Position numbers and translations under genes: made by a program
Assembly (NCBI RefSeq): GCF_039555335.1
Contig: NC_092646.1
Location: forward strand, 23,624,893-23,688,892
DNA: 64,000 nucleotides
Direction: 5' to 3'
DNA from: Amphiura filiformis
Lineage: Eukaryota > Echinodermata > Ophiuroidea > Amphilepidida > Amphiuridae
The notes under the pieces: generated by a model
The model's database searches: none
What the model was told of the DNA's origin: nothing
The model's input: only the letters and a program-made list of their open reading frames with translations
In this document: one piece after another, positions 1-64,000 of the stretch
Layout: each line of letters begins with the position of its first letter
Position numbering within the stretch: the first letter of the stretch is position 1

Positions 1-172
1 GCACATTAACCATGCTTTATTTGAAACTCATGCTCCCTCTGGGAAGATTCTTTCTCAGCGGGTGAAAGTCAAATGGAGCTGCCTAATGTGTTCATTTCAT
101 TTGAAATTCATACTCTCCCTGTAGAAGATATTTTCAAAATAGGTGTAGTGTGGATTTTAAATGGAATAGCAC
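1..172. repeat. Foldback MITE of the CTATTCCATTT family, left-truncated
   Basis: The block carries the family's alternating arms (ATTTGAAATTCATACTC, GTGGATTTTAAATGGAATAGC) and shared phrases such as tggagctgcctaatgtg, which recur at 49258-49530 and 52041-52320. The window starts inside the element, so only its right part is present. Five other copies lie at 29598, 47972, 49258, 52041 and 53645. It is non-coding. Confidence 0.8.
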
Positions 173-1147
173 ATTATTTATTTGGTTGGAATTCGAGAGT
201 CTTCATCAGTGGGGGTGTGTGTTTCAAATAGATTATCCCGATGTCAATGCTATTCATCTTTGCCTAATTTGGCTTGGTAACATTTAAAAACGGGGTTCAT
301 TGACATATATTTTGAAATCTCAACCACGGCCCAACGGGTGCACAAATTATTTATAGAAATTACTTAGAATTTTAACCAAAATTGTATCAATGTTCAACTT
401 CAAATCGGTTTTTCTTTACACTAAAACACTAGCGATATGAAAAGACATTTCTTTCGCTTATTCAAATTAAACGTGAAATATGCGTTTTCAATAAATTAAT
501 TGAACACATTAAAATGGTGGGTTTTAGAAATGTCATTGTCATTGTTTTCTGTATTATATTTTTGTTTATTTCAATTCAGTATGTGCCTATCGTTTATTGA
601 CAAACAAGCACACTTTCAGCAATCATTTATTTTTCTAAAGTTCGACCATTTAATCATCTCATATGGGATGATAAATTTGAAAACGATAATATATGTTTTC
701 TGTGTGGTATATTTGTTTGTTTATTTCAATTTTATACGTATGAATTTTTAGCATGTAGCAACATTTCACTCTCCATTTGATGTTATATCACACTTTTCTT
801 TTGTCGTCTACGATGCGGTAATATTTTTACAAGATATAAATAAAGAAACCATCAAAAAAACTCTTGGATATTTACAAAATTGCAACAAAAAGTATTGAAA
901 CAATGATCTTACCTCAATTAAATCGTATCTTTAATTAAATCACAGATGATTAAATCCAGGTAAAATCTGCTGACGGTCGTATCTGTGTAATTCCCTTAAT
1001 GGATGCGACGGGCGTCGGTAGCAATAATTCCAGATGAAAGATGCTTTGGTAATAAAAGGCCAATTCACCAAAGTGACAACTGGGCGTGGCAGTCATGATG
1101 CCGACAGGGAAAGGAACTTCTCTATTTGATACAAAATCTAAAAACTA
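173..1147. other. AT-rich intergenic DNA without a recognised gene
   Basis: Only short, compositionally random reading frames are present. An 83-codon frame at 500-751 is rich in Phe, Leu and Ile and resembles no family I know. No RNA gene or clear repeat was seen. Confidence 0.5.
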
Positions 1148-1484
1148 CACTGTAAAAACAGTGTTTAGACTTTAAACACTTGTGTTAACATTTGCATCAC
1201 GTTTCTTGATCGGCTCGGTCACCCACCTTTGCACAGTATTTTTGTGTGAGAGCACACAGTTGCGGCACCGTAGTTTTTTCGGGGGGGCATTGGGGGAAAG
1301 TGAATTTCAGGGGGAGCAAAATCGAAAAATGTTGCGCAAAATTGCCGCAAAATGTGGAAATTTACGTAATTTTGGGGGATTTACCTCAAAAGTGGGGGGG
1401 GGGGCAAACTGGGGGTGGGGGAAAGAAAAATATTGGGGGCTTAGTGTTTAAAAATGTTTAAAGTTTAAATACTTTTTTACAGTG
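1148..1484. mobile_element. MITE with CACTGTAAAAA inverted ends
   Basis: The left end CACTGTAAAAACAGTGTTTA and the right end TACTTTTTTACAGTG are inverted, and both carry a subterminal TTTAAACACT/AGTGTTTAAA tract. The interior is G-rich (1277-1440, with runs of 7-10 G). Similar CACTGCAAAAAC ends occur at 18477-18706 and near 23279, so it belongs to a dispersed family. It has no coding capacity. Confidence 0.7.
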
Positions 1485-1716
1485 CATCACAACACCAACG
1501 AAACCAAAGGATTGTCAATCATTATACCGTAAACGTTCGCCTAATAGCGCTATAGAGTTCATGGAAATGAGAGAGCGCCATCCCTGTAAAAGCCGACTAT
1601 TATCGCTGATCATTAAGGGCACGTGTAGTTAAAGGGTGAAACCTATCGACACATATTATGAACAAGATCGAACAAACGTGTTCATTATAATGCGGTAATC
1701 ATTCACCTGATATGTT

Positions 1717-1850
1717 GTGGCCCAGTGAGCAGAGCATTAGACTATAGTGCGAGGATAAAGAGAACTGGTGGTGAAGATTGATGGTTCGAATCTCATGCAA
1801 TAATATCTGACAGATTATGATATCTGTCAGTGTTTTTTTTTCTGATTTGA
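1717..1850 (+). mobile_element. tRNA-derived SINE head
   Basis: Sequence like a pol III A box (TGGCCCAGTGAGCAGAGCA) is followed about 55 nt later by a B box (GGTTCGAATCTC). The intervening arm does not fold as a normal anticodon arm and the 3' side runs into T-rich DNA, so this reads as a SINE or tRNA pseudogene, not a working tRNA. Confidence 0.5.
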
Positions 1851-1922
1851 GGAAATTTTGTTCTCTATTTTCTTGATTTTATCTTTAACATTGTATATAT
1901 AATTTTATAATTTTATCTTGTA

Positions 1923-2816
1923 CAGCCTGTCTCAAAAAAAATTGTGCAAGTGAAAAGCGCCCTCTCTGGTAATTAGAAAATACTGTTGTGAAATAATGCT
2001 GATATCAACGTCAAGGGTGTAATCTTAGCTCTCAAATGCCGTTTGTTCGGTTCAATTTGCTTGTTTTAATCTAGAGATATGTTTAGTTAAAGACGAAAGG
2101 GTAAAATCACAATTGTGCCACTTTTACTAGGGAAGAGGGCTTTACATGTAACAGTGATAGCATCAAGTTTATAAAGAGTTCCTTCGTGAAATCAAAAGAA
2201 TGCATCAATTACACAATACAAAATTTTTTTGACTGTTTTATTATGATGCAGGAATGATGATTCTCTTTTTCCACTTAAAAGAGATTTTAAAAAAGATAAA
2301 TAAACGTTTCACATTCTGCTGTAAAAATGGATTTCACATTCTGCTGTTCTGCATGTGCATGTCAATGATTTTATCATGGTAAATACTGTTCTCTTAGTCA
2401 CTTTTAAGACATGTTAAAAGACAAACAAATATTGCGCACTTATACATGTTATAGGTTAATGAACGCGTATTACTTGTTGGGAGAGAGATTAAACAAAATA
2501 ATGCACGCGTGCTGATGTTGATGCGTCTAATGCATGCGCCCGAAAGGGGGAGTGAATTAGACGCATCAACATCAGCTATCATTGATTTACATTGTACAGC
2601 TCTCTTCCCTAGTAAAAGTGGCACAATTGTGATTTTTCCCTTTCGTTGTTAAATAAACATATCTCGAAATTGAAACGAGCAAATTGAACAGAACAAACGG
2701 CATTTGAGAGCTAAGACTGCGCCCGTGACGTTGATGTAAGTATTATGTCACAACGGTATTTTCTAATTACCAAAGAGGGCGCTTTTCACTTGCACAATTA
2801 TTTTTGAGACAGGCTG
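1923..2816. mobile_element. MITE with long (about 240 bp) inverted repeats, TA-flanked
   Basis: It begins CAGCCTGTCTCAAAA and ends with the inverse, with TA on each side (1921-1922, 2817-2818), as for Tc1/mariner-type insertions. The arms, roughly 1923-2165 and 2575-2816, match over most of their length (shared gtgcaagtgaaaagcgccc). A second inner hairpin (2512-2578) has arms tgatgttgatgcgtctaa. Frames inside it are shadows. Confidence 0.85.
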
Positions 2817-2867
2817 TATGTGTCTTTTTTCATGATTCTTTGTTTTTATCGTTTCATTTTAGAGTAA

Positions 2868-3612
2868 CTCAATCCATTCAATCAAATGTTGTAATGAACC
2901 TATTTGATTGTATAGGCATTTGTTATGTGTGTGAGACGAACTGTCGCGTGCGACAAGTCTTTCAATTCGCGCGAGTGTCCTTGCCTATGCATCAGTGGTC
3001 ATAAGAGGTATATCATTTTATTCGAAAGGGGGGTCCCACATATACGGGGGTCATAAAGTCTTGGAAAGAATAATAGGAGGGGTCATAAAATGTTTTATGA
3101 CCAAAACGTAGGAGTCACACGATGACCACAGAATGACAGAAAGTGTGTTATTTTATTCAAAAGACTGATTTCAATACAATTTTGGGGTTTGGGATCATAA
3201 CATTTTGTAGCCGAAATAGGGGTGCGCAATTTATTGACGCAGACTTTTTGTAAATTTATGAGCCCCCTTCCGAAAAAAAATGATAGCCCTCTAAGAGGAT
3301 TCAAAAGATAACCTCTGCCCCAATAATCCCTAGCTATATTTGTTTGAAACTTTTCCACGGAGGATGTATCATAATAGGCTCAGTCTTCAAATGATATAAA
3401 TAAAATTTGAATGAGTGAACGAACAAAATCATACAACGACCAACTGAATAGAGGCTGTGCATATGACGTATCATCCCGTAAATATGGCGGACTACTCAAA
3501 TGCATTCAACAAAAGCATGATTGCATCTACCGCGACAGTTCGTCTCACACACATAACAAAATGCACTACGATCAAATAGGTTGATGACAACATTTGATTG
3601 AATGGACTGCAC
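2868..3612. mobile_element. Inverted-repeat element with a G-rich repeat inside
   Basis: Arms at about 2868-2955 and 3530-3612 are inverted copies (TCCATTCAATCAAATGTTGT and TGTGTGAGACGAACTGTCGC are shared). The centre (3015-3290) carries an unrelated G-rich repeat that recurs at 36080-36390, so one element is nested in another. Confidence 0.7.
3015..3290. repeat. Dispersed repeat, copy 1 (second copy near 36080)
   Basis: It shares ordered blocks with 36080-36390: gggggtcccaaatatacggg, tattcaaaagactgatttca, gccgaaatag and cttttgtaaattt. The two copies lie on the same strand, about 33 kb apart. Both are ragged, which suggests old insertions. Confidence 0.7.
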
Positions 3613-4259
3613 TGCACCATGATTACGGGGAAGAAACCGGTTCAAATCCTTTGTTTGGAGCCAATCGATAACCGCAAGGCCTCTATAGCTATCATTGAAT
3701 ACTGGCTAGGATTCCACAACACAATGAGAACATGTTATAAGGCGCTTTGAAAGGCACACAATACCCCAATGGCTTTCCATATTATGTGCACTCAACAACT
3801 ATTCAGTATCAAAGCCCGGTATCGAAGTTACGTAATGTTACTATGTCAACGGGATCACGCGCTTTTAAGCTTAAAAGTAATGAACCACGATCGAAACAAT
3901 CAGTACACAAAAAAGGCATACCAAAATAGCGTGATCGTAATGATCGCCATACAAACAGTGCTTGGTTCCGATACCATCACGGAGTTACGTAACTACTTCG
4001 TGGTCTGATAGTTATATGATCAATGGTCTGATCTACTTGGGTTCGATCCTTTTAAGAAAAGAAAAATAGCTGATCATTTATAATGCATAAATGAATAAAG
4101 TAATGTAGTTACACAATTTGAAACATTGAGGCCGTTCTATTTTTCAAAGGTTATTTAACTGTTAAATGTAGTGGAATATATTACGCATTGATAGGTAGCA
4201 GGTGGAGCAAATTTTGTCAGCGGTTTTTGTTGCCGTTTGTTCGCAGTGCCTATTTATCT

Positions 4260-4435
4260 AAAAAAATAAGAAAATTAAATTAAAAAAAATTCACAATATT
4301 CGTTCGTAAAATGGGGACAAAATCCAAAAACATTTCTTGACCCTTCTTCACAAAGAAGTGGGGGCAGAAATCAAGATTCGAACAAGTACCATTCACCATT
4401 CAAGGCGCACCCTCAACCGACTGAGCTAACGGGTC
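4260..4435 (-). mobile_element. tRNA-derived SINE, minus strand
   Basis: On the minus strand, GTTAGCTCAGTCGGTTGAG (A box) is followed by TGTTCGAATC (B box), then a body ending in an AT-rich tail near 4260. The layout is that of a tRNA-headed SINE. No target duplication was identified. Confidence 0.6.
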
Positions 4436-4770
4436 AGACAATAGAAGGGTGTAATTTTGAACTGAAGAATATTAAAAAAATATGAAGAAATTACAATGTT
4501 ATAAAAAGATTTACCAAAATGAGTTAGGTATAACGTATGAATCGATTTACAAATTAAGTCCAATGGCACTTTGAGAAAGAATACCTGAAGAAACCCCAAA
4601 ACATTTGCTGCTCTAGCAACTAACTTAGTGACCTAAAGTATTTTTCTGAGGCATTATGTCCAGGTTGCTCAATTTAACATAAACGTATCCTTAATGCTGT
4701 TGAGATTTTACAAGGATGGCGCTCTCACATTTCTAAGAATCCAAAAGCGCCATTAGGCGAACGTTTACGG

Positions 4771-5433
4771 TATGACTATATTTATATTTGATATGAATCA
4801 ATGGATTGGGTTATTTCATTATTTCCAAGCAAACACAAAATGTTTTAAACGTTAGGCCCAGGGCTACGAAATCACCGGTATCGTGGTACCGGCGTTCCCA
4901 GAAAAAAAATCAGAGTCGCAGAAAAAAAATCAAGACGGGAAAAATAATTTAAAACATCCTAATCTTTAATATCATTTTTTCTGAAGTTCTGAAATATTTT
5001 CTTTGAACACTACCACTCGTGAAATATTTTCTGCGAACTTGGACACTAACTGAAAAATAAAAATAAATGCCAGTGACAGGAATAAATATGTAAACAAAGT
5101 AAAACAGATAGCGTGTGTTGATTTTAATTGCGTATGACTCGATTCACTGTAGTCTCTATATTAAAACGCTGAGGCGTCAACATGAACTCCAGACCAGACT
5201 ATCGTACACACCGCTGGGATCCCAGAAAGTAACATGAAGTAACAGAAAGAGCCTAACTGGGATTCCCCCGAGGTTTTTCAACATGCGGTAGAGCCTAACT
5301 GAGATTCGTTTCCCAGAAAAGCAGGTTTTTCATTGACTGTCGGAACATGGAATCATATAGAAAACTGAAAATTAAATATGCCCGACTTCAGACTGATTTT
5401 GCTTGATCACACCACATATAGAATGGTCACTCA
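4771..5433. other. Intergenic DNA, no recognised feature
   Basis: AT-rich sequence with a short GC-rich palindromic patch (atcaccggtatcgtggtaccgg, about 4870-4892). No gene or repeat boundary can be supported. Confidence 0.4.
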
Positions 5434-5800
5434 ACTTAAGGGGGTACTACCCCTGTAGTAAATTTGTGACTATTTTGTATTTTTCTTAAAACTAAAAACA
5501 CACTGGTAACAAAAGTTATGTATATTATTGGGCAAGGCGTCCAATTACTACACTGAAATTTCAGTGACTCAAGACAAGCAGTTCAGTATATATGATAGGA
5601 AATGAGGAACATCCTAGCGGTACCTCATTTCTTAACATAAATAACGAACCGCTTGTCTTGGGTCACTGAAATTCAAGTGTAGTAATTGGATTCCTTGCCC
5701 CTATAATATACATAACTTTTGTTACCAGTGTGTTATTAGTTTTTGAGAAAAGTGCAAAAATAGTCACAAATTTATCGAAGGGTGTAGTACCCCCTTAAGT
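5434..5800. mobile_element. Foldback MITE, ACTTAAGGGGGTACTAC ends
   Basis: Almost the whole 367 bp folds on itself. ACTTAAGGGGGTACTAC at the left is the inverse of the right end at 5784-5800, and inner tracts (taacaaaagttatgtatatt, tccaattactacactgaa) pair across a short centre near 5610. It has no coding content. Confidence 0.9.
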
Positions 5801-6029
5801 AAATCATAGTTAATCTGAAGGTTTTACCCACAATGTGACATCAATGTTATTAAAAAGTAAATGAAAGTGAACTGCAACAAAGAGAGATTGTGAGTTTTGT
5901 AGCTTTATTTACATGAAAATAGTCACTCATTGGGATGGTCAACCAATTCATTCAAGTTTTATTATTTCAATAATTACTAGTACTGTAACAAACACCAATA
6001 CATGATATTTCTTAACAGGAGCTAATTGT

Positions 6030-6553
6030 TTAAGGGATGGGGTATGAACGCTTGGACAGTATTTATTGTGGGACATTAGAGCACATAAGACATATCGAAT
6101 TGCATTCTGAATACGAAGAATGTCCTTCTGATATCAAATAATTTTGATTTTTTGAAATTCGCAATGTAATACACATTTATGGCAAATGATTAAACATTCA
6201 TATTTTGGATATTTAACAGTAGGCCTACTCGAAGTAAACTTTATAAATATGATGATTTATACTTAAAGTGTATTTAGGTGGGATGAAAAGCCGACGATCA
6301 ATTGAATATTTTGATTAAATCATCAGATTTTGAAAAATCATCAGATTTATAAAGTTTACTTCGAGTACTGTTAAATATCAAAAATATCAATTTTTAATCA
6401 TTTGCCATAAAATGTGTATTACATTGCGAATTTCAAAAATCAAAATTATTTGATATCAGAAGGGCATTCTTCGTATTCAGAATGCAATTCGATATGTCTG
6501 ATGTGCTCTAATGTCCCACATTAAATACTGTCCAAACGTTCCCCATCCCTTAA
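6030..6553. mobile_element. Foldback MITE, TTAAGGGATGGGG ends
   Basis: The left end TTAAGGGATGGGGTATGAACG is inverted at the right end (near 6530-6553). The arms pair over about 200 bp (tgatatcaaataattttgat; tgcattctgaatacgaagaa). A diverged half copy of the same family lies at 63165-63345. Confidence 0.9.
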
Positions 6554-7590
6554 GGTTAAGGAATTGAAAATGCAAATAGTCTCCACTTTTCAGAATGCTG
6601 TCTTTTGCCCATAAAAAAATCCACTAAGCCCTGCTTGGACGGCGCTGGGGCTTCGCCCCTGGACCCCACTTGTTCAATAATTGTGTTCATACTCGCGCTC
6701 CGGCTCCTCACGCTCGCAGAAAATATTTCAAACAACAGTTCACGTTCCCAGAAAGGAAATTATTTTTCGCTGCCCTGGTTAGGCCTATGTTTTTATTTGT
6801 TTGTTTGCTTGTTTTCTTTGATACATTAAATGTCTGGCAATACAAAAGTCATGAAACGTTGTAGAAACGGCTTTTGTCCTCCCAAACTTAGCATTGTTGC
6901 CCAAATGTCACAGATGGATTCGCCAAGTCTTTGCCATTCTAAATAAGTTTACTTCAGACCACCAATTCAGCAGTTATGACGCAAAAAAAATTCCATAATT
7001 CCAGGGTTTAAGACCTGATTACTTGGAAATGTTGCCCGAAAAAAATTGTGTAATAAAATACCGTTAGTTTGGATTTTCTCCAAAACTGAGCATATTTGCC
7101 AACATTTTCCATAATTCCAGGGTTAAGAATATTACTTAGAAATTTTAAATTACACACCCACACGCTTTTGATATGAGACAAAATACAAAACATTTACGTC
7201 ATCGAAGGAAATTGTTAAGCTAGCCGGCTGGGTTGAAATTAATGGAAACGTAATTTCTAAAAAAAGTAGGCTATACGCTGGTGACAGCTGATGTTCAATA
7301 GAATTATGTTTCCACATTGTCTGGTATAACCTTCATATTTTATTTTATGACGTGTAAATAATATATAGTTGCTACACAAAATTCAAACCATTTAAAAGCA
7401 CATTTTTATGATTTTCTCTGATCAGAGTCTGATAAAATTAAATATAATAATCAATTTACGTATATAATACTGTGCACTAAATAATTTACACTTTGCAATT
7501 CTAGAGTGCTCATGAACCAGCACACAATTTAGACCTTGCCATGCATATCAGATTTAGATGCCTGTGTGCCTTTAGAAAGTACCCTGCTTA
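6554..7590. other. Intergenic DNA upstream of the PAT-like element
   Basis: It contains a GC-rich patch with a small hairpin (ggggcttcgcccc, about 6648-6660). The rest is AT-rich and has no long frame or recognisable gene. Confidence 0.4.
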
Positions 7591-7591
7591 G

Positions 7592-7614
7592 CTGTTAGCA
7601 GAGAAGATGAGAAT
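7592..7614. repeat. Left half of the palindromic integration site
   Basis: CTGTTAG (7592-7598) is followed by CAGAGAAGATGAGAA. The right edge of the retrotransposon shows the inverse, TTCTCATCTTCTCTG, followed by CTGTTAG (17825-17831). Together the two sides form an interrupted palindrome inside 7-bp direct repeats. Confidence 0.8.
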
Positions 7615-7747
7615 GATAAATTCACTTCGTTACGTGTTTAGAAGGGAATTGTTATCTCTTCGTAAGTGTGAGATCGATCAGTTAGTGTTATGCAAATGGG
7701 GTAGTGATGCGAGAAGTTTTTGTGTTGGGGTAATTTGGGTGTATCAG
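7604..7747 (+). repeat. Split direct repeat A1, first part
   Basis: It starts AAGATGAGAATGATAAATTC and matches A2 (16562 onward) at every position but one, just inside the edge. It is cut at GTATCAG (7741-7747) by an insertion and resumes at 8987 (tcattcgcggtcaccacg) up to 9019. Confidence 0.9.
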
Positions 7748-8979
7748 CACGGAATAGGCCTGGAAGCGGCACTAGACATTAGCATGAAGCCGCATTCATA
7801 TGTAAATAGCGTATTGTTATTTAAATTTGCGCCCAGACGTATTGAGGGCGACAGTCATGTTATCCAGACAGAGAATGTCTTGATGCGCCAGGCATGTCAA
7901 ATTGCTGAGTGAATGTGTATAAATCCCCTTTCTGTGTAGGTAATAAGCTAGTACATTTCGTGTTCCAGTTTGTTATAACAAAAAAATAAGTATTATATTA
8001 AATATATTAAGTGTATAAACTTTGAAATTGACGTGAATTTGAAGTGCAGAGCTCCAAATCTAGCTAAATCGTGTAGTGTGAAATTATGCTGTGTGACCCC
8101 CTCTGCGTGGTAGAATTATATTCATAAAACATTGAATTTAACATATAATATGGGCAGCCAACCACGATTTATCAGCATTTAAAAGATATATTAATTAACA
8201 AAGATAAATAATCAACAGTACAAATGACAATTTAACTAGTAAACAAGTCTGAAATCTTAAAATGTTGCCACGTGATTTCCCGAACACATGATATGTCTAC
8301 ATGTGACCATTATTCAGATTTACCGAAGTATTTGGAGTATGGTGCACGGCTTGCAGGCAACTGTGTATTTCTTTACCTCCGTATAAAATCAATAATTCAT
8401 GCTGGGAGCCAAGTAACATTCTGTCTGCTTAGTACATATTGGTATTTTATTTTACTTGAGAGCATATAGAAATACATAAAGACGAATAAGGCGCCATGAT
8501 GGAAAGCTATGGAAGGTCAGGTCGGGTATCAAAGGTTATTTTAACTTCAAATACTACTTGTGTTTCACACCTTGCCTCTGTCACGTATTTCCTTCATGTT
8601 ATTGACCTCAAGTCCTAATTTTGACTTTGCTATTGCAAAATGTCATTTCATATCAAATTAGTAGACTTTCTTTGAAACAAACATATCACTGGTGCCTGAT
8701 GGGAATATCCGTCCGCCATTTCATTAAACTGGATCGTTTTCGCCTGGTTTGCGCCCAGATGTATTGAGGGCGCGCTATACTCTCAATGAACAGGCAAAGT
8801 TCGCAAAACTAACAACGTTGTTATTTGCCAATAGCAATTAACATGATCCAAGGGGTCGAACATGAATTATTCATAACGGATCGATAACTGGCCTCACTTT
8901 CTAGCTAGTAAACCAGCGGAATTTTTCATAGGTTTTGCGTTGCTAATAGAACAACCGTGAATTTAGTGTCACCCCCTTG
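7748..8979. mobile_element. 1.2 kb insertion in A1 with 7-bp target duplication GTATCAG
   Basis: A2 shows the uninterrupted sequence across this point. Here the repeat breaks after GTATCAG (7741-7747) and restarts after a second GTATCAG (8980-8986), which dates this as a later insertion with a 7-bp duplication. It contains two partial copies of gcccaga(c/t)gtattgagggcg (7831, 8753). No inverted ends or convincing protein are visible, so the class is unknown. Short frames at 7607-7912 and 8272-8469 are not supported as genes. Confidence 0.75.
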
Positions 8980-8986
8980 GTATCAG

Positions 8987-9019
8987 TCATTCGCGGTCAC
9001 CACGCCACACGATTCATTT
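8987..9019 (+). repeat. Split direct repeat A1, second part
   Basis: TCATTCGCGGTCACCACGCC and the following 13 bases equal the end of A2 (16706-16738), completing the 177-nt A repeat after the insertion. Confidence 0.9.
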
Positions 9020-9084
9020 CATTCACTCGGTTCTCCATACATTTTCCGTTTGAATTTTGATATAACGCTTTCAATATTTCTTCA

Positions 9085-9804
9085 ATGGAAGAAGATAGCT
9101 CTATTTCGGACCAAGTCAGTGCTGATGTCCCACTTCCCCCAACTGGGAACTTGGATATTAATCAGATATCGGCTATCCTTGATAACAAACTATCCAAATT
9201 AAAGAGGGAGATTACGGAAGAGTCGGCATTCCAATTGACTTCAGTTGTGAAAAAAGCTAGACTGAATCCTGTACAGTTTAAGAAACAGGGGTGCCAGCAT
9301 CAGTACCAGCACAATGAGCAAGTGAAGGAGAAACTAGAAGAGGCAACCATAAGCATTGATGCAGGCAAATTTCAAAAGGCTAAAGAAGTTTTGGCAGAAG
9401 GTATAAACATTATAGACAAACGTCAAAAAATAATTAAAATAGCAGATAACCATGGTTGGGACACTGTTCAGGCGTACGTTTCGGACGATCTTGCCAGTGA
9501 TAGCGATGATGACAAGCGTCTATCAAAGGCCGTGCGCCAGGCGGAGTTCAAACGACGAGATCGTAAGCGGAAACGCTCTACCAGCACCAGGGGACGGGGC
9601 AGTTTTCGCTCCTTAAGCAGTTTCAATTCCAGCGCTTCCGCCGCCATCACCAGTAGACCTCAATTTCAGGGATCAGTCAGGGTCAACCGGAGTATGTACC
9701 AATCATGTTGGGCCTGTGGCCAAGTGGGGCACTTACAATACCAATGTCCTCAAAGATCGGGCGGAAGCACAGGCCAGCAATGGCAGGGAGGAAATAAAGC
9801 ATAG
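9085..9804 (+). CDS. Gag-like ORF1 of the PAT-like element
   Basis: Complete 239-residue frame from ATG at 9085 to TAG. Residues about 20-60 are acidic then helical. Residues 65-130 match the conserved core of DIRS/PAT ORF1 proteins (FKKQGCQHQYQHNEQVKEKL, then EGINIIDKRQKIIKIAD). Next come an acidic stretch (SDDLASDSDDDKR) and a strongly basic segment (about 150-170, KRRDRKRKR), and finally one CCHC zinc knuckle, CWACGQVGHLQYQC (C-x2-C-x4-H-x4-C). By analogy with Gag it should package the element RNA, with the knuckle binding nucleic acid. It lies directly after A1, as expected. The frame is intact although its neighbours are damaged. Function is inferred from family resemblance. Confidence 0.88.
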   Translation: MEEDSSISDQVSADVPLPPTGNLDINQISAILDNKLSKLKREITEESAFQLTSVVKKARLNPVQFKKQGCQHQYQHNEQVKEKLEEATISIDAGKFQKAKEVLAEGINIIDKRQKIIKIADNHGWDTVQAYVSDDLASDSDDDKRLSKAVRQAEFKRRDRKRKRSTSTRGRGSFRSLSSFNSSASAAITSRPQFQGSVRVNRSMYQSCWACGQVGHLQYQCPQRSGGSTGQQWQGGNKA

Positions 9805-10069
9805 TGATCGGGATAGTGATAAGATAAGTACACGTATTTTTGACGAATTTGAAATCGAAAAGAATTATGAGTATGAAGCGAAATTAAGGGGTATAATCCA
9901 CGCGTCCAGTACGCACTCGTTTCTAACTGAAATTTCTGTGAAATCTTGTCCGCGCAGTTCTTGCCGTCACGCGCGCGTCAAACTAAAAACTGCGTGGAGT
10001 GTGCGCCAGGCGCTGGTAAGAAGTTCAGCTACGCAAGAGTACCGTGTTTTCATCGCCATTTACCAATGA
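9805..10069 (+). pseudogene. Probable start of ORF2 leader, cut off
   Basis: A frame overlapping the end of gag (from 9716) stays open to 10069 and is acidic then basic, including DEFEIEKNYEYEAKLRG. The position just before the RT would suit the N-terminal leader of ORF2. It ends where a GAAA-rich microsatellite begins, so the link to the RT at about 11900 is broken. No motif proves the assignment. Confidence 0.4.
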
Positions 10070-10075
10070 TTTTTG

Positions 10076-10164
10076 TAAAAGAAAGAAAGATAAACAAAGA
10101 ATAAAAGAAGGAAAGAAATAACTAAAGAAAGAAAAAGTTCAGGAGTGAAAGAAAGAAAGAAGGA

Positions 10165-10204
<40 letters not shown>

Positions 10205-10460
10205 AAACTAATAAAAGGAAGAAAGAAAAGAGAAGGAATAAAAGGAAGATAAACAAAGAAAGACAGTGAAATAACAGAAAATTTTAGAATAAAGGATACT
10301 GAAAAAATTAATGTAATCAATCAAATAAATAACAACGACAGAAAGTGAGAAAGAATAAAAAGAAGAAAGGAAACGAAAACAAACAAAGACATGCAGAAGA
10401 AGAAAAGGTAAGTAAGAAGGAAAACAGAATTATATAATGAGGGAAAGGAAAGATAAAATA
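10076..10460. repeat. GAAA-rich microsatellite
   Basis: Purine-rich tract with a near-perfect (GAAA)n core at 10148-10205, decaying on both sides. Frames read through its complement are Phe/Ser-rich artefacts. Confidence 0.9.
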
Positions 10461-10719
10461 ATAATCAAGATAACAAAATAATAGACCTAGGATATCAAAC
10501 GGCCTTTTTTATTTGTCTTATAAGTAGTTTCTTATTTTACTGATTATTAATATAATCAAATTATTTCAATAGTATTTTAAGGTAAAATTCTGTAATTTGA
10601 AATACATATCACATGAAGTCAATTTTATTTTTTTAATAAAATGTATATTTTCACATCTGACTTACTTCGCGTGCAACTGACTTTATAACTTAATGATAAA
10701 AAAAATCGAACAATGTTGT

Positions 10720-11084
10720 CCCAGCAAACACAAAAAACGTTAAAACGTTTTAAACATTTGGGTTTTGATTAAGTAAATTAAATGTCGGGTTATATAAAGG
10801 TTATGAAAACGTTTTAATACGTTTTGTATGAAAACACACTACAATAATATTTCTAAAATGTTTTCAAAGTGTTATTGTAAAAAATATGTTTTGCAAATAG
10901 TTTTTGCCAAATATTTTGTCAACACTGAAATAACTTTATGTTAGAATGTTTACAGTATAACGTTTTTGAGTGTTTTGAAAACGTTTTATACCCTTTATAA
11001 CCCTTTAAATAACCCGACATTTAAACGTTTGCAACCTTTTCTAACCTTTGCGAATGATGTCGAAAATGTTTTGTGTTTGCTGGG
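10720..11084. mobile_element. MITE, CCCAGCAAACAC family, copy 1
   Basis: It begins CCCAGCAAACACAAAA and ends TTTGTGTTTGCTGGG. The inside is built from AACGTTTTAAA-type and CGGGTTATATAAAGG motifs in both orientations. It sits inside the PAT-like element between gag and RT. Other copies: 19082-19770, 31150-31841, 35306-35981, 37408-37792. Confidence 0.9.
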
Positions 11085-11890
11085 TACATGCCTAAAATGG
11101 GATGATATTTGAGTAATATAATATCATTCTAAACATGATAAATACATTGTAACGGGATCCGCTAATATTTAAGTTAATAATTAAAGGCCTATTCAGCATG
11201 TTCAGTGATACCCTGCAAAAAATGAACATTGTTTATAAATTGCATAGGAGTGAAGGATAAGTCATTAAAGTTGTCACAGGTAGGCCTACCAGTATTTTTG
11301 CTATATGCAAAACAACGAGAAAAACGGCAGTATTGACAAAGTTCAAATTCAATTCAATTTAAAATTACAGAAGAACTTATTGAGTGAAACTATATAACCT
11401 AGTACTTTGGAATCAAGAGGGTTAATAAAACCGAAGAAAATCACCCCACTGTCATGTTGCAGGTGTTTGCGATATCACCTACAATACGCGGACAATTTAG
11501 CGCGTATGAGCTGCGACAAGTTTTTGCGAGTGGCGCGCTATGATATCGTACTGGTATTTTGAACCAAAAAATATGCCATTTATGCTCAAATTGCAAAAAA
11601 AGTAACTCCGTGACCCCTATTTTTTATTAGCTTTAATGAAATATCCTATCAGTGCGCATATTATATCAAAAATAAGCAAAATTGTTCGGGTAGATTTTTA
11701 TTATAATCGAAAACATGTCTAAAATTTCCATTTTCCCATAGACGCCTGTACTAATTTTTCCCCAAAACAGCCTTTTTAAAATGGTTATTTCTCGAAAACT
11801 AACTCCGTGACCCCTCTTTTTTATTTTAGATTTTCGAAGTATATCGATGAAATTTAATTGGTACGAAGTTTAAGAAAAATCGTTCGGCAG
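11085..11890. other. Inserted or degraded DNA between gag and RT
   Basis: It contains a partial duplication: aactccgtgacccct followed by a T-rich tract occurs at about 11606 and again at about 11800, roughly 195 bp apart. No coding frame of note is present. It separates ORF2 from its expected leader. Confidence 0.5.
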
Positions 11891-11894
11891 GATC

Positions 11895-13853
11895 TTGTAT
11901 GGATTATACCCCTTAAATTCAGAATTCTCTGGAGTTGCAGGCCGTTTGCGCCGCTGTAAACATTACTGGTTCGATAATTTTAATCCTCCATTGTTTGTCA
12001 TTGATATCCTCAATAAGGGTTACGTAATTCCATTCACAAGTCTCCCGCCACCAGTGTATCTCAAGAATAATCGATCAAGTTTGGATCATCCGGATTTTGT
12101 CATCGAGGCCATTTCAAAGTTGTTAGAGGCAGGTAGTATTAAAGAACACAATTCACCCCCTTTCGTTGTAAATCCCCTCACAGTTTCTGAAGGCAAAAAA
12201 CTCAGATTGGTTTTGGACTTGAGACACGTAAACCAATATACATTCGTGTCCAAATTCAAGTACGAAGGTATCGCTACTTTGGCTGACATGTTTTGTAAAG
12301 ATTTTTATTTTTTCACCTTTGATCTTGAGAGCGGGTACCATCATATTGATATTTTTGAGCCCCACCAAAAGTTTTTGGGTTTTAGTTGGATGTATGGCAA
12401 TCGTGTCCGTTATTATACGTTTTCCGTTCTCCCGTTCGGGTTAAACACAGCTAGTCATTGTTTCACGAAAACGCTCCGACCTTTGGTTACAAGATGGCGT
12501 TCCATGGGGCATTGTTCTATTTTATATATTGACGACGGCATCTCAGGTCACGCTGACAAGATTACAGCTCTTGCGGCAAGCCATATCGTTCAGAAAGACC
12601 TAGCTTTATCTGGTCTTAAAGTAAGTGCGTCTAAAAGTGATTTTGTACCTAAACAATCAGGAGTATGGTTGGGTTTGTTGATTGATACCATCTCTATGCA
12701 GTTCAGTTTGCCCGGTAACAAGTTGGCAAAAATACAAAATGCCATTGCCGATTGTTTGAATAAGCGTTTGCAATTGATTCCCGTTCGAGATATTGCCCGT
12801 ATCGCGGGTTTTATATCTCTGCATCCGACGCTATCGGTCGTTTGACAAGATTGTTTTCTAGACATTTGTACAGATTGATCGAAACTCGCAATTCATGGTC
12901 AAGTAAGGTTTTTCTTTCTGAAGGTGCTATCAGCGAATTACAATTTTGGTACAAAAAATATAGCACGCGTGAATGGTCAGCCTATAAAACCCATTTTTTT
13001 TGCAACATCCGCAGTGTATTCCGACGCAAGTGATTCGGGTTTTGGGGGGTTTTCAGTTCAGCTGGTCGATTCAGTGTGTTCGGGAGTATGGTCCGAGGCC
13101 GAAAGTCGTGAAAGTTCAACAAGTCGTGAACTCAGAGCCATTTTGTATGTACTCCGCTCATTAGGACCAAAACTATCGGGTAAAAAGTTGAAGTCGTTTA
13201 CCGATAGCCAGAACGCTTGTCGTATTATTTCCGTGGGTAGTACAAACCCCAATTTACACGATTTAAGTATCAATGTGTTCAATTGTTGTTTACAGTTTGA
13301 CATCATTATTGAGCCTGAATGGCTCCCTCGTGATCTCAATACACGAGCAGACGAGTTAAGTAGGATCATTGATCCGGATGATTGGTCTTTGAATCGCAGT
13401 GTTTTCACATTTTTGGACAATCGATTTGGTCCACACACCATTGATAGATTTGCATCATATGACAACGCGCAAATCCCGCGGTTCAATTCAAGATATTGGA
13501 ATCCTGGTTGTGTAGCGGCTGACTGTTTTACGCAGAATTGGGTTCACGAGAACAATTGGGTCTGCCCTCCAGTTTCTATGATTTTGAACGCAGTGAAGCA
13601 CATGATGAAATGCAAAGCATACGGAACTGTGATAGTTCCAGAATGGCCATCCGCATCATTTTGGCCCGTCCTTTCACCAAAATTGGGTTCTTTGAAGAAA
13701 TATTTGGTGACTCACGTGATTTTGCCAAATTTGCAAGATTTGTGTAAGCCAGGTCGAGGGCAGTGCATTGCTTACAAAAAAGGAAAGCGTTTATTTGAAA
13801 ATGCTTTGCCGTTCAATTTGATCGCCATGAGGTTCGATTTCAGAAAAGCATAA
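11895..13853 (+). pseudogene. ORF2: reverse transcriptase - RNase H - DNA methyltransferase
   Basis: The frame opens at 11895 without a clear ATG; recognisable protein starts near GRLRRCKHYWFDNF. RT motifs in order: LRLVLDLRHVN, FTFDLESGYHHIDI, FSVLPFGLNTA, YIDDG (catalytic Asp pair, about 12527-12541), and GVWLGLLID. RNase H follows: YSDASDSGFGG, SSTSRELRAI, FTDSQNACRI and RADELSR. The C-terminal part (about 13430-13700) resembles the Dam-like N6-adenine methyltransferase domain of DIRS/PAT elements, with FAS(Y)DN, YWNPG and VCPPVSMI. The frame is lost between about 12800 and 12990: the bridging peptide ASDAIGRLTRLFSRHLYRL lies in another frame, and the original frame resumes after a run of eight T at about 12992. 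These are two compensating 1-nt shifts, so the copy is probably inactive unless they are sequencing errors. Confidence 0.9.
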
Positions 13854-13904
13854 AAAAGGACTATTATTGTATCTAAGCGAAAAAGCGCACATGCATCCGA
13901 GTTG

Positions 13905-14260
13905 TTTGTAATCCATGAGTGATTTTGTATTGTTTGTAGTCCTTGAATAATCCATGAGTGATTTTGTATTGTTTGCAGTCCATGAGTGACTAAAGAAACA
14001 GTCTACGAGAGACTTATCAATAACATGAATTCATTTGATAAACGATGTAATAAAGAACTGTTGCAATCCATGATGGATTTTTTACATAGTCCATGAGAGA
14101 TTATTTGATCCAGTCTATGAAAGACTACGCAGTAATCGAAATATTTTTTGACAGTTAACCAGTCCTTGATTATATAATCATCATTATCAATTTATATTGA
14201 GAGAAAGAGCATGTAAATCGTAATTTAACGCCAGATTTATAGTCCACGAGCGACAGGAGA
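13905..14260 (+). repeat. Series of 15-nt mini-hairpins between ORF2 and ORF3
   Basis: Related 15-mers occur at 13910, 13949, 13977, 14000, 14065, 14088, 14112 and 14241, e.g. AGTCTACGAGAGACT, AGTCTATGAAAGACT and AATCCATGATGGATT. Most fold into a stem of 4-7 bp. Where the left arm changes AATC to AGTC, the right arm usually changes GATT to GACT, so pairing is kept. See findings. Confidence 0.7.
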
Positions 14261-14402
14261 TAAATAAATAAACCGATTTCATGAAGAGTGTGTAATTTAT
14301 ATGTCAACGATATCAAATTCAGAGTTTTTTGATTTAATTAAGATGTTTTGTCAATTCTTCGCTTATGGTCCTGATCATGAATTTTGAATCAAAAAACATA
14401 AT

Positions 14403-15107
14403 TTGTACCAGAATTTGTCAATTATTTCGTATTTTGTAATAAGATGTTACCGCAGTTTCTATTGCAATATTTCGTTTTCACTCACGGCCACATTTAATTT
14501 TTCAGATGTACTAGACAGTGGAGTTTGGAGCGAGTTTTCATCTGATACTAACATTAGCAACAACGAATATCTCTCTGGTTTAGTTTCGTCTCTTCAAGAC
14601 ACTGCGTTGGTTTCAAAAGCCGGGTCTACTACGGACAAATATCGCGGAGGCTGGAAGCGATGGAAGTCTTTTGCACTTCAGTTTAATTTGAAAGTTTTTC
14701 CCGTCAAAGCTACTGAGTTAGCTCTATATATTGAGCATTTAAAGGCTTCGGCATCTTCTGCAGCTCCAATTGATACGGCTGTTTACAGTATAAGGTGGGC
14801 ACACAATTTGGCAGGTGTACCATCTCCCACAGATGATAATTTTGTTAAATTGATCGTAGAAGGAAGTAGGCGTCAGCTTGCAAAATGTAAATCACCAAAA
14901 GAGCCTATATCTTCTGAGGTTCTAGCAAAATTGGTAGCCGATAAAGGCGATTCGAATGCCTCATTGTTTGATCTTCGTTTACTATTTATATGTCTCGTGT
15001 CTTTTGCCGGCATGCTAAGATGTGAAGAGATTATATCTTTACGTGTACGTGATATTACATTTTTATCCGATCATATGTCTATATTTATACCAGGAAAGTT
15101 GAAAAAG
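14403..15107 (+). pseudogene. Tyrosine recombinase ORF3, N-terminal part
   Basis: The frame covers the SAM-like core-binding region (KYRGGWKRWKSFALQFNL, then TELALYIEHLKAS) and the first half of the catalytic domain, including the first conserved Arg in FAGMLRCEEIISLRVRDI. It should make the strand-exchange enzyme that integrates the circular cDNA. A pyrimidine tract with CAG directly before ATG (tttttcagatg, about 14501) could be a splice acceptor or chance. Reading ends in an insertion after GKLKKK, so the enzyme is split here; the rest is at about 15902-16333. Confidence 0.9.
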
Positions 15108-15901
15108 AAGGAGGAAGAATGGAATTATATCCTTGAGATAATCCCGTAGGTTATCCTGTCGCACCTATTCATAGTCCTTTATTCTCAAGTAGTTACACAT
15201 CTACTTGAAAGTAGCCTTTGATGTGATGTGCCTTGCCGACTACGGTTGATTAATTTTCACTCCAGAATTGAAACCATATCCAATGTTTCTATAGATAATT
15301 CCTTGAAAGTATGACACGTGTGTGTTAAGTACCTGATGTTGCTCTGCAGGGATACCGCACGTGGATACTATAAGAAAGAAATGTAGTTTTGTAAAGATTC
15401 CAAAAAAATCCGCCCATTTTGGAATATATATTAATTATTTAGGTGAATGTTTTAGGATTTTGTTAGAAACGGGATGATTTTTGATCATCTATATTTTATT
15501 GTTTTAATGTATTTTCCTGTCATTTCCTGCAAACCTAATAAAGATATTTTGATAATTGAAAATAGTCTGTATCATAAATCGTAGAGGTTGAAAGCGTAAC
15601 CAAGCGTGCAAAATTATTATTTGCCATGGAACTTCGGTCATATTTTATTTGAAATAAACTGGATGTTAGGATCTGCATGCATGGTATGCATGGTATTGAT
15701 GGTATACAGACACTGACCTTTCCCTAAAACCAGTAAGCAGCAACTTGTGTATCACACCCGTCATGGGTTCGAACCCTTTTGTTGTATTTTATTGTTAAAC
15801 CTAAATAGCGTGATTGCTTTTGAATGAGCGGCAACACACATATTTTGTTTGAGGATAGCTGGATCTATCTCCTTCTTTTACATCTTCTCTGATTTATACC
15901 A
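15108..15901. mobile_element. About 0.8 kb insertion splitting the recombinase
   Basis: The recombinase coding breaks after GKLKKK and resumes with KNDQLRQGHSVYIARSG. The inserted DNA is AT-rich and non-coding. Near its right side it has gggttcgaaccc (about 15764-15775), a pol III B-box-like word, but no matching A box was found. Exact borders and target duplication are unclear because both junctions are A/G-rich. Confidence 0.6.
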
Positions 15902-16333
15902 AAGAGGAAAAATGACCAATTAAGGCAAGGGCATTCAGTTTATATCGCCAGATCAGGCAATCCTACTTGCCCAGTTGCCATGGCGGAGCGTTTCATCGAA
16001 ATGTTGGGAATCGCAGATAAGTCGTCACATCCGGTAGTTTGCGGATTTCGTCGTTCAAAACGTCAAGGTTTGAAACCCACAACAAAAGCGATTTCATATA
16101 CTACTGCGAGAGAGTTGATCTTAGCTGGTTTATCTCCTTACGTCAGCGATCCTACCACTCTGGGTACTCATAGTTTAAGAGCAGGGGGCGCAACCGAAGC
16201 CGCCTCTACGGGTTCGGTAAACGAAAGATGTATTACTAGGCAAGGAGGATGGAAATCTTCGATATCCAAGGACATGTACATTAAGGACTCAATGTCAAGT
16301 AAATTATCTGTGTCACGTGCGATGAAGCTTTAA
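15902..16333 (+). pseudogene. Tyrosine recombinase ORF3, catalytic C-terminal part
   Basis: After the insertion the frame continues through HSVYIARSGNPTCPVAMAER to the hallmark triad: H-x-x-R in THSLRAGGATEAA, the W box in RQGGWKSS and the nucleophilic Tyr in KDMYIKDS. It ends at a normal stop (16331-16333) about 95 nt before B1. Catalytic residues are intact; only the insertion disables the gene. Confidence 0.9.
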
Positions 16334-16428
16334 GTGTCATATTTCATGATCGTTAAATTTTAGGCGTAAATCGGCTAATTTTTGGTAAATCTATCCCGTT
16401 TTAACACCCCTTTCCGAACTTTTTTGCT

Positions 16429-16571
16429 CGCGAGATAGCTTGCGTGTGTGGCCGCACCTATACCATGATTAAAACATGTGTAACTTTAATGAACAAAACA
16501 AGAATTATTTAGACTGGTGTGTTTTATTGGTTTTCGGGTGGGTATGTATGCATTCGGGGCTAAGATGAGAT
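16429..16571 (+). repeat. Split direct repeat B1
   Basis: 143 nt from CGCGAGATAGCTTGCGTGTG to GGGGCTAAGATGAGAT, identical to B2 at 17668-17810 by eye. It overlaps the start of A2 by the shared word AAGATGAGA, so B1A2 is the joined circle-type junction expected of PAT-like elements. Confidence 0.9.
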
Positions 16572-16738
16572 TGATAAATTCACTTCGTTACGTGTTTAGA
16601 AGGGAATTGTTATCTCTTCGTAAGTGTGAGATCGATCAGTTAGTGTTATGCAAATGGGGTAGTGATGCGAGAAGTTTTTGTGTTGGGGTAATTTGGGTGT
16701 ATCAGTCATTCGCGGTCACCACGCCACACGATTCATTT
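16562..16738 (+). repeat. Split direct repeat A2
   Basis: The uninterrupted 177-nt copy of A1, from AAGATGAGATTGATAAATTC to CACACGATTCATTT. It shows what A1 looked like before its 1.2 kb insertion. Confidence 0.9.
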
Positions 16739-17667
16739 TTTTCCCGGGGTCCAATAATATATATATTTACATGTATATCATGCAGTTCATAATTTGTAAT
16801 AATTAGATTAGGAGATATATTTCGCTCGTTATTGTCAAAAATATTGAATTTTCTAAATTAGTGATTGACCTTGGAGCATTCCAAAATTTTTGTCGTTCTG
16901 TTACCGCTTGGTCGCCATCGGGGGCCGGATAGGAATTTCCAGAGTATTTTCCCTGATTTGTTCAGGTTTTCTCTCTGTTTTCGCCTATCCCAAGGTCGTT
17001 TGAGTTTTGCCATTGGTTTCATTGCATGTATTATGATGCCATTATCATTCGCATTTTTTGATGATTGCATATCTGAATATTTCATTCCACCAATTTCGGC
17101 TATTGTTCTTTTCAGTCATTTTTCTCGTTCCTATACTTCTAAGTGTATACATTTGTCAAAAGGACACTCTTGGATCACGAAGTCAGCCATTTATTGATTT
17201 CCAATGTTTATGTGATAAAGTTATTATTTATTTGTGTAGTTCATGATAAACTCGTTAATATAACCTGTTTCGTGTTTTATGTCCTTGGACAGTTCCACTT
17301 CAGTGTCAGTTGATATGCGTTGAATCGCATTTATTCGATCACGAAATGATCAAAAACCATGACGGTTTTCGTTTGAATATGAATCAGCAGTGGAAAGTGG
17401 AAAGTGGGAAGTATTTAATATTTTGAATATCAAAAACTCACGATTTGTTTAATTCATTTATTAATGTTTTAATAAATTATGCGCACTTGCAGCAATTATG
17501 TCAGGCAAAAGGATGTGTTATTAGTGAGTACATTATTTAACAGTTTATGCGCCAGAATTTCAACAATGTCAATGTCAATGATAATGCATAATGTCAACGT
17601 TAATAATAAGAATAATGTTAATTATAATAATAATTGTATTGTATATTAGATATTATATGATGTAGAG
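16739..17667 (+). other. Internal segment between A2 and B2
   Basis: Non-coding spacer of the retrotransposon 3' region. It is AT-rich with a TAA/TTA-rich stretch at 17590-17660. No protein motif was found in frames such as 16865-17197. Confidence 0.6.
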
Positions 17668-17810
17668 CGCGAGATAGCTTGCGTGTGTGGCCGCACCTAT
17701 ACCATGATTAAAACATGTGTAACTTTAATGAACAAAACAAGAATTATTTAGACTGGTGTGTTTTATTGGTTTTCGGGTGGGTATGTATGCATTCGGGGCT
17801 AAGATGAGAT
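17668..17810 (+). repeat. Split direct repeat B2 (right end)
   Basis: Identical to B1. Its last bases AAGATGAGAT run directly into TCTCATCTTCTCTGCT, the right half of the flanking palindrome. Confidence 0.9.
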
Positions 17811-17831
17811 TCTCATCTTCTCTGCTGTTAG
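17809..17831. repeat. Right half of the palindromic integration site
   Basis: ATTCTCATCTTCTCTGCT is the exact inverse of 7597-7614. It overlaps the 7-bp word CTGTTAG (17825-17831), also present at 7592-7598. Confidence 0.8.
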
Positions 17832-18021
17832 TATACATTGTATAATATACAATGTATATACGAGACTATAAAATAGGTATTAAATGATTTAACTAATTGT
17901 CTAAAATTACAGAAATACTCTTCTAACAATATATACAAAATAGATTACATCTAAAATAAATTCCAATAATATTAAAAGCAATCAGTCAAACCACTAAAAA
18001 GCACCATGCTCAAAAAGTATA

Positions 18022-18242
18022 CAAGCTGTATCAAAATGATTGGTGTCCATCAGTTTTGATGTTTATTGAAAAGATTGCATCTTCCAAATGCAGCATTGGA
18101 TAGGGGGCCTACTCTTGAAAACTCCAGAATATATAGTTAATGACTTGTTGTCATTAGCAAATAATTTACAACTTATTTGGATCTCATGAACTGATGGGTA
18201 CCAATCTCGGATTATTAATACCAATCATTTTGATACAGCTTG
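18022..18242. mobile_element. MITE, CAAGCTGTATCAAAATGA ends, TA-flanked
   Basis: The left end CAAGCTGTATCAAAATGAT is inverted at the right end. TA flanks both sides (18020-18021, 18243-18244). A related partial sequence is at about 55860-55910. It is non-coding. Confidence 0.85.
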
Positions 18243-18476
18243 TATGCAAATGCATTAAATTCTAAATATTAAACAATAATCGTTTTAATACAATTATTTC
18301 TCACCAATTACTTTCAAGGCTCTACAATTATCTGTCAATGATCAACATAAATTTCCACATAAATGTGGCCAGGCTAGCTAAGCAGATATTAATTTTTGCC
18401 TGACCAAGTATCCCCATGGAGGCACTGAACAATTAACAGTTCCCCTTTGACAAAGGCCTAAAAGACAATAGTTATC

Positions 18477-18706
18477 ATTGCAAAAACTGTGTTTAGCCAT
18501 ACATTGAACACATTCTTGCCTTCATTTTGTAAACATGCTTAGAGACTAAACATTATGTATCAAATTCCTAAACATCAGTGTTCAATGGCTAAACATTATC
18601 CATCAATAATACTCTAAACATGTTTAGTATTTAAAACACGTTTACAAAGTGAAGGCAAGAATATGTTTAGAAAAGTGTTTAACTGCTAAGCACATGTTTT
18701 TGCAGT
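18477..18706. mobile_element. MITE with TTGCAAAAAC ends
   Basis: The ends (attgcaaaaactgtgtttag and its approximate inverse ending tgtttttgcagt) and an inner inverted pair (attcttgccttcattttgta) define a small foldback element related to the one at 1148-1484. Confidence 0.7.
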
Positions 18707-18802
18707 ATAACCATGCAGAACACAATTTGATTTGACATGACTACGTCAGACATTACCCAAGCCGTGAATACCAAAAGGGACAATTATCAATAAGTGAGTA
18801 AC

Positions 18803-21121
18803 TTGTGAGCCATTCCATGTCAACTCCTGGGATGTGCACCGCAACACCGCAGCACCTCTTCAATTTTTTTCTTTTTCTGTGTGGTGGTAGATATTGATGA
18901 GAAAGTAAATTCCTGAAAATTTGAGCTTCATACGCTATTTCGTTTTCCCGTGGCATCAATTTGAAATTTAGGGGGATCAGCGTAAAAAATGTGTCGCAAC
19001 GCGAAAGACGATGTTTGGAGGTCCATAAATGTATAAAGAGAACCCCCTACAACTTTGAAAAGTATGTATCCTGGGGTACTTCCCAGCAAACACAAAACGT
19101 TTTCGACATCATTCGCAAAAGGTTATAAAAGGTTGTCAGAAAACGTTTAAATGTCGGGTTATATAGAGGGTATATTAAGAGTATAAAACGTTTTCATAAC
19201 CTTAAAAAACATTTTTTGATAATCTATTGCTCAGCAAACAAAAATGTTTTACAGAAATCGTTTAAATGTTGGGTTATATAAAGGGTATAAAAACGTTTTA
19301 ATAACATTCCAAAAACATTCTTGAAAACTTGATACAAAACATTCTAAACAGAATGTTATTTTGGGGTTGAAAAAATATTTTGCGAAAAATGTTTGCCCAA
19401 AATATTTTCAATAACGTTTTAAATACGTTTTCATGACCTTTATATAACCCGACATTTAAATGTTATTAAAAGGTTTTGAAAAAAACATTTTAAAAACATT
19501 TCTGTGTTTGCTGGGTTCAAATATTTTAACATAATGTTATTTAAGTATTGACACAATATTTGGCAAAAATGTTTGCAAAAATAGTTTACAATAACGTTTT
19601 TTGAAAACATTTAAAAATATTGTTGTAGTGTGTTTTCATACAAAACGTTTTAAAATGTTATGACCTTTATATAAACCGACATTTTAATGTTATTAAAACG
19701 TTTTTACCTAAACCAAAAGCCAAAATATAACTTATTTAAAACGTTTTAAAAACGTTTTGTGTTTGCTGGGTTAATTGTGTAGAGTTCAAATCTGGCATCA
19801 GGAAACTTGTAACTCCTTTACTTTAAAAGATACAGGGCCCTCAAAATGCAACTTTGTCCATCCAGGACCAACTTCGGGGGTCAGAACTCCAAAAGTAAAA
19901 ATAATTTTTGTCCATTTTTTGCCAGTCGGAACCCTTTGGTAGAACATTACTCTTATCCACTATTGAGTCAATTAGGATAATTTTAGCTGAGATATTACCC
20001 ATGCAAAACTCCAATAGTACATTTTTTTGTACATTTTGACCCCCCTGTAAACCAATGTCAGGCAATTTTCCCCACCATCAACTTTAGGTATGTTGAAAAT
20101 ATGTTCTTGGGCAACATTTCTGAGAAATAGTGGCTTGGGGTCTTGATGACTTTGCATTAAAAACATCAGTTAGGCTTGCCTACTCACATAGGAGTCATTC
20201 CAGCCACATCAACAAAAAGGGTTGGTTGGTCATTGGTCATCTCCTCAAATTTTGCTGAAAATCATTTCTAGCATACCTCTATGAGCATAATGAACACATG
20301 GAAAAAATGAATGCTCAACTCCAAGCGGTTTTGGAGATATGGCTTGTCAAAATTTGGCCCAGATCCCCACTTTTTGCTCTCTCGAGTCGCGTCGTTGAAT
20401 TAGTAGCGTTTTGGGACATTCATATTTTGACTTTGCAAAAAAGATATTATACTGAAAAGTACTAACTGGGGTGACTTTTACCAAGAAAAACAGAATCTGG
20501 CCTCATGTTTTTTAATGCAAAGTCATCAAGACCCCAAGCCACTATTTCTCAGAAATATTGTCCAAGAACATATTTTCAACATGCCTAAAGTTGATGGTGG
20601 GGCAAATTGTCTGACATTGGTTTTCAGGGGGTCAAAATGTACAAAAAATGTACTATTGGAGTTTTGCATGGGTAATATCTCAGCTAACATTATCCTAATT
20701 GACTCAATATTGGATAAGAGTAATGTACTACCATAGGGTTCCGACTGGCAAAAAAATGGACAAAAAATTATTTTTACATTTTGAGGGCCCTGTATCTTTT
20801 AAAGTAAAGGAGTTACAAGTTTTTGATGCCAGATTTGAACTCTACACAATTAAGTACCCCAGGATACATACTTTTCAAAGTTGTAGGGGTTCTCTTTATA
20901 CATTTATGGACCTCCAAACGTCGTCTTTCGCGTTGCGACACATTTTTTACGCTGATCCCCCTAAATTTCAAATTGATGCCACGGGAAAACAAAATAGCGT
21001 ATGAAGCTCAAATTTTCAGGATTTTACTTTCTCATCAATATCTACCACCACACAGAAAAAGAAAAAAATTGAAGAGGTGCTGCGGTGCACATCCCAGGAG
21101 TTGACATGGAATGGCTCTTGT
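18803..21121. mobile_element. Large foldback (about 600-bp arms) with a MITE nested in the left arm
   Basis: The left arm 18803-20166 is inverted relative to the right arm 20507-21121. Shared tracts include ccattccatgtcaactcctg, ctttcgcgttgcgacacatt and ggccctgtatcttttaaagt. Removing the MITE at 19082-19770 makes the arms nearly equal in length. Frames inside the two arms (e.g. 19841-20166 minus, 20515-21104 plus) are mirror shadows with no known domain. Superfamily unknown. Confidence 0.85.
19082..19770. mobile_element. MITE, CCCAGCAAACAC family, copy 2
   Basis: CCCAGCAAACACAAAACG at the left and TTGTGTTTGCTGGG at the right. Internal near-copies of the ends at about 19231 and 19508 show it is a multi-module form. 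The opposite arm of the host foldback preserves the empty site (gtacttaattg), which shows a TT duplication here. Confidence 0.9.
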
Positions 21122-21161
21122 GGTTTTTGGTCACTTCTCTTTAGATACAATGGACAGACAA

Positions 21162-21426
21162 TTGATCAGCTCGTAATCAGCGGGAGGAAATGTTAGGCTT
21201 TTACCACTACGCCGAAAAACAGATCCACAATAGACATAATAATAGTTGACCTGTCTGGTCTATATTGTGTGTGTTGAATAAAGTAAGCGAAATATAGGAC
21301 TTAAATAATAATTTGTGATACTTCTGACGAGTTGTCACAAGAAGTTGTCACAAGACAATTCTCCAAAGAAAATATATTGATATTAATCCGTGATGTTATA
21401 AGGCCCACCGATTACGAGCTGATCAA
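21162..21426. mobile_element. MITE, TTGATCAGCTCGTAATC ends
   Basis: TTGATCAGCTCGTAATCAGC at the left is inverted at 21405-21426. The interior is AT-rich and non-coding. It lies just downstream of the TMEM26-like stop codon and may be part of the 3' UTR region. Confidence 0.8.
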
Positions 21427-21435
21427 ACTGTATAG

Positions 21436-21506
21436 TTGCTTTGTTTGCTTGTATGTTTTGTTTGTTTGTTTGTTTGTTTGTTTGTTTGTATGTTTGTAGT
21501 GTTTGT
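21436..21506. repeat. (TTTG)n microsatellite
   Basis: Short run of tttg/tttgtatg units immediately 3' of the TMEM26-like stop codon. Confidence 0.85.
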
Positions 21507-21511
21507 TTGTT

Positions 21512-22228
21512 TCAATCATGATCAGTATGAGGAACTCCATCTTGACTTCCATCATAATCAATTGTTTCAAATTCTTCCGCTAACACAGTTTCCATCGCAA
21601 CGGCGTTAAACTTCCCGCTTCTCTCTGGTGTTGGAGTATGTTGGAGTTCTGTAACTTGACTATCGACCATATCCATTGGTTCTACCTGCTCCTTGGGCAT
21701 ACAACAAAGGACACCCATGCGATACAACTGAAGAATAACCAATATCGAATTCTTAACAGTGAAAAATATCATCATCTGGTTGATGACACGTAGGTCGACG
21801 ATGAGGTACAACCTCATGGCCAGATACGGCGCGTCTTGCAGGCACATGGTGATGATCAGTGCCCATATCTCATTTTCGCAACAACCGCCGCAAAATGATC
21901 TCGATCTCTTCGTAGCTGCCATTCGGGGTCGTGGCGCAGATACCGATGTTAATACCAAAGTAAACTGGAGCAGACTCCACGACCAGACGCCAAGGATTAA
22001 GGAAATGAGCAGAAAGTCGCAAAGAACCCTTTGAACTTTGAGTGTTTCTAGGGAGAATTCAAGACTATCAGCGGCTATTCCGACGTAGACAAGGAGCAGT
22101 TGAGAGAGTTGATCACGACTTAGTTGGCCTTTGGGAAGCAACCATCGGCCCAGGATGAGGAGAAAGAACATGATCTGCTCTAAGACAAGAACCCATGAGT
22201 CGGCACCCAAGGAGATGGGAATGGATAC
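21512..22228 (-). CDS. TMEM26: TMEM26-like coding exon 3 (last)
   Basis: 717 nt after acceptor AATGCAG, phase 0, beginning VSIPISLGADSW and ending at the stop 21512-21514. It holds the most conserved block of the family (GRWLLP, RDQLSQLLL, DAPYLAMRLYLI, VINQMMIFFTVKN, LQLYRMGVL) and a variable acidic C-terminus. Confidence 0.92.
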   Translation of the reverse strand, partial: VSIPISLGADSWVLVLEQIMFFLLILGRWLLPKGQLSRDQLSQLLLVYVGIAADSLEFSLETLKVQRVLCDFLLISLILGVWSWSLLQFTLVLTSVSAPRPRMAATKRSRSFCGGCCENEIWALIITMCLQDAPYLAMRLYLIVDLRVINQMMIFFTVKNSILVILQLYRMGVLCCMPKEQVEPMDMVDSQVTELQHTPTPERSGKFNAVAMETVLAEEFETIDYDGSQDGVPHTDHD

Positions 22229-25200
22229 CTGCATTCAAACAAAATGATGAATAGATACATTATATAACTAAAATCGAGTTTGTTTCTTGGGTCCAAAAAC
22301 GATCCCGCATTTTTGACGGTACGAACGAGAACCAACTTAAATTTAACCTTTTCTCCAAAGCTCGAGTGCTACAATATTTTAGTAGAACCACGAGTTTATA
22401 GAACATTATTTAGGGTATGTATTGCATGAAATAAACTTATGTTGTCACTATTTCGAGTCTGTTTTGTGCGCTTGAGACCGCTCAAATACAATAAAGGCTT
22501 AATTCGCCGTAGAACTAGTGATGTAACAAGATTGGGTTAATTACCATAGCAATAGGTTTACACTGTTTTTTTAATGTATTGCCCCGCACTATAAGCAAGA
22601 TGCACTCATCACATTGTATATGTGTGTAATGATAGATTTACTACGATACCGCTCTTTTCAAAGACACTAATCTTACAGGTGCGCAATCAGCATGATGTAA
22701 AAAGTCTATAAAATTACGATCCAGGTATTTATCCATGTTCATTGATAATCTATTTGGTACAGCCTATTTGGTACAAAGTAATACGTCACGTTTTATATTT
22801 ATCCATGTTTATAAAAGATCATTGGACCTACCCCGTTAATATTGCGTAAACCAGTAGCATTCATAACAATTTCGATGCCACATTCCTCCAGCTCGTTTTC
22901 ATCCCGATAATCTCTCCTAGTTTGGTAGAGGTCTACTTGTAGAAACCATATACCAGGTATTATGCACATAAGATACAGTAATACGCTAGGACAAAACCTG
23001 AAAACAAATCAGTAAAAAAAAAGGAAAATAGGTATAATAAATTTATGTAAAATGGTTATACTCTGGATACCGGTAAAAGGTGGTCTTACGGTCAAAATCA
23101 AGGGGCTTTCTTGGCTTTCTGATTACAAATCGCCTGCCAAAAAGCGGATATGTTAGGAATGGGCAACTTTAAGGGGTCTTTTAGAGCTAAAATTAATTAT
23201 CAATATAAGGGGTCTTTCAGTGCTCTGTTTTGGTAAAATTCAAAGGTATTTTGGAGATGTGCGGCCCCCCAAACAGGCACTGCAAAAACAGTGTCTAGAG
23301 ATTAAAACCATTCTAGACACAATTTTATCCTAGGATTTAAAGTAGATAGCTACTTCATCAATACCAGTATCAGCAGTAGAAAGCTACTTCATCAATACCG
23401 ATATCAGCAGTAGATAGCTACTTCATCAATACCGGTATCAGCAGTAGATATAGCTACTTCATCAATACCAGTATCAGCAATAGATAGCTACTTCATTAAT
23501 ACAAGTATCAGCAGTAGATAGCTACTTCATCAATATCGGTATCAGCAGTAGATAGCTACTTCATTAATACAAGTATCAGCAGTAGATAGCTACTTCATCA
23601 ATACCAGTATCAGCAGTAGATAGCTACTTCATCAATACCAGTATCAGAAGTTAAGGGCTACTTCATCAATACCAGTATCAGCAATAGATAGCTACTTCAT
23701 CAATACCATTTTCAGCAGTAGACAGCTACTTCATCAATATCATCATCATCAGTAGATATAGCTACTTCATCAATGCCAGTATCAGCAGTAGAGAGCTACT
23801 TCATCAATACCAGTATCAGTAATAGATAGCTACTTCATCAATACCATTTCAGCAGTAGAAAGCTACTTCATCAATACCAGTATCAGCAGTAGATAGCTAC
23901 TTCATCAATACCAGTATCAGCAGTAGATAGCTACTTCATCAATATCGGTATAGACAGCTACTTCATCAATATCATCAGTAGATACAGGGTGAGTAAAAAA
24001 AAGTGCAATAGAGAAAAGAATCCATCTTTATTTAAGAACCGAGTTGAACTTTTTAGGTTTTAAAACATTTTGTAAATAACACATCCATTAGTGATCTTGT
24101 GTGAAAAAATCAAGGAATTAACATTTACCGTTTTGTTTTTATGACACATTTTATAGCGATACCCAATTTTAATGTTTGTCCAAGAGACATCTAAAATTTG
24201 AATGTCAGCCCACTCTGTGTAAGGTAGATTTGGAACAAATGCCATTTTTTTTAACCTCATTGGCATAGAAATAAAATGGAGCACCCAAATTGTTATTGTC
24301 CTTGGTCTTGTTTAACATGTTTAAGGAGAAGAAACATTATTGTTATTTTCATTTTCCCTTTATTTTGAGTATGTTTATTCTCTATCAAAAACATATAAAT
24401 TTGTGGGCGGGTTTTTCAAATGTCGAAATGAAATGCGCGCAAATTGAAGTGGAGTGAATTACAAAATATCCAGTAAGTTGGCCATACTGGGGTTTAAAAA
24501 ACTGGAGTTGGAGTCGAGTGAGGCATGAAGGATCTAAAGTAATGTTAGAAAGTTTGTTTAAACAGAAAAAAAATTAAAATAACGCAAAAATCAACATTAT
24601 TTAAGTTAAAGTCAGTTTCAGAGCTGGTGCCTTTGTCGTGCATTGTGTGCTCTCATTCAAAATACATGGTACCTCGTGGACAAATAATGAAATTGGGTAT
24701 CGCAGCAAAAGGACTCATAAAAATTAAATGGTAATAGCGAGTCACTTCATTTTTTCACAGAATGTGACTATTGAGTGTGGCATTTATAACGAATTTCAAT
24801 AATGGGACAGTTCAACTTGGTTCTTACATAAATATCGATTCTTTGCTCTATTGCACTTTTTTTGACTCACCCTGTAGCTACTTCATCAATACCAGTATCA
24901 GCAGTAGAGAGCTACTTCATCAATACCAGTATCAGCAGTAGATAGCTAATTTATCAATACCAGTATCAGCAGTAGATAGCTACTTCATTAATACCAGTAT
25001 CAGCAGTAGATAGCTACTTCATCAATACCAGTACCAGTATCAGCAGTAGAGAGCTACTTCATCAATACCAGTATCAGCAGTAGATAGCTAATTTATCAAT
25101 ACCAGTATCAGCAGTAGATAGCTACTTCATCAATACCAGTATCAGCAGTAGATAGCTACTTCATCAATACCAGTATCAGCAGTAGATAGCTACTTCATCA

Positions 25201-28200
25201 ATACCAGTATCAGCAGTAGATAGCTACTTCATCAATACCAGTATCAGCAGTAGATACCTACTTCATCAATACCATGCAGTATCAGCAGTAAATAGCTACT
25301 TCGTCAATGCCGGTATCAGCAGTAGATAGCTAATTTATCAATGCCGGCATCCGCAGTAGATACCTACTTCATCAATACCATGCAGTATCAGCAGTAAATA
25401 GCTACTTCGTCAATGCCGGTATCAGCAGTAGATAGCTAATTTATCAATGCCGGCATCCGCAGTAGATACCTACTTCATCAATACCATGCAGTATCAGCAG
25501 TAAATAGCTACTTCGTCAATGCCGGTATCAGCAGTAGATAGCTAATTTATCAATGCCGGCATCCGCAGTAGATACCTACTTCATCAATACCATGCAGTAT
25601 CAGCAGTAAATAGCTACTTCGGCAATGGCGGTATCAGCAGTTAGATAGCTACTTCATAACCAGTATCAGAAGTAAAGGGCTACTTCGTCAATACCAGTAT
25701 CAGCAGTAGTGAGTTACTTCATCAATACCGTTATCAGCAGTACACAGCTACTTCATCAATGCCAGTATCAGCAGTAGATAGCTACTTCATCAATACCATT
25801 TTCAACAGTAGACAGCTACTTTATCAATATCATCATCAGCAGTAGATAGCTACTTCATCAATACCAGTATCAGCAGTAGATAGCTACTTCATCAATACCA
25901 GTATCAGCAGTAGATACAAGTATCAGCAGTAGATAGCTACTTCATCAATACCAGTATCAGCAGTAGATAGCTACTTTATCAATACATGTATCAGCAGTAG
26001 ATAGCTACTTTATCAATACCAGTATCAGCAGTATATCCTACTTCATCAATACCAGTATCAGCAGTAGATAGCTACTTCATCAATACCAGTATCAGCAGTA
26101 TATCCTACTTCATCAATACCAATATCAGCAGTAGATAGCTACTTCATCAATACCAGTATCAGCAGTAGATAGCTACTTCATCAATACCAGTATCAGCATC
26201 AGATAACTACTTCATTGATACCAGTATTAGACTATTTCATCAACACATTAGAAAAAGTTAGAGGACATCTCCCATTCACCCGCGTGTGGTCTATTGCACT
26301 TTTTTTGACTCACCCTGTAGCTACTTCATCAATACCAGTATCAGCAGTAGAGAGCTACTTCATCAATACCAGTATCAGCAGTAGATAGCTAATTTATCAA
26401 TACCAGTATCAGCAGTAGATAGCTACTTCATTAATACCAGTATCAGCAGTAGATAGCTACTTCATCAATACCAGTACCAGTATCAGCAGTAGAGAGCTAC
26501 TTCATCAATACCAGTATCAGCAGTAGATAGCTAATTTATCAATACCAGTATCAGCAGTAGATAGCTACTTCATCAATACCAGTATCAGCAGTAGATAGCT
26601 ACTTCATCAATACCAGTATCAGCAGTAGATAGCTACTTCATCAATACCAGTATCAGCAGTAGATAGCTAATTTATCAATGCCGGCATCCGCAGTAGATAC
26701 CTACTTCATCAATACCATGCAGTATCAGCAGTAAATAGCTACTTCGTCAATGCCGGTATCAGCAGTAGATAGCTAATTTATCAATGCCGGCATCCGCAGT
26801 AGATACCTACTTCATCAATACCATGCAGTATCAGCAGTAAATAGCTACTTCGTCAATGCCGGTATCAGCAGTAGATAGCTACTTCGGCAATGGCGGTATC
26901 AGCAGTTAGATAGCTACTTCATAACCAGTATCAGAAGTAACTAACTACCTAACTATTTCATCAACACATTAGAAAAAGTTAGAGGACATCTCCCATTCAC
27001 CCGCGTGTGGTGAATTGACTATACGTAATAATCACACATTCAAGGGTATAGACCAACTGCACGTATCCACTCCTTTCGAAAGCCGTATCTTGCTCAAAAA
27101 TGCATTTAAGCCAAAATATCACAATTAATATTGATTTGAATATGTTATCTTCATATTTCATTAAAAAATACTTACAAAATCGACTCAGGTCGAGAGAGTG
27201 GCGCAATGGTTAGGGTACTTGCCTTTAGTGCATGAGGTCCCGGGTTCGATTCCCGGCGGTGGCGATTTGCTGGGATATTGACTTGGAAAAAAACCCTTCT
27301 GTAGATTAAATTCAGACTTCCGTTCTCCCCGTGGTTCATTTAGAATTGGGTAAATGAATCATGAAAGTACTCCGTCCTTCGGAGGGGACGTTAAGCCGTC
27401 GGTCCCGTGTACAGAGAGCCATACCTGTATACATGTATCTCGCAGCCAGTTTCGAAAAGAGTAGGGTGTTAACCCCTGACTGTTCCCAACCCATCCCGGT
27501 GTTCAAATGGACCCCAATGGAAATAAGCTTCAATAGAGGCTTTCTTGGGTTATCCAGGGTTGTCAAAACCCGAACAAATCAAATCCAAAAAAAACTCAGG
27601 TACCGATGTAATTTCAACCAAGCCTTTCACTGTTTCTTAGTGAATCAAGGCCCGATAATGCCATTGTCGCTGTGGATGGCGGAGTGCTACCATTCAGACT
27701 ACATTCATAAAAATATCAAACTGGCACTCTATAGTATCGACCATAAGGTATATTCGAGCCAAATTTGGACACCTTCCGGGTATTTTCCCTTGATGTACCA
27801 TATAATATTCATAAATATTGGTCGGACACCACCCAGTAAATTCTCATTTACATTGTGATCATCCACAGCAGTGAACGCCATACACCAAGTGTTTCTAGAA
27901 TCCTTATAGAATAAGATTCATTTTAATGCTAATTTATTGCACTATAAGGAAGCCTGTTTACCTTTTTGAAATAGCCGATTGGGAGGATTTTCAATGAAAA
28001 TTTTTTGTGTGTGTCAAAACTGAAGCATCGTATGTAGAATAAATATCAACTGTAGGCCTACATTATATAACGGTTTGTGATACTCAATCGCGGCACAATT
28101 TTTTCTGTTTATTGCAGCAAGTTTTTTTAAAACATTTTTTATTTTTATTAAAGCGTTTTATACCCAATATACTCACCATTTCCATTCCCCATTCTCAGTA

Positions 28201-28436
28201 AATTTTGCAGTCACCAACATTTCCACCAATAAAAGTACGATTGGAATAGTCAGTAAATAGTACAGAGGATCGTGGTATACATCCGTGACGCGCCATACCG
28301 TTATAATTCCGTGTACCCCAAATAAAACGCGAACGAACAACGCCTTGAGATTGTTTGACACATACGCTACAATCCGTTTTACTTTATTATATAATTCGGC
28401 CAGACACCCCATTTTTTCGGTGCGTGTTTTCTCCAT
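21512..28436 (-). CDS. TMEM26: TMEM26-like multi-pass membrane protein (3 coding exons)
   Basis: Minus-strand gene: exon 1 28436-28177, exon 2 22997-22832, exon 3 22228-21512. Junctions are GT-AG and phases agree (2, then 0), giving about 380 residues against 368 in human TMEM26. Matches run in order: GIITVWRVTDVYHDPLYYLL (exon 1), WFCPSVLLYL across the first junction, LILGRWLLPKG and SRDQLSQLLLVYVGIAADSL (exon 3), WSWSLLQFTLVL, and RVINQMMIFFTVKNSILVIL. About seven or eight hydrophobic segments fit a multi-pass membrane protein. The tail is polar and acidic. The family has no firmly established biochemical role; vertebrate TMEM26 is reported as an adipocyte surface marker. The ATG at 28436 has weak context; the in-frame ATG at 28412 (AAAATGG) is stronger and would give 372 residues. 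Intron 1 is 5.2 kb of tandem repeat, MITE and SINE. No poly(A) signal could be assigned. Confidence 0.92.
22519..22700. repeat. Partial MITE in TMEM26-like intron 2
   Basis: It resembles the element at 54070-54355: gatgtaacaagattgggtta, ttaccatagcaatag and gatgcactcatcac occur in matching order. One end is diverged. Confidence 0.6.
22832..22997 (-). CDS. TMEM26: TMEM26-like coding exon 2
   Basis: 166 nt between acceptor TTTTCAG and donor GTAGGT. It completes Trp, then FCPSVLLYLMCIIPGIWFLQ (membrane segment) and an acidic loop RDYRDENELEEC with a possible N-glycosylation site NAT. Human TMEM26 has FSPAIFLYL in the same place. This exon is too short and split to appear as an obvious gene on its own. 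Confidence 0.9.
23340..23994. repeat. 34-bp tandem repeat, block 1 (TMEM26-like intron 1)
   Basis: Units of about 34 bp containing agctacttcatcaatacc and agtatcagcagtagat, with single-base variants (ccggt, caagt). About 19 units, up to the MITE at 23995. The unit length is not a multiple of three and it has stops in all frames, so it is a non-coding minisatellite. Confidence 0.95.
23995..24874. mobile_element. MITE, CAGGGTGAGTCAAAAAAAG ends, TA-flanked, inside the array
   Basis: CAGGGTGAGTAAAAAAAAGT at the left and the inverse at 24845-24874; the arms run about 38 bp to gaatc. TA lies on both sides (23993-23994, 24875-24876) and the array reads as an intact unit when the element is removed. 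The Tc1/mariner-type duplication is clear. No transposase; a 74-codon minus frame inside is not convincing. Confidence 0.9.
24875..26240. repeat. 34-bp tandem repeat, block 2, with a 106-bp higher-order unit
   Basis: It continues the array after the MITE. From about 25252 to 25620 three variant units (taccta..ccatgcag; aaatagctacttcgtc; gctaatttatcaatgccggc) repeat together with a 106-bp period (starts 25255, 25361, 25467, 25573), a higher-order repeat. Deletion variants (gtatatcctac) occur near 26030 and 26100. Confidence 0.95.
26240..27012. repeat. Segmental duplication of array plus flank
   Basis: The non-repeat flank from caacacattagaaaaagtt to ccgcgtgtggt occurs at 26240-26290 and again at 26962-27011. 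After the first copy the array restarts with 28 bp of the MITE end (ctattgcactttttttgact, about 26292), exactly as it follows the MITE at 24848. So a block from inside the MITE end through the flank was duplicated in tandem; the second block is shorter. Confidence 0.85.
27191..27593 (+). mobile_element. tRNA-headed SINE with 8-bp target duplication
   Basis: A box GGCGCAATGGTTAGGG (about 27200) and B box GGTTCGATTCC (27243), a non-tRNA body (including ggaggggacgttaagccgtc) and an A-rich end. It is flanked by ACTCAGGT (27183-27190 and 27594-27601), a target duplication typical of LINE-mobilised SINEs. It lies in TMEM26-like intron 1, antisense to the gene. The 165-codon frame crossing it (27361-27858) is not a gene. 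Confidence 0.85.
28177..28436 (-). CDS. TMEM26: TMEM26-like coding exon 1
   Basis: It encodes the N-terminal cytosolic stretch and the first two hydrophobic segments (ALFVRVLFGVHGIITVW; YYLLTIPIVLLLVEMLV) and ends GEWK plus two bases of a Trp codon. The donor is ATG|GTGAGT on the minus strand. Without splicing the frame stops at once. Confidence 0.92.
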
Positions 28437-28439
28437 CAA

Positions 28440-29384
28440 ATCATATCTATTTCTGGTGGTAATTTATAATTGTTGTTATTCACTTATGTTGTTATAAATT
28501 TTCAAGGGGTGCCACACTAGCGACGAGCGTGTGTCGACTACAGACGACAAGTAGGGCCTACCAATTTTTTTAAAGAAACATTTTTCGAATTGTAAATTTT
28601 CATGACCATATTTGGAATCAGCAGGAAAAATGCATTAAATTGAGTACAAGCAAGCCTAGTATTTTTTCAGTGGTTCTTAAGATAGCTCTTGATATTTTGA
28701 GAAAATATCTAAAAATTTTGAGTTTTATGTGAAGCCTATGGCTAGCACGCAGAGCATTAACAAAAGAAACAAAACTAAAGCAAACAAATAATCGAACAAA
28801 ACAAAGCAAAGAAACGGGATTTCTCGTACTTATTCTTTGTTTATTTTGGCGCCACAACTTTTGTCTTAATTTTGATGTCTTATTCACGATTAGTATTGTT
28901 GACCCAAACAAAAAAAGAGTGTATCCCCCGATACTGTGAGACTAGGTCATACACTAGGATCCAAAACATGCTCATCTATCAAGGCACAGCTCTTTAACCC
29001 CAATACATTTGCACATTCATTGAATGACCTTTGAAAATTTGGGTACAAAAACTCATACTCTGAAACTTGAGGTCAAATTTTGCACTATGATTGTTTAATT
29101 GAGGTTATTGAACTATATATGCCATTGGGATGAGGCCATTGTGGTCCATATAGTCATATGACAAATAAATGACAGTGCTTAATTAAATGTAACATATTGT
29201 AGAGATTTCTTTTCAACAAAATTGTATAATTATGTCACTATTTCCCCGCCCGTCGTATTTTAATCCCAAAAGCGAATGGGCATGCACAGGAAAAACTGTA
29301 AAAGCACGGTGTTTTGTTCGCTGTGGTTTTGTTTTTGTTGCTTTTTTGTCTTTTGTTGTTTTGAATGTCTGTGTTAGTGTTACC
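28440..29384. other. Region 5' of the TMEM26-like gene
   Basis: AT-rich DNA that should hold the 5' UTR and promoter. No convincing TATA, CpG cluster or further exon can be defined by eye. Confidence 0.4.
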
Positions 29385-30110
29385 CTATTTTGACAGTAGG
29401 CTATATTCGGTTTTTGGGTGTTTTTACAGTATATTCGTGTTTTATTTTGGTGGGTTTTTTTACAGTGTATTCGGTTTTTTGGTGGGTTTTTTTACAGTAT
29501 ATTCGGTTTTGGGGGTGTTTTTATAGGCCCTACTTAAAAAGCAATAACAAAGACAAGATGTTTTCTCTGCAGGTAATCCTTCTTCATCACGTCCATTGGG
29601 CTATTCCATTTAAAATCCACACTACCCCTGTGGAAGATTTAGCTAAAGTCTTCCACGGGTCGAAGGAGTAAGAGTTTTGAATAGAATACACAATTCTCTT
29701 TGAAATACTTGCTCCAGTTGTGGAAGATATAGGTAAAGCCATAATACAGTGGGAGTGTGGGTTTCAATATGATTAACCCTGAACAATTACATTTGAAAAA
29801 CATACTCCCTCTGTAGAAGATATTTCCAGAATCTTCCACAGGGGTATAGTGTGGATTTCAAATGGAATAACCTGCCATTTGACTGGTATGCTTGTGTCTG
29901 GATCTGGTCCTTCCATCTTGTCGTTCAGTAGGCATAGGCAACCAAAAACACCCAAAAACCGAATATACTGTGAAAAAACCAGCCAAAAACCCGAATATAC
30001 TGTAACAAACACCACAAAACCGAATATACTGTAAATAAACACCCGAAACCGAATATACTGTAAAAAAAACAAAAAAACAAAACAAACACCGAATATACTG
30101 TAAAAACTGC
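29385..30110. mobile_element. Foldback-like element with tandem sub-repeats in both arms
   Basis: The left arm (29385-29525) holds several units of acagtatattcggtttt with a T-rich spacer. The right arm (29938-30110) holds the same words inverted (aaccgaatatactgt), five or more times. The centre carries a MITE of the CTATTCCATTT family (29598-29872). Tandem units inside inverted arms recall Foldback-type transposons; superfamily unknown. Confidence 0.7.
29598..29872. mobile_element. CTATTCCATTT foldback MITE, copy 2
   Basis: gggctattccatttaaaatc at the left, gtggatttcaaatggaataa at the right, with alternating tggaagat/atcttcca modules between. Same architecture as the copies in the HAAO introns. 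Confidence 0.9.
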
Positions 30111-30112
30111 AT

Positions 30113-31149
30113 AGTCTATCAGTACCAGTATTAGCAGTAGATCAGTAGATATAGCTACTTCATCAATACCAGTATTGGCAATAGATAGCTACTTCATCAA
30201 TACCAGTATCAGCAGTAGATAGCTACTTCATCAATACCAGTATCAGCAGTATATAGCTACTTCATCAATACCAGTATCAGCAGTAGATAGCTACTTCATC
30301 AATACCAGTATCAGCAGTAGATAACTACTTCATCAATACCAGTATCAGCAGTAGATAGCTACTTCATCAATACCGGTATCAGCAGTAGATAGCTACTTTA
30401 TCAACATCAGTACCAGCAGTAGATAGCTACTTCATCAATACCAGTATCAGCAGTAGATAGCTACTTCATCAATGCCAGTATCAGCAGTAGATAACTACTT
30501 CATCAATACCAGTATCAGCAGTAGATAGCTACTTCATCAATACCAGTATCAGCAGTAGATAACTACTTTATCAATACCAGTATCAGCAGTAGATAGCTAC
30601 TTCATCAGTGCCAGTATCAGCAGTAGATAGCTACTTCATCAATACAAGTATCAGCAGTAGAGACAACTACTTCATCAATGCCAGTATCAGCAGTAGATAA
30701 CTACTTCATCAATACCAGTATCAGCAGTAGATAGCTACTTCATCAATACCAGTATCAGCAGTAGATAACTACTTTATCAATACCAGTATCAGCAGTAGAT
30801 AGCTACTTCATCAATGCCAGTATCAGCAGTAGAAAACTACTTCATCAATACAAGTATCAGCAGTAGAGACAACTACTTCATCAATGCCAGTATCAGCAGT
30901 AGATAACTACTTTATCAATACCAGTATCAACAGTAGATAGCTACTTCATCAATACCAGTATCAGCAATAGATAGCTACTTCATCAATACCAGTATCAGCA
31001 GTAGATAACTACTTTATCAATACCAGTATCAGCAGTAGATAGCTACTTCATGAATGCCAGTATCAGCAGTAGATAGCTACTTCATCAATACAAGTATCAG
31101 CAGTAGAGATAACTACTTCATCAATGCCAGTATCAGCAGTAGATACCCA
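30113..31149. repeat. 34-bp tandem repeat, block 3 (5' of the TMEM26-like gene)
   Basis: Same unit as in intron 1 (agctacttcatcaatacc, agtatcagcagtagat), now beyond exon 1. Local variants such as gagacaactacttcatc recur about every 240 bp, showing block-wise amplification. Confidence 0.95.
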
Positions 31150-31841
31150 GCAAACACGAAACGTTTTCGACATCATTCGCAAAAGGTTATAAAAGGTTGT
31201 CAGAAAACGTTTAAATGTCGGGTTATATAAAGGGTATATTATGAGTATAAAACGTTTTCATAACCTTAAAAAACATTTTTTGATAATCTACTGCTCAGCA
31301 AACAAAAATGTTTTACAGAAAACGTTTAAAGGTCGGGTTATATAAAGGGTATAAAACGTTTTAATAACATTCCAAAAACATTCTTGAAAACTTGATACAA
31401 AACATTCTAAACAGAATGTTATTTGGGGTTGAAAAATATTTTGCGAAAAATGTTTGCCCAAAATATTTGCAATAACGTTTTAAAAACGTTTTCATGACCT
31501 TTATATAACCCGACATTTAAATGTTATTAAAAGGTTTTGAAAAAACATTTTAAGAACATTTATGTGTTTGCTGGGTTCAAATATTTTAACATAATGTTAT
31601 TTAAGTATTGACACAATATTTGGCAAAAATGTTTGCAAAAATAGTTTAAAATAACATTTTTTGAAAACATTTAAAAAATATTGTTGTAATGTAGGGTGTT
31701 TTCATACAAAACGTTTTAAAACGTTATCATGACCTTTATATAACCCGACATTTTAATGTTATTAAAACGTTTTTACCTAAACCAACAGCCAAAATATAAC
31801 TTATTTAAAACGTTATTAAAACGTTTTTGTGTTTGCTGGGT
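31150..31841. mobile_element. MITE, CCCAGCAAACAC family, copy 3, inside the array
   Basis: Inserted between gcagtagata and taactacttc. Removing it with one TA restores an exact array unit, so the duplication is TA. The internal modules are those of copy 2, including near-copies of the ends at about 31299 and 31566. Confidence 0.92.
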
Positions 31842-32120
31842 AACTACTTCATCAATACCAGTATCAGCAGTAGATAGCTACTTCATCAATGCCAGTATCA
31901 GCAGTAGATAACTACTTCATCAATACCAGTATCAGCAGTAGATAACTATACTTTATCAATACCAGTATCAGCAGTAGATAGCTACTTTATCAATGCCAGT
32001 ATCAGCAGTAGATAACTACTTCATCAATACCAGTATCAGCAGTAGATAACTACTTTATCAATACCAGTATCAGCAGTAGATAGCTACTTCATCAATGCCA
32101 GTATCAGCAGTAGATAGCTA
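31842..32120. repeat. 34-bp tandem repeat, block 4
   Basis: About eight units between two MITE insertions, in phase with block 3 across the insertion. Confidence 0.95.
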
Positions 32121-32618
32121 CCGTAAAATGGGGTAACTTTGGGCACTTTTCAGAGTTTTTAAACCACTGCTTCCAAACAAAACCAATTATATTTCTAATT
32201 AACTCTTTTTTGTGACATTAGGGTTCCCTTCTACACCTTGAAGTTGAAAAACATTTTTAATAATTTTGTAAGGGTGCCCTAGGGGTTAAAAATGACCTGA
32301 CCAAAGTTACCCCGCCTTTGGGGCAACTTTGGTCACAGTATTACATTCCATGAAGGAATAAAAATTAAAAAAAATGATCTTCGCTGAATATGGGCGGCAA
32401 GTTATTGTTTTTTGTGACATTTGACACCTTGAAAAATTAATCAAACACACATCCTTGCTCACAAATATCGATTTTTATTTTTTCCGAAAAAAATGTACAA
32501 AAAAGCTGACACCAAATATGACTAAAAACAATATTGCTGTACGAAAATGTGACCATTTAAAAAAATATATTTGACCGACCAAAGTTACCCCGCTGACCGA
32601 AGTTACCCCGTTTTACGG
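32121..32618. mobile_element. MITE, CCGTAAAAYGGGGTAACTT ends, TA-flanked, inside the array
   Basis: CCGTAAAATGGGGTAACTTT at the left is inverted at 32596-32618 and TA is duplicated (32119-32120, 32619-32620). Two inner gggtaactttggtc-type modules are also present. Non-coding. Confidence 0.9.
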
Positions 32619-33290
32619 TACTTCATCAATACAAGTATCAGCAGTAGAGACAACTAGGCCTACTTCATCAATGCCAGTATCAGCAGTAGATAACTACTTC
32701 ATCAATACCAGTATCAGCAGTAGATAGCTACTTCATCAATGCCAGTATCAGCAGTATATAGCTATACTTCATCAATACAAGTACCAGCAGTAGATAACTA
32801 CTTTATCAATACCAGTATCAGCAGTAGATAGCTACTTCAACAATACCAGTATCAGCAGTAGATAGCTACTTCATCAACATCAGTATCAGCAGTAGATATC
32901 TGCTTCATTAATACCAGTTTCACAGCAGTAGATAGCTACTTATCAATACCAGTATCAAAAGTAGATATCCACTTCATAAATAATCGTATCAGCAGTAGAT
33001 TTACTTCATAAATGTCCGTATCAGCAGTAGCTACTTATCAATACCAATATCAGAAATAGCAGTCACGAATGTATCGGAATACTAGTATGCTTTCCTATAT
33101 TTCATCAATACCAATATGAGCAAAATACATTATAGCTATTAATTCATCAATGCCAGTAGGCCCTATCAGCAGTAGATAGCTATTTCATCAATGCCAATAT
33201 CAGCAGCAGCATATAGCTAGTTTATCAATACCAGTATCGGCAGTAGATAACTACTTCATCAATACCAATATCAGCAGTAGATACGGTAAC
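32619..33290. repeat. 34-bp tandem repeat, block 5, decaying
   Basis: Units become irregular toward 33290 (insertions, taggccctatcagc variants), as expected at the edge of a satellite. Confidence 0.9.
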
Positions 33291-33299
33291 TACCGTAAA

Positions 33300-35305
33300 T
33301 CCTCGTATACAAGCATATAGTGTGCTTCTGATGAAAGCTAAAATAGTCCAGGCACCATTATGGAGTTTGAACAAATAAATTCCAGATGGTATAGCTTGAG
33401 AGGAGGGCGAGCTGGCTGAGCTCCTTCTTCAGAGGTTTGACTTTCTTCGTGCTGGCCTGTAAAATTGATTTCAGACGATGTTCGTTTTCGTGAGTTATGA
33501 GGCCACGACTGCCTACTTCGATGCAAAACAGTTGACATTTATAACCTTTATCATTCAAATCGTGGATGAGATGGGAATATTTGGTTTCTTTCCGGTCGTG
33601 GGCTTTTTCAATATTTGTTTCAAAGGAGACAGTGAGCTCAATGACTTGTATGGAGATGCCGTCATCATGAAGGACTACCATGTCTGGTTTTAAATTGGTG
33701 ATCATGATGTTAGGGGGAATAGAACCCCCACCGGTAGAGAACCCGGCGATGTCAGCAAAAATTGTGGCCAAAGGAAACTTAGATTTGAGAATGTTAACTA
33801 AATGAAGTAAAATTGTATTGTGACGCCAAGTTAGGCGGCCCTGTTCAAGAGACACGGGGTAGAAATTTAACACATGAAGAAGAGTTTCTTTGTTCCCACA
33901 GAGTTTGCAATTAGCATTAGTCCTTTTACCCCAAGTACGCAGGTTACTTAAAGTTGGCAAAAAGTCGATGGAGGCACGAACGGCAAAACTTAACACCCCT
34001 CTCGGAAGGCTGTATATAAGCGATATCCAGGTAAGGTCGAACGACTGGAGATGCATTAACTTCAGAAGATTTCCCTGCTGAAGGAGAGGGCGGATGTAAT
34101 CTTGCCAAAAAGTCACGCGATCATCGTAAATTATGTTTTTGATCTCAGACTTGACTTTAGGCCAAGTCTGCTGGTCAGTATTGGCGGAAGCATTGGTGAA
34201 AGTTTTGTGCCATTGCCTCGACCCATTCTTGCTCATTTTGCGTGCCCATTGAGATTCACGGTCCAGTTTACATTTCAGCGCATGAATGACACGTGTGTCA
34301 GCTTTGACCATGCACCGAGCATAGGCCAAGCAATGAGATTCCAGATAAATATCTGAAAGTCTCGGGAGAGCTAGCCCCACCGGGCTATGAATAAAAGCTG
34401 GGGTGGCGCCATTTATCGCCAGACCAAGCCATTTTTTGATCGCATTAGTAATTTAGTATGGACATGATCCAGCAGCTGAAGTTGGGTATCGGTTAACTCG
34501 TGGACTCAGTGTAAGCATGAATCTCAACGAGGGCGCCGCATATTCAGTATATATACGCAGTTTGTATTCATTTCTGATTGAAGAGTTATCAATGTTTTGG
34601 ATAATACCAGTTAACTTTTCATTCACCTTATCGAGAGTTTCTTTGGTTTTACCTTTGAAAGTGATCATACTCCCCAGGAATTTTTCGGGAGCATCCTGCA
34701 AAGATTTTAAAACAGTATCACCAATTTCAAAAGTACAATTGTCAGGGTATCCACTACGGATGGACATTGTTTTACATTGAATTGGCTTAAGTGTCAAATT
34801 CATGGAACAAGGTGATTTCAGAGATCTCCGACATCAGTTTTTGGTGTTTTCTCTTATCAGGTGTAAGAAGGCAGAAGTCATCAGCGAATGGTAATGTGAT
34901 GTAACGCTTCCCTTCCATATTATACCCGTGAGTCTCTTCTTTCAATTTGAGATGTTGAATAATTGGATCAAACACGGCTAAAAATATTATGGGCGACAAA
35001 GGATCACCTTGGAATACACCTCGCCGAAAACTAAACGGGTCTGAACGAGTCTGGAATAGAGATTTCGGACGTAAAGGCAAATGGGGTCAGGAATTTTGTT
35101 CCGTTTCAAAGTATGGTGAATTAAATTGTGTTCAACAGATCCGAAGGAGTCTCAGCCAAGTCGAAAAATGTAACGTGGAGTGTTCTTTTCTTGCTACGTG
35201 CATTAGCCAGGAGCTCGTTCATAACAAATGTGTGCTCCACACAGCCATTGATTCGTTTTTGGAATGCCTTTTGGATCTTGGGATCCATTAATTTGTTGCG
35301 GAGTA
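33300..35305 (-). pseudogene. R2-like LINE (RT plus restriction-like endonuclease), 5'-truncated
   Basis: Minus-strand coding runs in pieces: 35305-35121 (RILRNKLMDP, HTFVMNELLANAR, HVTFFDLAE), 35080-34787 (RRGVFQGDPLSPIIFL, LPFADDFCLLT with the catalytic Asp pair), 34803-34453 (thumb region, LTLKPIQCKTM) and 34380-33358. The last piece has a C-terminal finger CKLCGNKETLLHVLN and then KPDMVV followed by IQVIELTVSFE, the PD...ExT pattern of a PD-(D/E)xK restriction-like nuclease. Order RT-finger-RLE is that of R2/NeSL/Hero-type non-LTR elements. The usual last Cys of the finger is Tyr here. At least three frame breaks and loss of the 5' half, where a MITE abuts at about 35306, make it inactive. 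Confidence 0.88.
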
Positions 35306-35981
35306 TCCTAGCAAACACAAAAACGTTTTAAAAACGTTTTAAATAAGTTATATTTTGGCTTTTGGTTTAGGTAAAACGTTTTAATAACATTAAAATGTCG
35401 GGTTATATAAAGGTTAAAACGTTTTGTATGAAAACACACTGCAACAATATTTTTAAATGTTTTCAAAAAATGTTATTGTAAACTATTTTTGCAAACATTT
35501 TTGCCAAATATTGTGTCAATACTGAAATAACATTATGTTAAAATGTTTGAACCCAGCAAACACAGAAATGTTCTTAAAATGTTTTTTCAAAACCTTTTAA
35601 TAACATTTAAATGTCGGGTTATGTAAAGGGTCATGAAAACGTTTTAAAACGTTATTGAAAATATTTTGGGCAAACATTTTTCGCAAAATGTTTTTCAACT
35701 CCAAAATAACATTCTGTTTAGAATGTTTTGTATCAAGTTTTCAAGAATGTTTTTGGAATGTTGTTAAAACGTTTTTATACCCTTTATATAACCCGACATT
35801 TAATCGTTTTCTGTAAAACATTTTTGTTTGCTGAGTAGTAGATTATCAAAAATGTTTTTAAGGTTATGAAAACGTTTTATACTCTTAATATACCCTTTAT
35901 ATAACCCGACATTTAAACGTTTTCTGACAACCTTTTATAACCTTTTGCGAATGATGTCGAAAACGTTTTGTGTTTGCTGGG
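35306..35981. mobile_element. MITE, CCCAGCAAACAC family, copy 4
   Basis: The left end is slightly mutated (tcctagcaaacacaaaaacg), the right end TTGTGTTTGCTGGG is intact. It interrupts or borders the LINE on its 5' side; no LINE coding was recognised beyond it. Confidence 0.9.
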
Positions 35982-36079
35982 ATTAGTATTGGTATTAATT
36001 GTATATTATCTCTGACTATTGATTGATTTATCAATACATAAAGTACCTTTATCTGCCATGTACTTTTGTTCTGGCTTTA

Positions 36080-36400
36080 GGGGGCTGATCATTTTCTTCA
36101 GGGGGGTCCCAAATATACGGGGGGGGGGGTCATAAATATTTGGAAAGAAAAATAGGGGTTTATAAAATTTTTGATTCAAAATGTTTATTTTATTCAAAAA
36201 GACTGATTTCAATACAATTTTAACCTGCTAGGGGGTAAGGTGTATCAGTTGTGTGTGAGTGGGGGGTGGGGGTGTGTGTGGGGGGGGTAATAAAAATTTT
36301 GTTGCCGAAATAGTGGGGTCGTAATTTTATTGACGACGACCTTTTGTAAATTTGGGACACCCCCATCCCTTCGGAAGAAAATGATAGCCACTTACCGGTA
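36080..36400. repeat. Dispersed repeat, copy 2 (see 3015-3290)
   Basis: Shares ordered blocks with 3015-3290, here with expanded G runs (36118-36129) and a GT-rich insertion (36240-36287). Non-coding. Confidence 0.7.
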
Positions 36401-37407
36401 CTGGAAAATTTACGCACGCAGAGTAGATTTTTTTTTCAATTTCAGGCTATTTTGTATTACACCCTCCACCCTCTACATGCCAAACAACTTTTTAACCATG
36501 ACCCTGTTCATACACCCAAAACATTTGTACCCCCCCCCCCTCCATTCAGAACTCCTAAAATGTTATGACTCCAACATATTTTCCTACTACAACAAGTCAT
36601 ACCTAGAATATTTTATCCACCCAAAAATAAAAATCATCGTATAGATCCCTGTAGGGCCTATTACATATTTTCCAGTCCCAACCAACCAAAGTAGGCCTAT
36701 TATAGGCCTATAGCTCAAAGTATTTCTGAACACTCTCTGAAATTGGGACTAGAATGGAAAAATGCGGCCTGCCAATTATTGGTATTTGGAAAGTTTTATT
36801 AAATTTGTGTTCAATACTTAATCCGATAAGTGATCGATGTATATCGATAAAAGTAGTATCAAGATCAAGCTATACGGCGGCGCACTTAAATACTTTACGA
36901 GGTGATTCAGCCAGGTACCTGGATTCAGCACTCAACAACAAGTTGATTACGATTTTAAAAAAAACAATAATAAAAATATAAACAAAATAATGATAATATT
37001 AAGAATATACTTATATTAGATTTCTTTTATTAAAGAAATTAAAACATTTTTTTTTAATCATTATCATACTCATAGGCCTAAATATGAATTCGTAACGTTA
37101 TACATTATAAATATCCGCACGAACAGCATGACTATAGCTTGTCATAAAATGTAGGCCTATTAAGTACTTGAATACAAATACCAATTCTATTTAGCAGAAA
37201 AATGTTATATTAAAATGCGCTTTGTGTTTTTTTATTTGGTTAAAACTAAGTACTTTAATAATTCTCAATACAAATATAGGAATGCATCTTTTGAGTATAG
37301 GCCTGATAGGCCTACATATTTATTATTATTATAGATTTTGCATTATTATTTTTGTTATTATTTATATATTGTGTTATTCAATTTTGAATTACATGTATGT
37401 TCAATTA
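36401..37407. other. AT-rich intergenic DNA with TAGGCCTA words
   Basis: No gene seen. It is notable for several copies of the palindrome TAGGCCTA or close variants (36693, 36703, 37073, 37152, 37300-37316). A C-rich run is at 36530-36541. Confidence 0.5.
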
Positions 37408-37792
37408 CCCAGCAAACACAAATTTTTTTCGAGTTTTCGACATCATTCGCAAAAGGTTAAAAAAGGTTACCAGAAAATATTTAAATGTCGGGTTATATAA
37501 AGGGTATATAAAGGAATAAAACTTTCATAACATTGAAAAACATTTTTTGATAACTTACTGCAAATATTCTTAAACATATCATTATTTAAGTGGTGACAAA
37601 ATATTTGGCAAAAAATGTTTGCAGAAAATATTTTTCAATAACATTTTGAAAACATTTAAAAATATTTTTGTAGTGTGTTTCCATACAAAACGTTTTAAAA
37701 TGTTTTCATGACCTTTATTTAACCCGACATTTAATGTTATTAAAACGTTTTTACCAAAACCGAAAACCCAAAAATGTTTTGTGTTTGCCTGG
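37408..37792. mobile_element. MITE, CCCAGCAAACAC family, copy 5 (short form)
   Basis: cccagcaaacacaaattttt at the left and ttttgtgtttgcctgg at the right, with one extra base in the right end. It lacks the inner duplicated modules of copies 2-4 and resembles copy 1 in size. Confidence 0.88.
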
Positions 37793-38378
37793 ATAGCCAA
37801 ATTTCAGACCTTCACATTAAAATGTAGATTACTTGGTAGCTTTATATTATAAATGGTCAATGATTTAACATAAAAGTTATTATTTTATTATCATTATTAT
37901 AACATTGTGATTTATTATAAATTTTTATTTCATTTCAAATTGTAATATTTTATAATTATTTAACTTTTATTCCATGCAGATTTATGCGCACACATTAAAC
38001 TTGGTCAATTTCGCACTTGATCATGGATATAAACGTATTGGTGATGTCATAAGCTAATTAACTTTGGTGGACAATAGAATAACCATTGATTGACAAGGTT
38101 ACCCCTGCGTCCCCTAGCCGCTTGTGTAATTGGCACCGCTTCCGTAGAGTATCACGCCAATGAGACGATAGGGTTCCAACAACTTTATGTAACTCGATGA
38201 CGATTAACTCCAAACTCGAATCCTGTAAACTCAACCAGCCAGAAATCGAGGACAGGCGTCAATGAAGGTCAAAGGTCAGGCTGCAAAACAACAACAGTTA
38301 GCAGTTTTTCGGCGCATGTGTTCATTTTTGATAGATTATATTCTTGCTTTTGGTGGCAGAATACGAGATCTAGTCAAG
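37793..38378 (+). promoter_or_regulatory. Presumed HAAO promoter and 5' UTR region
   Basis: AT-rich until about 38090, then more balanced with some CpG up to the start codon. No TATA box at a sensible distance or other decisive element is visible, so the transcription start is not assigned. An in-frame ATG at 38262 would add 39 residues but has poor context. Confidence 0.35.
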
Positions 38379-38467
38379 ATGACCGACGAAGTTGTTATTT
38401 ATGACATCGACGAATGGCTGAAAGAAAATAGCAAGTTTTTCTTGCCACCTGTATGCAACAAAATGAT
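38379..38467 (+). CDS. HAAO: HAAO coding exon 1
   Basis: Encodes [20 protein letters not shown] and FLPPVCNKM plus two bases of the next Met codon. Donor AT|GTGAGT. The family signature PPVCNK is intact. Confidence 0.95.
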
Positions 38468-41400
38468 GTGAGTTTTTAAGCTTACCATGTTTACTGTATA
38501 CCTGATCTCATGTACCAATACCTTGTGTATTGGTACATGATTCGGCGGGTATACTTCAGCAATAGCGAATAAGTGGTCGTTTTTTACTCTTTTCAAAACG
38601 TCACATGTACAACAAATACAGCCCCCGAAATGGTCTACTTTTAGCATGCCTTAACTCCGAAACAGTTTAGTCAAAGTCAAATGCGATCCCCAACCCTTTA
38701 CCTTGGACGAATTTGCAGTATTTTCCGCTAGCTCCGTGTTGAAAAATGTCCGGTACTTGCCCGGTACAAACATAGAAATGGCCACATTTGCTTCAGTCCT
38801 GGTATGAATATTTCTTCCGTAATCCAATGGTTCCAACGTGGGCATCACGATGATAGTCTCCTACACAACCAGGTTGTGTCGGCCTGACGCTCGTCGATCC
38901 TAAAAGTGAGGACAGCGTGAGCTCTTACCTGCGTAAAAGTCTGTTCGACAAAGGCAATAAGGATGATTGACAGCGCCGTTCATTGGGCGGAGCCATTATA
39001 TTACGTCATGACAGCAGACAGGTTGCGCTGTTCTCTGACCTTGACTGTTCGTCACGTCGACATACCGTGACCTGGGTACACGTACAAAGCTGGGGGATGC
39101 GATCGGCCGCCATTTTGACACGCGGTATCTACTCTTCAGAAAAATTACTTTTGGTGACGCTTTTATATCAAACAATTTTCGATAACGGATTTCTACTAGG
39201 ATTTCAATTTTTATTAATGAAGGTGCATGTAGTTTTGAGGAATAACACAGGATGTTTCGAGTTTTATTTCAAATGGTGGTGTAGGAAGGTGAGTGAATTC
39301 GTGAATGAGGCCGGGATTGAGGTTTCGTTGTTTCAACGATCCGATAGTAGGAGACGATACGTAGGCTAAAAATGCCTAATGACGCCATGTTTACATGAAA
39401 ACATTAGCTGTTGCGAGGTCAGTGTCGTTGAATTTGTTACCTAAATTCCTTTCAGGATATTCTGATTTCACTTATTTATGATGTGTACGAAAATTCACCA
39501 TATAAACTCAAAAGTGTGAATGCAAGCTGTTATTGCTGACAATAGAAACATTGTTGCAAAGTCATTAAAAACAGGTATGTATTACAGACGTACTTTGGCC
39601 GAAACGAGATACAGGCCAGTTAGGCAGTCTAATGTTTACTGTACAAGCATGCAAGGGCGAGGCAAGCATGCAAGATTCGCTTGCCAGTCGAGTCTCATGA
39701 CTTTACACTAGTACAAGGAACTTATACAATGTCCTCATTCACAAACTGATACTATCTGTCCATCGATAAGCCTCTTACCGTGCGATAATGTGGTGAAGGA
39801 ATATTACACAGTCAAGAATAGGCTCCATCATCTTTTGGTTCTGAACCCTCCCAGTCTCCCAAAACATCAAAACATCAAAATCATTGTACATTTACTTACT
39901 TAAGACTGTCCTTTTTCATATAGCGCAGACAAAGTAGGGCCAAGCTAAATGGAAATGGTCAAATTTTGGCAAAATATCTCTCTGTGTAATCCTATGTAAG
40001 TCCCATATCACATCGTTATCGGCGATCGAGGTTTTTTTTTTTTCTGAAGTTTGGTTGGTACCCACCAGCGCCATGCATGTGACGTGACACAGCGAAAATA
40101 AGCGACCGGAAATCAGGGATCGTTAAAACGTCAACAAATTTCAAAACACAGAAAGCAGTAAACTTATTGGCGAGCGGTCCGAATTTTGAGCCATAAGTTT
40201 ACGTGGTGAACTAACTTTACACAGGCACACAGAGACTGGCTTATGCCGTTTTGTGTGTCAATGGTATTTACACACTTAACGTTTGGCGCAGTTCAAACAT
40301 TTCTACAAATTTCTTTGCAATTTATATGAAATTGGTACCGGTACGGTACTCATTGTTTGTGTACGTACCGTAGCCTAATTAGTTACACATGAGATGAGAA
40401 GTGAAGACACATATGTATATCATATCAGTAGGTATCCCAGGCAAACCTTAGTTAACACATTTGCTAGTCAGCCAAATTCGCCGACAATGACGTCAATGCA
40501 TATTTACATTGAAATTTAAAACAACTGGCAAGAAGGAAACATGGAAACCTACATAAATATGTTTTCTATACTTCACTTGACCCAAATATATGATTTTTTG
40601 GTGATAAGACAATCGCACATGGAATTTTAGAGGATTTTGATAGCAGTTCCATTAAAAAACCTGCTATCATAATGAGATTAAGATCTAGAAACACCCCCGA
40701 AATGCCGTTTTGGGGAATTTTGCTAGCTGAATCTTTTTGATGAAAGTCAATCTTTGACAAGATGTTACTTTGCTACGGAAAGTGCTATGAAAAAAAGGTT
40801 TTCAGTTTTGGCTTTGTTTACTCAAGGGCTTTAATTTGATATATAAAATGATGCAGTTTGATGGCAAATTTAAATTCACCTAGCATACCGGTACCTAATA
40901 TCAGGCTCAGCAATAATAAACATAAACATAAAGGGGTTCAGATAAGTCAATCTACTAACATCCCCAAGTTATATGCTCCTATAATCACTGCTGACAAGTT
41001 CAAATGTTTGTACCAGGGGCTGTGCAATAATTATGAGCCCTGGCCTGGGGAGGGTAAAATGGGGGGATTTTTGGTAGGCCTGGCATTTTCGGGTAATTTT
41101 GTACCCGGGTACCCGCCGCAATTTTCGGGCGGGTAACCGGGTACTCTGAAATAAAAAAAAAAAAAAAAAAAAATAAAAATTTGACCTTTCGGTTTTCAAT
41201 TATGACCAAAATTTTAAATAATCTAATGTATATTTAAAAAAAAAAAAAAAAATTCAAGATATTTTGTTATTTTTTATATGAAAATTGATAATTTGTATTC
41301 ATGTCATAGTCTATTAATGATTTCAAAATGTATTGAATTTGAATGAATTTTTTTTTTTTTTAATTTCGTAATCTCGGGCGGCGGGTACCCGTTTACCCGA

Positions 41401-44400
41401 CCGAAAATGCCAGCCTTAATTTTTGGCGAGCCGAAAGGGGGGCAAGCGATTTTTGGCACGCATTCTTGGGGCGCCTTTTAAATAAAACACGCTAAAAAGG
41501 CTTAGGGCTTAGGAAATTGCAACAGAAACGCTTAAATATGCAAATTTTCCTGCTCGCTGCGCTGAGCTCGCAACATGTATAGAGACCATTTAAGATTTGT
41601 AAATTGGGATCCCAAAAATTTGGCATGTGCAAGGGGTGGGCAAAGAATTTTTGGCGGGCCGAGAGGGGGGGGGCAAGCGATTTTTGGTGGGCCGAGAGGG
41701 GGGGCAAGCGACTTTTGGTGAGCCATTTGGAAATTTTACTCCCCCCGGGGCTCATAATTATTGTACAGCCCCTAAGCATGCAAAGAATCATATAAAAAAC
41801 TTTATAAGCACTGGCAAAGTAATTACGGTATATACATGTAAAGCTGCAATAAGGTCTGCATTATAAGTGATAGTTCTGATATATTTATCTCCATAAAAGT
41901 ATGTACATGACACACCACTACATGTATTGCTTTAAAATGAAAAAGAAAACATTTTAATTCATCATTACAAGCTGTTTAATATTGTTTAGCACATACATAC
42001 ACATGTACATTTGTATTGTGTTTAAAAAATGCATGTCTGGAAAATCAATCAGCTCTCTCAAATTGTATTGACCCCTTGACCTTGTTAGCTATTTTTATCC
42101 CAAACCATTAGACAGTAGAAAGAAATCAAGACTTCATTGAAGTCATTGCACTTAGCAGGATCGTAACTTTGTATCTCTTTTAAATGTTATATCACAGACC
42201 TATAATATTAATGTTATTAAAATTATGTGAATCATGTGAATAGAGGAAATAAAATTGAAAATAAAATTTCCAAATAATGTAGTTTCTGTTGAGGAGCATT
42301 GTAAACACCCAGTTGGCCCTGATCAATTATGATCCACGCATATAATTCACCTGGTCTGATGATGAACTATTCAGTTTCTCCAGTTGTGCCACCGTTAGTT
42401 CATTGGTCCCACACATATTCTTCTTCTTTTGGTAATAAGTCGGTAAATTAGGTGCACTATGTGCATATCACACCAACTGAAATGACCCCGGGAAATGACC
42501 TGGTGATGCGCATGAAGATTTAGTGACTTGATAAATGCTTTGTTGTCATATCCATGGCATGGCACGTGTTCGGATTCTGGCTCGGATCCTGTGATCGGTT
42601 ACTTCTAGGACTAACTCGTCTGATAATGCTCCAAAGTCGCACATAATTTTGCCAGTTGACGTAATTTATTGACATATTTGTCAATCTTTAGTTTTCCTTG
42701 CTCACAGGTATTAAAAACATACCTTTCATAGATCACATTCCGCGATGGTTAGAAGTATTCCTTTAGCGCTTTCAATATCTTTGCGCTGTCCTTACGGTCG
42801 TCTTCGGTTAGCACAAGTCCCTTGTATGGGTAGCATTCTTTATCCATCAGCTATATAAGGGTACTCCAGTGGATTTTTTATCAAGTCCGGTAGCTGTTAC
42901 ATAACTTTCAAATTGTGCTTGAAAGAAAGTCCAATTTTCAAACTTGTTTCCTTTCACTTCCATTGACGAAGGTGTGGGAAAGTACGCAAATGGTGGTGGA
43001 TCTGGCGGGTTTCCTTCGGGCGGTGGCATGTCAGGCATGATGCTCAAGTTGTCTTAACTTGTCCACTGTTCAACCAAATTGGCTTTAACTTTAGCAAGTT
43101 CAGTCAAATACACTGTAGGCTAGCGTGCTGCCGACACCCATATACATGTACTGGTGGCAGTTCAGTTTGGAGAGCTAGTATTAATATGTTATCCACAAAA
43201 GTTAGTTCAAAAACCCCGTGTCCTCCTTCCTCTGGCTTACTTTCTATGCAAAATTGTTCCAGATTGAGACATGGGTCTTTTCAGTTTCTGACACCATGTT
43301 TGTGTAAATTACACAAAGTGAAGATACATGTACATCAGCAATCATTTGTATGCTATCTATAAAGCATTTATTATAGCAATAGCATCCATGATGAGTATCT
43401 GCGAGGATTGAGTCCTTGACCTACGTGGCAACTAGCAAGGTACATGTTATGAAATTTGGAATTGAATGACTGAGAACATGCATCAATTAGCAAAGTTTTT
43501 GTATTACGGTACCAAGTTCAAGTGCAATTCTGGGTATCACATTAAGGTCCCTTGCACTCAGCAGGTTGCCATGGTAAATGATTATGCTAGGAGTTCAGAT
43601 AGGTTCAATCTACTAACACTCACATATCTGATCTTCAAATCATAGTTACACAATGTATCCAAGTAAATTAAACTTGGAATTTCTGATACTTAAAAAGATA
43701 ATTTCCAAGCCAGCGACCCCCTGTGTCAGACAAGTGTGGTCGGTGATGAAACAATACATGACACGAGATGACCCACCTGATTTACAGCCGGCTTCTGTCA
43801 TCAATGCATGTTCACGATTCAGCCATGTTGCATTCTGGGTTTGAGACTAATCAATTACTTTGGGTCACATCGATAACAACAAGTGAACAAAATGGCTGTG
43901 AAAACTGAGAAAATCATGTCCTTAAAAAGTGTTTCATTGTGATGATCAGAAACCTCAAAAAACAATTTTTTACCACGCTGGATATACTGTATACAGGTAC
44001 ATTTTAAGGATATAAATTGCAAGGTAAATTGCAAGAAAATCTACTCACCAGGATTTTTGAATGTCTATGCCAATGTAATATTGAAAACCCATAATCTCGG
44101 CCAAGCTTACCTGGTTTGCTATAAGTTACATGTACATGCAAGTACACATTTTCAGAAAGAAAATGATTCAAGGAGTCCAACTAGCAAGGCAGATTTCTGC
44201 AAAAATTAGCAGTTTTTGAGAATAGCTCCAAATTTGTTTTTCCATGCCAATTTTTTTGGTCCACCGTAACAACTTACCATACTCTAAATATCCAAATTGA
44301 CAAAAATTGCATATTTGTGTTCTATTTCTATTAAAAGACACAAAATAAGTAACAATATTCTCAAATTTTTGAATGTTATGTAATACACCTATTACGGGAA

Positions 44401-47400
44401 TGAACTGTACAAACTAACTTCCTGTAGAGAAACCCAGGATCTACATCTTTTTCTTTCTTTATTTTGTCATACTTTTCTTTTAGGCATCAGAAGGGTCAAA
44501 TGAAATCATTTTATGTCGGGGGACCTAATCAGCGCAAGGATTATCACCTTGAAGAAGGAGAAGAGGTAAGGTCAACAAACTAATCCCCTATGGGGAAAAA
44601 TTTTCCGACCCGATTGTCGCACACTCACATTCCCCGAATAATACCAACTCATCATTCTGACCTGTTCCGAACAGGGTTGGCCGGTTAAAACCGCCCCGGT
44701 TTAAACCCCGTGGTTAAAACCGGTTAAAACCAGGTTTAAACCGCCTAGTTTTGACCGCTAAAAAGTGGTCAAAACTGGTCAAAACCATTTTGATGCTACA
44801 AAATCAATTAAAATAAAGGAAAAAGACTGAAAATTTACCTCACTTGACATTTATTTTAATACAAACACTCAAAAAGTATCATATAAGTACAACAAACAAA
44901 CAAATTGATATCACTGTAGGTTATAACATTACTTTGTGTTACTCCATATACTAGAGTTGGTAAATCTAATAGCCTAATTATCAAAATTTTATAAACAATG
45001 TTTCCCCCACTGGTTTTAGTTTTCTTATTAACAATGATTAACTAGTCCATGTTGAGACTAAGTTATTTGGCACATTTGCAATTCTTCCTCAACTCATTAC
45101 TGTGACAGTAACCTAACACTATTGTCTTATTTGACAACAGATAACAATATTCAATTTATTTTTATATAATTTGCATTGCATTCATGTAGATCTTCAAAGT
45201 CATTCCTTGCAACTGTATACTTTATTGCAAAATGCAGCATGCTGTCCGGCTTTAACTTAGTAGGCCTCGTCAGTGAAATCTTCATTGAATAAAGTTCAGT
45301 TCCGCTTTAGCTGTTAACAACTTGGCTTTTGTCTTTTTTTGAAGGAACATTTTTTATATTAAATTCTTAATGATTTATTTATTAATTAAGATAAATAAAT
45401 CATATTATTTTATCATTATCCAAATAGTGATTAGTTATGTTAAATACATATAGGCCTACATGATACATCAATTTCATTTAACTTTAGAATACAAATCAGG
45501 TTTTGACCAGATTTGACCGGTTTTGACCGGTTTAAACCTGGTTTTAACCGCTTTGTGGACAAGACAGGTTTTGACCGGTCAAAAGAACGATTTGGAATGA
45601 TCCTGCCTAAACCGGACCTACCATATTTTCTATAATTAATGCCCCAGGGGCATTTTATTTTCAAAAAGGGGGGAGCATCAATTACAGAAGTCAAGATATA
45701 ATATCCTCATCACTTTGGCCCAGAGAAGATATCTTACACTTCCCACAATGCTTTTCTTCCATTTCACTTTTCTGTACTGATTTGCAGACTAGTCCAACGT
45801 GGGTCGATATTCGATAGTCACAAAAAGTAGCTCAAGAGTATCCAGATCTTGCAAAATATGTTTATTTCTTGACTAGAAGTATCGACCCATGCTTGACCTT
45901 TCTATTATCAACATGAAAACAAGTGAAACCTGTACAAAGTAATAGGAATGTCATTTGCTGTAATGAGGTAATGCGTCATGTTGCAATGGATAGGATATCT
46001 TTCTTGATATTGGCCACATATTTGGAATAATTAAAGAATGATTTTAGTTCTCTGTTAATTTACTGACCGACCATAAATTGTTATTGTTGTTACATGTATG
46101 TTATATAGTTATTCTACATGCAGAAGGGAGACATGTGTTTGAAGGTTGTGGAGCATGGCAAACATAGGGATGTCCCCATCAAGGAAGGAGAGGTAATTTC
46201 TACTTATGGCGGGTTGGAGGGGAGCATGATGACCTAGCAGTTTTGTACTCAAATATTGAGACAAATAAATCTGACACACAAGAGGAATGGGTTCTATATG
46301 TAGAAAAGATGTATGCTGGTATGTGTGTAGTTGCGTAAATCAGTTACGGTGTCAAAAACGTCAAGAATCAGGGAAAAAAGGGTATGTTTGACAGGGTTAG
46401 TATGAAACATAAAAAAAAAGCAAAATAACAATTTTGGATAGTAAAATGCGACCAAAATACTTGACTAAAGAGACGTTGGAGTATTATAGAAGCTCCAGGA
46501 AAATACTTCTTTAGAGTCCGTCTTTAGATATTTGTATGCCCATTGTGCATGCCCTATTGTGCATCATGTTGTGTCACAAAGGACATACTGGCATACAAAA
46601 TTCCCCGTTCACAAAGATATACTAGTACTTCTGGCATGTACAGGTATGCATCAAACAAAGAACATCAATTCAGTAGCTGGGAGTCTTGAAACCACCAACT
46701 TGTGACTTTGCATTCATTTCTTGCATTGGTAGCAGGTCATCACATATGTGAGCGTAATATCCACCTCAGAATACTAGGGGCTAGGGGGCCTAACAACTAC
46801 TGACTCAAGGAAGCCATTATAGATTATAAAATAATTTGTAAAAATTTTGTGATATCTGTTTGCTTTTTCTTGCATCAGATCTTTTTGCTTCCCGCATGCA
46901 TACCTCATTCACCTCAAAGGCAAGCCGATACTATTGGGTTGGTTCTGGAGAGGGAGCGTGCACTGGAAGAGTTGGATGCACTCAGGTTAGTAATATGGTC
47001 TTCTTCACTGTTTGTTTCTGTTTGTCTGTCTGTCTGTTTCTGAAGGGTAAACACTTGCATTTTCTTTTATATGAGAAATGCTTTTTAATACCTGTCTTTT
47101 GAAGGATTTGAACCTGGAACCTTACGATCACCGGACTGATGCTCAACCACCGTAGCTAATATAGCAGTGATGTTATTTAAGAAATAAAGGGTAATGCAGT
47201 ATCCTTTACACCCAAATAATGTGTCCGAGGCAGTAAAAACGTAAATAATGGGTGAGGTGCAGCCGAACCCATTATTTAAACGTTTTACTGCCGAGGACAC
47301 ATTATTTGCGTGTAATGCTGCACCCTTTATTTCTATTCTATTACCAGAAAATAGTGCGATTTAAAGAGAAAATATCATTTTTTGGCACAAATATTTTAAG

Positions 47401-50400
47401 TTGTTTACTTTAAGGTGGAGCGCGTACGCGTTAGTGACAGCGTGTATCGCAGAAATATTGCACGCGTAAGCAAGCGTGATGCTGGGCGTAGAATATGTTA
47501 AGGCGCTCACGACCCATTATTGCAGAATAATGGGCTCTCACGTGACGTGTTTTAACGAATCACAGTGCGCGATTTTGAATAATGGGTCGTAAGAGTAATA
47601 GATTATCTATTATAGGCCTTCAGTCCAAACCCTGCCATCTATTATCTTCTCTTGGAAATATTCTTCTCTAGAGCTCATACAAATCATTTCATAAATAAGG
47701 TGTGTTTTTTTTCAGTTTTGCTGTTCCTATCATTCTAAATGTATAAATGAAGAGAACGAAAGTCTGAATTGAATCTGTAGATGCTACCAATTAAACTTGT
47801 CTTTTATTATTCCAGGTATTTTGTGGAAGGAACAACCGAATCATTGTATGAAGAATGGTTCCACGTGGAGGATTTAGGTACACAGTTGGCACCAGTTATC
47901 AAGAGGTACTTTGCTTCAGAACAACATAAAACTGGCAAACCGATACCAGGTAATATGGGATGGGTGGTGTTGGGCTATTCCAGTTGACGTCCATACACCC
48001 CCTATGGAAGACATGACCGTAATCTCCCACACAGGGAGTGTAGGTTTCAAATGGAGTCACCCATTCAGGTAACCCCATTTGAAATTCACACTCCCTGTGT
48101 GGAAGATTAAAGGTCATGTCTTCCATATGGGGTGTATGGATTTCAAATGGAATAGCACATTTCTTTTGATCATGGTGTGCGATAATACACACTTACCAGA
48201 GGCACATACTTTTTAAGTGCGATGATGCAAGAACAATGCAAATAAAAGTGTCAATCATAGATTATCATCCGGGCGTGCAGAATCATAGTGATTGGCCGCA
48301 TCAACATGGACGTTTTACATGTGTGCTTTCCATGGGTGCTCGCTAAGCATGGATTCCTGGCTATCTCCTCTCTCAAAGCGATGTTGGAAATTAAGTAAGG
48401 TCCATAATAAAAACAGTTGTACATCACATTACAATGTAAAATACAATTTGATGTACAAGCTTGTGTTGGTCCTTCTACTGCAACTTGCAACCCTCCAGTT
48501 TTGAGCAAGAGCACATACTGCTAGGCCTACCGTGACCCCTTCTCCCCAAAGTACAACTAGTATATGTTTTGTACTTGTTTGTTTCTAGTTACTCAGTGCC
48601 TGGAATCCCCAATTACAATTGATAATAAGTCCAAAAAAAAAAAAAAAATTTGTTGTGTTGCCCTCACCCGACCGGTCCGATTTTTGAAAATTCTGGAAAA
48701 GTTTTTTAGTGTACAAAAGAATACCGACCCTAATTTTTTTTTTTTTTTCAGATTTCAAATTCAGATTTTTTTTTTTTAAGTCAGATTTTTAACATTTTCA
48801 GTCACAACAAAAGTGCATCTTCAACAATTCTTTGGCATTTTAAATGCTCATGCTTTAATTTTTTGTGGAAAATTTAGTGTACAATACTGTTAGCCACTCA
48901 TTGTAACCTTAAAATAGTAGAAATAGCATGTTATAAAATAAAAAAATATAATAAAAAAAATAAAAAATTCCGACCGTCCGGTCCTCTTGATTTTTGCCTT
49001 GTGAGGGCAACACAACAATTTTTTTTTTGGCCTAATCATCAATGCTTTGTACATATTCTTTCTAGGCACCATACCTGAGGATCCTCCCATTACAGTTGAT
49101 ACTAAAGAAACTTTAATGCAGCCATTTTGTTTCAAAGACTGGATGGAGAAACACAGTGAGGAGATTGACTCTAAAGGATCCAAGAAAGTCTTTGAAGGCA
49201 ACTTCCAATTTTCGGTAAGATAATGATATTATCAGATACTTACACTGATTAATAATTGGGCTATTCCATTTTAATCCACACTACCCCTGTGCCTGTGGAA
49301 GATTTTGGAAATATGTACCACAGAGGGAGTATGAATTTCAAATAGAATTAGCATATAAGGCAACTCACACTCACTCTGTGGAAGATTCAGGTCGAATCTT
49401 TCTCAGAGGATGTATGAAATTCAAATGGAGCTGCCTAATGTGCTAATTCCATATAAAATTCATACTCCCTCTGTGGAACATATTTCCAAAATCTTCCACA
49501 AGGTAGTGTGAATTTCATATGGAATAGCCCAATATACGCTTGGTTTGCACACCTGTTAACAACCCATTGACTTTGTGCTTTGATCATTTTGATCATGGTT
49601 CCGATCACAGATAGCTTGAACCAGTTGACCTGGCGATGATTGACGGTGACGTCACACATTGACAGCAAGTAATAGTATATGTGTGGATTTTTTATCATGT
49701 TCTTCTACGCTAGTCTCGTTCCCAGCCGATTTGTGCTCCTTCATCACTATACAAACCGTCTGGCGACAACATCATAGTACATCTTTTCTGATTGGCCAAT
49801 CATCATCATAAGCCCAAATTATGTTCAATCTCTCACCCTGATTGCCCACTGAACTCCTCTTTATCTGCTAATGTGGAAGATAAGATGTTTTCACCTAGAA
49901 ATCCTCCAAGTCTTTTAAAACTTTATAAAAGTCTGCTCCGAACAATCCTTGTGGACATGCATAGCATGGTGTTGCTACATGTATACATGTGTATATGCCC
50001 CATCTGGTTTGAATGTGTACGTGTGTACATCCCCCTTCTGGCATGAATCTCATTTATCAATTTTTAACAAACGCTTATCTTCTAGATGTGTAATGTTTGG
50101 TCAAACGACTTGTTTCTTGTCACTAGTTATTTGTCAGCTTGACAAATCTGCCTATTTCAGGCTTGAGTATATACAAGAAACTTGGCCCCCTGGATGCAAT
50201 GGCTATCACTGGCGTACCGTGGCCGCTGACTATAAGCGCTAGCGCCCTAAAAGCAACACATTTTGATGTATAGTACAATTTTTTCAAAATTTGTTATACT
50301 TTTCAAATTTTTTCCGCCCTTTTTTCTTTACTAGTTCTTTTTGCCGCCCCTTCTTTTTCCGCCGCCCCTTGATTTACCGCCCCTTCTTCTATCGCCGCCC

Positions 50401-53097
50401 CTTCGTTTTGGCCGTCCCCTGGCTTTTACCCCAGGGGGCTGGCACGCCCCAAAGCCCCCCAAAATATGCGCATGGCTATTGCGTGTATATGGAGAGGTAA
50501 GAGATACAGGCTGGAAAAAATAAATGTGATTTATTATCTAACTTTCAGATAACCATGCATGGTGCAGGTGATGAGGTTGGTGGTTGTGAAGCAGCCGAAA
50601 GCTGGCTATGGCAGTTGGTAAGATTTTAGCATTAATACATATTAACCTTGTACAACCTTTTCAATCCAGCTGCATACCCAATGAACCATGTTGTGTGATG
50701 GATTCCTGGCATGAAAGCATTTTTACTCATTCAGGGCTTACAATTTTTTAAACTTAAAAACAAAAAAAGGGCAATGGTGAACAATAGCCCAACAGACATT
50801 AACACGGTCAATGAACAGAATGATATGGAATGAAAGTGATGAAAGTTTACCAGCTGGTAATAGGCGGGACTCATAACATTGTGGATTGATATAGAATGGC
50901 ATACACACAGCTGGGCACAGCGCCTACTTGAACTACGCTCCGCGAATTGCGTGACGTATGTGTGCTTTTTGTGAATTTACACAGGCGCAAGTTCAAAAAC
51001 GAAATATTTCTCACCTATTATGAGCTGAGCGAAACAAAATCAAAACAAATGGATGGGGGATAACAAATGCCATCAAAAATATACATGACATAAAACCTAT
51101 CAACCTCAGTAGGCAGGCTACAATAATCCCAACCAGGCATTAAGCTAATGTACAATATTGTACATGCACTCTCAAATTCATGACCAGAAAATACTCTGCT
51201 GGTTTATGAAGTGGCAAGAATTCGAAGGTGTTCATACACTCTGCTCTTGCAAGACTGAATCCCTTCCTCAGTAATGTTGCCAACAATGGAGTCTGGAAGA
51301 TTGTTCCATAAAAGAGAAGAGCAGTGTGAATGAAGCTTCTATACAATAGGTCCATTTCGACCAGTTGGCAATTGAGTTAGCTGTGTTTTTGCAACTTGCT
51401 CGCTAGCATTTATGTGTTAAATAGACCTGCCCATTCTAAGGAGGGTACCCAGGCGGGGTGGTGTGTACTTGAAAGTATGGGTTTTGTGGCACCTCTCTCA
51501 TGGGTGTGGCCAGTAGCATAAAGGAGGTGGGGCATAGCAAGCACGTTGAGGATGGCTGGCTTTGAATTTTGTCATGCTATGGACAATAGGGCCATATGCC
51601 TTTCTGGTTGAATTTCACCTTCCAATTTGGCTTGCTAGCATTATATAAATGCTCCACAAAACTCATACATTTTGTGGTGTTTTTGTCGAATTTCTGGGTG
51701 TCACTTTTGGCTATATGGTGCTTTTTTTTAATAAGTGAAACTTGTAGGATTAAGATGAATATGGCTTTAACAAGTGTATAGAGAGTCGCTTAATAATGGT
51801 GCTCCTTAATAAGTGTAGGATTCGGGTGTATATTTCTCACAGAAGTTGACTTTTACTGTCATCATAGTAATGTCCAAACAAAAGGATATTGTATATTGAT
51901 TAAATGAACCATTTCATTTTCAACTTTTTTGTCAGGAGGGCAAGTCAGAAGTAACCGTCGGCAATGAGAAAGTGAAGAAATTTGAGTTGCCTAAGAACAG
52001 TATCATGCTCATACCCCAAGATACCAAGTAAGTTCTCAAATGGGTTTTTCACTTAATATCCACACTACCCCTGTGGAAGATTTTGGAAGTATCTCCTACA
52101 GGGGGAGTATGAATTTCAAATGGAATTAGCACATTAACCAATTCTATTTTAAACTCACCCTCCCTCTGTGGAAGATTTAGGTTAAATCTGTATCAGAAAG
52201 TGTATGAAATCCAAATGGAGCTGCCTAATGTGTTCATTCCGTTTGAAATTCATCTCCCCCTGTGGAAGATATTTCCAAAATCTTCCACAGAGGTGGTGCG
52301 GATTTCAGATGGAATAACCCAAAATCCACATCAAGAGATAATACACTACTCTTGTTAGATGCATTATGATGTATCTTTTACAAAAGCATCATCAAATGAT
52401 GACATGTAATGGCTACATTTGTTAAGTCCATGTTGGCTTTCTTAGGGAGGGATCACTATTTACACCAGGGGGGGGGGGAGCAGAAGTTTTAGGGGGAGAT
52501 GCAAAATTTTTTGATTGACTTGAAGGGGGACATGAAATTTTGCCCTTAATATTGGTTGGGGACATGAAATTATATACAAGGAATGAAGGATTCAAGAGGA
52601 GACATGAAATTTTTCCTTCGATATGAGGGGGTATGTGAAATATTTGTGTGGAAATATATGAATATCCTCTGTTCCCTTCCCTGGCGTAAATAGTGATCCG
52701 TCCCTTATGCCAACTGTAAAGGTCGGACTCCCAGTGATAGCTGTCTAAACCGCTCTGTCAAACATACAATCCCGTATTTCCACCCTTCCTTATACAGGTA
52801 CACAGGGCATAATATAACCAGTATCGCGTTGCATTTTGCTACACAATCTAGCCAAATTGCTATGCAATCACACAAACATAATTATGTCATTGCTATGTAC
52901 ATAATTATTGCTGTACAAATAAAACTTTGTCACAATTTTGCTGTACAAAATTCTGATGACACTAAATTATGCCTTGCAGGTACACAGCCAAGCGAGAGAA
53001 GGGTTCCAGATGCCTTGTATGCTACCAGGATCCACGCAAGAAGATATCACAAGAAGACAGGAAGAAAGCAGCAGCAGCAGAAGCAAAGAAAGAGTAG
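38379..53097 (+). CDS. HAAO: 3-hydroxyanthranilate 3,4-dioxygenase (9 coding exons)
   Basis: Exons: 38379-38467, 44484-44565, 46109-46192, 46879-46985, 47816-47949, 49066-49214, 50549-50617, 51936-52027, 52980-53097. All introns are GT-AG and phases join without a stop, giving 307 residues (human 286). The cytosolic Fe(II) cupin dioxygenase opens the ring of 3-hydroxyanthranilate to aminocarboxymuconate semialdehyde, which becomes quinolinate for NAD synthesis. Seen here: PPVCNKMM and [10 protein letters not shown]; iron ligands His51, Glu57 (in HLEEGEE) and His95 (in PHSPQR); substrate residues Arg47, Arg99 and Glu109; [10 protein letters not shown]; and the second cupin half from [13 protein letters not shown]. 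All catalytic residues are present. The start at 38379 (CAAGATGA) matches the family N-terminus. The C-terminus carries about 18 extra Lys/Ala/Glu-rich residues. Introns are full of MITEs. Confidence 0.97.
38508..38540. other. Perfect 14-bp stem hairpin in HAAO intron 1
   Basis: TCATGTACCAATAC (38508-38521) and its exact inverse (38527-38540) around a 5-nt loop, 40 nt downstream of the exon 1 donor. Confidence 0.85.
38960..39290. promoter_or_regulatory. Promoter-like segment within HAAO intron 1
   Basis: Within 160 bp lie CATTGGGCGG (inverted CCAAT plus GC box, 38981), TTACGTCATGAC (CRE-like, 39001) and GCCGCCATTTTG (a full YY1 core, 39106). A splice-donor-like AAG|GTGAGT follows at 39288-39289. 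This could be an alternative HAAO first exon or a start for a minus-strand transcript, where the YY1 word gives AAAATGGCGGCC. A 128-codon plus frame here (38983-39369) has no known domain. Inference only. Confidence 0.35.
39370..41014. other. HAAO intron 1, unannotated part
   Basis: No exon, repeat boundary or RNA gene could be supported. Short frames here have no family resemblance. Confidence 0.5.
41015..41773. mobile_element. Inverted-repeat element, AGGGGCTGTRCAATAATTAT ends
   Basis: AGGGGCTGTGCAATAATTAT at 41015 is inverted at 41754-41773. The arms continue about 6 bp further. A nested inverted pair rich in gggtacccg (about 41098-41135 and 41378-41402) encloses poly-A and poly-T runs. 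G-rich near-repeats (ttttggtgggccgagagggg) follow at 41650-41725. Non-coding, in HAAO intron 1. Confidence 0.8.
41774..42480. other. HAAO intron 1, AT-rich stretch
   Basis: No feature recognised. Confidence 0.4.
42481..43050 (-). pseudogene. Ty3/gypsy-like gag fragment, minus strand
   Basis: Minus-strand reading from 43038 gives [16 protein letters not shown] and then [20 protein letters not shown]. After a break it continues as [36 protein letters not shown] and [17 protein letters not shown]. These match the capsid-type Gag region of metazoan gypsy/Mag-like LTR retrotransposons. At least two frame changes are needed and no pol follows, so it is a truncated relic in HAAO intron 1. Confidence 0.65.
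43282..43878 (-). mobile_element. Possible LTR and primer-binding site of the gypsy-like relic
   Basis: On the minus strand, TGGTGTCAGAAACTG (43296-43282) resembles a primer-binding site and directly follows a sequence ending ACA, as an LTR end should. An AATAAA-type signal (plus ttatt, about 43368) lies inside. A TG start near 43878 is a guess; no second LTR was found to confirm it. Confidence 0.35.
43879..44483. other. End of HAAO intron 1
   Basis: AT-rich, ends with a pyrimidine tract and TTTTAG acceptor at 44479-44483. No other feature. Confidence 0.5.
44484..44565 (+). CDS. HAAO: HAAO coding exon 2
   Basis: Encodes [20 protein letters not shown] then HLEEGEE. It carries substrate Arg47 and iron ligands His51 and Glu57. 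Acceptor TTTTAG, donor GAG|GTAAGG; ends in phase 0. Confidence 0.97.
44680..45620. repeat. Element with GGTTTTGACC/GGTTAAAACC modules at both ends
   Basis: Clusters of short palindrome-like words (ggttaaaacc, accggttt, ttttgaccggt) at 44680-44790 and again, mostly inverted, at 45495-45620, enclosing 700 bp of AT-rich DNA. This looks like a terminal-repeat element in HAAO intron 2; exact ends are unclear. Confidence 0.55.
46109..46192 (+). CDS. HAAO: HAAO coding exon 3
   Basis: 84 nt, [20 protein letters not shown] and DVPIKEGE. The start is fixed by homology: human reads VFYQLEGDM here. The acceptor is ATATAG at 46108, with an in-frame second acceptor TGCAG 15 nt downstream. Donor GAG|GTAATT. 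Confidence 0.92.
46205..46290 (+). repeat. Single-copy relative of the 59.8-63 kb minisatellite
   Basis: gcgggttggaggggagcatg is followed by gacctagcag, then actcaaatattgaga and ctgacacacaagagg. The same order occurs at the right edge of the 37-bp array (62970-63049). It starts 13 bp after the exon 3 donor. Confidence 0.85.
46879..46985 (+). CDS. HAAO: HAAO coding exon 4
   Basis: [20 protein letters not shown] and [15 protein letters not shown] plus two bases of Arg. It carries iron ligand His95 and substrate residues Arg99 and Glu109. Acceptor CATCAG, donor CAG|GTTAGT. Confidence 0.97.
47100..47170 (-). mobile_element. tRNA-like SINE head, minus strand, HAAO intron 4
   Basis: On the minus strand, TTAGCTACGGTGGTTGAGC (A box) and GGTTCCAGGTTCAAATCC (B box) are 50 nt apart. 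A near-anticodon arm (atca/tgat) has a 6-nt loop, so this is a tRNA-derived relic and not a functional tRNA. Confidence 0.5.
47181..47333. mobile_element. Foldback unit, HAAO intron 4
   Basis: Arms gcattacacgcaaataatgt / acattatttgggtgta and gtaaaacgttt pair around a centre with ggttcggctgcacc near 47265. The related word aataatgggtc recurs to 47590. Confidence 0.75.
47816..47949 (+). CDS. HAAO: HAAO coding exon 5
   Basis: Completes Arg, then [36 protein letters not shown] and HKTGKPIP. Acceptor TTCCAG, donor CAG|GTAATA; ends in phase 1. It contains the diagnostic [10 protein letters not shown] block. Confidence 0.97.
47972..48157. mobile_element. CTATTCCATTT foldback MITE, copy 3 (HAAO intron 5)
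   Basis: tgggctattccagttgacgt to ttcaaatggaatagc, shorter than the other copies, 23 bp after the exon 5 donor. Confidence 0.85.
48631..49031. mobile_element. Inverted-repeat element with A-run/T-run ends (HAAO intron 5)
   Basis: CC plus an A run, then TTGTTGTGTTGCCCTCAC, is inverted at 49001-49031. Inner gaccggtccg and cgaccgtccggtc words also pair. It ends 35 bp before exon 6. Non-coding. Confidence 0.8.
49066..49214 (+). CDS. HAAO: HAAO coding exon 6
   Basis: Completes Gly, then [37 protein letters not shown] and [12 protein letters not shown]. This is the linker into the second cupin half. Acceptor TTCTAG, donor TCG|GTAAGA. Confidence 0.95.
49258..49530. mobile_element. CTATTCCATTT foldback MITE, copy 4 (HAAO intron 6)
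   Basis: Starts gggctattccattttaatcc and ends catatggaatagccc, a complete copy with all inner tggaagat modules. It begins 43 bp after exon 6. Confidence 0.92.
49531..50548. other. HAAO intron 6, remainder
   Basis: Mixed sequence with a C-rich repeat of ccgccccttctt-type words at 50310-50470. No further exon is needed between exons 6 and 7. Confidence 0.5.
50549..50617 (+). CDS. HAAO: HAAO coding exon 7
   Basis: 69 nt, [18 protein letters not shown] then WLWQL, aligned with human VIAYGQGSSEGL...VDVWLWQL. Acceptor TTTCAG, donor TTG|GTAAGA. Confidence 0.95.
50618..51935. other. HAAO intron 7
   Basis: No repeat boundary or RNA gene recognised. It ends with a good pyrimidine tract (caacttttttgtcag). 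Confidence 0.5.
51936..52027 (+). CDS. HAAO: HAAO coding exon 8
   Basis: [20 protein letters not shown] and [10 protein letters not shown] plus two bases of Lys; part of the second cupin barrel. Donor AA|GTAAGT. Confidence 0.95.
52041..52320. mobile_element. CTATTCCATTT foldback MITE, copy 5 (HAAO intron 8)
   Basis: Starts about 14 bp after the exon 8 donor. Its first arm is mutated (cacttaatatccacactacc); the right end gatttcagatggaataaccc is good. Confidence 0.88.
52444..52705. mobile_element. MITE, AGGGACGGATCACTATTTAC ends (HAAO intron 8)
   Basis: AGGGAGGGATCACTATTTAC at the left is inverted at the right (gtaaatagtgatccgtccct). The interior repeats gggggacatgaaattttg-like units three or more times. 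Non-coding, 262 bp. Confidence 0.88.
52980..53097 (+). CDS. HAAO: HAAO coding exon 9 (last)
   Basis: Completes Lys, then [20 protein letters not shown] and a basic/alanine-rich tail ending AAAAEAKKE before TAG (53095-53097). The part up to QDPRKK aligns with human TQDPACKK near its end; the last 18 or so residues are an extension. Acceptor CTTGCAG. Confidence 0.93.
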
Positions 53098-53261
53098 ATT
53101 CGTCTCCTGGTTGATTTATAATGTGGCATGCCAAACACGCAGGCCTTGGCACACTTTTACAAGGTGGTTGCTAACCTCTATGGCCTAATCTTGTCATAAA
53201 CCATTTACAACACCTTGTGAACTTGCCATGACCATTTACCGCCTATGTGTGATAACTACAT
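53098..53261 (+). other. HAAO 3' UTR region
   Basis: Presumed untranslated sequence after the stop. No AATAAA could be placed close by, so the transcript end is not defined. Confidence 0.4.
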
Positions 53262-53450
53262 TTATTTAGGGCGCCCTCAATGTAAGCCTTACTGATTTTA
53301 CTGAAGTTGTACCTATCGATTTATTCCCAGAGATTTATCGAAACTTCCGCAGTAAGTTTAAAATCTATAAAAGTATACTTACATGTTATTGTACATAGGT
53401 ACGCCGTACGTAATTTCAGTAAGGTGTACATTGAGGGCACCTTAGATAAA
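53262..53450. mobile_element. Short MITE, TTATYTARGGYGCCCTCAAT ends
   Basis: ttatttagggcgccctcaat at the left and attgagggcaccttagataa at the right are inverted, with agccttactga continuing the arms. 189 bp, probably inside the HAAO 3' UTR or just beyond. Confidence 0.85.
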
Positions 53451-53644
53451 TCACTGATTGTAATTAACGGCCGTATTGCAGTGAAGAAGCGTACAGTATA
53501 CGTACAATGGTGGGTGTGGCCACAACTCACATTTACATGTATGCATGTTTCCCTTAGCAACAAATGCAAAGATTTTTGAAAGCAATTAAGTTCAAATTTG
53601 ATTTATTACTTGTATCAAGTAAAAAGACTTTTCTATTTCATCGC

Positions 53645-53911
53645 ACCATTCCATTTAAAATCCACACTACCCCTGTGGAAGATTTAGCTAAAACCTTCCA
53701 TAGTGGGAGTGTGAGTTTTGAATAGAATAGACAATCTGGTTAACTTCCATTTGAAATACTCACTCCAGTTGTGGAAGCCATAATATAGGGAGAGTATGGG
53801 TTTCAAAATGATTAACCTTGACCAAGTACATTTGAAAAACAAACTCCCCCTGTAGAAGATATTTCCAAAATCTTCCACATGGGTAGTGTGGATTTCAGCT
53901 GGAATAGCCCA
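53645..53911. mobile_element. CTATTCCATTT foldback MITE, copy 6
   Basis: Starts accattccatttaaaatcc and ends gatttcagctggaatagccc, downstream of HAAO. Frames read across it (53684-54069 minus) are not genes. Confidence 0.9.
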
Positions 53912-54069
53912 TTGTGGCATGTAGACCATCTTAGCCTCAAAAAATTTTGGGCCAAAGTAGGGTAAAAACATTTCACATGCACTGGTCCATCAAATGCACA
54001 TTCATTTTGGGCTAAAATATCTGAAATTGAACATTTTTCGTGTTTGAAATGTCCATCTAAAATGGGCAC

Positions 54070-54355
54070 GAAGTGATGTAATAATTGGATTAACTATCAT
54101 AGCTATAAGTGAAAACAATTTTGAATATACCGTACTGCACTGGGATATTCACACTGTACCTCTGTATTGAACCATATCATGCTGATCACTCGCATCTGTA
54201 AGATTAGTATCTTTGAAAAGACCGGTATTGTATTCAATCTATGATTGCAGACATACACAAGTGATGAGTGCAACCTGCTTGTCGTGCAGCGCAGTATATT
54301 CAAAATTGTTTTCATCTATTGCTATGGTAGTTAATCAGATTTATTATGTCACTTC
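54070..54355. mobile_element. Foldback MITE, GAAGTGATGTAATAAT ends
   Basis: gaagtgatgtaataattgga pairs with the right end (aatcagatttattatgtcac), and gaaaacaattttgaatata pairs with tatattcaaaattgttttc. A partial relative is in TMEM26-like intron 2 (22519-22700). Confidence 0.88.
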
Positions 54356-54564
54356 ACCAACGTATAATGTGTTATAATTATGAGAAATATTTTTAAAATA
54401 AAGAACAAAAACATGTATAAACAAAAAATAGAAAAGCCATCAGGTTGCCTTATTAGTAGTGTAAGATAATGTACTATTTTCCTATATTCAAACAATAAAG
54501 TCAACATTTTATCTCTGTTTAGATTCATTATATATAAGGTTTTTACATGTTCTAGATATACAGT

Positions 54565-55046
54565 AAGCCAAAGAATTAAGGTACCAGTTATGTTCACCCC
54601 CTGTATATCCTAAACAAAGACTCAGCAACCAATAGCTGCATCTTTTAGCTCCAATTTAAGACCTCATTCGAAGAAATTGTTCTTCTAGAAATAAAAACAT
54701 GACGATCCAAAAACCCAAGGAGGATGCCAATTTAAAAGTTGCAGTTTGCTCCATTGCATGCCCTATTGATTTGTACACAATGCGCTCGCGAACAAGAGAC
54801 ATGTTTCCATTGATTAGCATGTTAAAACTATAGTCATGCTTTCATTGATTAGAACACACTTTTGATTTTGTTTCTTCATTAGGTTTTAGATCACCATTTC
54901 TTTCATTCTCAACCAACTTCAACAAATAGGGTCTTAAATCAGAGCTAAAGAGTACAGGTATTGGCTGCTTATTTTAATTTCGACATATTTGACTTTATGT
55001 AGGATATACAGGGGTGAATGCAACTGGTACCTTAATTCTTTGGCTT
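54565..55046. mobile_element. MITE with about 48-bp ends, AAGCCAAAGAATTAAGGTAC
   Basis: AAGCCAAAGAATTAAGGTAC at the left is inverted at the right; the arms go on through caccccctgtatatcc. Non-coding interior of 380 bp. Confidence 0.9.
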
Positions 55047-55702
55047 GTTAACATTATTTAGCTGCCTTGGTTCATGAAAAGTATGAAAATGATAATGGTT
55101 ACTCTGGTTAGTTCCAAATTTGTGCTGTTTGAGTAGGACATGATCAGGGCAACCTTGCACATGTATTTTTCGTGCTTGATAATTATTTTTCTAACATATA
55201 AGGCATAATGTTGTGATTGCCGGAGACTTCCTTTAACATCTGTGTATTCATAAGACCTGTAAGGCTAGCATTATGACTTAAGAGAGCTGTTAACTTTTTG
55301 AGAGATGACTGCCACATGAAATTGCAACATAGCATCCACAGAATTTGTTGATTAATGTCATATATTATGGTCATTTCAAGAGAACCCTATTTGCAAAAAG
55401 TAGGCTTTTCATTCACTGTTATATACTTATCTAAAGATTCTCGCCATCTGATTGGTTTAAAAGTACGGGCATAGTTTTGACTATGCCCGCAAAAGTAACT
55501 ATGCCCCGGGCATAGGTCTGCGTGTGCTTTGTTCCCAGCGTAAAATGATATTATGCACGCATTAATGTTTTCGCGCACTTTAATTACGTGGAAATCGTAG
55601 ATTCTAATCTGTGCCGTCCGCATTGAAACTATTAATTTCTCTTCCCAAAATTGATGTTTTTAACCAACCATATGACAAGAATCTTAAGATTTGGTATATA
55701 AA
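55047..55702. other. Intergenic DNA
   Basis: No gene. A small inverted pair (gggcatagttttgactatgccc, about 55468-55489) and ccccgggcatagg share words with the hairpin at 55703-55847, so both may belong to one decayed element. Confidence 0.45.
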
Positions 55703-55847
55703 ACAAATATTGACTGCTTTTTATTCGGGGCATGGTTAAAATTATAGGCCTGCGGTGATCTCAAAACCATCACTATGCCCCTCATGGTTTTGAGATCACC
55801 GCAGAGCCTATAATTTTAACCATGCCCTCATAGCAGTCAATATTTGT
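55703..55847. repeat. Long hairpin (arms about 65 bp)
   Basis: ACAAATATTGACTGCT, then GGGCATGGTTAAAATTATAG and GCGGTGATCTCAAAACCAT, are all inverted on the other side of a 13-nt loop near 55775. One arm has a few extra bases (ttttattcg versus tcat). Confidence 0.9.
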
Positions 55848-56417
55848 ATACTATGAACACTGATGGGTACCAATATCAAAACTGATTGGTATCATTTTGA
55901 TACAGGCTGTAGAGCAACAATTTTTTTTTTTTTTTTATTCATTTTCTTGTATTTTGTAGTTGTTTAGCACCTTTTCATTATGCTTTTCCTTCTTGCCCAT
56001 ATATAGTCAAAGCTTGTACATAGATTTATACCTTGATCTTCATATAAGTAGGTACTATATGGTTATTTCTCTGTGTGCACAAAAGTAATCTGCCACTCAT
56101 GCGATGAAAAAAACCCTGCTCTATTTGCATTTTGCAGATTTTTCTTATAGCTGTATGAAATTTAAAAAAAACCCTGTTTTTTGTTCCGAAGTGGATTGAT
56201 TTTGACAGAAATTTGTGAAAAAAAATAAGAAAATTTTGATGTTTGCAAATTTTTATTTCAGTGATTTTTAGAGTCATTTAGCCTCTGCCAGAAAGAAAAA
56301 TCACCCAAAAAACAACCGACCGACCCTACTCGGTAAGTTTTTTCACCTACAGAACAATACTTTTTTTGTCACATCATGCTTGTTAGTACGGTACATGGTA
56401 TGTGTGTGCATCACATA
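55848..56417. other. Intergenic DNA with a MITE fragment
   Basis: Positions 55856-55910 (tgatgggtaccaat, cattttgatacaggctgta) resemble the right part of the MITE at 18022-18242. The rest shows nothing recognisable. Confidence 0.5.
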
Positions 56418-58850
56418 CATATGGTCGAATCCAACCAAAAGTGTCCACGGGCCAAAAATAAAAGTCCGAAATAAAATGTCTCCACAATTTTTTCCTTTTG
56501 CCCATTGATTGATGACATATTGGCCTTATAGGAACCAAAAGTGCCATTACTAATCTTGAAAAATAAATCCAGGACGTGTGATAGTAAATGTGATATCAAA
56601 ACCCAATGTTACCTACGAATACCACTAGGATGCTTTCACTATCGCAATACTAAGCAACCTAAAACAAATGGAATATTCCCATTAACGCTTTTTAGTGTAA
56701 TGTAGACCACAGGGTGTCAGGAAAATGCTAGCTCAACCAGAAAATATTTGTTTTATTTTTATAACGCGATCAATATGATCTTAGTCAATTTATGCTAGTT
56801 TATTTTTGAAAATGAAGTTTAGGTCAGTTTCTGTATTTTATTTATCAAATGAGTATGAATCAATTTACACATTGTATAAGAACGAGTAGGATATATGTTT
56901 TCAAGAATATTAGGAATTATACGCATACACCTAACGCTTTATACAATGAAAAGGTGAAGAAACCCGGTATTCGTAGGTAGCATGAGCGATTTAACAATAT
57001 CTATATTGAGTTTAGAGGTTTAAATTTTGCTATTATGGTAATAAATTAATAAAATGGTAGTTTTTAGATCTCTTTCAGATGGTACGTCCAAATGAATAAA
57101 TGCTATTACCTTAGATCAAAAAAATTTTGATGCTTTTAGCAAGATTTTGACCACTTCATTTTGATATACAAGTAGTTAATCAGCAATTTTACATAATAAA
57201 TAATTGTTGAATGAATCCGTATATGGGTAATAATAGTGTCCTGGGGTACCGCTTAAAGTTTTTGACAATTAATTTCCATTGGTAGGGACACTTCATTACA
57301 CATGTCATGTATTATGCTGTATTCGTAAGTAACATTTCAGTATTTGTAGGTAAGAATTAGACTTTTGGTGGATATCGCAATCAAAACTTCATTTTATAAA
57401 GCACTTTGAATGTATTATTTTCTTTATGTGCGTTTATTGATACTTGATACCCTATCATGTATTAATAATGTCGGTTCACAGCGGTTGAAAGAGGATTGAA
57501 GTAAGAAACAAAGGCACTAAAGTGACTTTAATTTGCTTAATTGCACACAAATCGCTTAAAACCGTTATTGCAGACTTGTGAAGTCCATCTTGGAGTCAGT
57601 TACGCCTTGTGGCCTTTCGTTTGAGGGCAACTACAATTAGCTTTATACCAGGGTCCATCACTGTGTTGTCTAGATCATGAGACAATGAGAACAGTCGTTT
57701 TTTCCATGGTATTCGTAGGTAACCTTAGCGAAAACGTCAAAAGTTACCTTCGAATAAATCAATTTGGACACAAATTACTCAGAAACCAGGAGGTCGGTAA
57801 ACATTTAAAATGAAGCACACATGACAGTTGACAAATCCAAGTATTTATCCCCTTCTAATCTTCTTTGAATCTGATGTTTCTTTCAAATGAGCAGACCGTC
57901 GTCTATTTCAGTACATATTTTTCAACAATTAAGCCGTATTCACTTTTGCATGGTGGGCATGTATGTGAATTCGCAACTTTCATTGACATATGATTTGATA
58001 GCAAACATACATGCCTTCGTTATGTACCAATATGGGCATTGGCATGAATGGCGGTGTTTCACAATACTGTCATGATAAAAATTGTATTCGTAGGTAACAT
58101 TCGGTTACCGAAATTTCCCTCTGAATACTTGCTTTTATTGTTGACATCTCAGAAATATTTAAACGCATGCTATTGAAACTTGGTAGAAATAAAGAGTGTA
58201 TTACCCTGCACCTATTGCTTAACTATTGTTTACTATTCTCTCACTTTGTGGAAATGACACAGCTTTTAACATGTATTCGGAGGTAATGCATATTTTTTAC
58301 CAAACCTACCTTCGTGCCATTTAGAATTTCTGGCAGCTAAACACAATAATAAAGATGTCCGAATGCAATGCATTTCAGTATTGGACATATTAAAGCTTGT
58401 ATCAATTGCGCATTTATTAGTGATTTCCATTTTCTAAAGATATATCTAGTGCTATGAAAAATTGTATTACGTAGGTAATGTAAAAAATACCACTCAAAAA
58501 ATTATCACAAAAATTCATAATTATGTACAAATATGTGAAAAATTGAACAGGCAATCTTTGAATACACACCTTTCAGGAAATCAATTTAGATTCAATCCAA
58601 TGACTTCTTTTCATAACTGATTTAGATGTTTTTAAAAATACTTTAAGAAATATTTGGAAAAAATGGGTAAAAATAGCATGTTTTGGGGTCCCTGTGTCTA
58701 AGTTTTCCACAGAAGGGTCTTACTATATATGGCCTTGAAGCGTATGATCAAGGCGAATAAACACAATACAAAAACGAATGCCAATTGATTAATACTTTTA
58801 AGTTATGGCCCTGAACATGCCGTGTACACTTTTCGTTGGATTCGACCATA
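56418..58850. mobile_element. 2.4 kb inverted-repeat element with recurring GTATTCGTAGGTAAC motif
   Basis: The ends atatggtcgaatccaacc and its near-exact inverse (56418-56450, 58818-58850, about 33 bp) bound the element. Inside, the 15-mer GTATTCGTAGGTAAC or a 1-2 base variant occurs at 56967, 57319, 57340, 57709, 58084, 58273 and 58464, and inverted at 56608. No transposase frame is present. Family unknown to me. Confidence 0.75.
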
Positions 58851-59460
58851 TATATGCCCAAGTGTGTTGTGTTATAACTACCGGTACTTTGTTTATTATC
58901 AATTGGTGCTCTTATTAGGCATATTTGGTACCAATCAGAGTATAGGCTTATTTTCATGTAGAAGAAATGCTGTAAATATTGCATAGTTTTAAAAACGGGT
59001 ATTTTGTAAGAAAGTCCCAAAGTCAATATAAAATTATCTTCTTAGTGCCAAGGCCAGCAACTGATCATATCATGTGCATCTGAGTGGCCAAGGATGTCAT
59101 ACAGAATTTACAGAGGTGGTGTGAGGGGCCAATCCCCCTCCCGAGTCTTAGCCCCCATCCCCACTTGGAAAAGGCCACTTTTTAGGCCAAATTTTGTCCC
59201 CCAGAAAAAAATTCTGGTGCCACACCACTGGACAGAAAGCTGAAATATATTGTATTTTAAAATGTTCAGAATTATACCTTGGGATAGGACTACTAGAATT
59301 TAAAATCATTATTGCAGTACTATAAATACCTATTTCAATCATAAATGTTTATTGTGTATGTAGAATGGTATATTGATGGTAATAAAGTATAGGCTATTAT
59401 ATTGGCAATGGGAGAGTATGCACATGTGTTTATTTTATTTTGCATTTCTAGGAATAAAGT
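58851..59460. other. Intergenic DNA
   Basis: No gene or clear repeat; a C/G-rich patch (59120-59215) has no recognisable boundary. Confidence 0.4.
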
Positions 59461-59806
59461 ATTTAAAGGGCATTTCGTGATCCACAGCCTCATCCCCCAC
59501 TTTTCTCAAAAAAGTTGAGATTTTTATATCACTGGAAACCTCTGGCTACATAATGTTTATGTACAAAATATTTCTTGCAGATTAATTCGTTTAGCAAAGA
59601 TATCGTGAAATTTGAATTTCGTTCTGGTGCACCAGAACGAAATTACAACGCATTGTCTATGGAGCAGTGTAATACACATAATCATGCATAACTCACGAAC
59701 GCAAAATCGGAATCAACTGAAATTTTGGGAATAGGTTTTTTTCGTGGATATCTAATGAAAAATGACATAAATAGAGGATGCTAGGATCACGAAATACTCC
59801 TTTAAG
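59461..59806. mobile_element. MITE, TTAAAGGRGTATTTCGTGAT ends, with perfect central palindrome
   Basis: ttaaagggcatttcgtgatcc at the left edge pairs with the right edge (ggatcacgaaatactccttt). At 59615-59644 there is a gap-free 30-bp palindrome whose half is AATTTCGTTCTGGTG. Non-coding. Confidence 0.85.
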
Positions 59807-59844
59807 CTTGGGTGAAAGAATGTTGTGTTTTACTAGATAAAGTT

Positions 59845-62800
59845 TAGCTTAAGGCGGGTGGGGGAGCATGGCCTACTTTGGTTTAAGGTGGGTTGGAGGG
59901 GAGCATGACCTACTTTGGCTTAAGGTGGGTTGGAGGGGAGCATGACCTACTTTGGCTTAAGGTGGGTTGGAGGGGAGCATGACCTACTTTGGCTTAAGGT
60001 GGGTTGGAGGGAGCATGACCTACTTTGGCTTAAGGTGGGTTGGAGGGAGCATGACCTACTTTGGCTTAAGGTGGGTTGGAGGGAGCATGACCTACTTTGG
60101 CTTAAGGTGGGTTGGAGGGAGCATGACCTTCTTTGGCTTAAGGTGGGTTGGAGGGGAGCATGACCTACTTTGGCTTAAGGTGGGTTGGAGGGGAGCATGA
60201 CCTTCTTTGGCTTAAGGTGGGTTGGAGGGGAGCATGACCTACTTTGGCTTAAGGTGGGTTGGAGGGGAGCATGACCTACTTTGGCTTAAGGTGAGTTGGA
60301 GGGGAGCATGACCTACTTTGGCTTAAGGTGGGTTGGAGGGAGCATGACCTACTTTGGCTTAAGGTGGGTTGGAGGGGAGCATGACCTTCTTTGGCTTAAG
60401 GTGGGTTGGAGGGAGCATGACCTTCTTTGGCTTAAGGTGGGTTGGAGGGAGCATGACCTACTTTGGCTTAAGGTGGGTTGGAGGGGAGCATGACCTTCTT
60501 TGGTTTAAGGTGGGTTGGAGGGGAGCATGACCTTCTTTGGCTTAAGGTGGGTTGGAGGGGAGCATGACCTTCTTTGGTTTAAGGTGGGTTGGAGGGGAGC
60601 ATGACCTTCTTTGGCTTAAGGTGGGTTGGAGGGGAGCATGACCTACTTTGGCTTAAGGTGGGTTGGAGGGGAGCATGACCTACTTTGGCTTAAGGTGGGT
60701 TGGAGGGGAGCATGACCTACTTTGGCTTAAGGTGGGTTGGAGGGGAGCATGACCTACTTTGGCTTAAGGTGGGTTGGAGGGGAGCATGACCTACTTTGGC
60801 TTAAGGTGGGTTGGAGGGGCATGACCTACTTTGGCTTAAGGTGGGTTGGAGGGAGCATGACCTACTTTGGCTAGTGGGTTGGAGGGGAGCATGACCTACT
60901 TTGGCTTAAGGTGGGTTGGAGGGGAGCATGACCTACTTTGGCTTAAGGTGGGTTGGAGGGGTGCATGACCTACTTTGGCTTAAGGTGGGTTGGAGGGAGC
61001 ATGACCTACTTTGGCTTAAGGTGGGTTGGAGGGGAGCATGACCTACTTTGGCTTAAGGTGAGTTGGAGGGGAGCATGACCTTCTTTGGCTTAAGGTGGGT
61101 TGGAGGGGAGCATGACCTAATTTGGCTTAAGGTGGGTTGGAGGTGAGCATGACCTACTTTGGCTTAAGGTGGGTTGGAGGGGAGCATGACCTTCTTTGGC
61201 TTAAGGTGGGTTGGAGGGGAGCATGACCTACTTTGGCTTAAGGTGGGTTGGAGGGAGCATGACCTACTTTGGCTTAAGGTGGGTTGGAGGGGAGCATGAC
61301 CTACTTTGGCTTAAGGTGGGTTGGAGGGGAGCATGACCTACTTTGGCTTAAGGTGGGTTGGAGGGGAGCATGACCTTCTTTGGTTTAAGGTGGGTTGGAG
61401 GGGAGCTTAAGGTGGGTTGGAGGGAGCATGACCTACTTTGGCTTAAGGTGGGTTGGAGGGAGCATGACCTACTTTGGCTTAAGGTGGGTTGGAGGGGAGC
61501 ATGACCTACTTTGGCTTAAGGTGGGTTGGAGGGAGCATGACCTACTTTGGCTTAAGGTGGGTTGGAGGGAGCATGACCTACTTTGGCTTAAGGTGGGTTG
61601 GAGGGAGCATGACCTACTTTGGCTTAAGGTGGGTTGGAGGAGCATGACCTACTTTGGCTTAAGGTGGGTTGGAGGGGAGCATGACCTACTTTGGCTTAAG
61701 GTGGGTTGGAGGGGAGCATGACCTACTTTGGCTTAAGGTGGGTTGGAGGGGAGCATGACCTTCTTTGGCTTAAGGTGGGTTGGAGGGGAGCATGACCTTC
61801 TTTGGCTTAAGGTGGGTTGGAGGGGAGCATGACCTTCTTTGGCTTAAGGTGGGTTGGGGGGGAGCATGACCTACTTTGGCTTAAGGTGGGTTGGAGGGGA
61901 GCATGACCTACTTTGGCTTAAGGTGGGTTGGAGGGAGCATGACCTACTTTGGCTTAAGGTGGGTTGGAGGGAGCATGACCTACTTTGGCTTAAGGTGGGT
62001 TGGAGGGAGCATGACCTACTTTGGCTTAAGGTGGGTTGGAGGGAGCATGACCTACTTTGGCTTAAGGTGGGTTGGAGGGAGCATGACCTACTTTGGCTAG
62101 TGGGTTGGAGGGAGCATGACCTACTTTGGCTTAAGGTGGGTTGGAGGGAGCATGACCTACTTTGGCTTAAGGTGGGTTGGAGGAGCATGACCTACTTTGG
62201 CTTAAGGTGGGTTGGAGGGAGCATGACCTACTTTGGCTTAAGGTGGGTTGGAGGGAGCATGACCTACTTTGGCTTAAGGTGAGTTGGAGGGGAGCATGAC
62301 CTACTTTGGCTTAAGGTGGGTTGGAGGGGAGCATGACCTACTTTGGCTTAAGGTAGGTTGGAGGGGAGCATGACCTTCTTTGGCTTAAGGTGGGTTGGGG
62401 GGGAGCATGACCTTCTTTGGCTTAAGGTGGGTTGGAGGGGAGCATGACCTTCTTTGGCTTAAGGTGGGTTGGAGGGGAGCATGACCTACTTTGGCTTAAG
62501 GTGGGTTGGAGGGGAGCATGACCTACTTTGGCTTAAGGTGGGTTGGAGGGGAGCATGACCTACTTTGGCTTAAGGTGGGTTGGAGGGGAGCATGACCTAC
62601 TTTGGCTTAAGGTGAGTTGGAGGGGAGCATGACCTTCTTTGGCTTAAGGTGGGTTGGGGGGGAGCATGACCTACTTTGGCTTAAGGTGGGTTGGAGGGAG
62701 CATGACCTACTTTGGCTTAAGGTGGGTTGGAGGGAGCATGACCTACTTTGGCTTAAGGTGGGTTGGAGGGAGCATGACCTACTTTGGCTTAAGGTGAGTT

Positions 62801-63000
62801 GGAGGGAGCATGACCTTCTTTGGCTTAAGGTGGGTTGGAGGGAGCATGACCTACTTTGGCTTAAGGTGGGTTGGAGGGAGCATGACCTACTTTGGCTTAA
62901 GGTGGGTTGGAGGGGAGCATGACCTTCTTTGGCTTAAGGTGGGTTGGAGGGGAGCATGACCTTCTTTGGCTTAAGGTGGGTTGGAGGGGAGCATGACCTA
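59845..63000. repeat. 37-bp minisatellite, roughly 85 copies
   Basis: Unit gcatgacctactttggctta followed by aggtgggttggagggga, 37 bp, with 36-bp variants lacking one G and rare 35-bp ones. The commonest substitution is tactttgg to ttctttgg. Because 37 is one more than a multiple of three, all plus frames stay open and give periodic peptides (MTYFGLRWVGG); these are not genes. Right edge homologous to 46205-46290. Confidence 0.97.
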
Positions 63001-63164
63001 GCGGTGTTTGCACTCAAAGATTGAGAAAAATAAAGCTGACACACAAGAGGTGATCCCAATGCTTGATATAAAGGGTGTCAGTTCAACCTCGTGTACGTGA
63101 TTTTTCTTGGAAGGGGAAATGCCCAAAACTTATGTTTTCATATATAATTGTCCTTTTAATTGAC

Positions 63165-63345
63165 TGTTGAATATCAAAAATATCAATTTTTAATAACTAG
63201 TCATAAACTTTGTATTATATTACAAATTTTTAAAAAAATCAAAATTATTTGATATCAGAAGGACATTCCTCGTATTCAGAATGTAATTTGGTGTGTCTGA
63301 TGTGCTCTCTGGTCCTGCAATAATGCTGTACAAACGTTCCAAAAA
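63165..63345. repeat. Half copy of the 6030-6553 MITE family
   Basis: atatcaaaaatatcaatttt, tatttgatatcagaaggaca and gtgtctgatgtgctct follow the order of 6376-6512. Only the right half is present. Confidence 0.8.
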
Positions 63346-63436
63346 GACCTATCAATTTTTGGTCTGCGGGTGTATACTTTCATGGATGGTCAAAAAAGTA
63401 TGCAGTTTCTCAGGTCATAAATCCCAGCCTTTTGGA

Positions 63437-63470
63437 TTGTGTTTGTTTGTTTGTTTGTTTGTTTGTTTGT
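63437..63470. repeat. (GTTT)n microsatellite
   Basis: Eight uninterrupted gttt units. Confidence 0.95.
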
Positions 63471-63552
63471 TATTTTGACAGGTCAATAACTCTTATACTG
63501 TCAAGTCTACTTAAAATGATCCCCCCGGAAATCACTTAGGATATATCAACTG

Positions 63553-63683
63553 CTCAGTGCCAGAAGTGGGTAAGTGCAATAGCTGCCATGTGATCATTTG
63601 GCAATGTACACACATTATATTGTGCTCTTCTGCATGACAGCTACACATGGCAGCGATTGCATTTACCCACTTCTGGCACTGAG
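63553..63683. repeat. Hairpin element (arms about 40 bp)
   Basis: CTCAGTGCCAGAAGTGGGTA and the following 20 bases are inverted at 63644-63683 with few mismatches; the loop is about 50 bp. It could be a small MITE. Confidence 0.85.
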
Positions 63684-64000
63684 AAGTCGATATTGTAAAT
63701 TAATAATGTCCCTTTTTCATACTTCTGTTTGAAGTCTTTAAGATGCCAAACTAATGTCCTGAGTAACTTTCCACGAATTTGCGTCACCATTTCAAAGACT
63801 AGAATTAATTATTTTTACTTTATTAGGGCACAAACCAAAAGATCGATGTAGTCCTTAAAGAAATAATTAGTTCCACTGTCATGTTGGTGATATTTATCGT
63901 ACAGTCTTTAGAAAGAAAAAAAAACTTATAGGGGTTTTACATACATGACAGCTAAGTTCTATGAAATTGCAAGAACCCCAAATGGTCTCTCTGGCTTTTA
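63684..64000. other. Intergenic DNA to window end
   Basis: No feature recognised. Confidence 0.4.

Follow-up and report, generated by a model that had tools for sequence, protein, structure and literature searches.

A PAT-like tyrosine-recombinase retrotransposon of Amphiura filiformis lies centrally between two inverted arms, CAGAGAAGATGAGA and TCTCATCTTCTCTG, which are flanked in turn by direct repeats of CTGTTAG. We favour, with moderate confidence, a reading in which the element integrated through one reciprocal exchange, guided by a half-site, into a pre-existing 29-bp relic of a hAT-like transposon. This is the best reading of a single copy of the element. The retrotransposon itself is ordinary, and the informative part is its junction.

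Architecture of the element and its flanks

The features described below are collected in Table 1, where the window is the whole stretch of 64,000 nucleotides analysed.

Table 1 Positions of the element, its coding parts, its insertions and its flanking repeats in the window
Feature	Position	Strand	Details
Left direct repeat GCTGTTAG	7591–7598	+	7-bp CTGTTAG at 7592–7598
Left palindrome arm CAGAGAAGATGAGA	7599–7612	+	AAGATGAGA (7604–7612) common to the B end of the element
PAT-like tyrosine-recombinase retrotransposon	7604–17811		
A1 repeat, first part	7604–7747	+	144 nt; continues at 8987–9019
Insertion within A1	7748–8979	.	1,232 bp; 7-bp duplication GTATCAG at 7741–7747 and 8980–8986
A1 repeat, second part	8987–9019	+	33 nt
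Gag-like ORF	9061–9804	+	CCHC zinc knuckle; PF00098, E 1.3e-4
MITE	10720–11084	.	16-bp perfect ends CCCAGCAAACACAAAA
Reverse transcriptase ORF	11874–12845	+	PF00078, E 7.4e-14
RNase H and Dam-like methyltransferase ORF	12879–13853	+	PF17917, E 4.9e-6; PF05869, E 8.4e-8
Putative tyrosine recombinase, N-terminal part	14388–15090	+	First-Arg type context LRCEEI
hAT-like insertion in recombinase gene	15091–15891	.	801 bp
Putative tyrosine recombinase, C-terminal part	15893–16333	+	HSLR, GGW and MYI contexts
B1 repeat	16429–16572	+	0/144 differences from B2
A2 repeat	16562–16738	+	177 nt
B1A2 overlap AAGATGAGATT	16562–16572	+	Presumed circle-junction core
B2 repeat	17668–17811	+	Terminates in AAGATGAGATT
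Right palindrome arm TCTCATCTTCTCTG	17811–17824	+	Most likely target DNA, as is the left arm
Right direct repeat GCTGTTAG	17824–17831	+	7-bp CTGTTAG at 17825–17831

Split direct repeats occur in the order A1 ... B1A2 ... B2, with identities of 176/177 for A and 144/144 for B; the sole difference between A1 and A2 is an A at 7613 against a T at 16571. The repeat lengths given in the original prediction hold for A, at 177 nt, though A1 is split by the 1,232-bp insertion, whereas B measures 144 nt and not 143. This arrangement, with B1A2 downstream of the recombinase, is that of the PAT-like group of the DIRS order in its echinoderm, Pat1-like form, whose defining features are given in PMC4157794, and the same reverse transcriptase–RNase H–Dam-like methyltransferase series and zinc-knuckle Gag are present. 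The zinc knuckle is a feature of Pat1-like elements and not of Kangaroo or Toc3. DIRS1-like elements share the reverse transcriptase, RNase H, methyltransferase and recombinase genes, as well as junction-matched ends with an ATT-type core (PMC3266345), but have inverted terminal repeats where those found here are split and direct. The DIRS1-like combination of inverted terminal repeats with internal complementary regions is not seen here: the repeats are direct, and the inverted arms are absent from B1A2.

The RNase H/methyltransferase ORF is in the same frame as the reverse transcriptase, from which two stops separate it. The R, HxxR, W and Y contexts of the recombinase were found by eye; in profile searches its N-terminal part reached only E 0.3 against PF00589 and its C-terminal part had no match, while an unrelated chain (E 0.052) scored ahead of Tre recombinase (E 0.71). 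The copy bears three insertions plus in-frame stops. The MITE is kin to longer copies at other places in the window, in which no second copy was found at E 1e-3 for either the hAT-like insertion (query from 15093) or the 1,232-bp insertion (query from 7749). Searches for relatives in viral contigs with the reverse transcriptase protein, the palindrome pattern AAGATGAGANTCTCATCTT and the methyltransferase segment gave no match, nor did a search of plasmids and phages with the RNase H–methyltransferase protein. Patterns for the recombinase C-terminal part and the reverse transcriptase block matched 3 and 89 times, respectively, in viral contigs and 40 and 384 times in genome contigs, with none confirmed.

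The left flank reads CTGTTAG-CAGAGAAGATGAGAAT at 7592–7614 and the right flank TTCTCATCTTCTCTG-CTGTTAG, ending at 17831. Between them, 18 bases are perfectly complementary (7597–7614 and 17809–17826, 10,194 nt apart), which confirms the central position of the element within inverted arms and direct repeats that had been described earlier. CTGTTAG occurs at one further site in the window, 48887, and GCTGTTAG only at 7591 and 17824. Outside CAGAG...CTCTG, the direct repeat measures 7 bp; counting the final G of the right arm as part of the repeat too would make it 8 bp. Within the window, AAGATGAGA is confined to 7604, 16562 (the B1A2 junction), 17801 (the B2 end) and, on the opposite strand, 17811. 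A second, unrelated odd palindrome adjoins the right repeat (17832–17858).

Candidate empty sites and the probable point of exchange

Three candidate empty sites were compared against both junctions. Only a 29-bp odd palindrome with a central A, CAGAGAAGATGAGA-A-TCTCATCTTCTCTG, gave 0 mismatches at both. This model places two equivalent exchange points on either side of one T, and it also explains the sole A1/A2 difference. Part of this fit is built in, as the zero-mismatch site was reconstructed from the flanks themselves, and a 29-bp site with a central T would require just a single change after insertion. A perfect 30-bp palindrome, by comparison, yields 11 mismatches, mostly from a one-base shift; the earlier claim that the joined flanks form a perfect palindrome is thus not borne out, the 29-bp odd version being the one that fits. 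The idea that the left flank is the B2 end of another copy was ruled out by the bases preceding AAGATGAG, which are CAGAG in the flank and GGGCT in B2.

The B1A2 junction has neither CAGAG ahead of AAGATGAG nor TCTCATC past the core. With CAGAG and the right arm missing from the junction, both arms most likely come from the target DNA, a reading that relies on the published replication model, in which B1A2 templates the ends. It is highly improbable that the arms are instead fixed ends, that is, a terminal inverted repeat of the retroelement family. They are indeed perfect and directly adjoin the element, but both outer arms are missing from the end template B1A2, and the model yields no target duplication, yet direct repeats sit outside the arms. 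The suggestion that the palindrome belongs to the element's own ends is therefore not supported, on an argument that again leans on the published model.

Under the favoured reading, we infer a circular DNA intermediate in which the B end would have been joined to the A start, a junction kept in B1A2 as CTAAGATGAGATTGATAA. One reciprocal tyrosine-recombinase exchange would then have taken place between the circle junction and the centre of the 29-bp genomic palindrome CAGAGAAGATGAGAATCTCATCTTCTCTG, beside the single T that follows the central base. The palindrome would predate the element at this locus, and would comprise two 11-bp inverted ends CAGAGAAGATG around the 7 bp AGAATCT, with its own 7- or 8-bp duplication outside.

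A probable hAT-like origin of the palindrome

The 801-bp insertion in the recombinase gene is flanked by an 8-bp duplication, ATTTATAC, at 15083–15090 and 15892–15899. Its ends are alike at 22 of 30 positions, and the right end, read inward, is CAGAGAAGATG. The same insertion may alternatively be read with AGG in place of CAGG as its left end, in which case the duplication is 9 bp, ATTTATACC. The palindrome arm agrees with the right end at 11/11 terminal bases and 13/16 overall, and with the left end at 11/16, and the 11-mer CAGAGAAGATG occurs three times in the window, every time at such ends. As this insertion ends in the same 11 bases, the palindrome is itself probably hAT-like, and probably represents a minimal insertion of this kind. 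A hAT relic of this kind would have the form CAGAGAAGATG ... CATCTTCTCTG.

hAT elements have ends of 10–25 bp and duplications of 8 bp (PMC3942097). The 801-bp insertion resembles hAT transposons and hAT MITEs in its CAG-start inverted ends and 8-bp duplications, and the palindrome arms end in the same 11 bp. However, the palindrome spans no more than 29 bp, and with complete arms its duplication measures 7 bp, a length of 8 bp requiring that one G be shared or lost. A hAT relic of 29 bp would be unusually short, which counts against a hAT origin. No transposase domain was detected among the 8 ORFs scanned.

The whole window was also scanned for hAT structure (YARNG ends and 8-bp duplications with at most 1 mismatch, 20 bp to 4 kb), alongside five mononucleotide shuffles within 200-base blocks. 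This gave 24 candidates against 25–38 in the shuffles; with at least 10 of 14 end bases alike there were 2 candidates against 0–1. These rules miss both the palindrome, whose halves lie 10 kb apart and out of register, and the 801-bp insertion, with its left end CAGGA.

The original prediction offered a preferred target and a tiny hAT-like insertion entered by the retroelement as alternatives. The latter gains support from an independent hAT-like insertion at this locus that ends in CAGAGAAGATG beside matching 8-bp duplications, and, the two options being compatible, we favour both together.

The same ends could have served a different history, in which the retroelement entered a hAT-like element and a hAT transposase later moved the 10.2-kb unit through its 14–18-bp inverted ends, creating the CTGTTAG duplication. 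Perfect inverted ends and flanking direct repeats are expected of a mobilised unit, a hAT-like insertion sharing the 11-bp end is present at the locus, and the Crypton–mariner composite MarCry-1_FO provides a precedent: a recombinase element bounded by inverted ends of DDE-transposon type, 16 bp long and used by a DDE transposase to move it, and by a target duplication (PMC3212892). Several copies of MarCry-1_FO exist, however, and the element carries a mariner transposase gene of its own, in contrast to the single copy seen here and the 8 transposase-free ORFs scanned. No observation calls for a second move, and the end sequence that a hAT element usually needs is longer than 11–14 bp. Taken together, we regard such a composite as unlikely.

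Half-site matching and target choice

The window contains 7,935 AAT/ATT sites on both strands. At four of these, namely B1, B2 and the two arms, AAGATGAG precedes the core and at least 8 bases beside it match the B end. The remaining 7,931 sites match over at most 5 bases. Looser half-site matches are not enriched in the window, as AAGATGAGANT with at most 1 mismatch occurs 6 times against a shuffle mean of 5.98. CAGAGAAGATGAGA with at most 3 mismatches has 9 matches against a shuffle mean of 4.52, a value reached by 4 of 100 shuffles. No inverted repeat of at least 7 bases was found at the B1A2 junction, and thus only the B side of the junction resembles the target half-site. The half-site earlier attributed to B1A2 is present as AAGATGAG on the B side, without CAGAG and the right arm. 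The proposal of a preferred or native recombinase site is supported in part, for this single copy, by the presence of AAGATGAG in both arms and on the B side of the junction.

In the favoured reading, the palindrome would have been a good target since each arm carries AAGATGAG, as does the B side of the element next to the core, and also since inverted arms of 11 bp with a short spacer between them resemble a tyrosine-recombinase site. Recombinases typically recognise 11–13-bp inverted repeats spaced 6–8 bp apart (PMC3212892). The geometry of 11-bp arms and a 7-bp spacer would equally suit a native recombinase site, or another palindrome, with no hAT history, the 7-bp repeats being coincidental or part of the site; the other, unrelated odd palindrome abutting the right repeat would fit with this. 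Against it, the arms begin with CAGAG and share 11 bases with the end of another insertion, and direct repeats abut them on either side, making this account very unlikely.

In the proposed DIRS1 model, recombination takes place between a 3-bp junction and the same triplet in the target, and no duplication arises (PMC3266345). In that paper, 23 of the annotated elements start and finish with NTT, most commonly ATT, which resembles the AWT core seen here. That this model asks for a 3-bp match only is a point against half-site guidance, and would allow a chance landing in which the AWT core sufficed, and the palindrome and the match to AAGATGAG were coincidences in a transposon-rich locus. The looser AAGATGAGANT matches, no commoner than in shuffles, are consistent with this. 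Nevertheless, 8 further bases match beside the core, an extent reached by 0 of the 7,931 other sites, and the insertion point is central within a 29-bp feature; we therefore consider chance quite unlikely. This match of 8 bases beyond the 3-bp core also sets the junction apart from the PAT-like group, for which none is described in the sections of PMC4157794 and related papers drawn on here.

A parallel for a DIRS-order recombinase retroelement inside another mobile element is given by the Ngaros of Cafeteria, which, unlike the element here, have no methyltransferase. Endogenous virophage elements host 91% of the type 1 Ngaros, with the terminal inverted repeats of these elements holding 4 of 20 analysable insertions (PMC8547959). 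The authors tie this preference to ORF1, and a half-site match is not described in the sections of that paper used here. Among the matches listed in our literature search, no title or opening of an abstract dealt with the targeting of hAT ends or palindromes by recombinase retroelements.

The target choice of DIRS-order retrotransposons is, in our judgement, poorly known: the published DIRS1 model specifies a 3-bp core only (PMC3266345), and Ngaro in Cafeteria prefers other mobile elements (PMC8547959). In this context, one clean junction, with the exchange placed beside one base and an 8-base half-site match, provides a concrete and testable target rule. Tentatively, PAT-family recombinases may pick their targets by an extended half-site matching the B side of their own circle junction, with end-to-end hAT palindromes in this genome as ready-made, lox-like docking sites. 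If the pattern recurs, transposon relics would serve as landing pads for recombinase elements, and if the palindromes are indeed docking sites, one class of transposon would build the landing sites for another.

The PAT-like element and its surroundings

The interval 7604-17811 is a single PAT-like tyrosine-recombinase retrotransposon. Its split direct repeats differ at 1 of 177 positions between A1 and A2 and at 0 of 144 between B1 and B2, and enclose a Gag-like ORF with a zinc knuckle, reverse transcriptase (RT), RNase H with a Dam-like methyltransferase, and a two-part recombinase gene. The Pfam recombinase model matches the N part of this gene weakly (E 0.3) and the C part not at all; the gene is therefore named from gene order, from R, HxxR, W and Y contexts assigned by eye, and from the repeat structure. 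The repeat layout, methyltransferase and zinc knuckle appear to agree with the definition of the echinoderm-form Pat1-like group in the excerpted text of PMC4157794. The element is ordinary, a new representative of a known kind. No relatives were found in viral contigs, prokaryote genome contigs, plasmids or phages, non-animal collections in which absence says little.

At least three insertions break this copy; by subtraction, the element would measure ~7.8 kb without them. An alternative reading gives the recombinase-gene insertion a 9-bp duplication ATTTATACC and left end AGG; the 8-bp reading is preferred because CAG then begins both ends. The split repeats are near-identical, yet the body carries three insertions and, between RT and RNase H, two in-frame stops. 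The copy may therefore have been non-functional by the time of its last move, or else its insertions are very recent. The 1,232-bp insertion has ends beginning CACGG/CAAGG, a 25-nt sequence TTTGCGCCCAGAYGTATTGAGGGCG repeated internally (7826 and 8748), and a 7-bp duplication equal in length to the repeats around the palindrome. Between the methyltransferase and recombinase ORFs (13905-14127) are short repeats around AATCCATGAGTGATTT, some of them tandem with a 39-bp period.

Features of the element and related MITE copies (window positions)
Feature	Position	Description
A1 repeat	7604-7747 + 8987-9019	split direct repeat
B1 repeat	16429-16572	split direct repeat
A2 repeat	16562-16738	split direct repeat
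B2 repeat	17668-17811	split direct repeat
1,232-bp insertion in A1	7748-8979	7-bp duplication GTATCAG
365-bp MITE	10720-11084	inside element
801-bp hAT-like insertion in recombinase gene	15091-15891	8-bp duplications ATTTATAC
MITE copies (n=4)	10720-11084, 19082-19770, 31146-31840, 35307-35981	ends CCYAGCAAACAC...
MITE, partial copy	near 37406-37743	same kind

The MITE copy at 31146-31840 lies exactly between two arrays (30151-31145 and 31841-32121) of a 34-bp minisatellite, whose unit TAGCTACTTCATCAATACCAGTATCAGCAGTAGA forms five arrays over 10 kb (23341-33283); another large array, of 37/111-bp period, occupies 59843-63000. An ORF at 21512-22234 (-) matches Tmem26 (PF09772, E 4.6e-54), pointing to an animal genome. 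Rfam RF00005 gives a tRNA-like match (35.4 bits; no ARAGORN call) at 27198-27257 (+), possibly a tRNA-derived repeat. Immediately next to the right CTGTTAG repeat lies another odd palindrome, TATACATTGTATA-A-TATACAATGTATA (17832-17858; 13-bp arms, 1-bp centre). The window holds seven palindromes with arms >=10 and centres <=6, this one included, against 0-2 in five Markov sequences.

Flanks, internal junction and empty site

The original prediction placed the element within a perfect palindrome bounded by direct repeats. The inverted flanks are borne out, 18 bases being perfectly complementary across both sides of the element, and CTGTTAG lies outside each. In the proposed DIRS1 model, as excerpted from PMC3266345, the internal junction represents the point where the two ends meet in a circular intermediate, which integrates by recombination and produces no duplication. 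Here that junction, B1A2, reads GGGGCT-AAGATGAGATT-GATAAATTC, without CAGAG on the left or TCTCATC on the right. As neither outer part occurs in B1A2, CAGAG and TCTCATCTTCTCTG would under this model be best read as target DNA, and that the arms are fixed element ends is the least probable explanation.

Three candidate empty targets were compared with both junctions. The perfect 30-bp palindrome originally proposed fails, with 11 mismatches mainly from a one-base shift; for a 29-bp site that has T at its centre, one mismatch remains. The 29-bp site CAGAGAAGATGAGAATCTCATCTTCTCTG matches both junctions throughout, with exchange either side of one T, a fit that is partly by construction, the site having been assembled from the flanks themselves. 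The CAGAGAAGATGAGAATCTCATCTTCTCTG model would also account for the position of the sole A1/A2 difference (7613 A, 16571 T) at the core, the A at 7613 deriving from the target. The observation is real, and its explanation has improved: a nested insertion with its junction resolved.

Half-sites and origin of the palindrome

The half-site AAGATGAG stands immediately before the AWT core at the element's B end and in both palindrome arms. On both strands of the window it precedes AAT/ATT at 4 of 7,935 sites, which are the palindrome arms, B1 and B2; the remaining 7,931 match at five bases or fewer. Looser matches in the window are not enriched (6 vs a mean of 5.98 in shuffles). Chance is an unlikely source of the agreement. 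Since B1A2 has no inverted repeat of >=7 bases, three of the four half-sites, not four, would be alike in circle-target pairing. Recombinases typically recognise 11-13-bp inverted repeats spaced 6-8 bp (excerpt of PMC3212892), comparable to the 11-bp arms and 7-bp spacer of CAGAGAAGATG-AGAATCT-CATCTTCTCTG. A native site with no hAT history is nevertheless highly improbable.

The insertion in the recombinase gene terminates in CAGAGAAGATG, sharing its 11 terminal bases with the arms (13/16 overall), and this 11-mer occurs three times in the window, in the two arms and at that end. From the common end and the flanking direct repeats, the palindrome likely arose as a minimal hAT-like insertion, its two ends almost back to back. 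Its length argues against this, as does the 7-bp duplication, since 8 bp requires one G lost or shared; hAT elements have ends of 10-25 bp and 8-bp duplications (PMC3942097, in part). A scan for further hAT structures in the window, under rules that exclude both the palindrome and the recombinase-gene insertion, gave a count no higher than in shuffles.

Proposed integration and its meaning

The product of reverse transcription would be a circle in which B joins A; guided by AAGATGAG half-sites, the recombinase would then bring this circle together with the palindrome, and strand exchange beside the central base would give both observed junctions. As a whole, half-site-guided integration into a hAT-like palindrome is the best explanation, which we favour by somewhat better than an even chance, confidence being lowered slightly by the alternative 9-bp duplication at the second insertion and by loose matches without enrichment. 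A composite unit, afterwards moved by hAT transposase, is possible though doubtful; MarCry-1_FO offers a precedent (excerpt of PMC3212892), and the single copy fits this and half-site-guided integration alike.

In Cafeteria, according to the excerpted PMC8547959, virophage elements host 91% of type 1 Ngaros, and virophage terminal inverted repeats received 4 of the 20 insertions that could be analysed. Nesting of recombinase retroelements in other mobile elements is thus already known; the target rule suggested by the present junction is interesting, and is based on one event.
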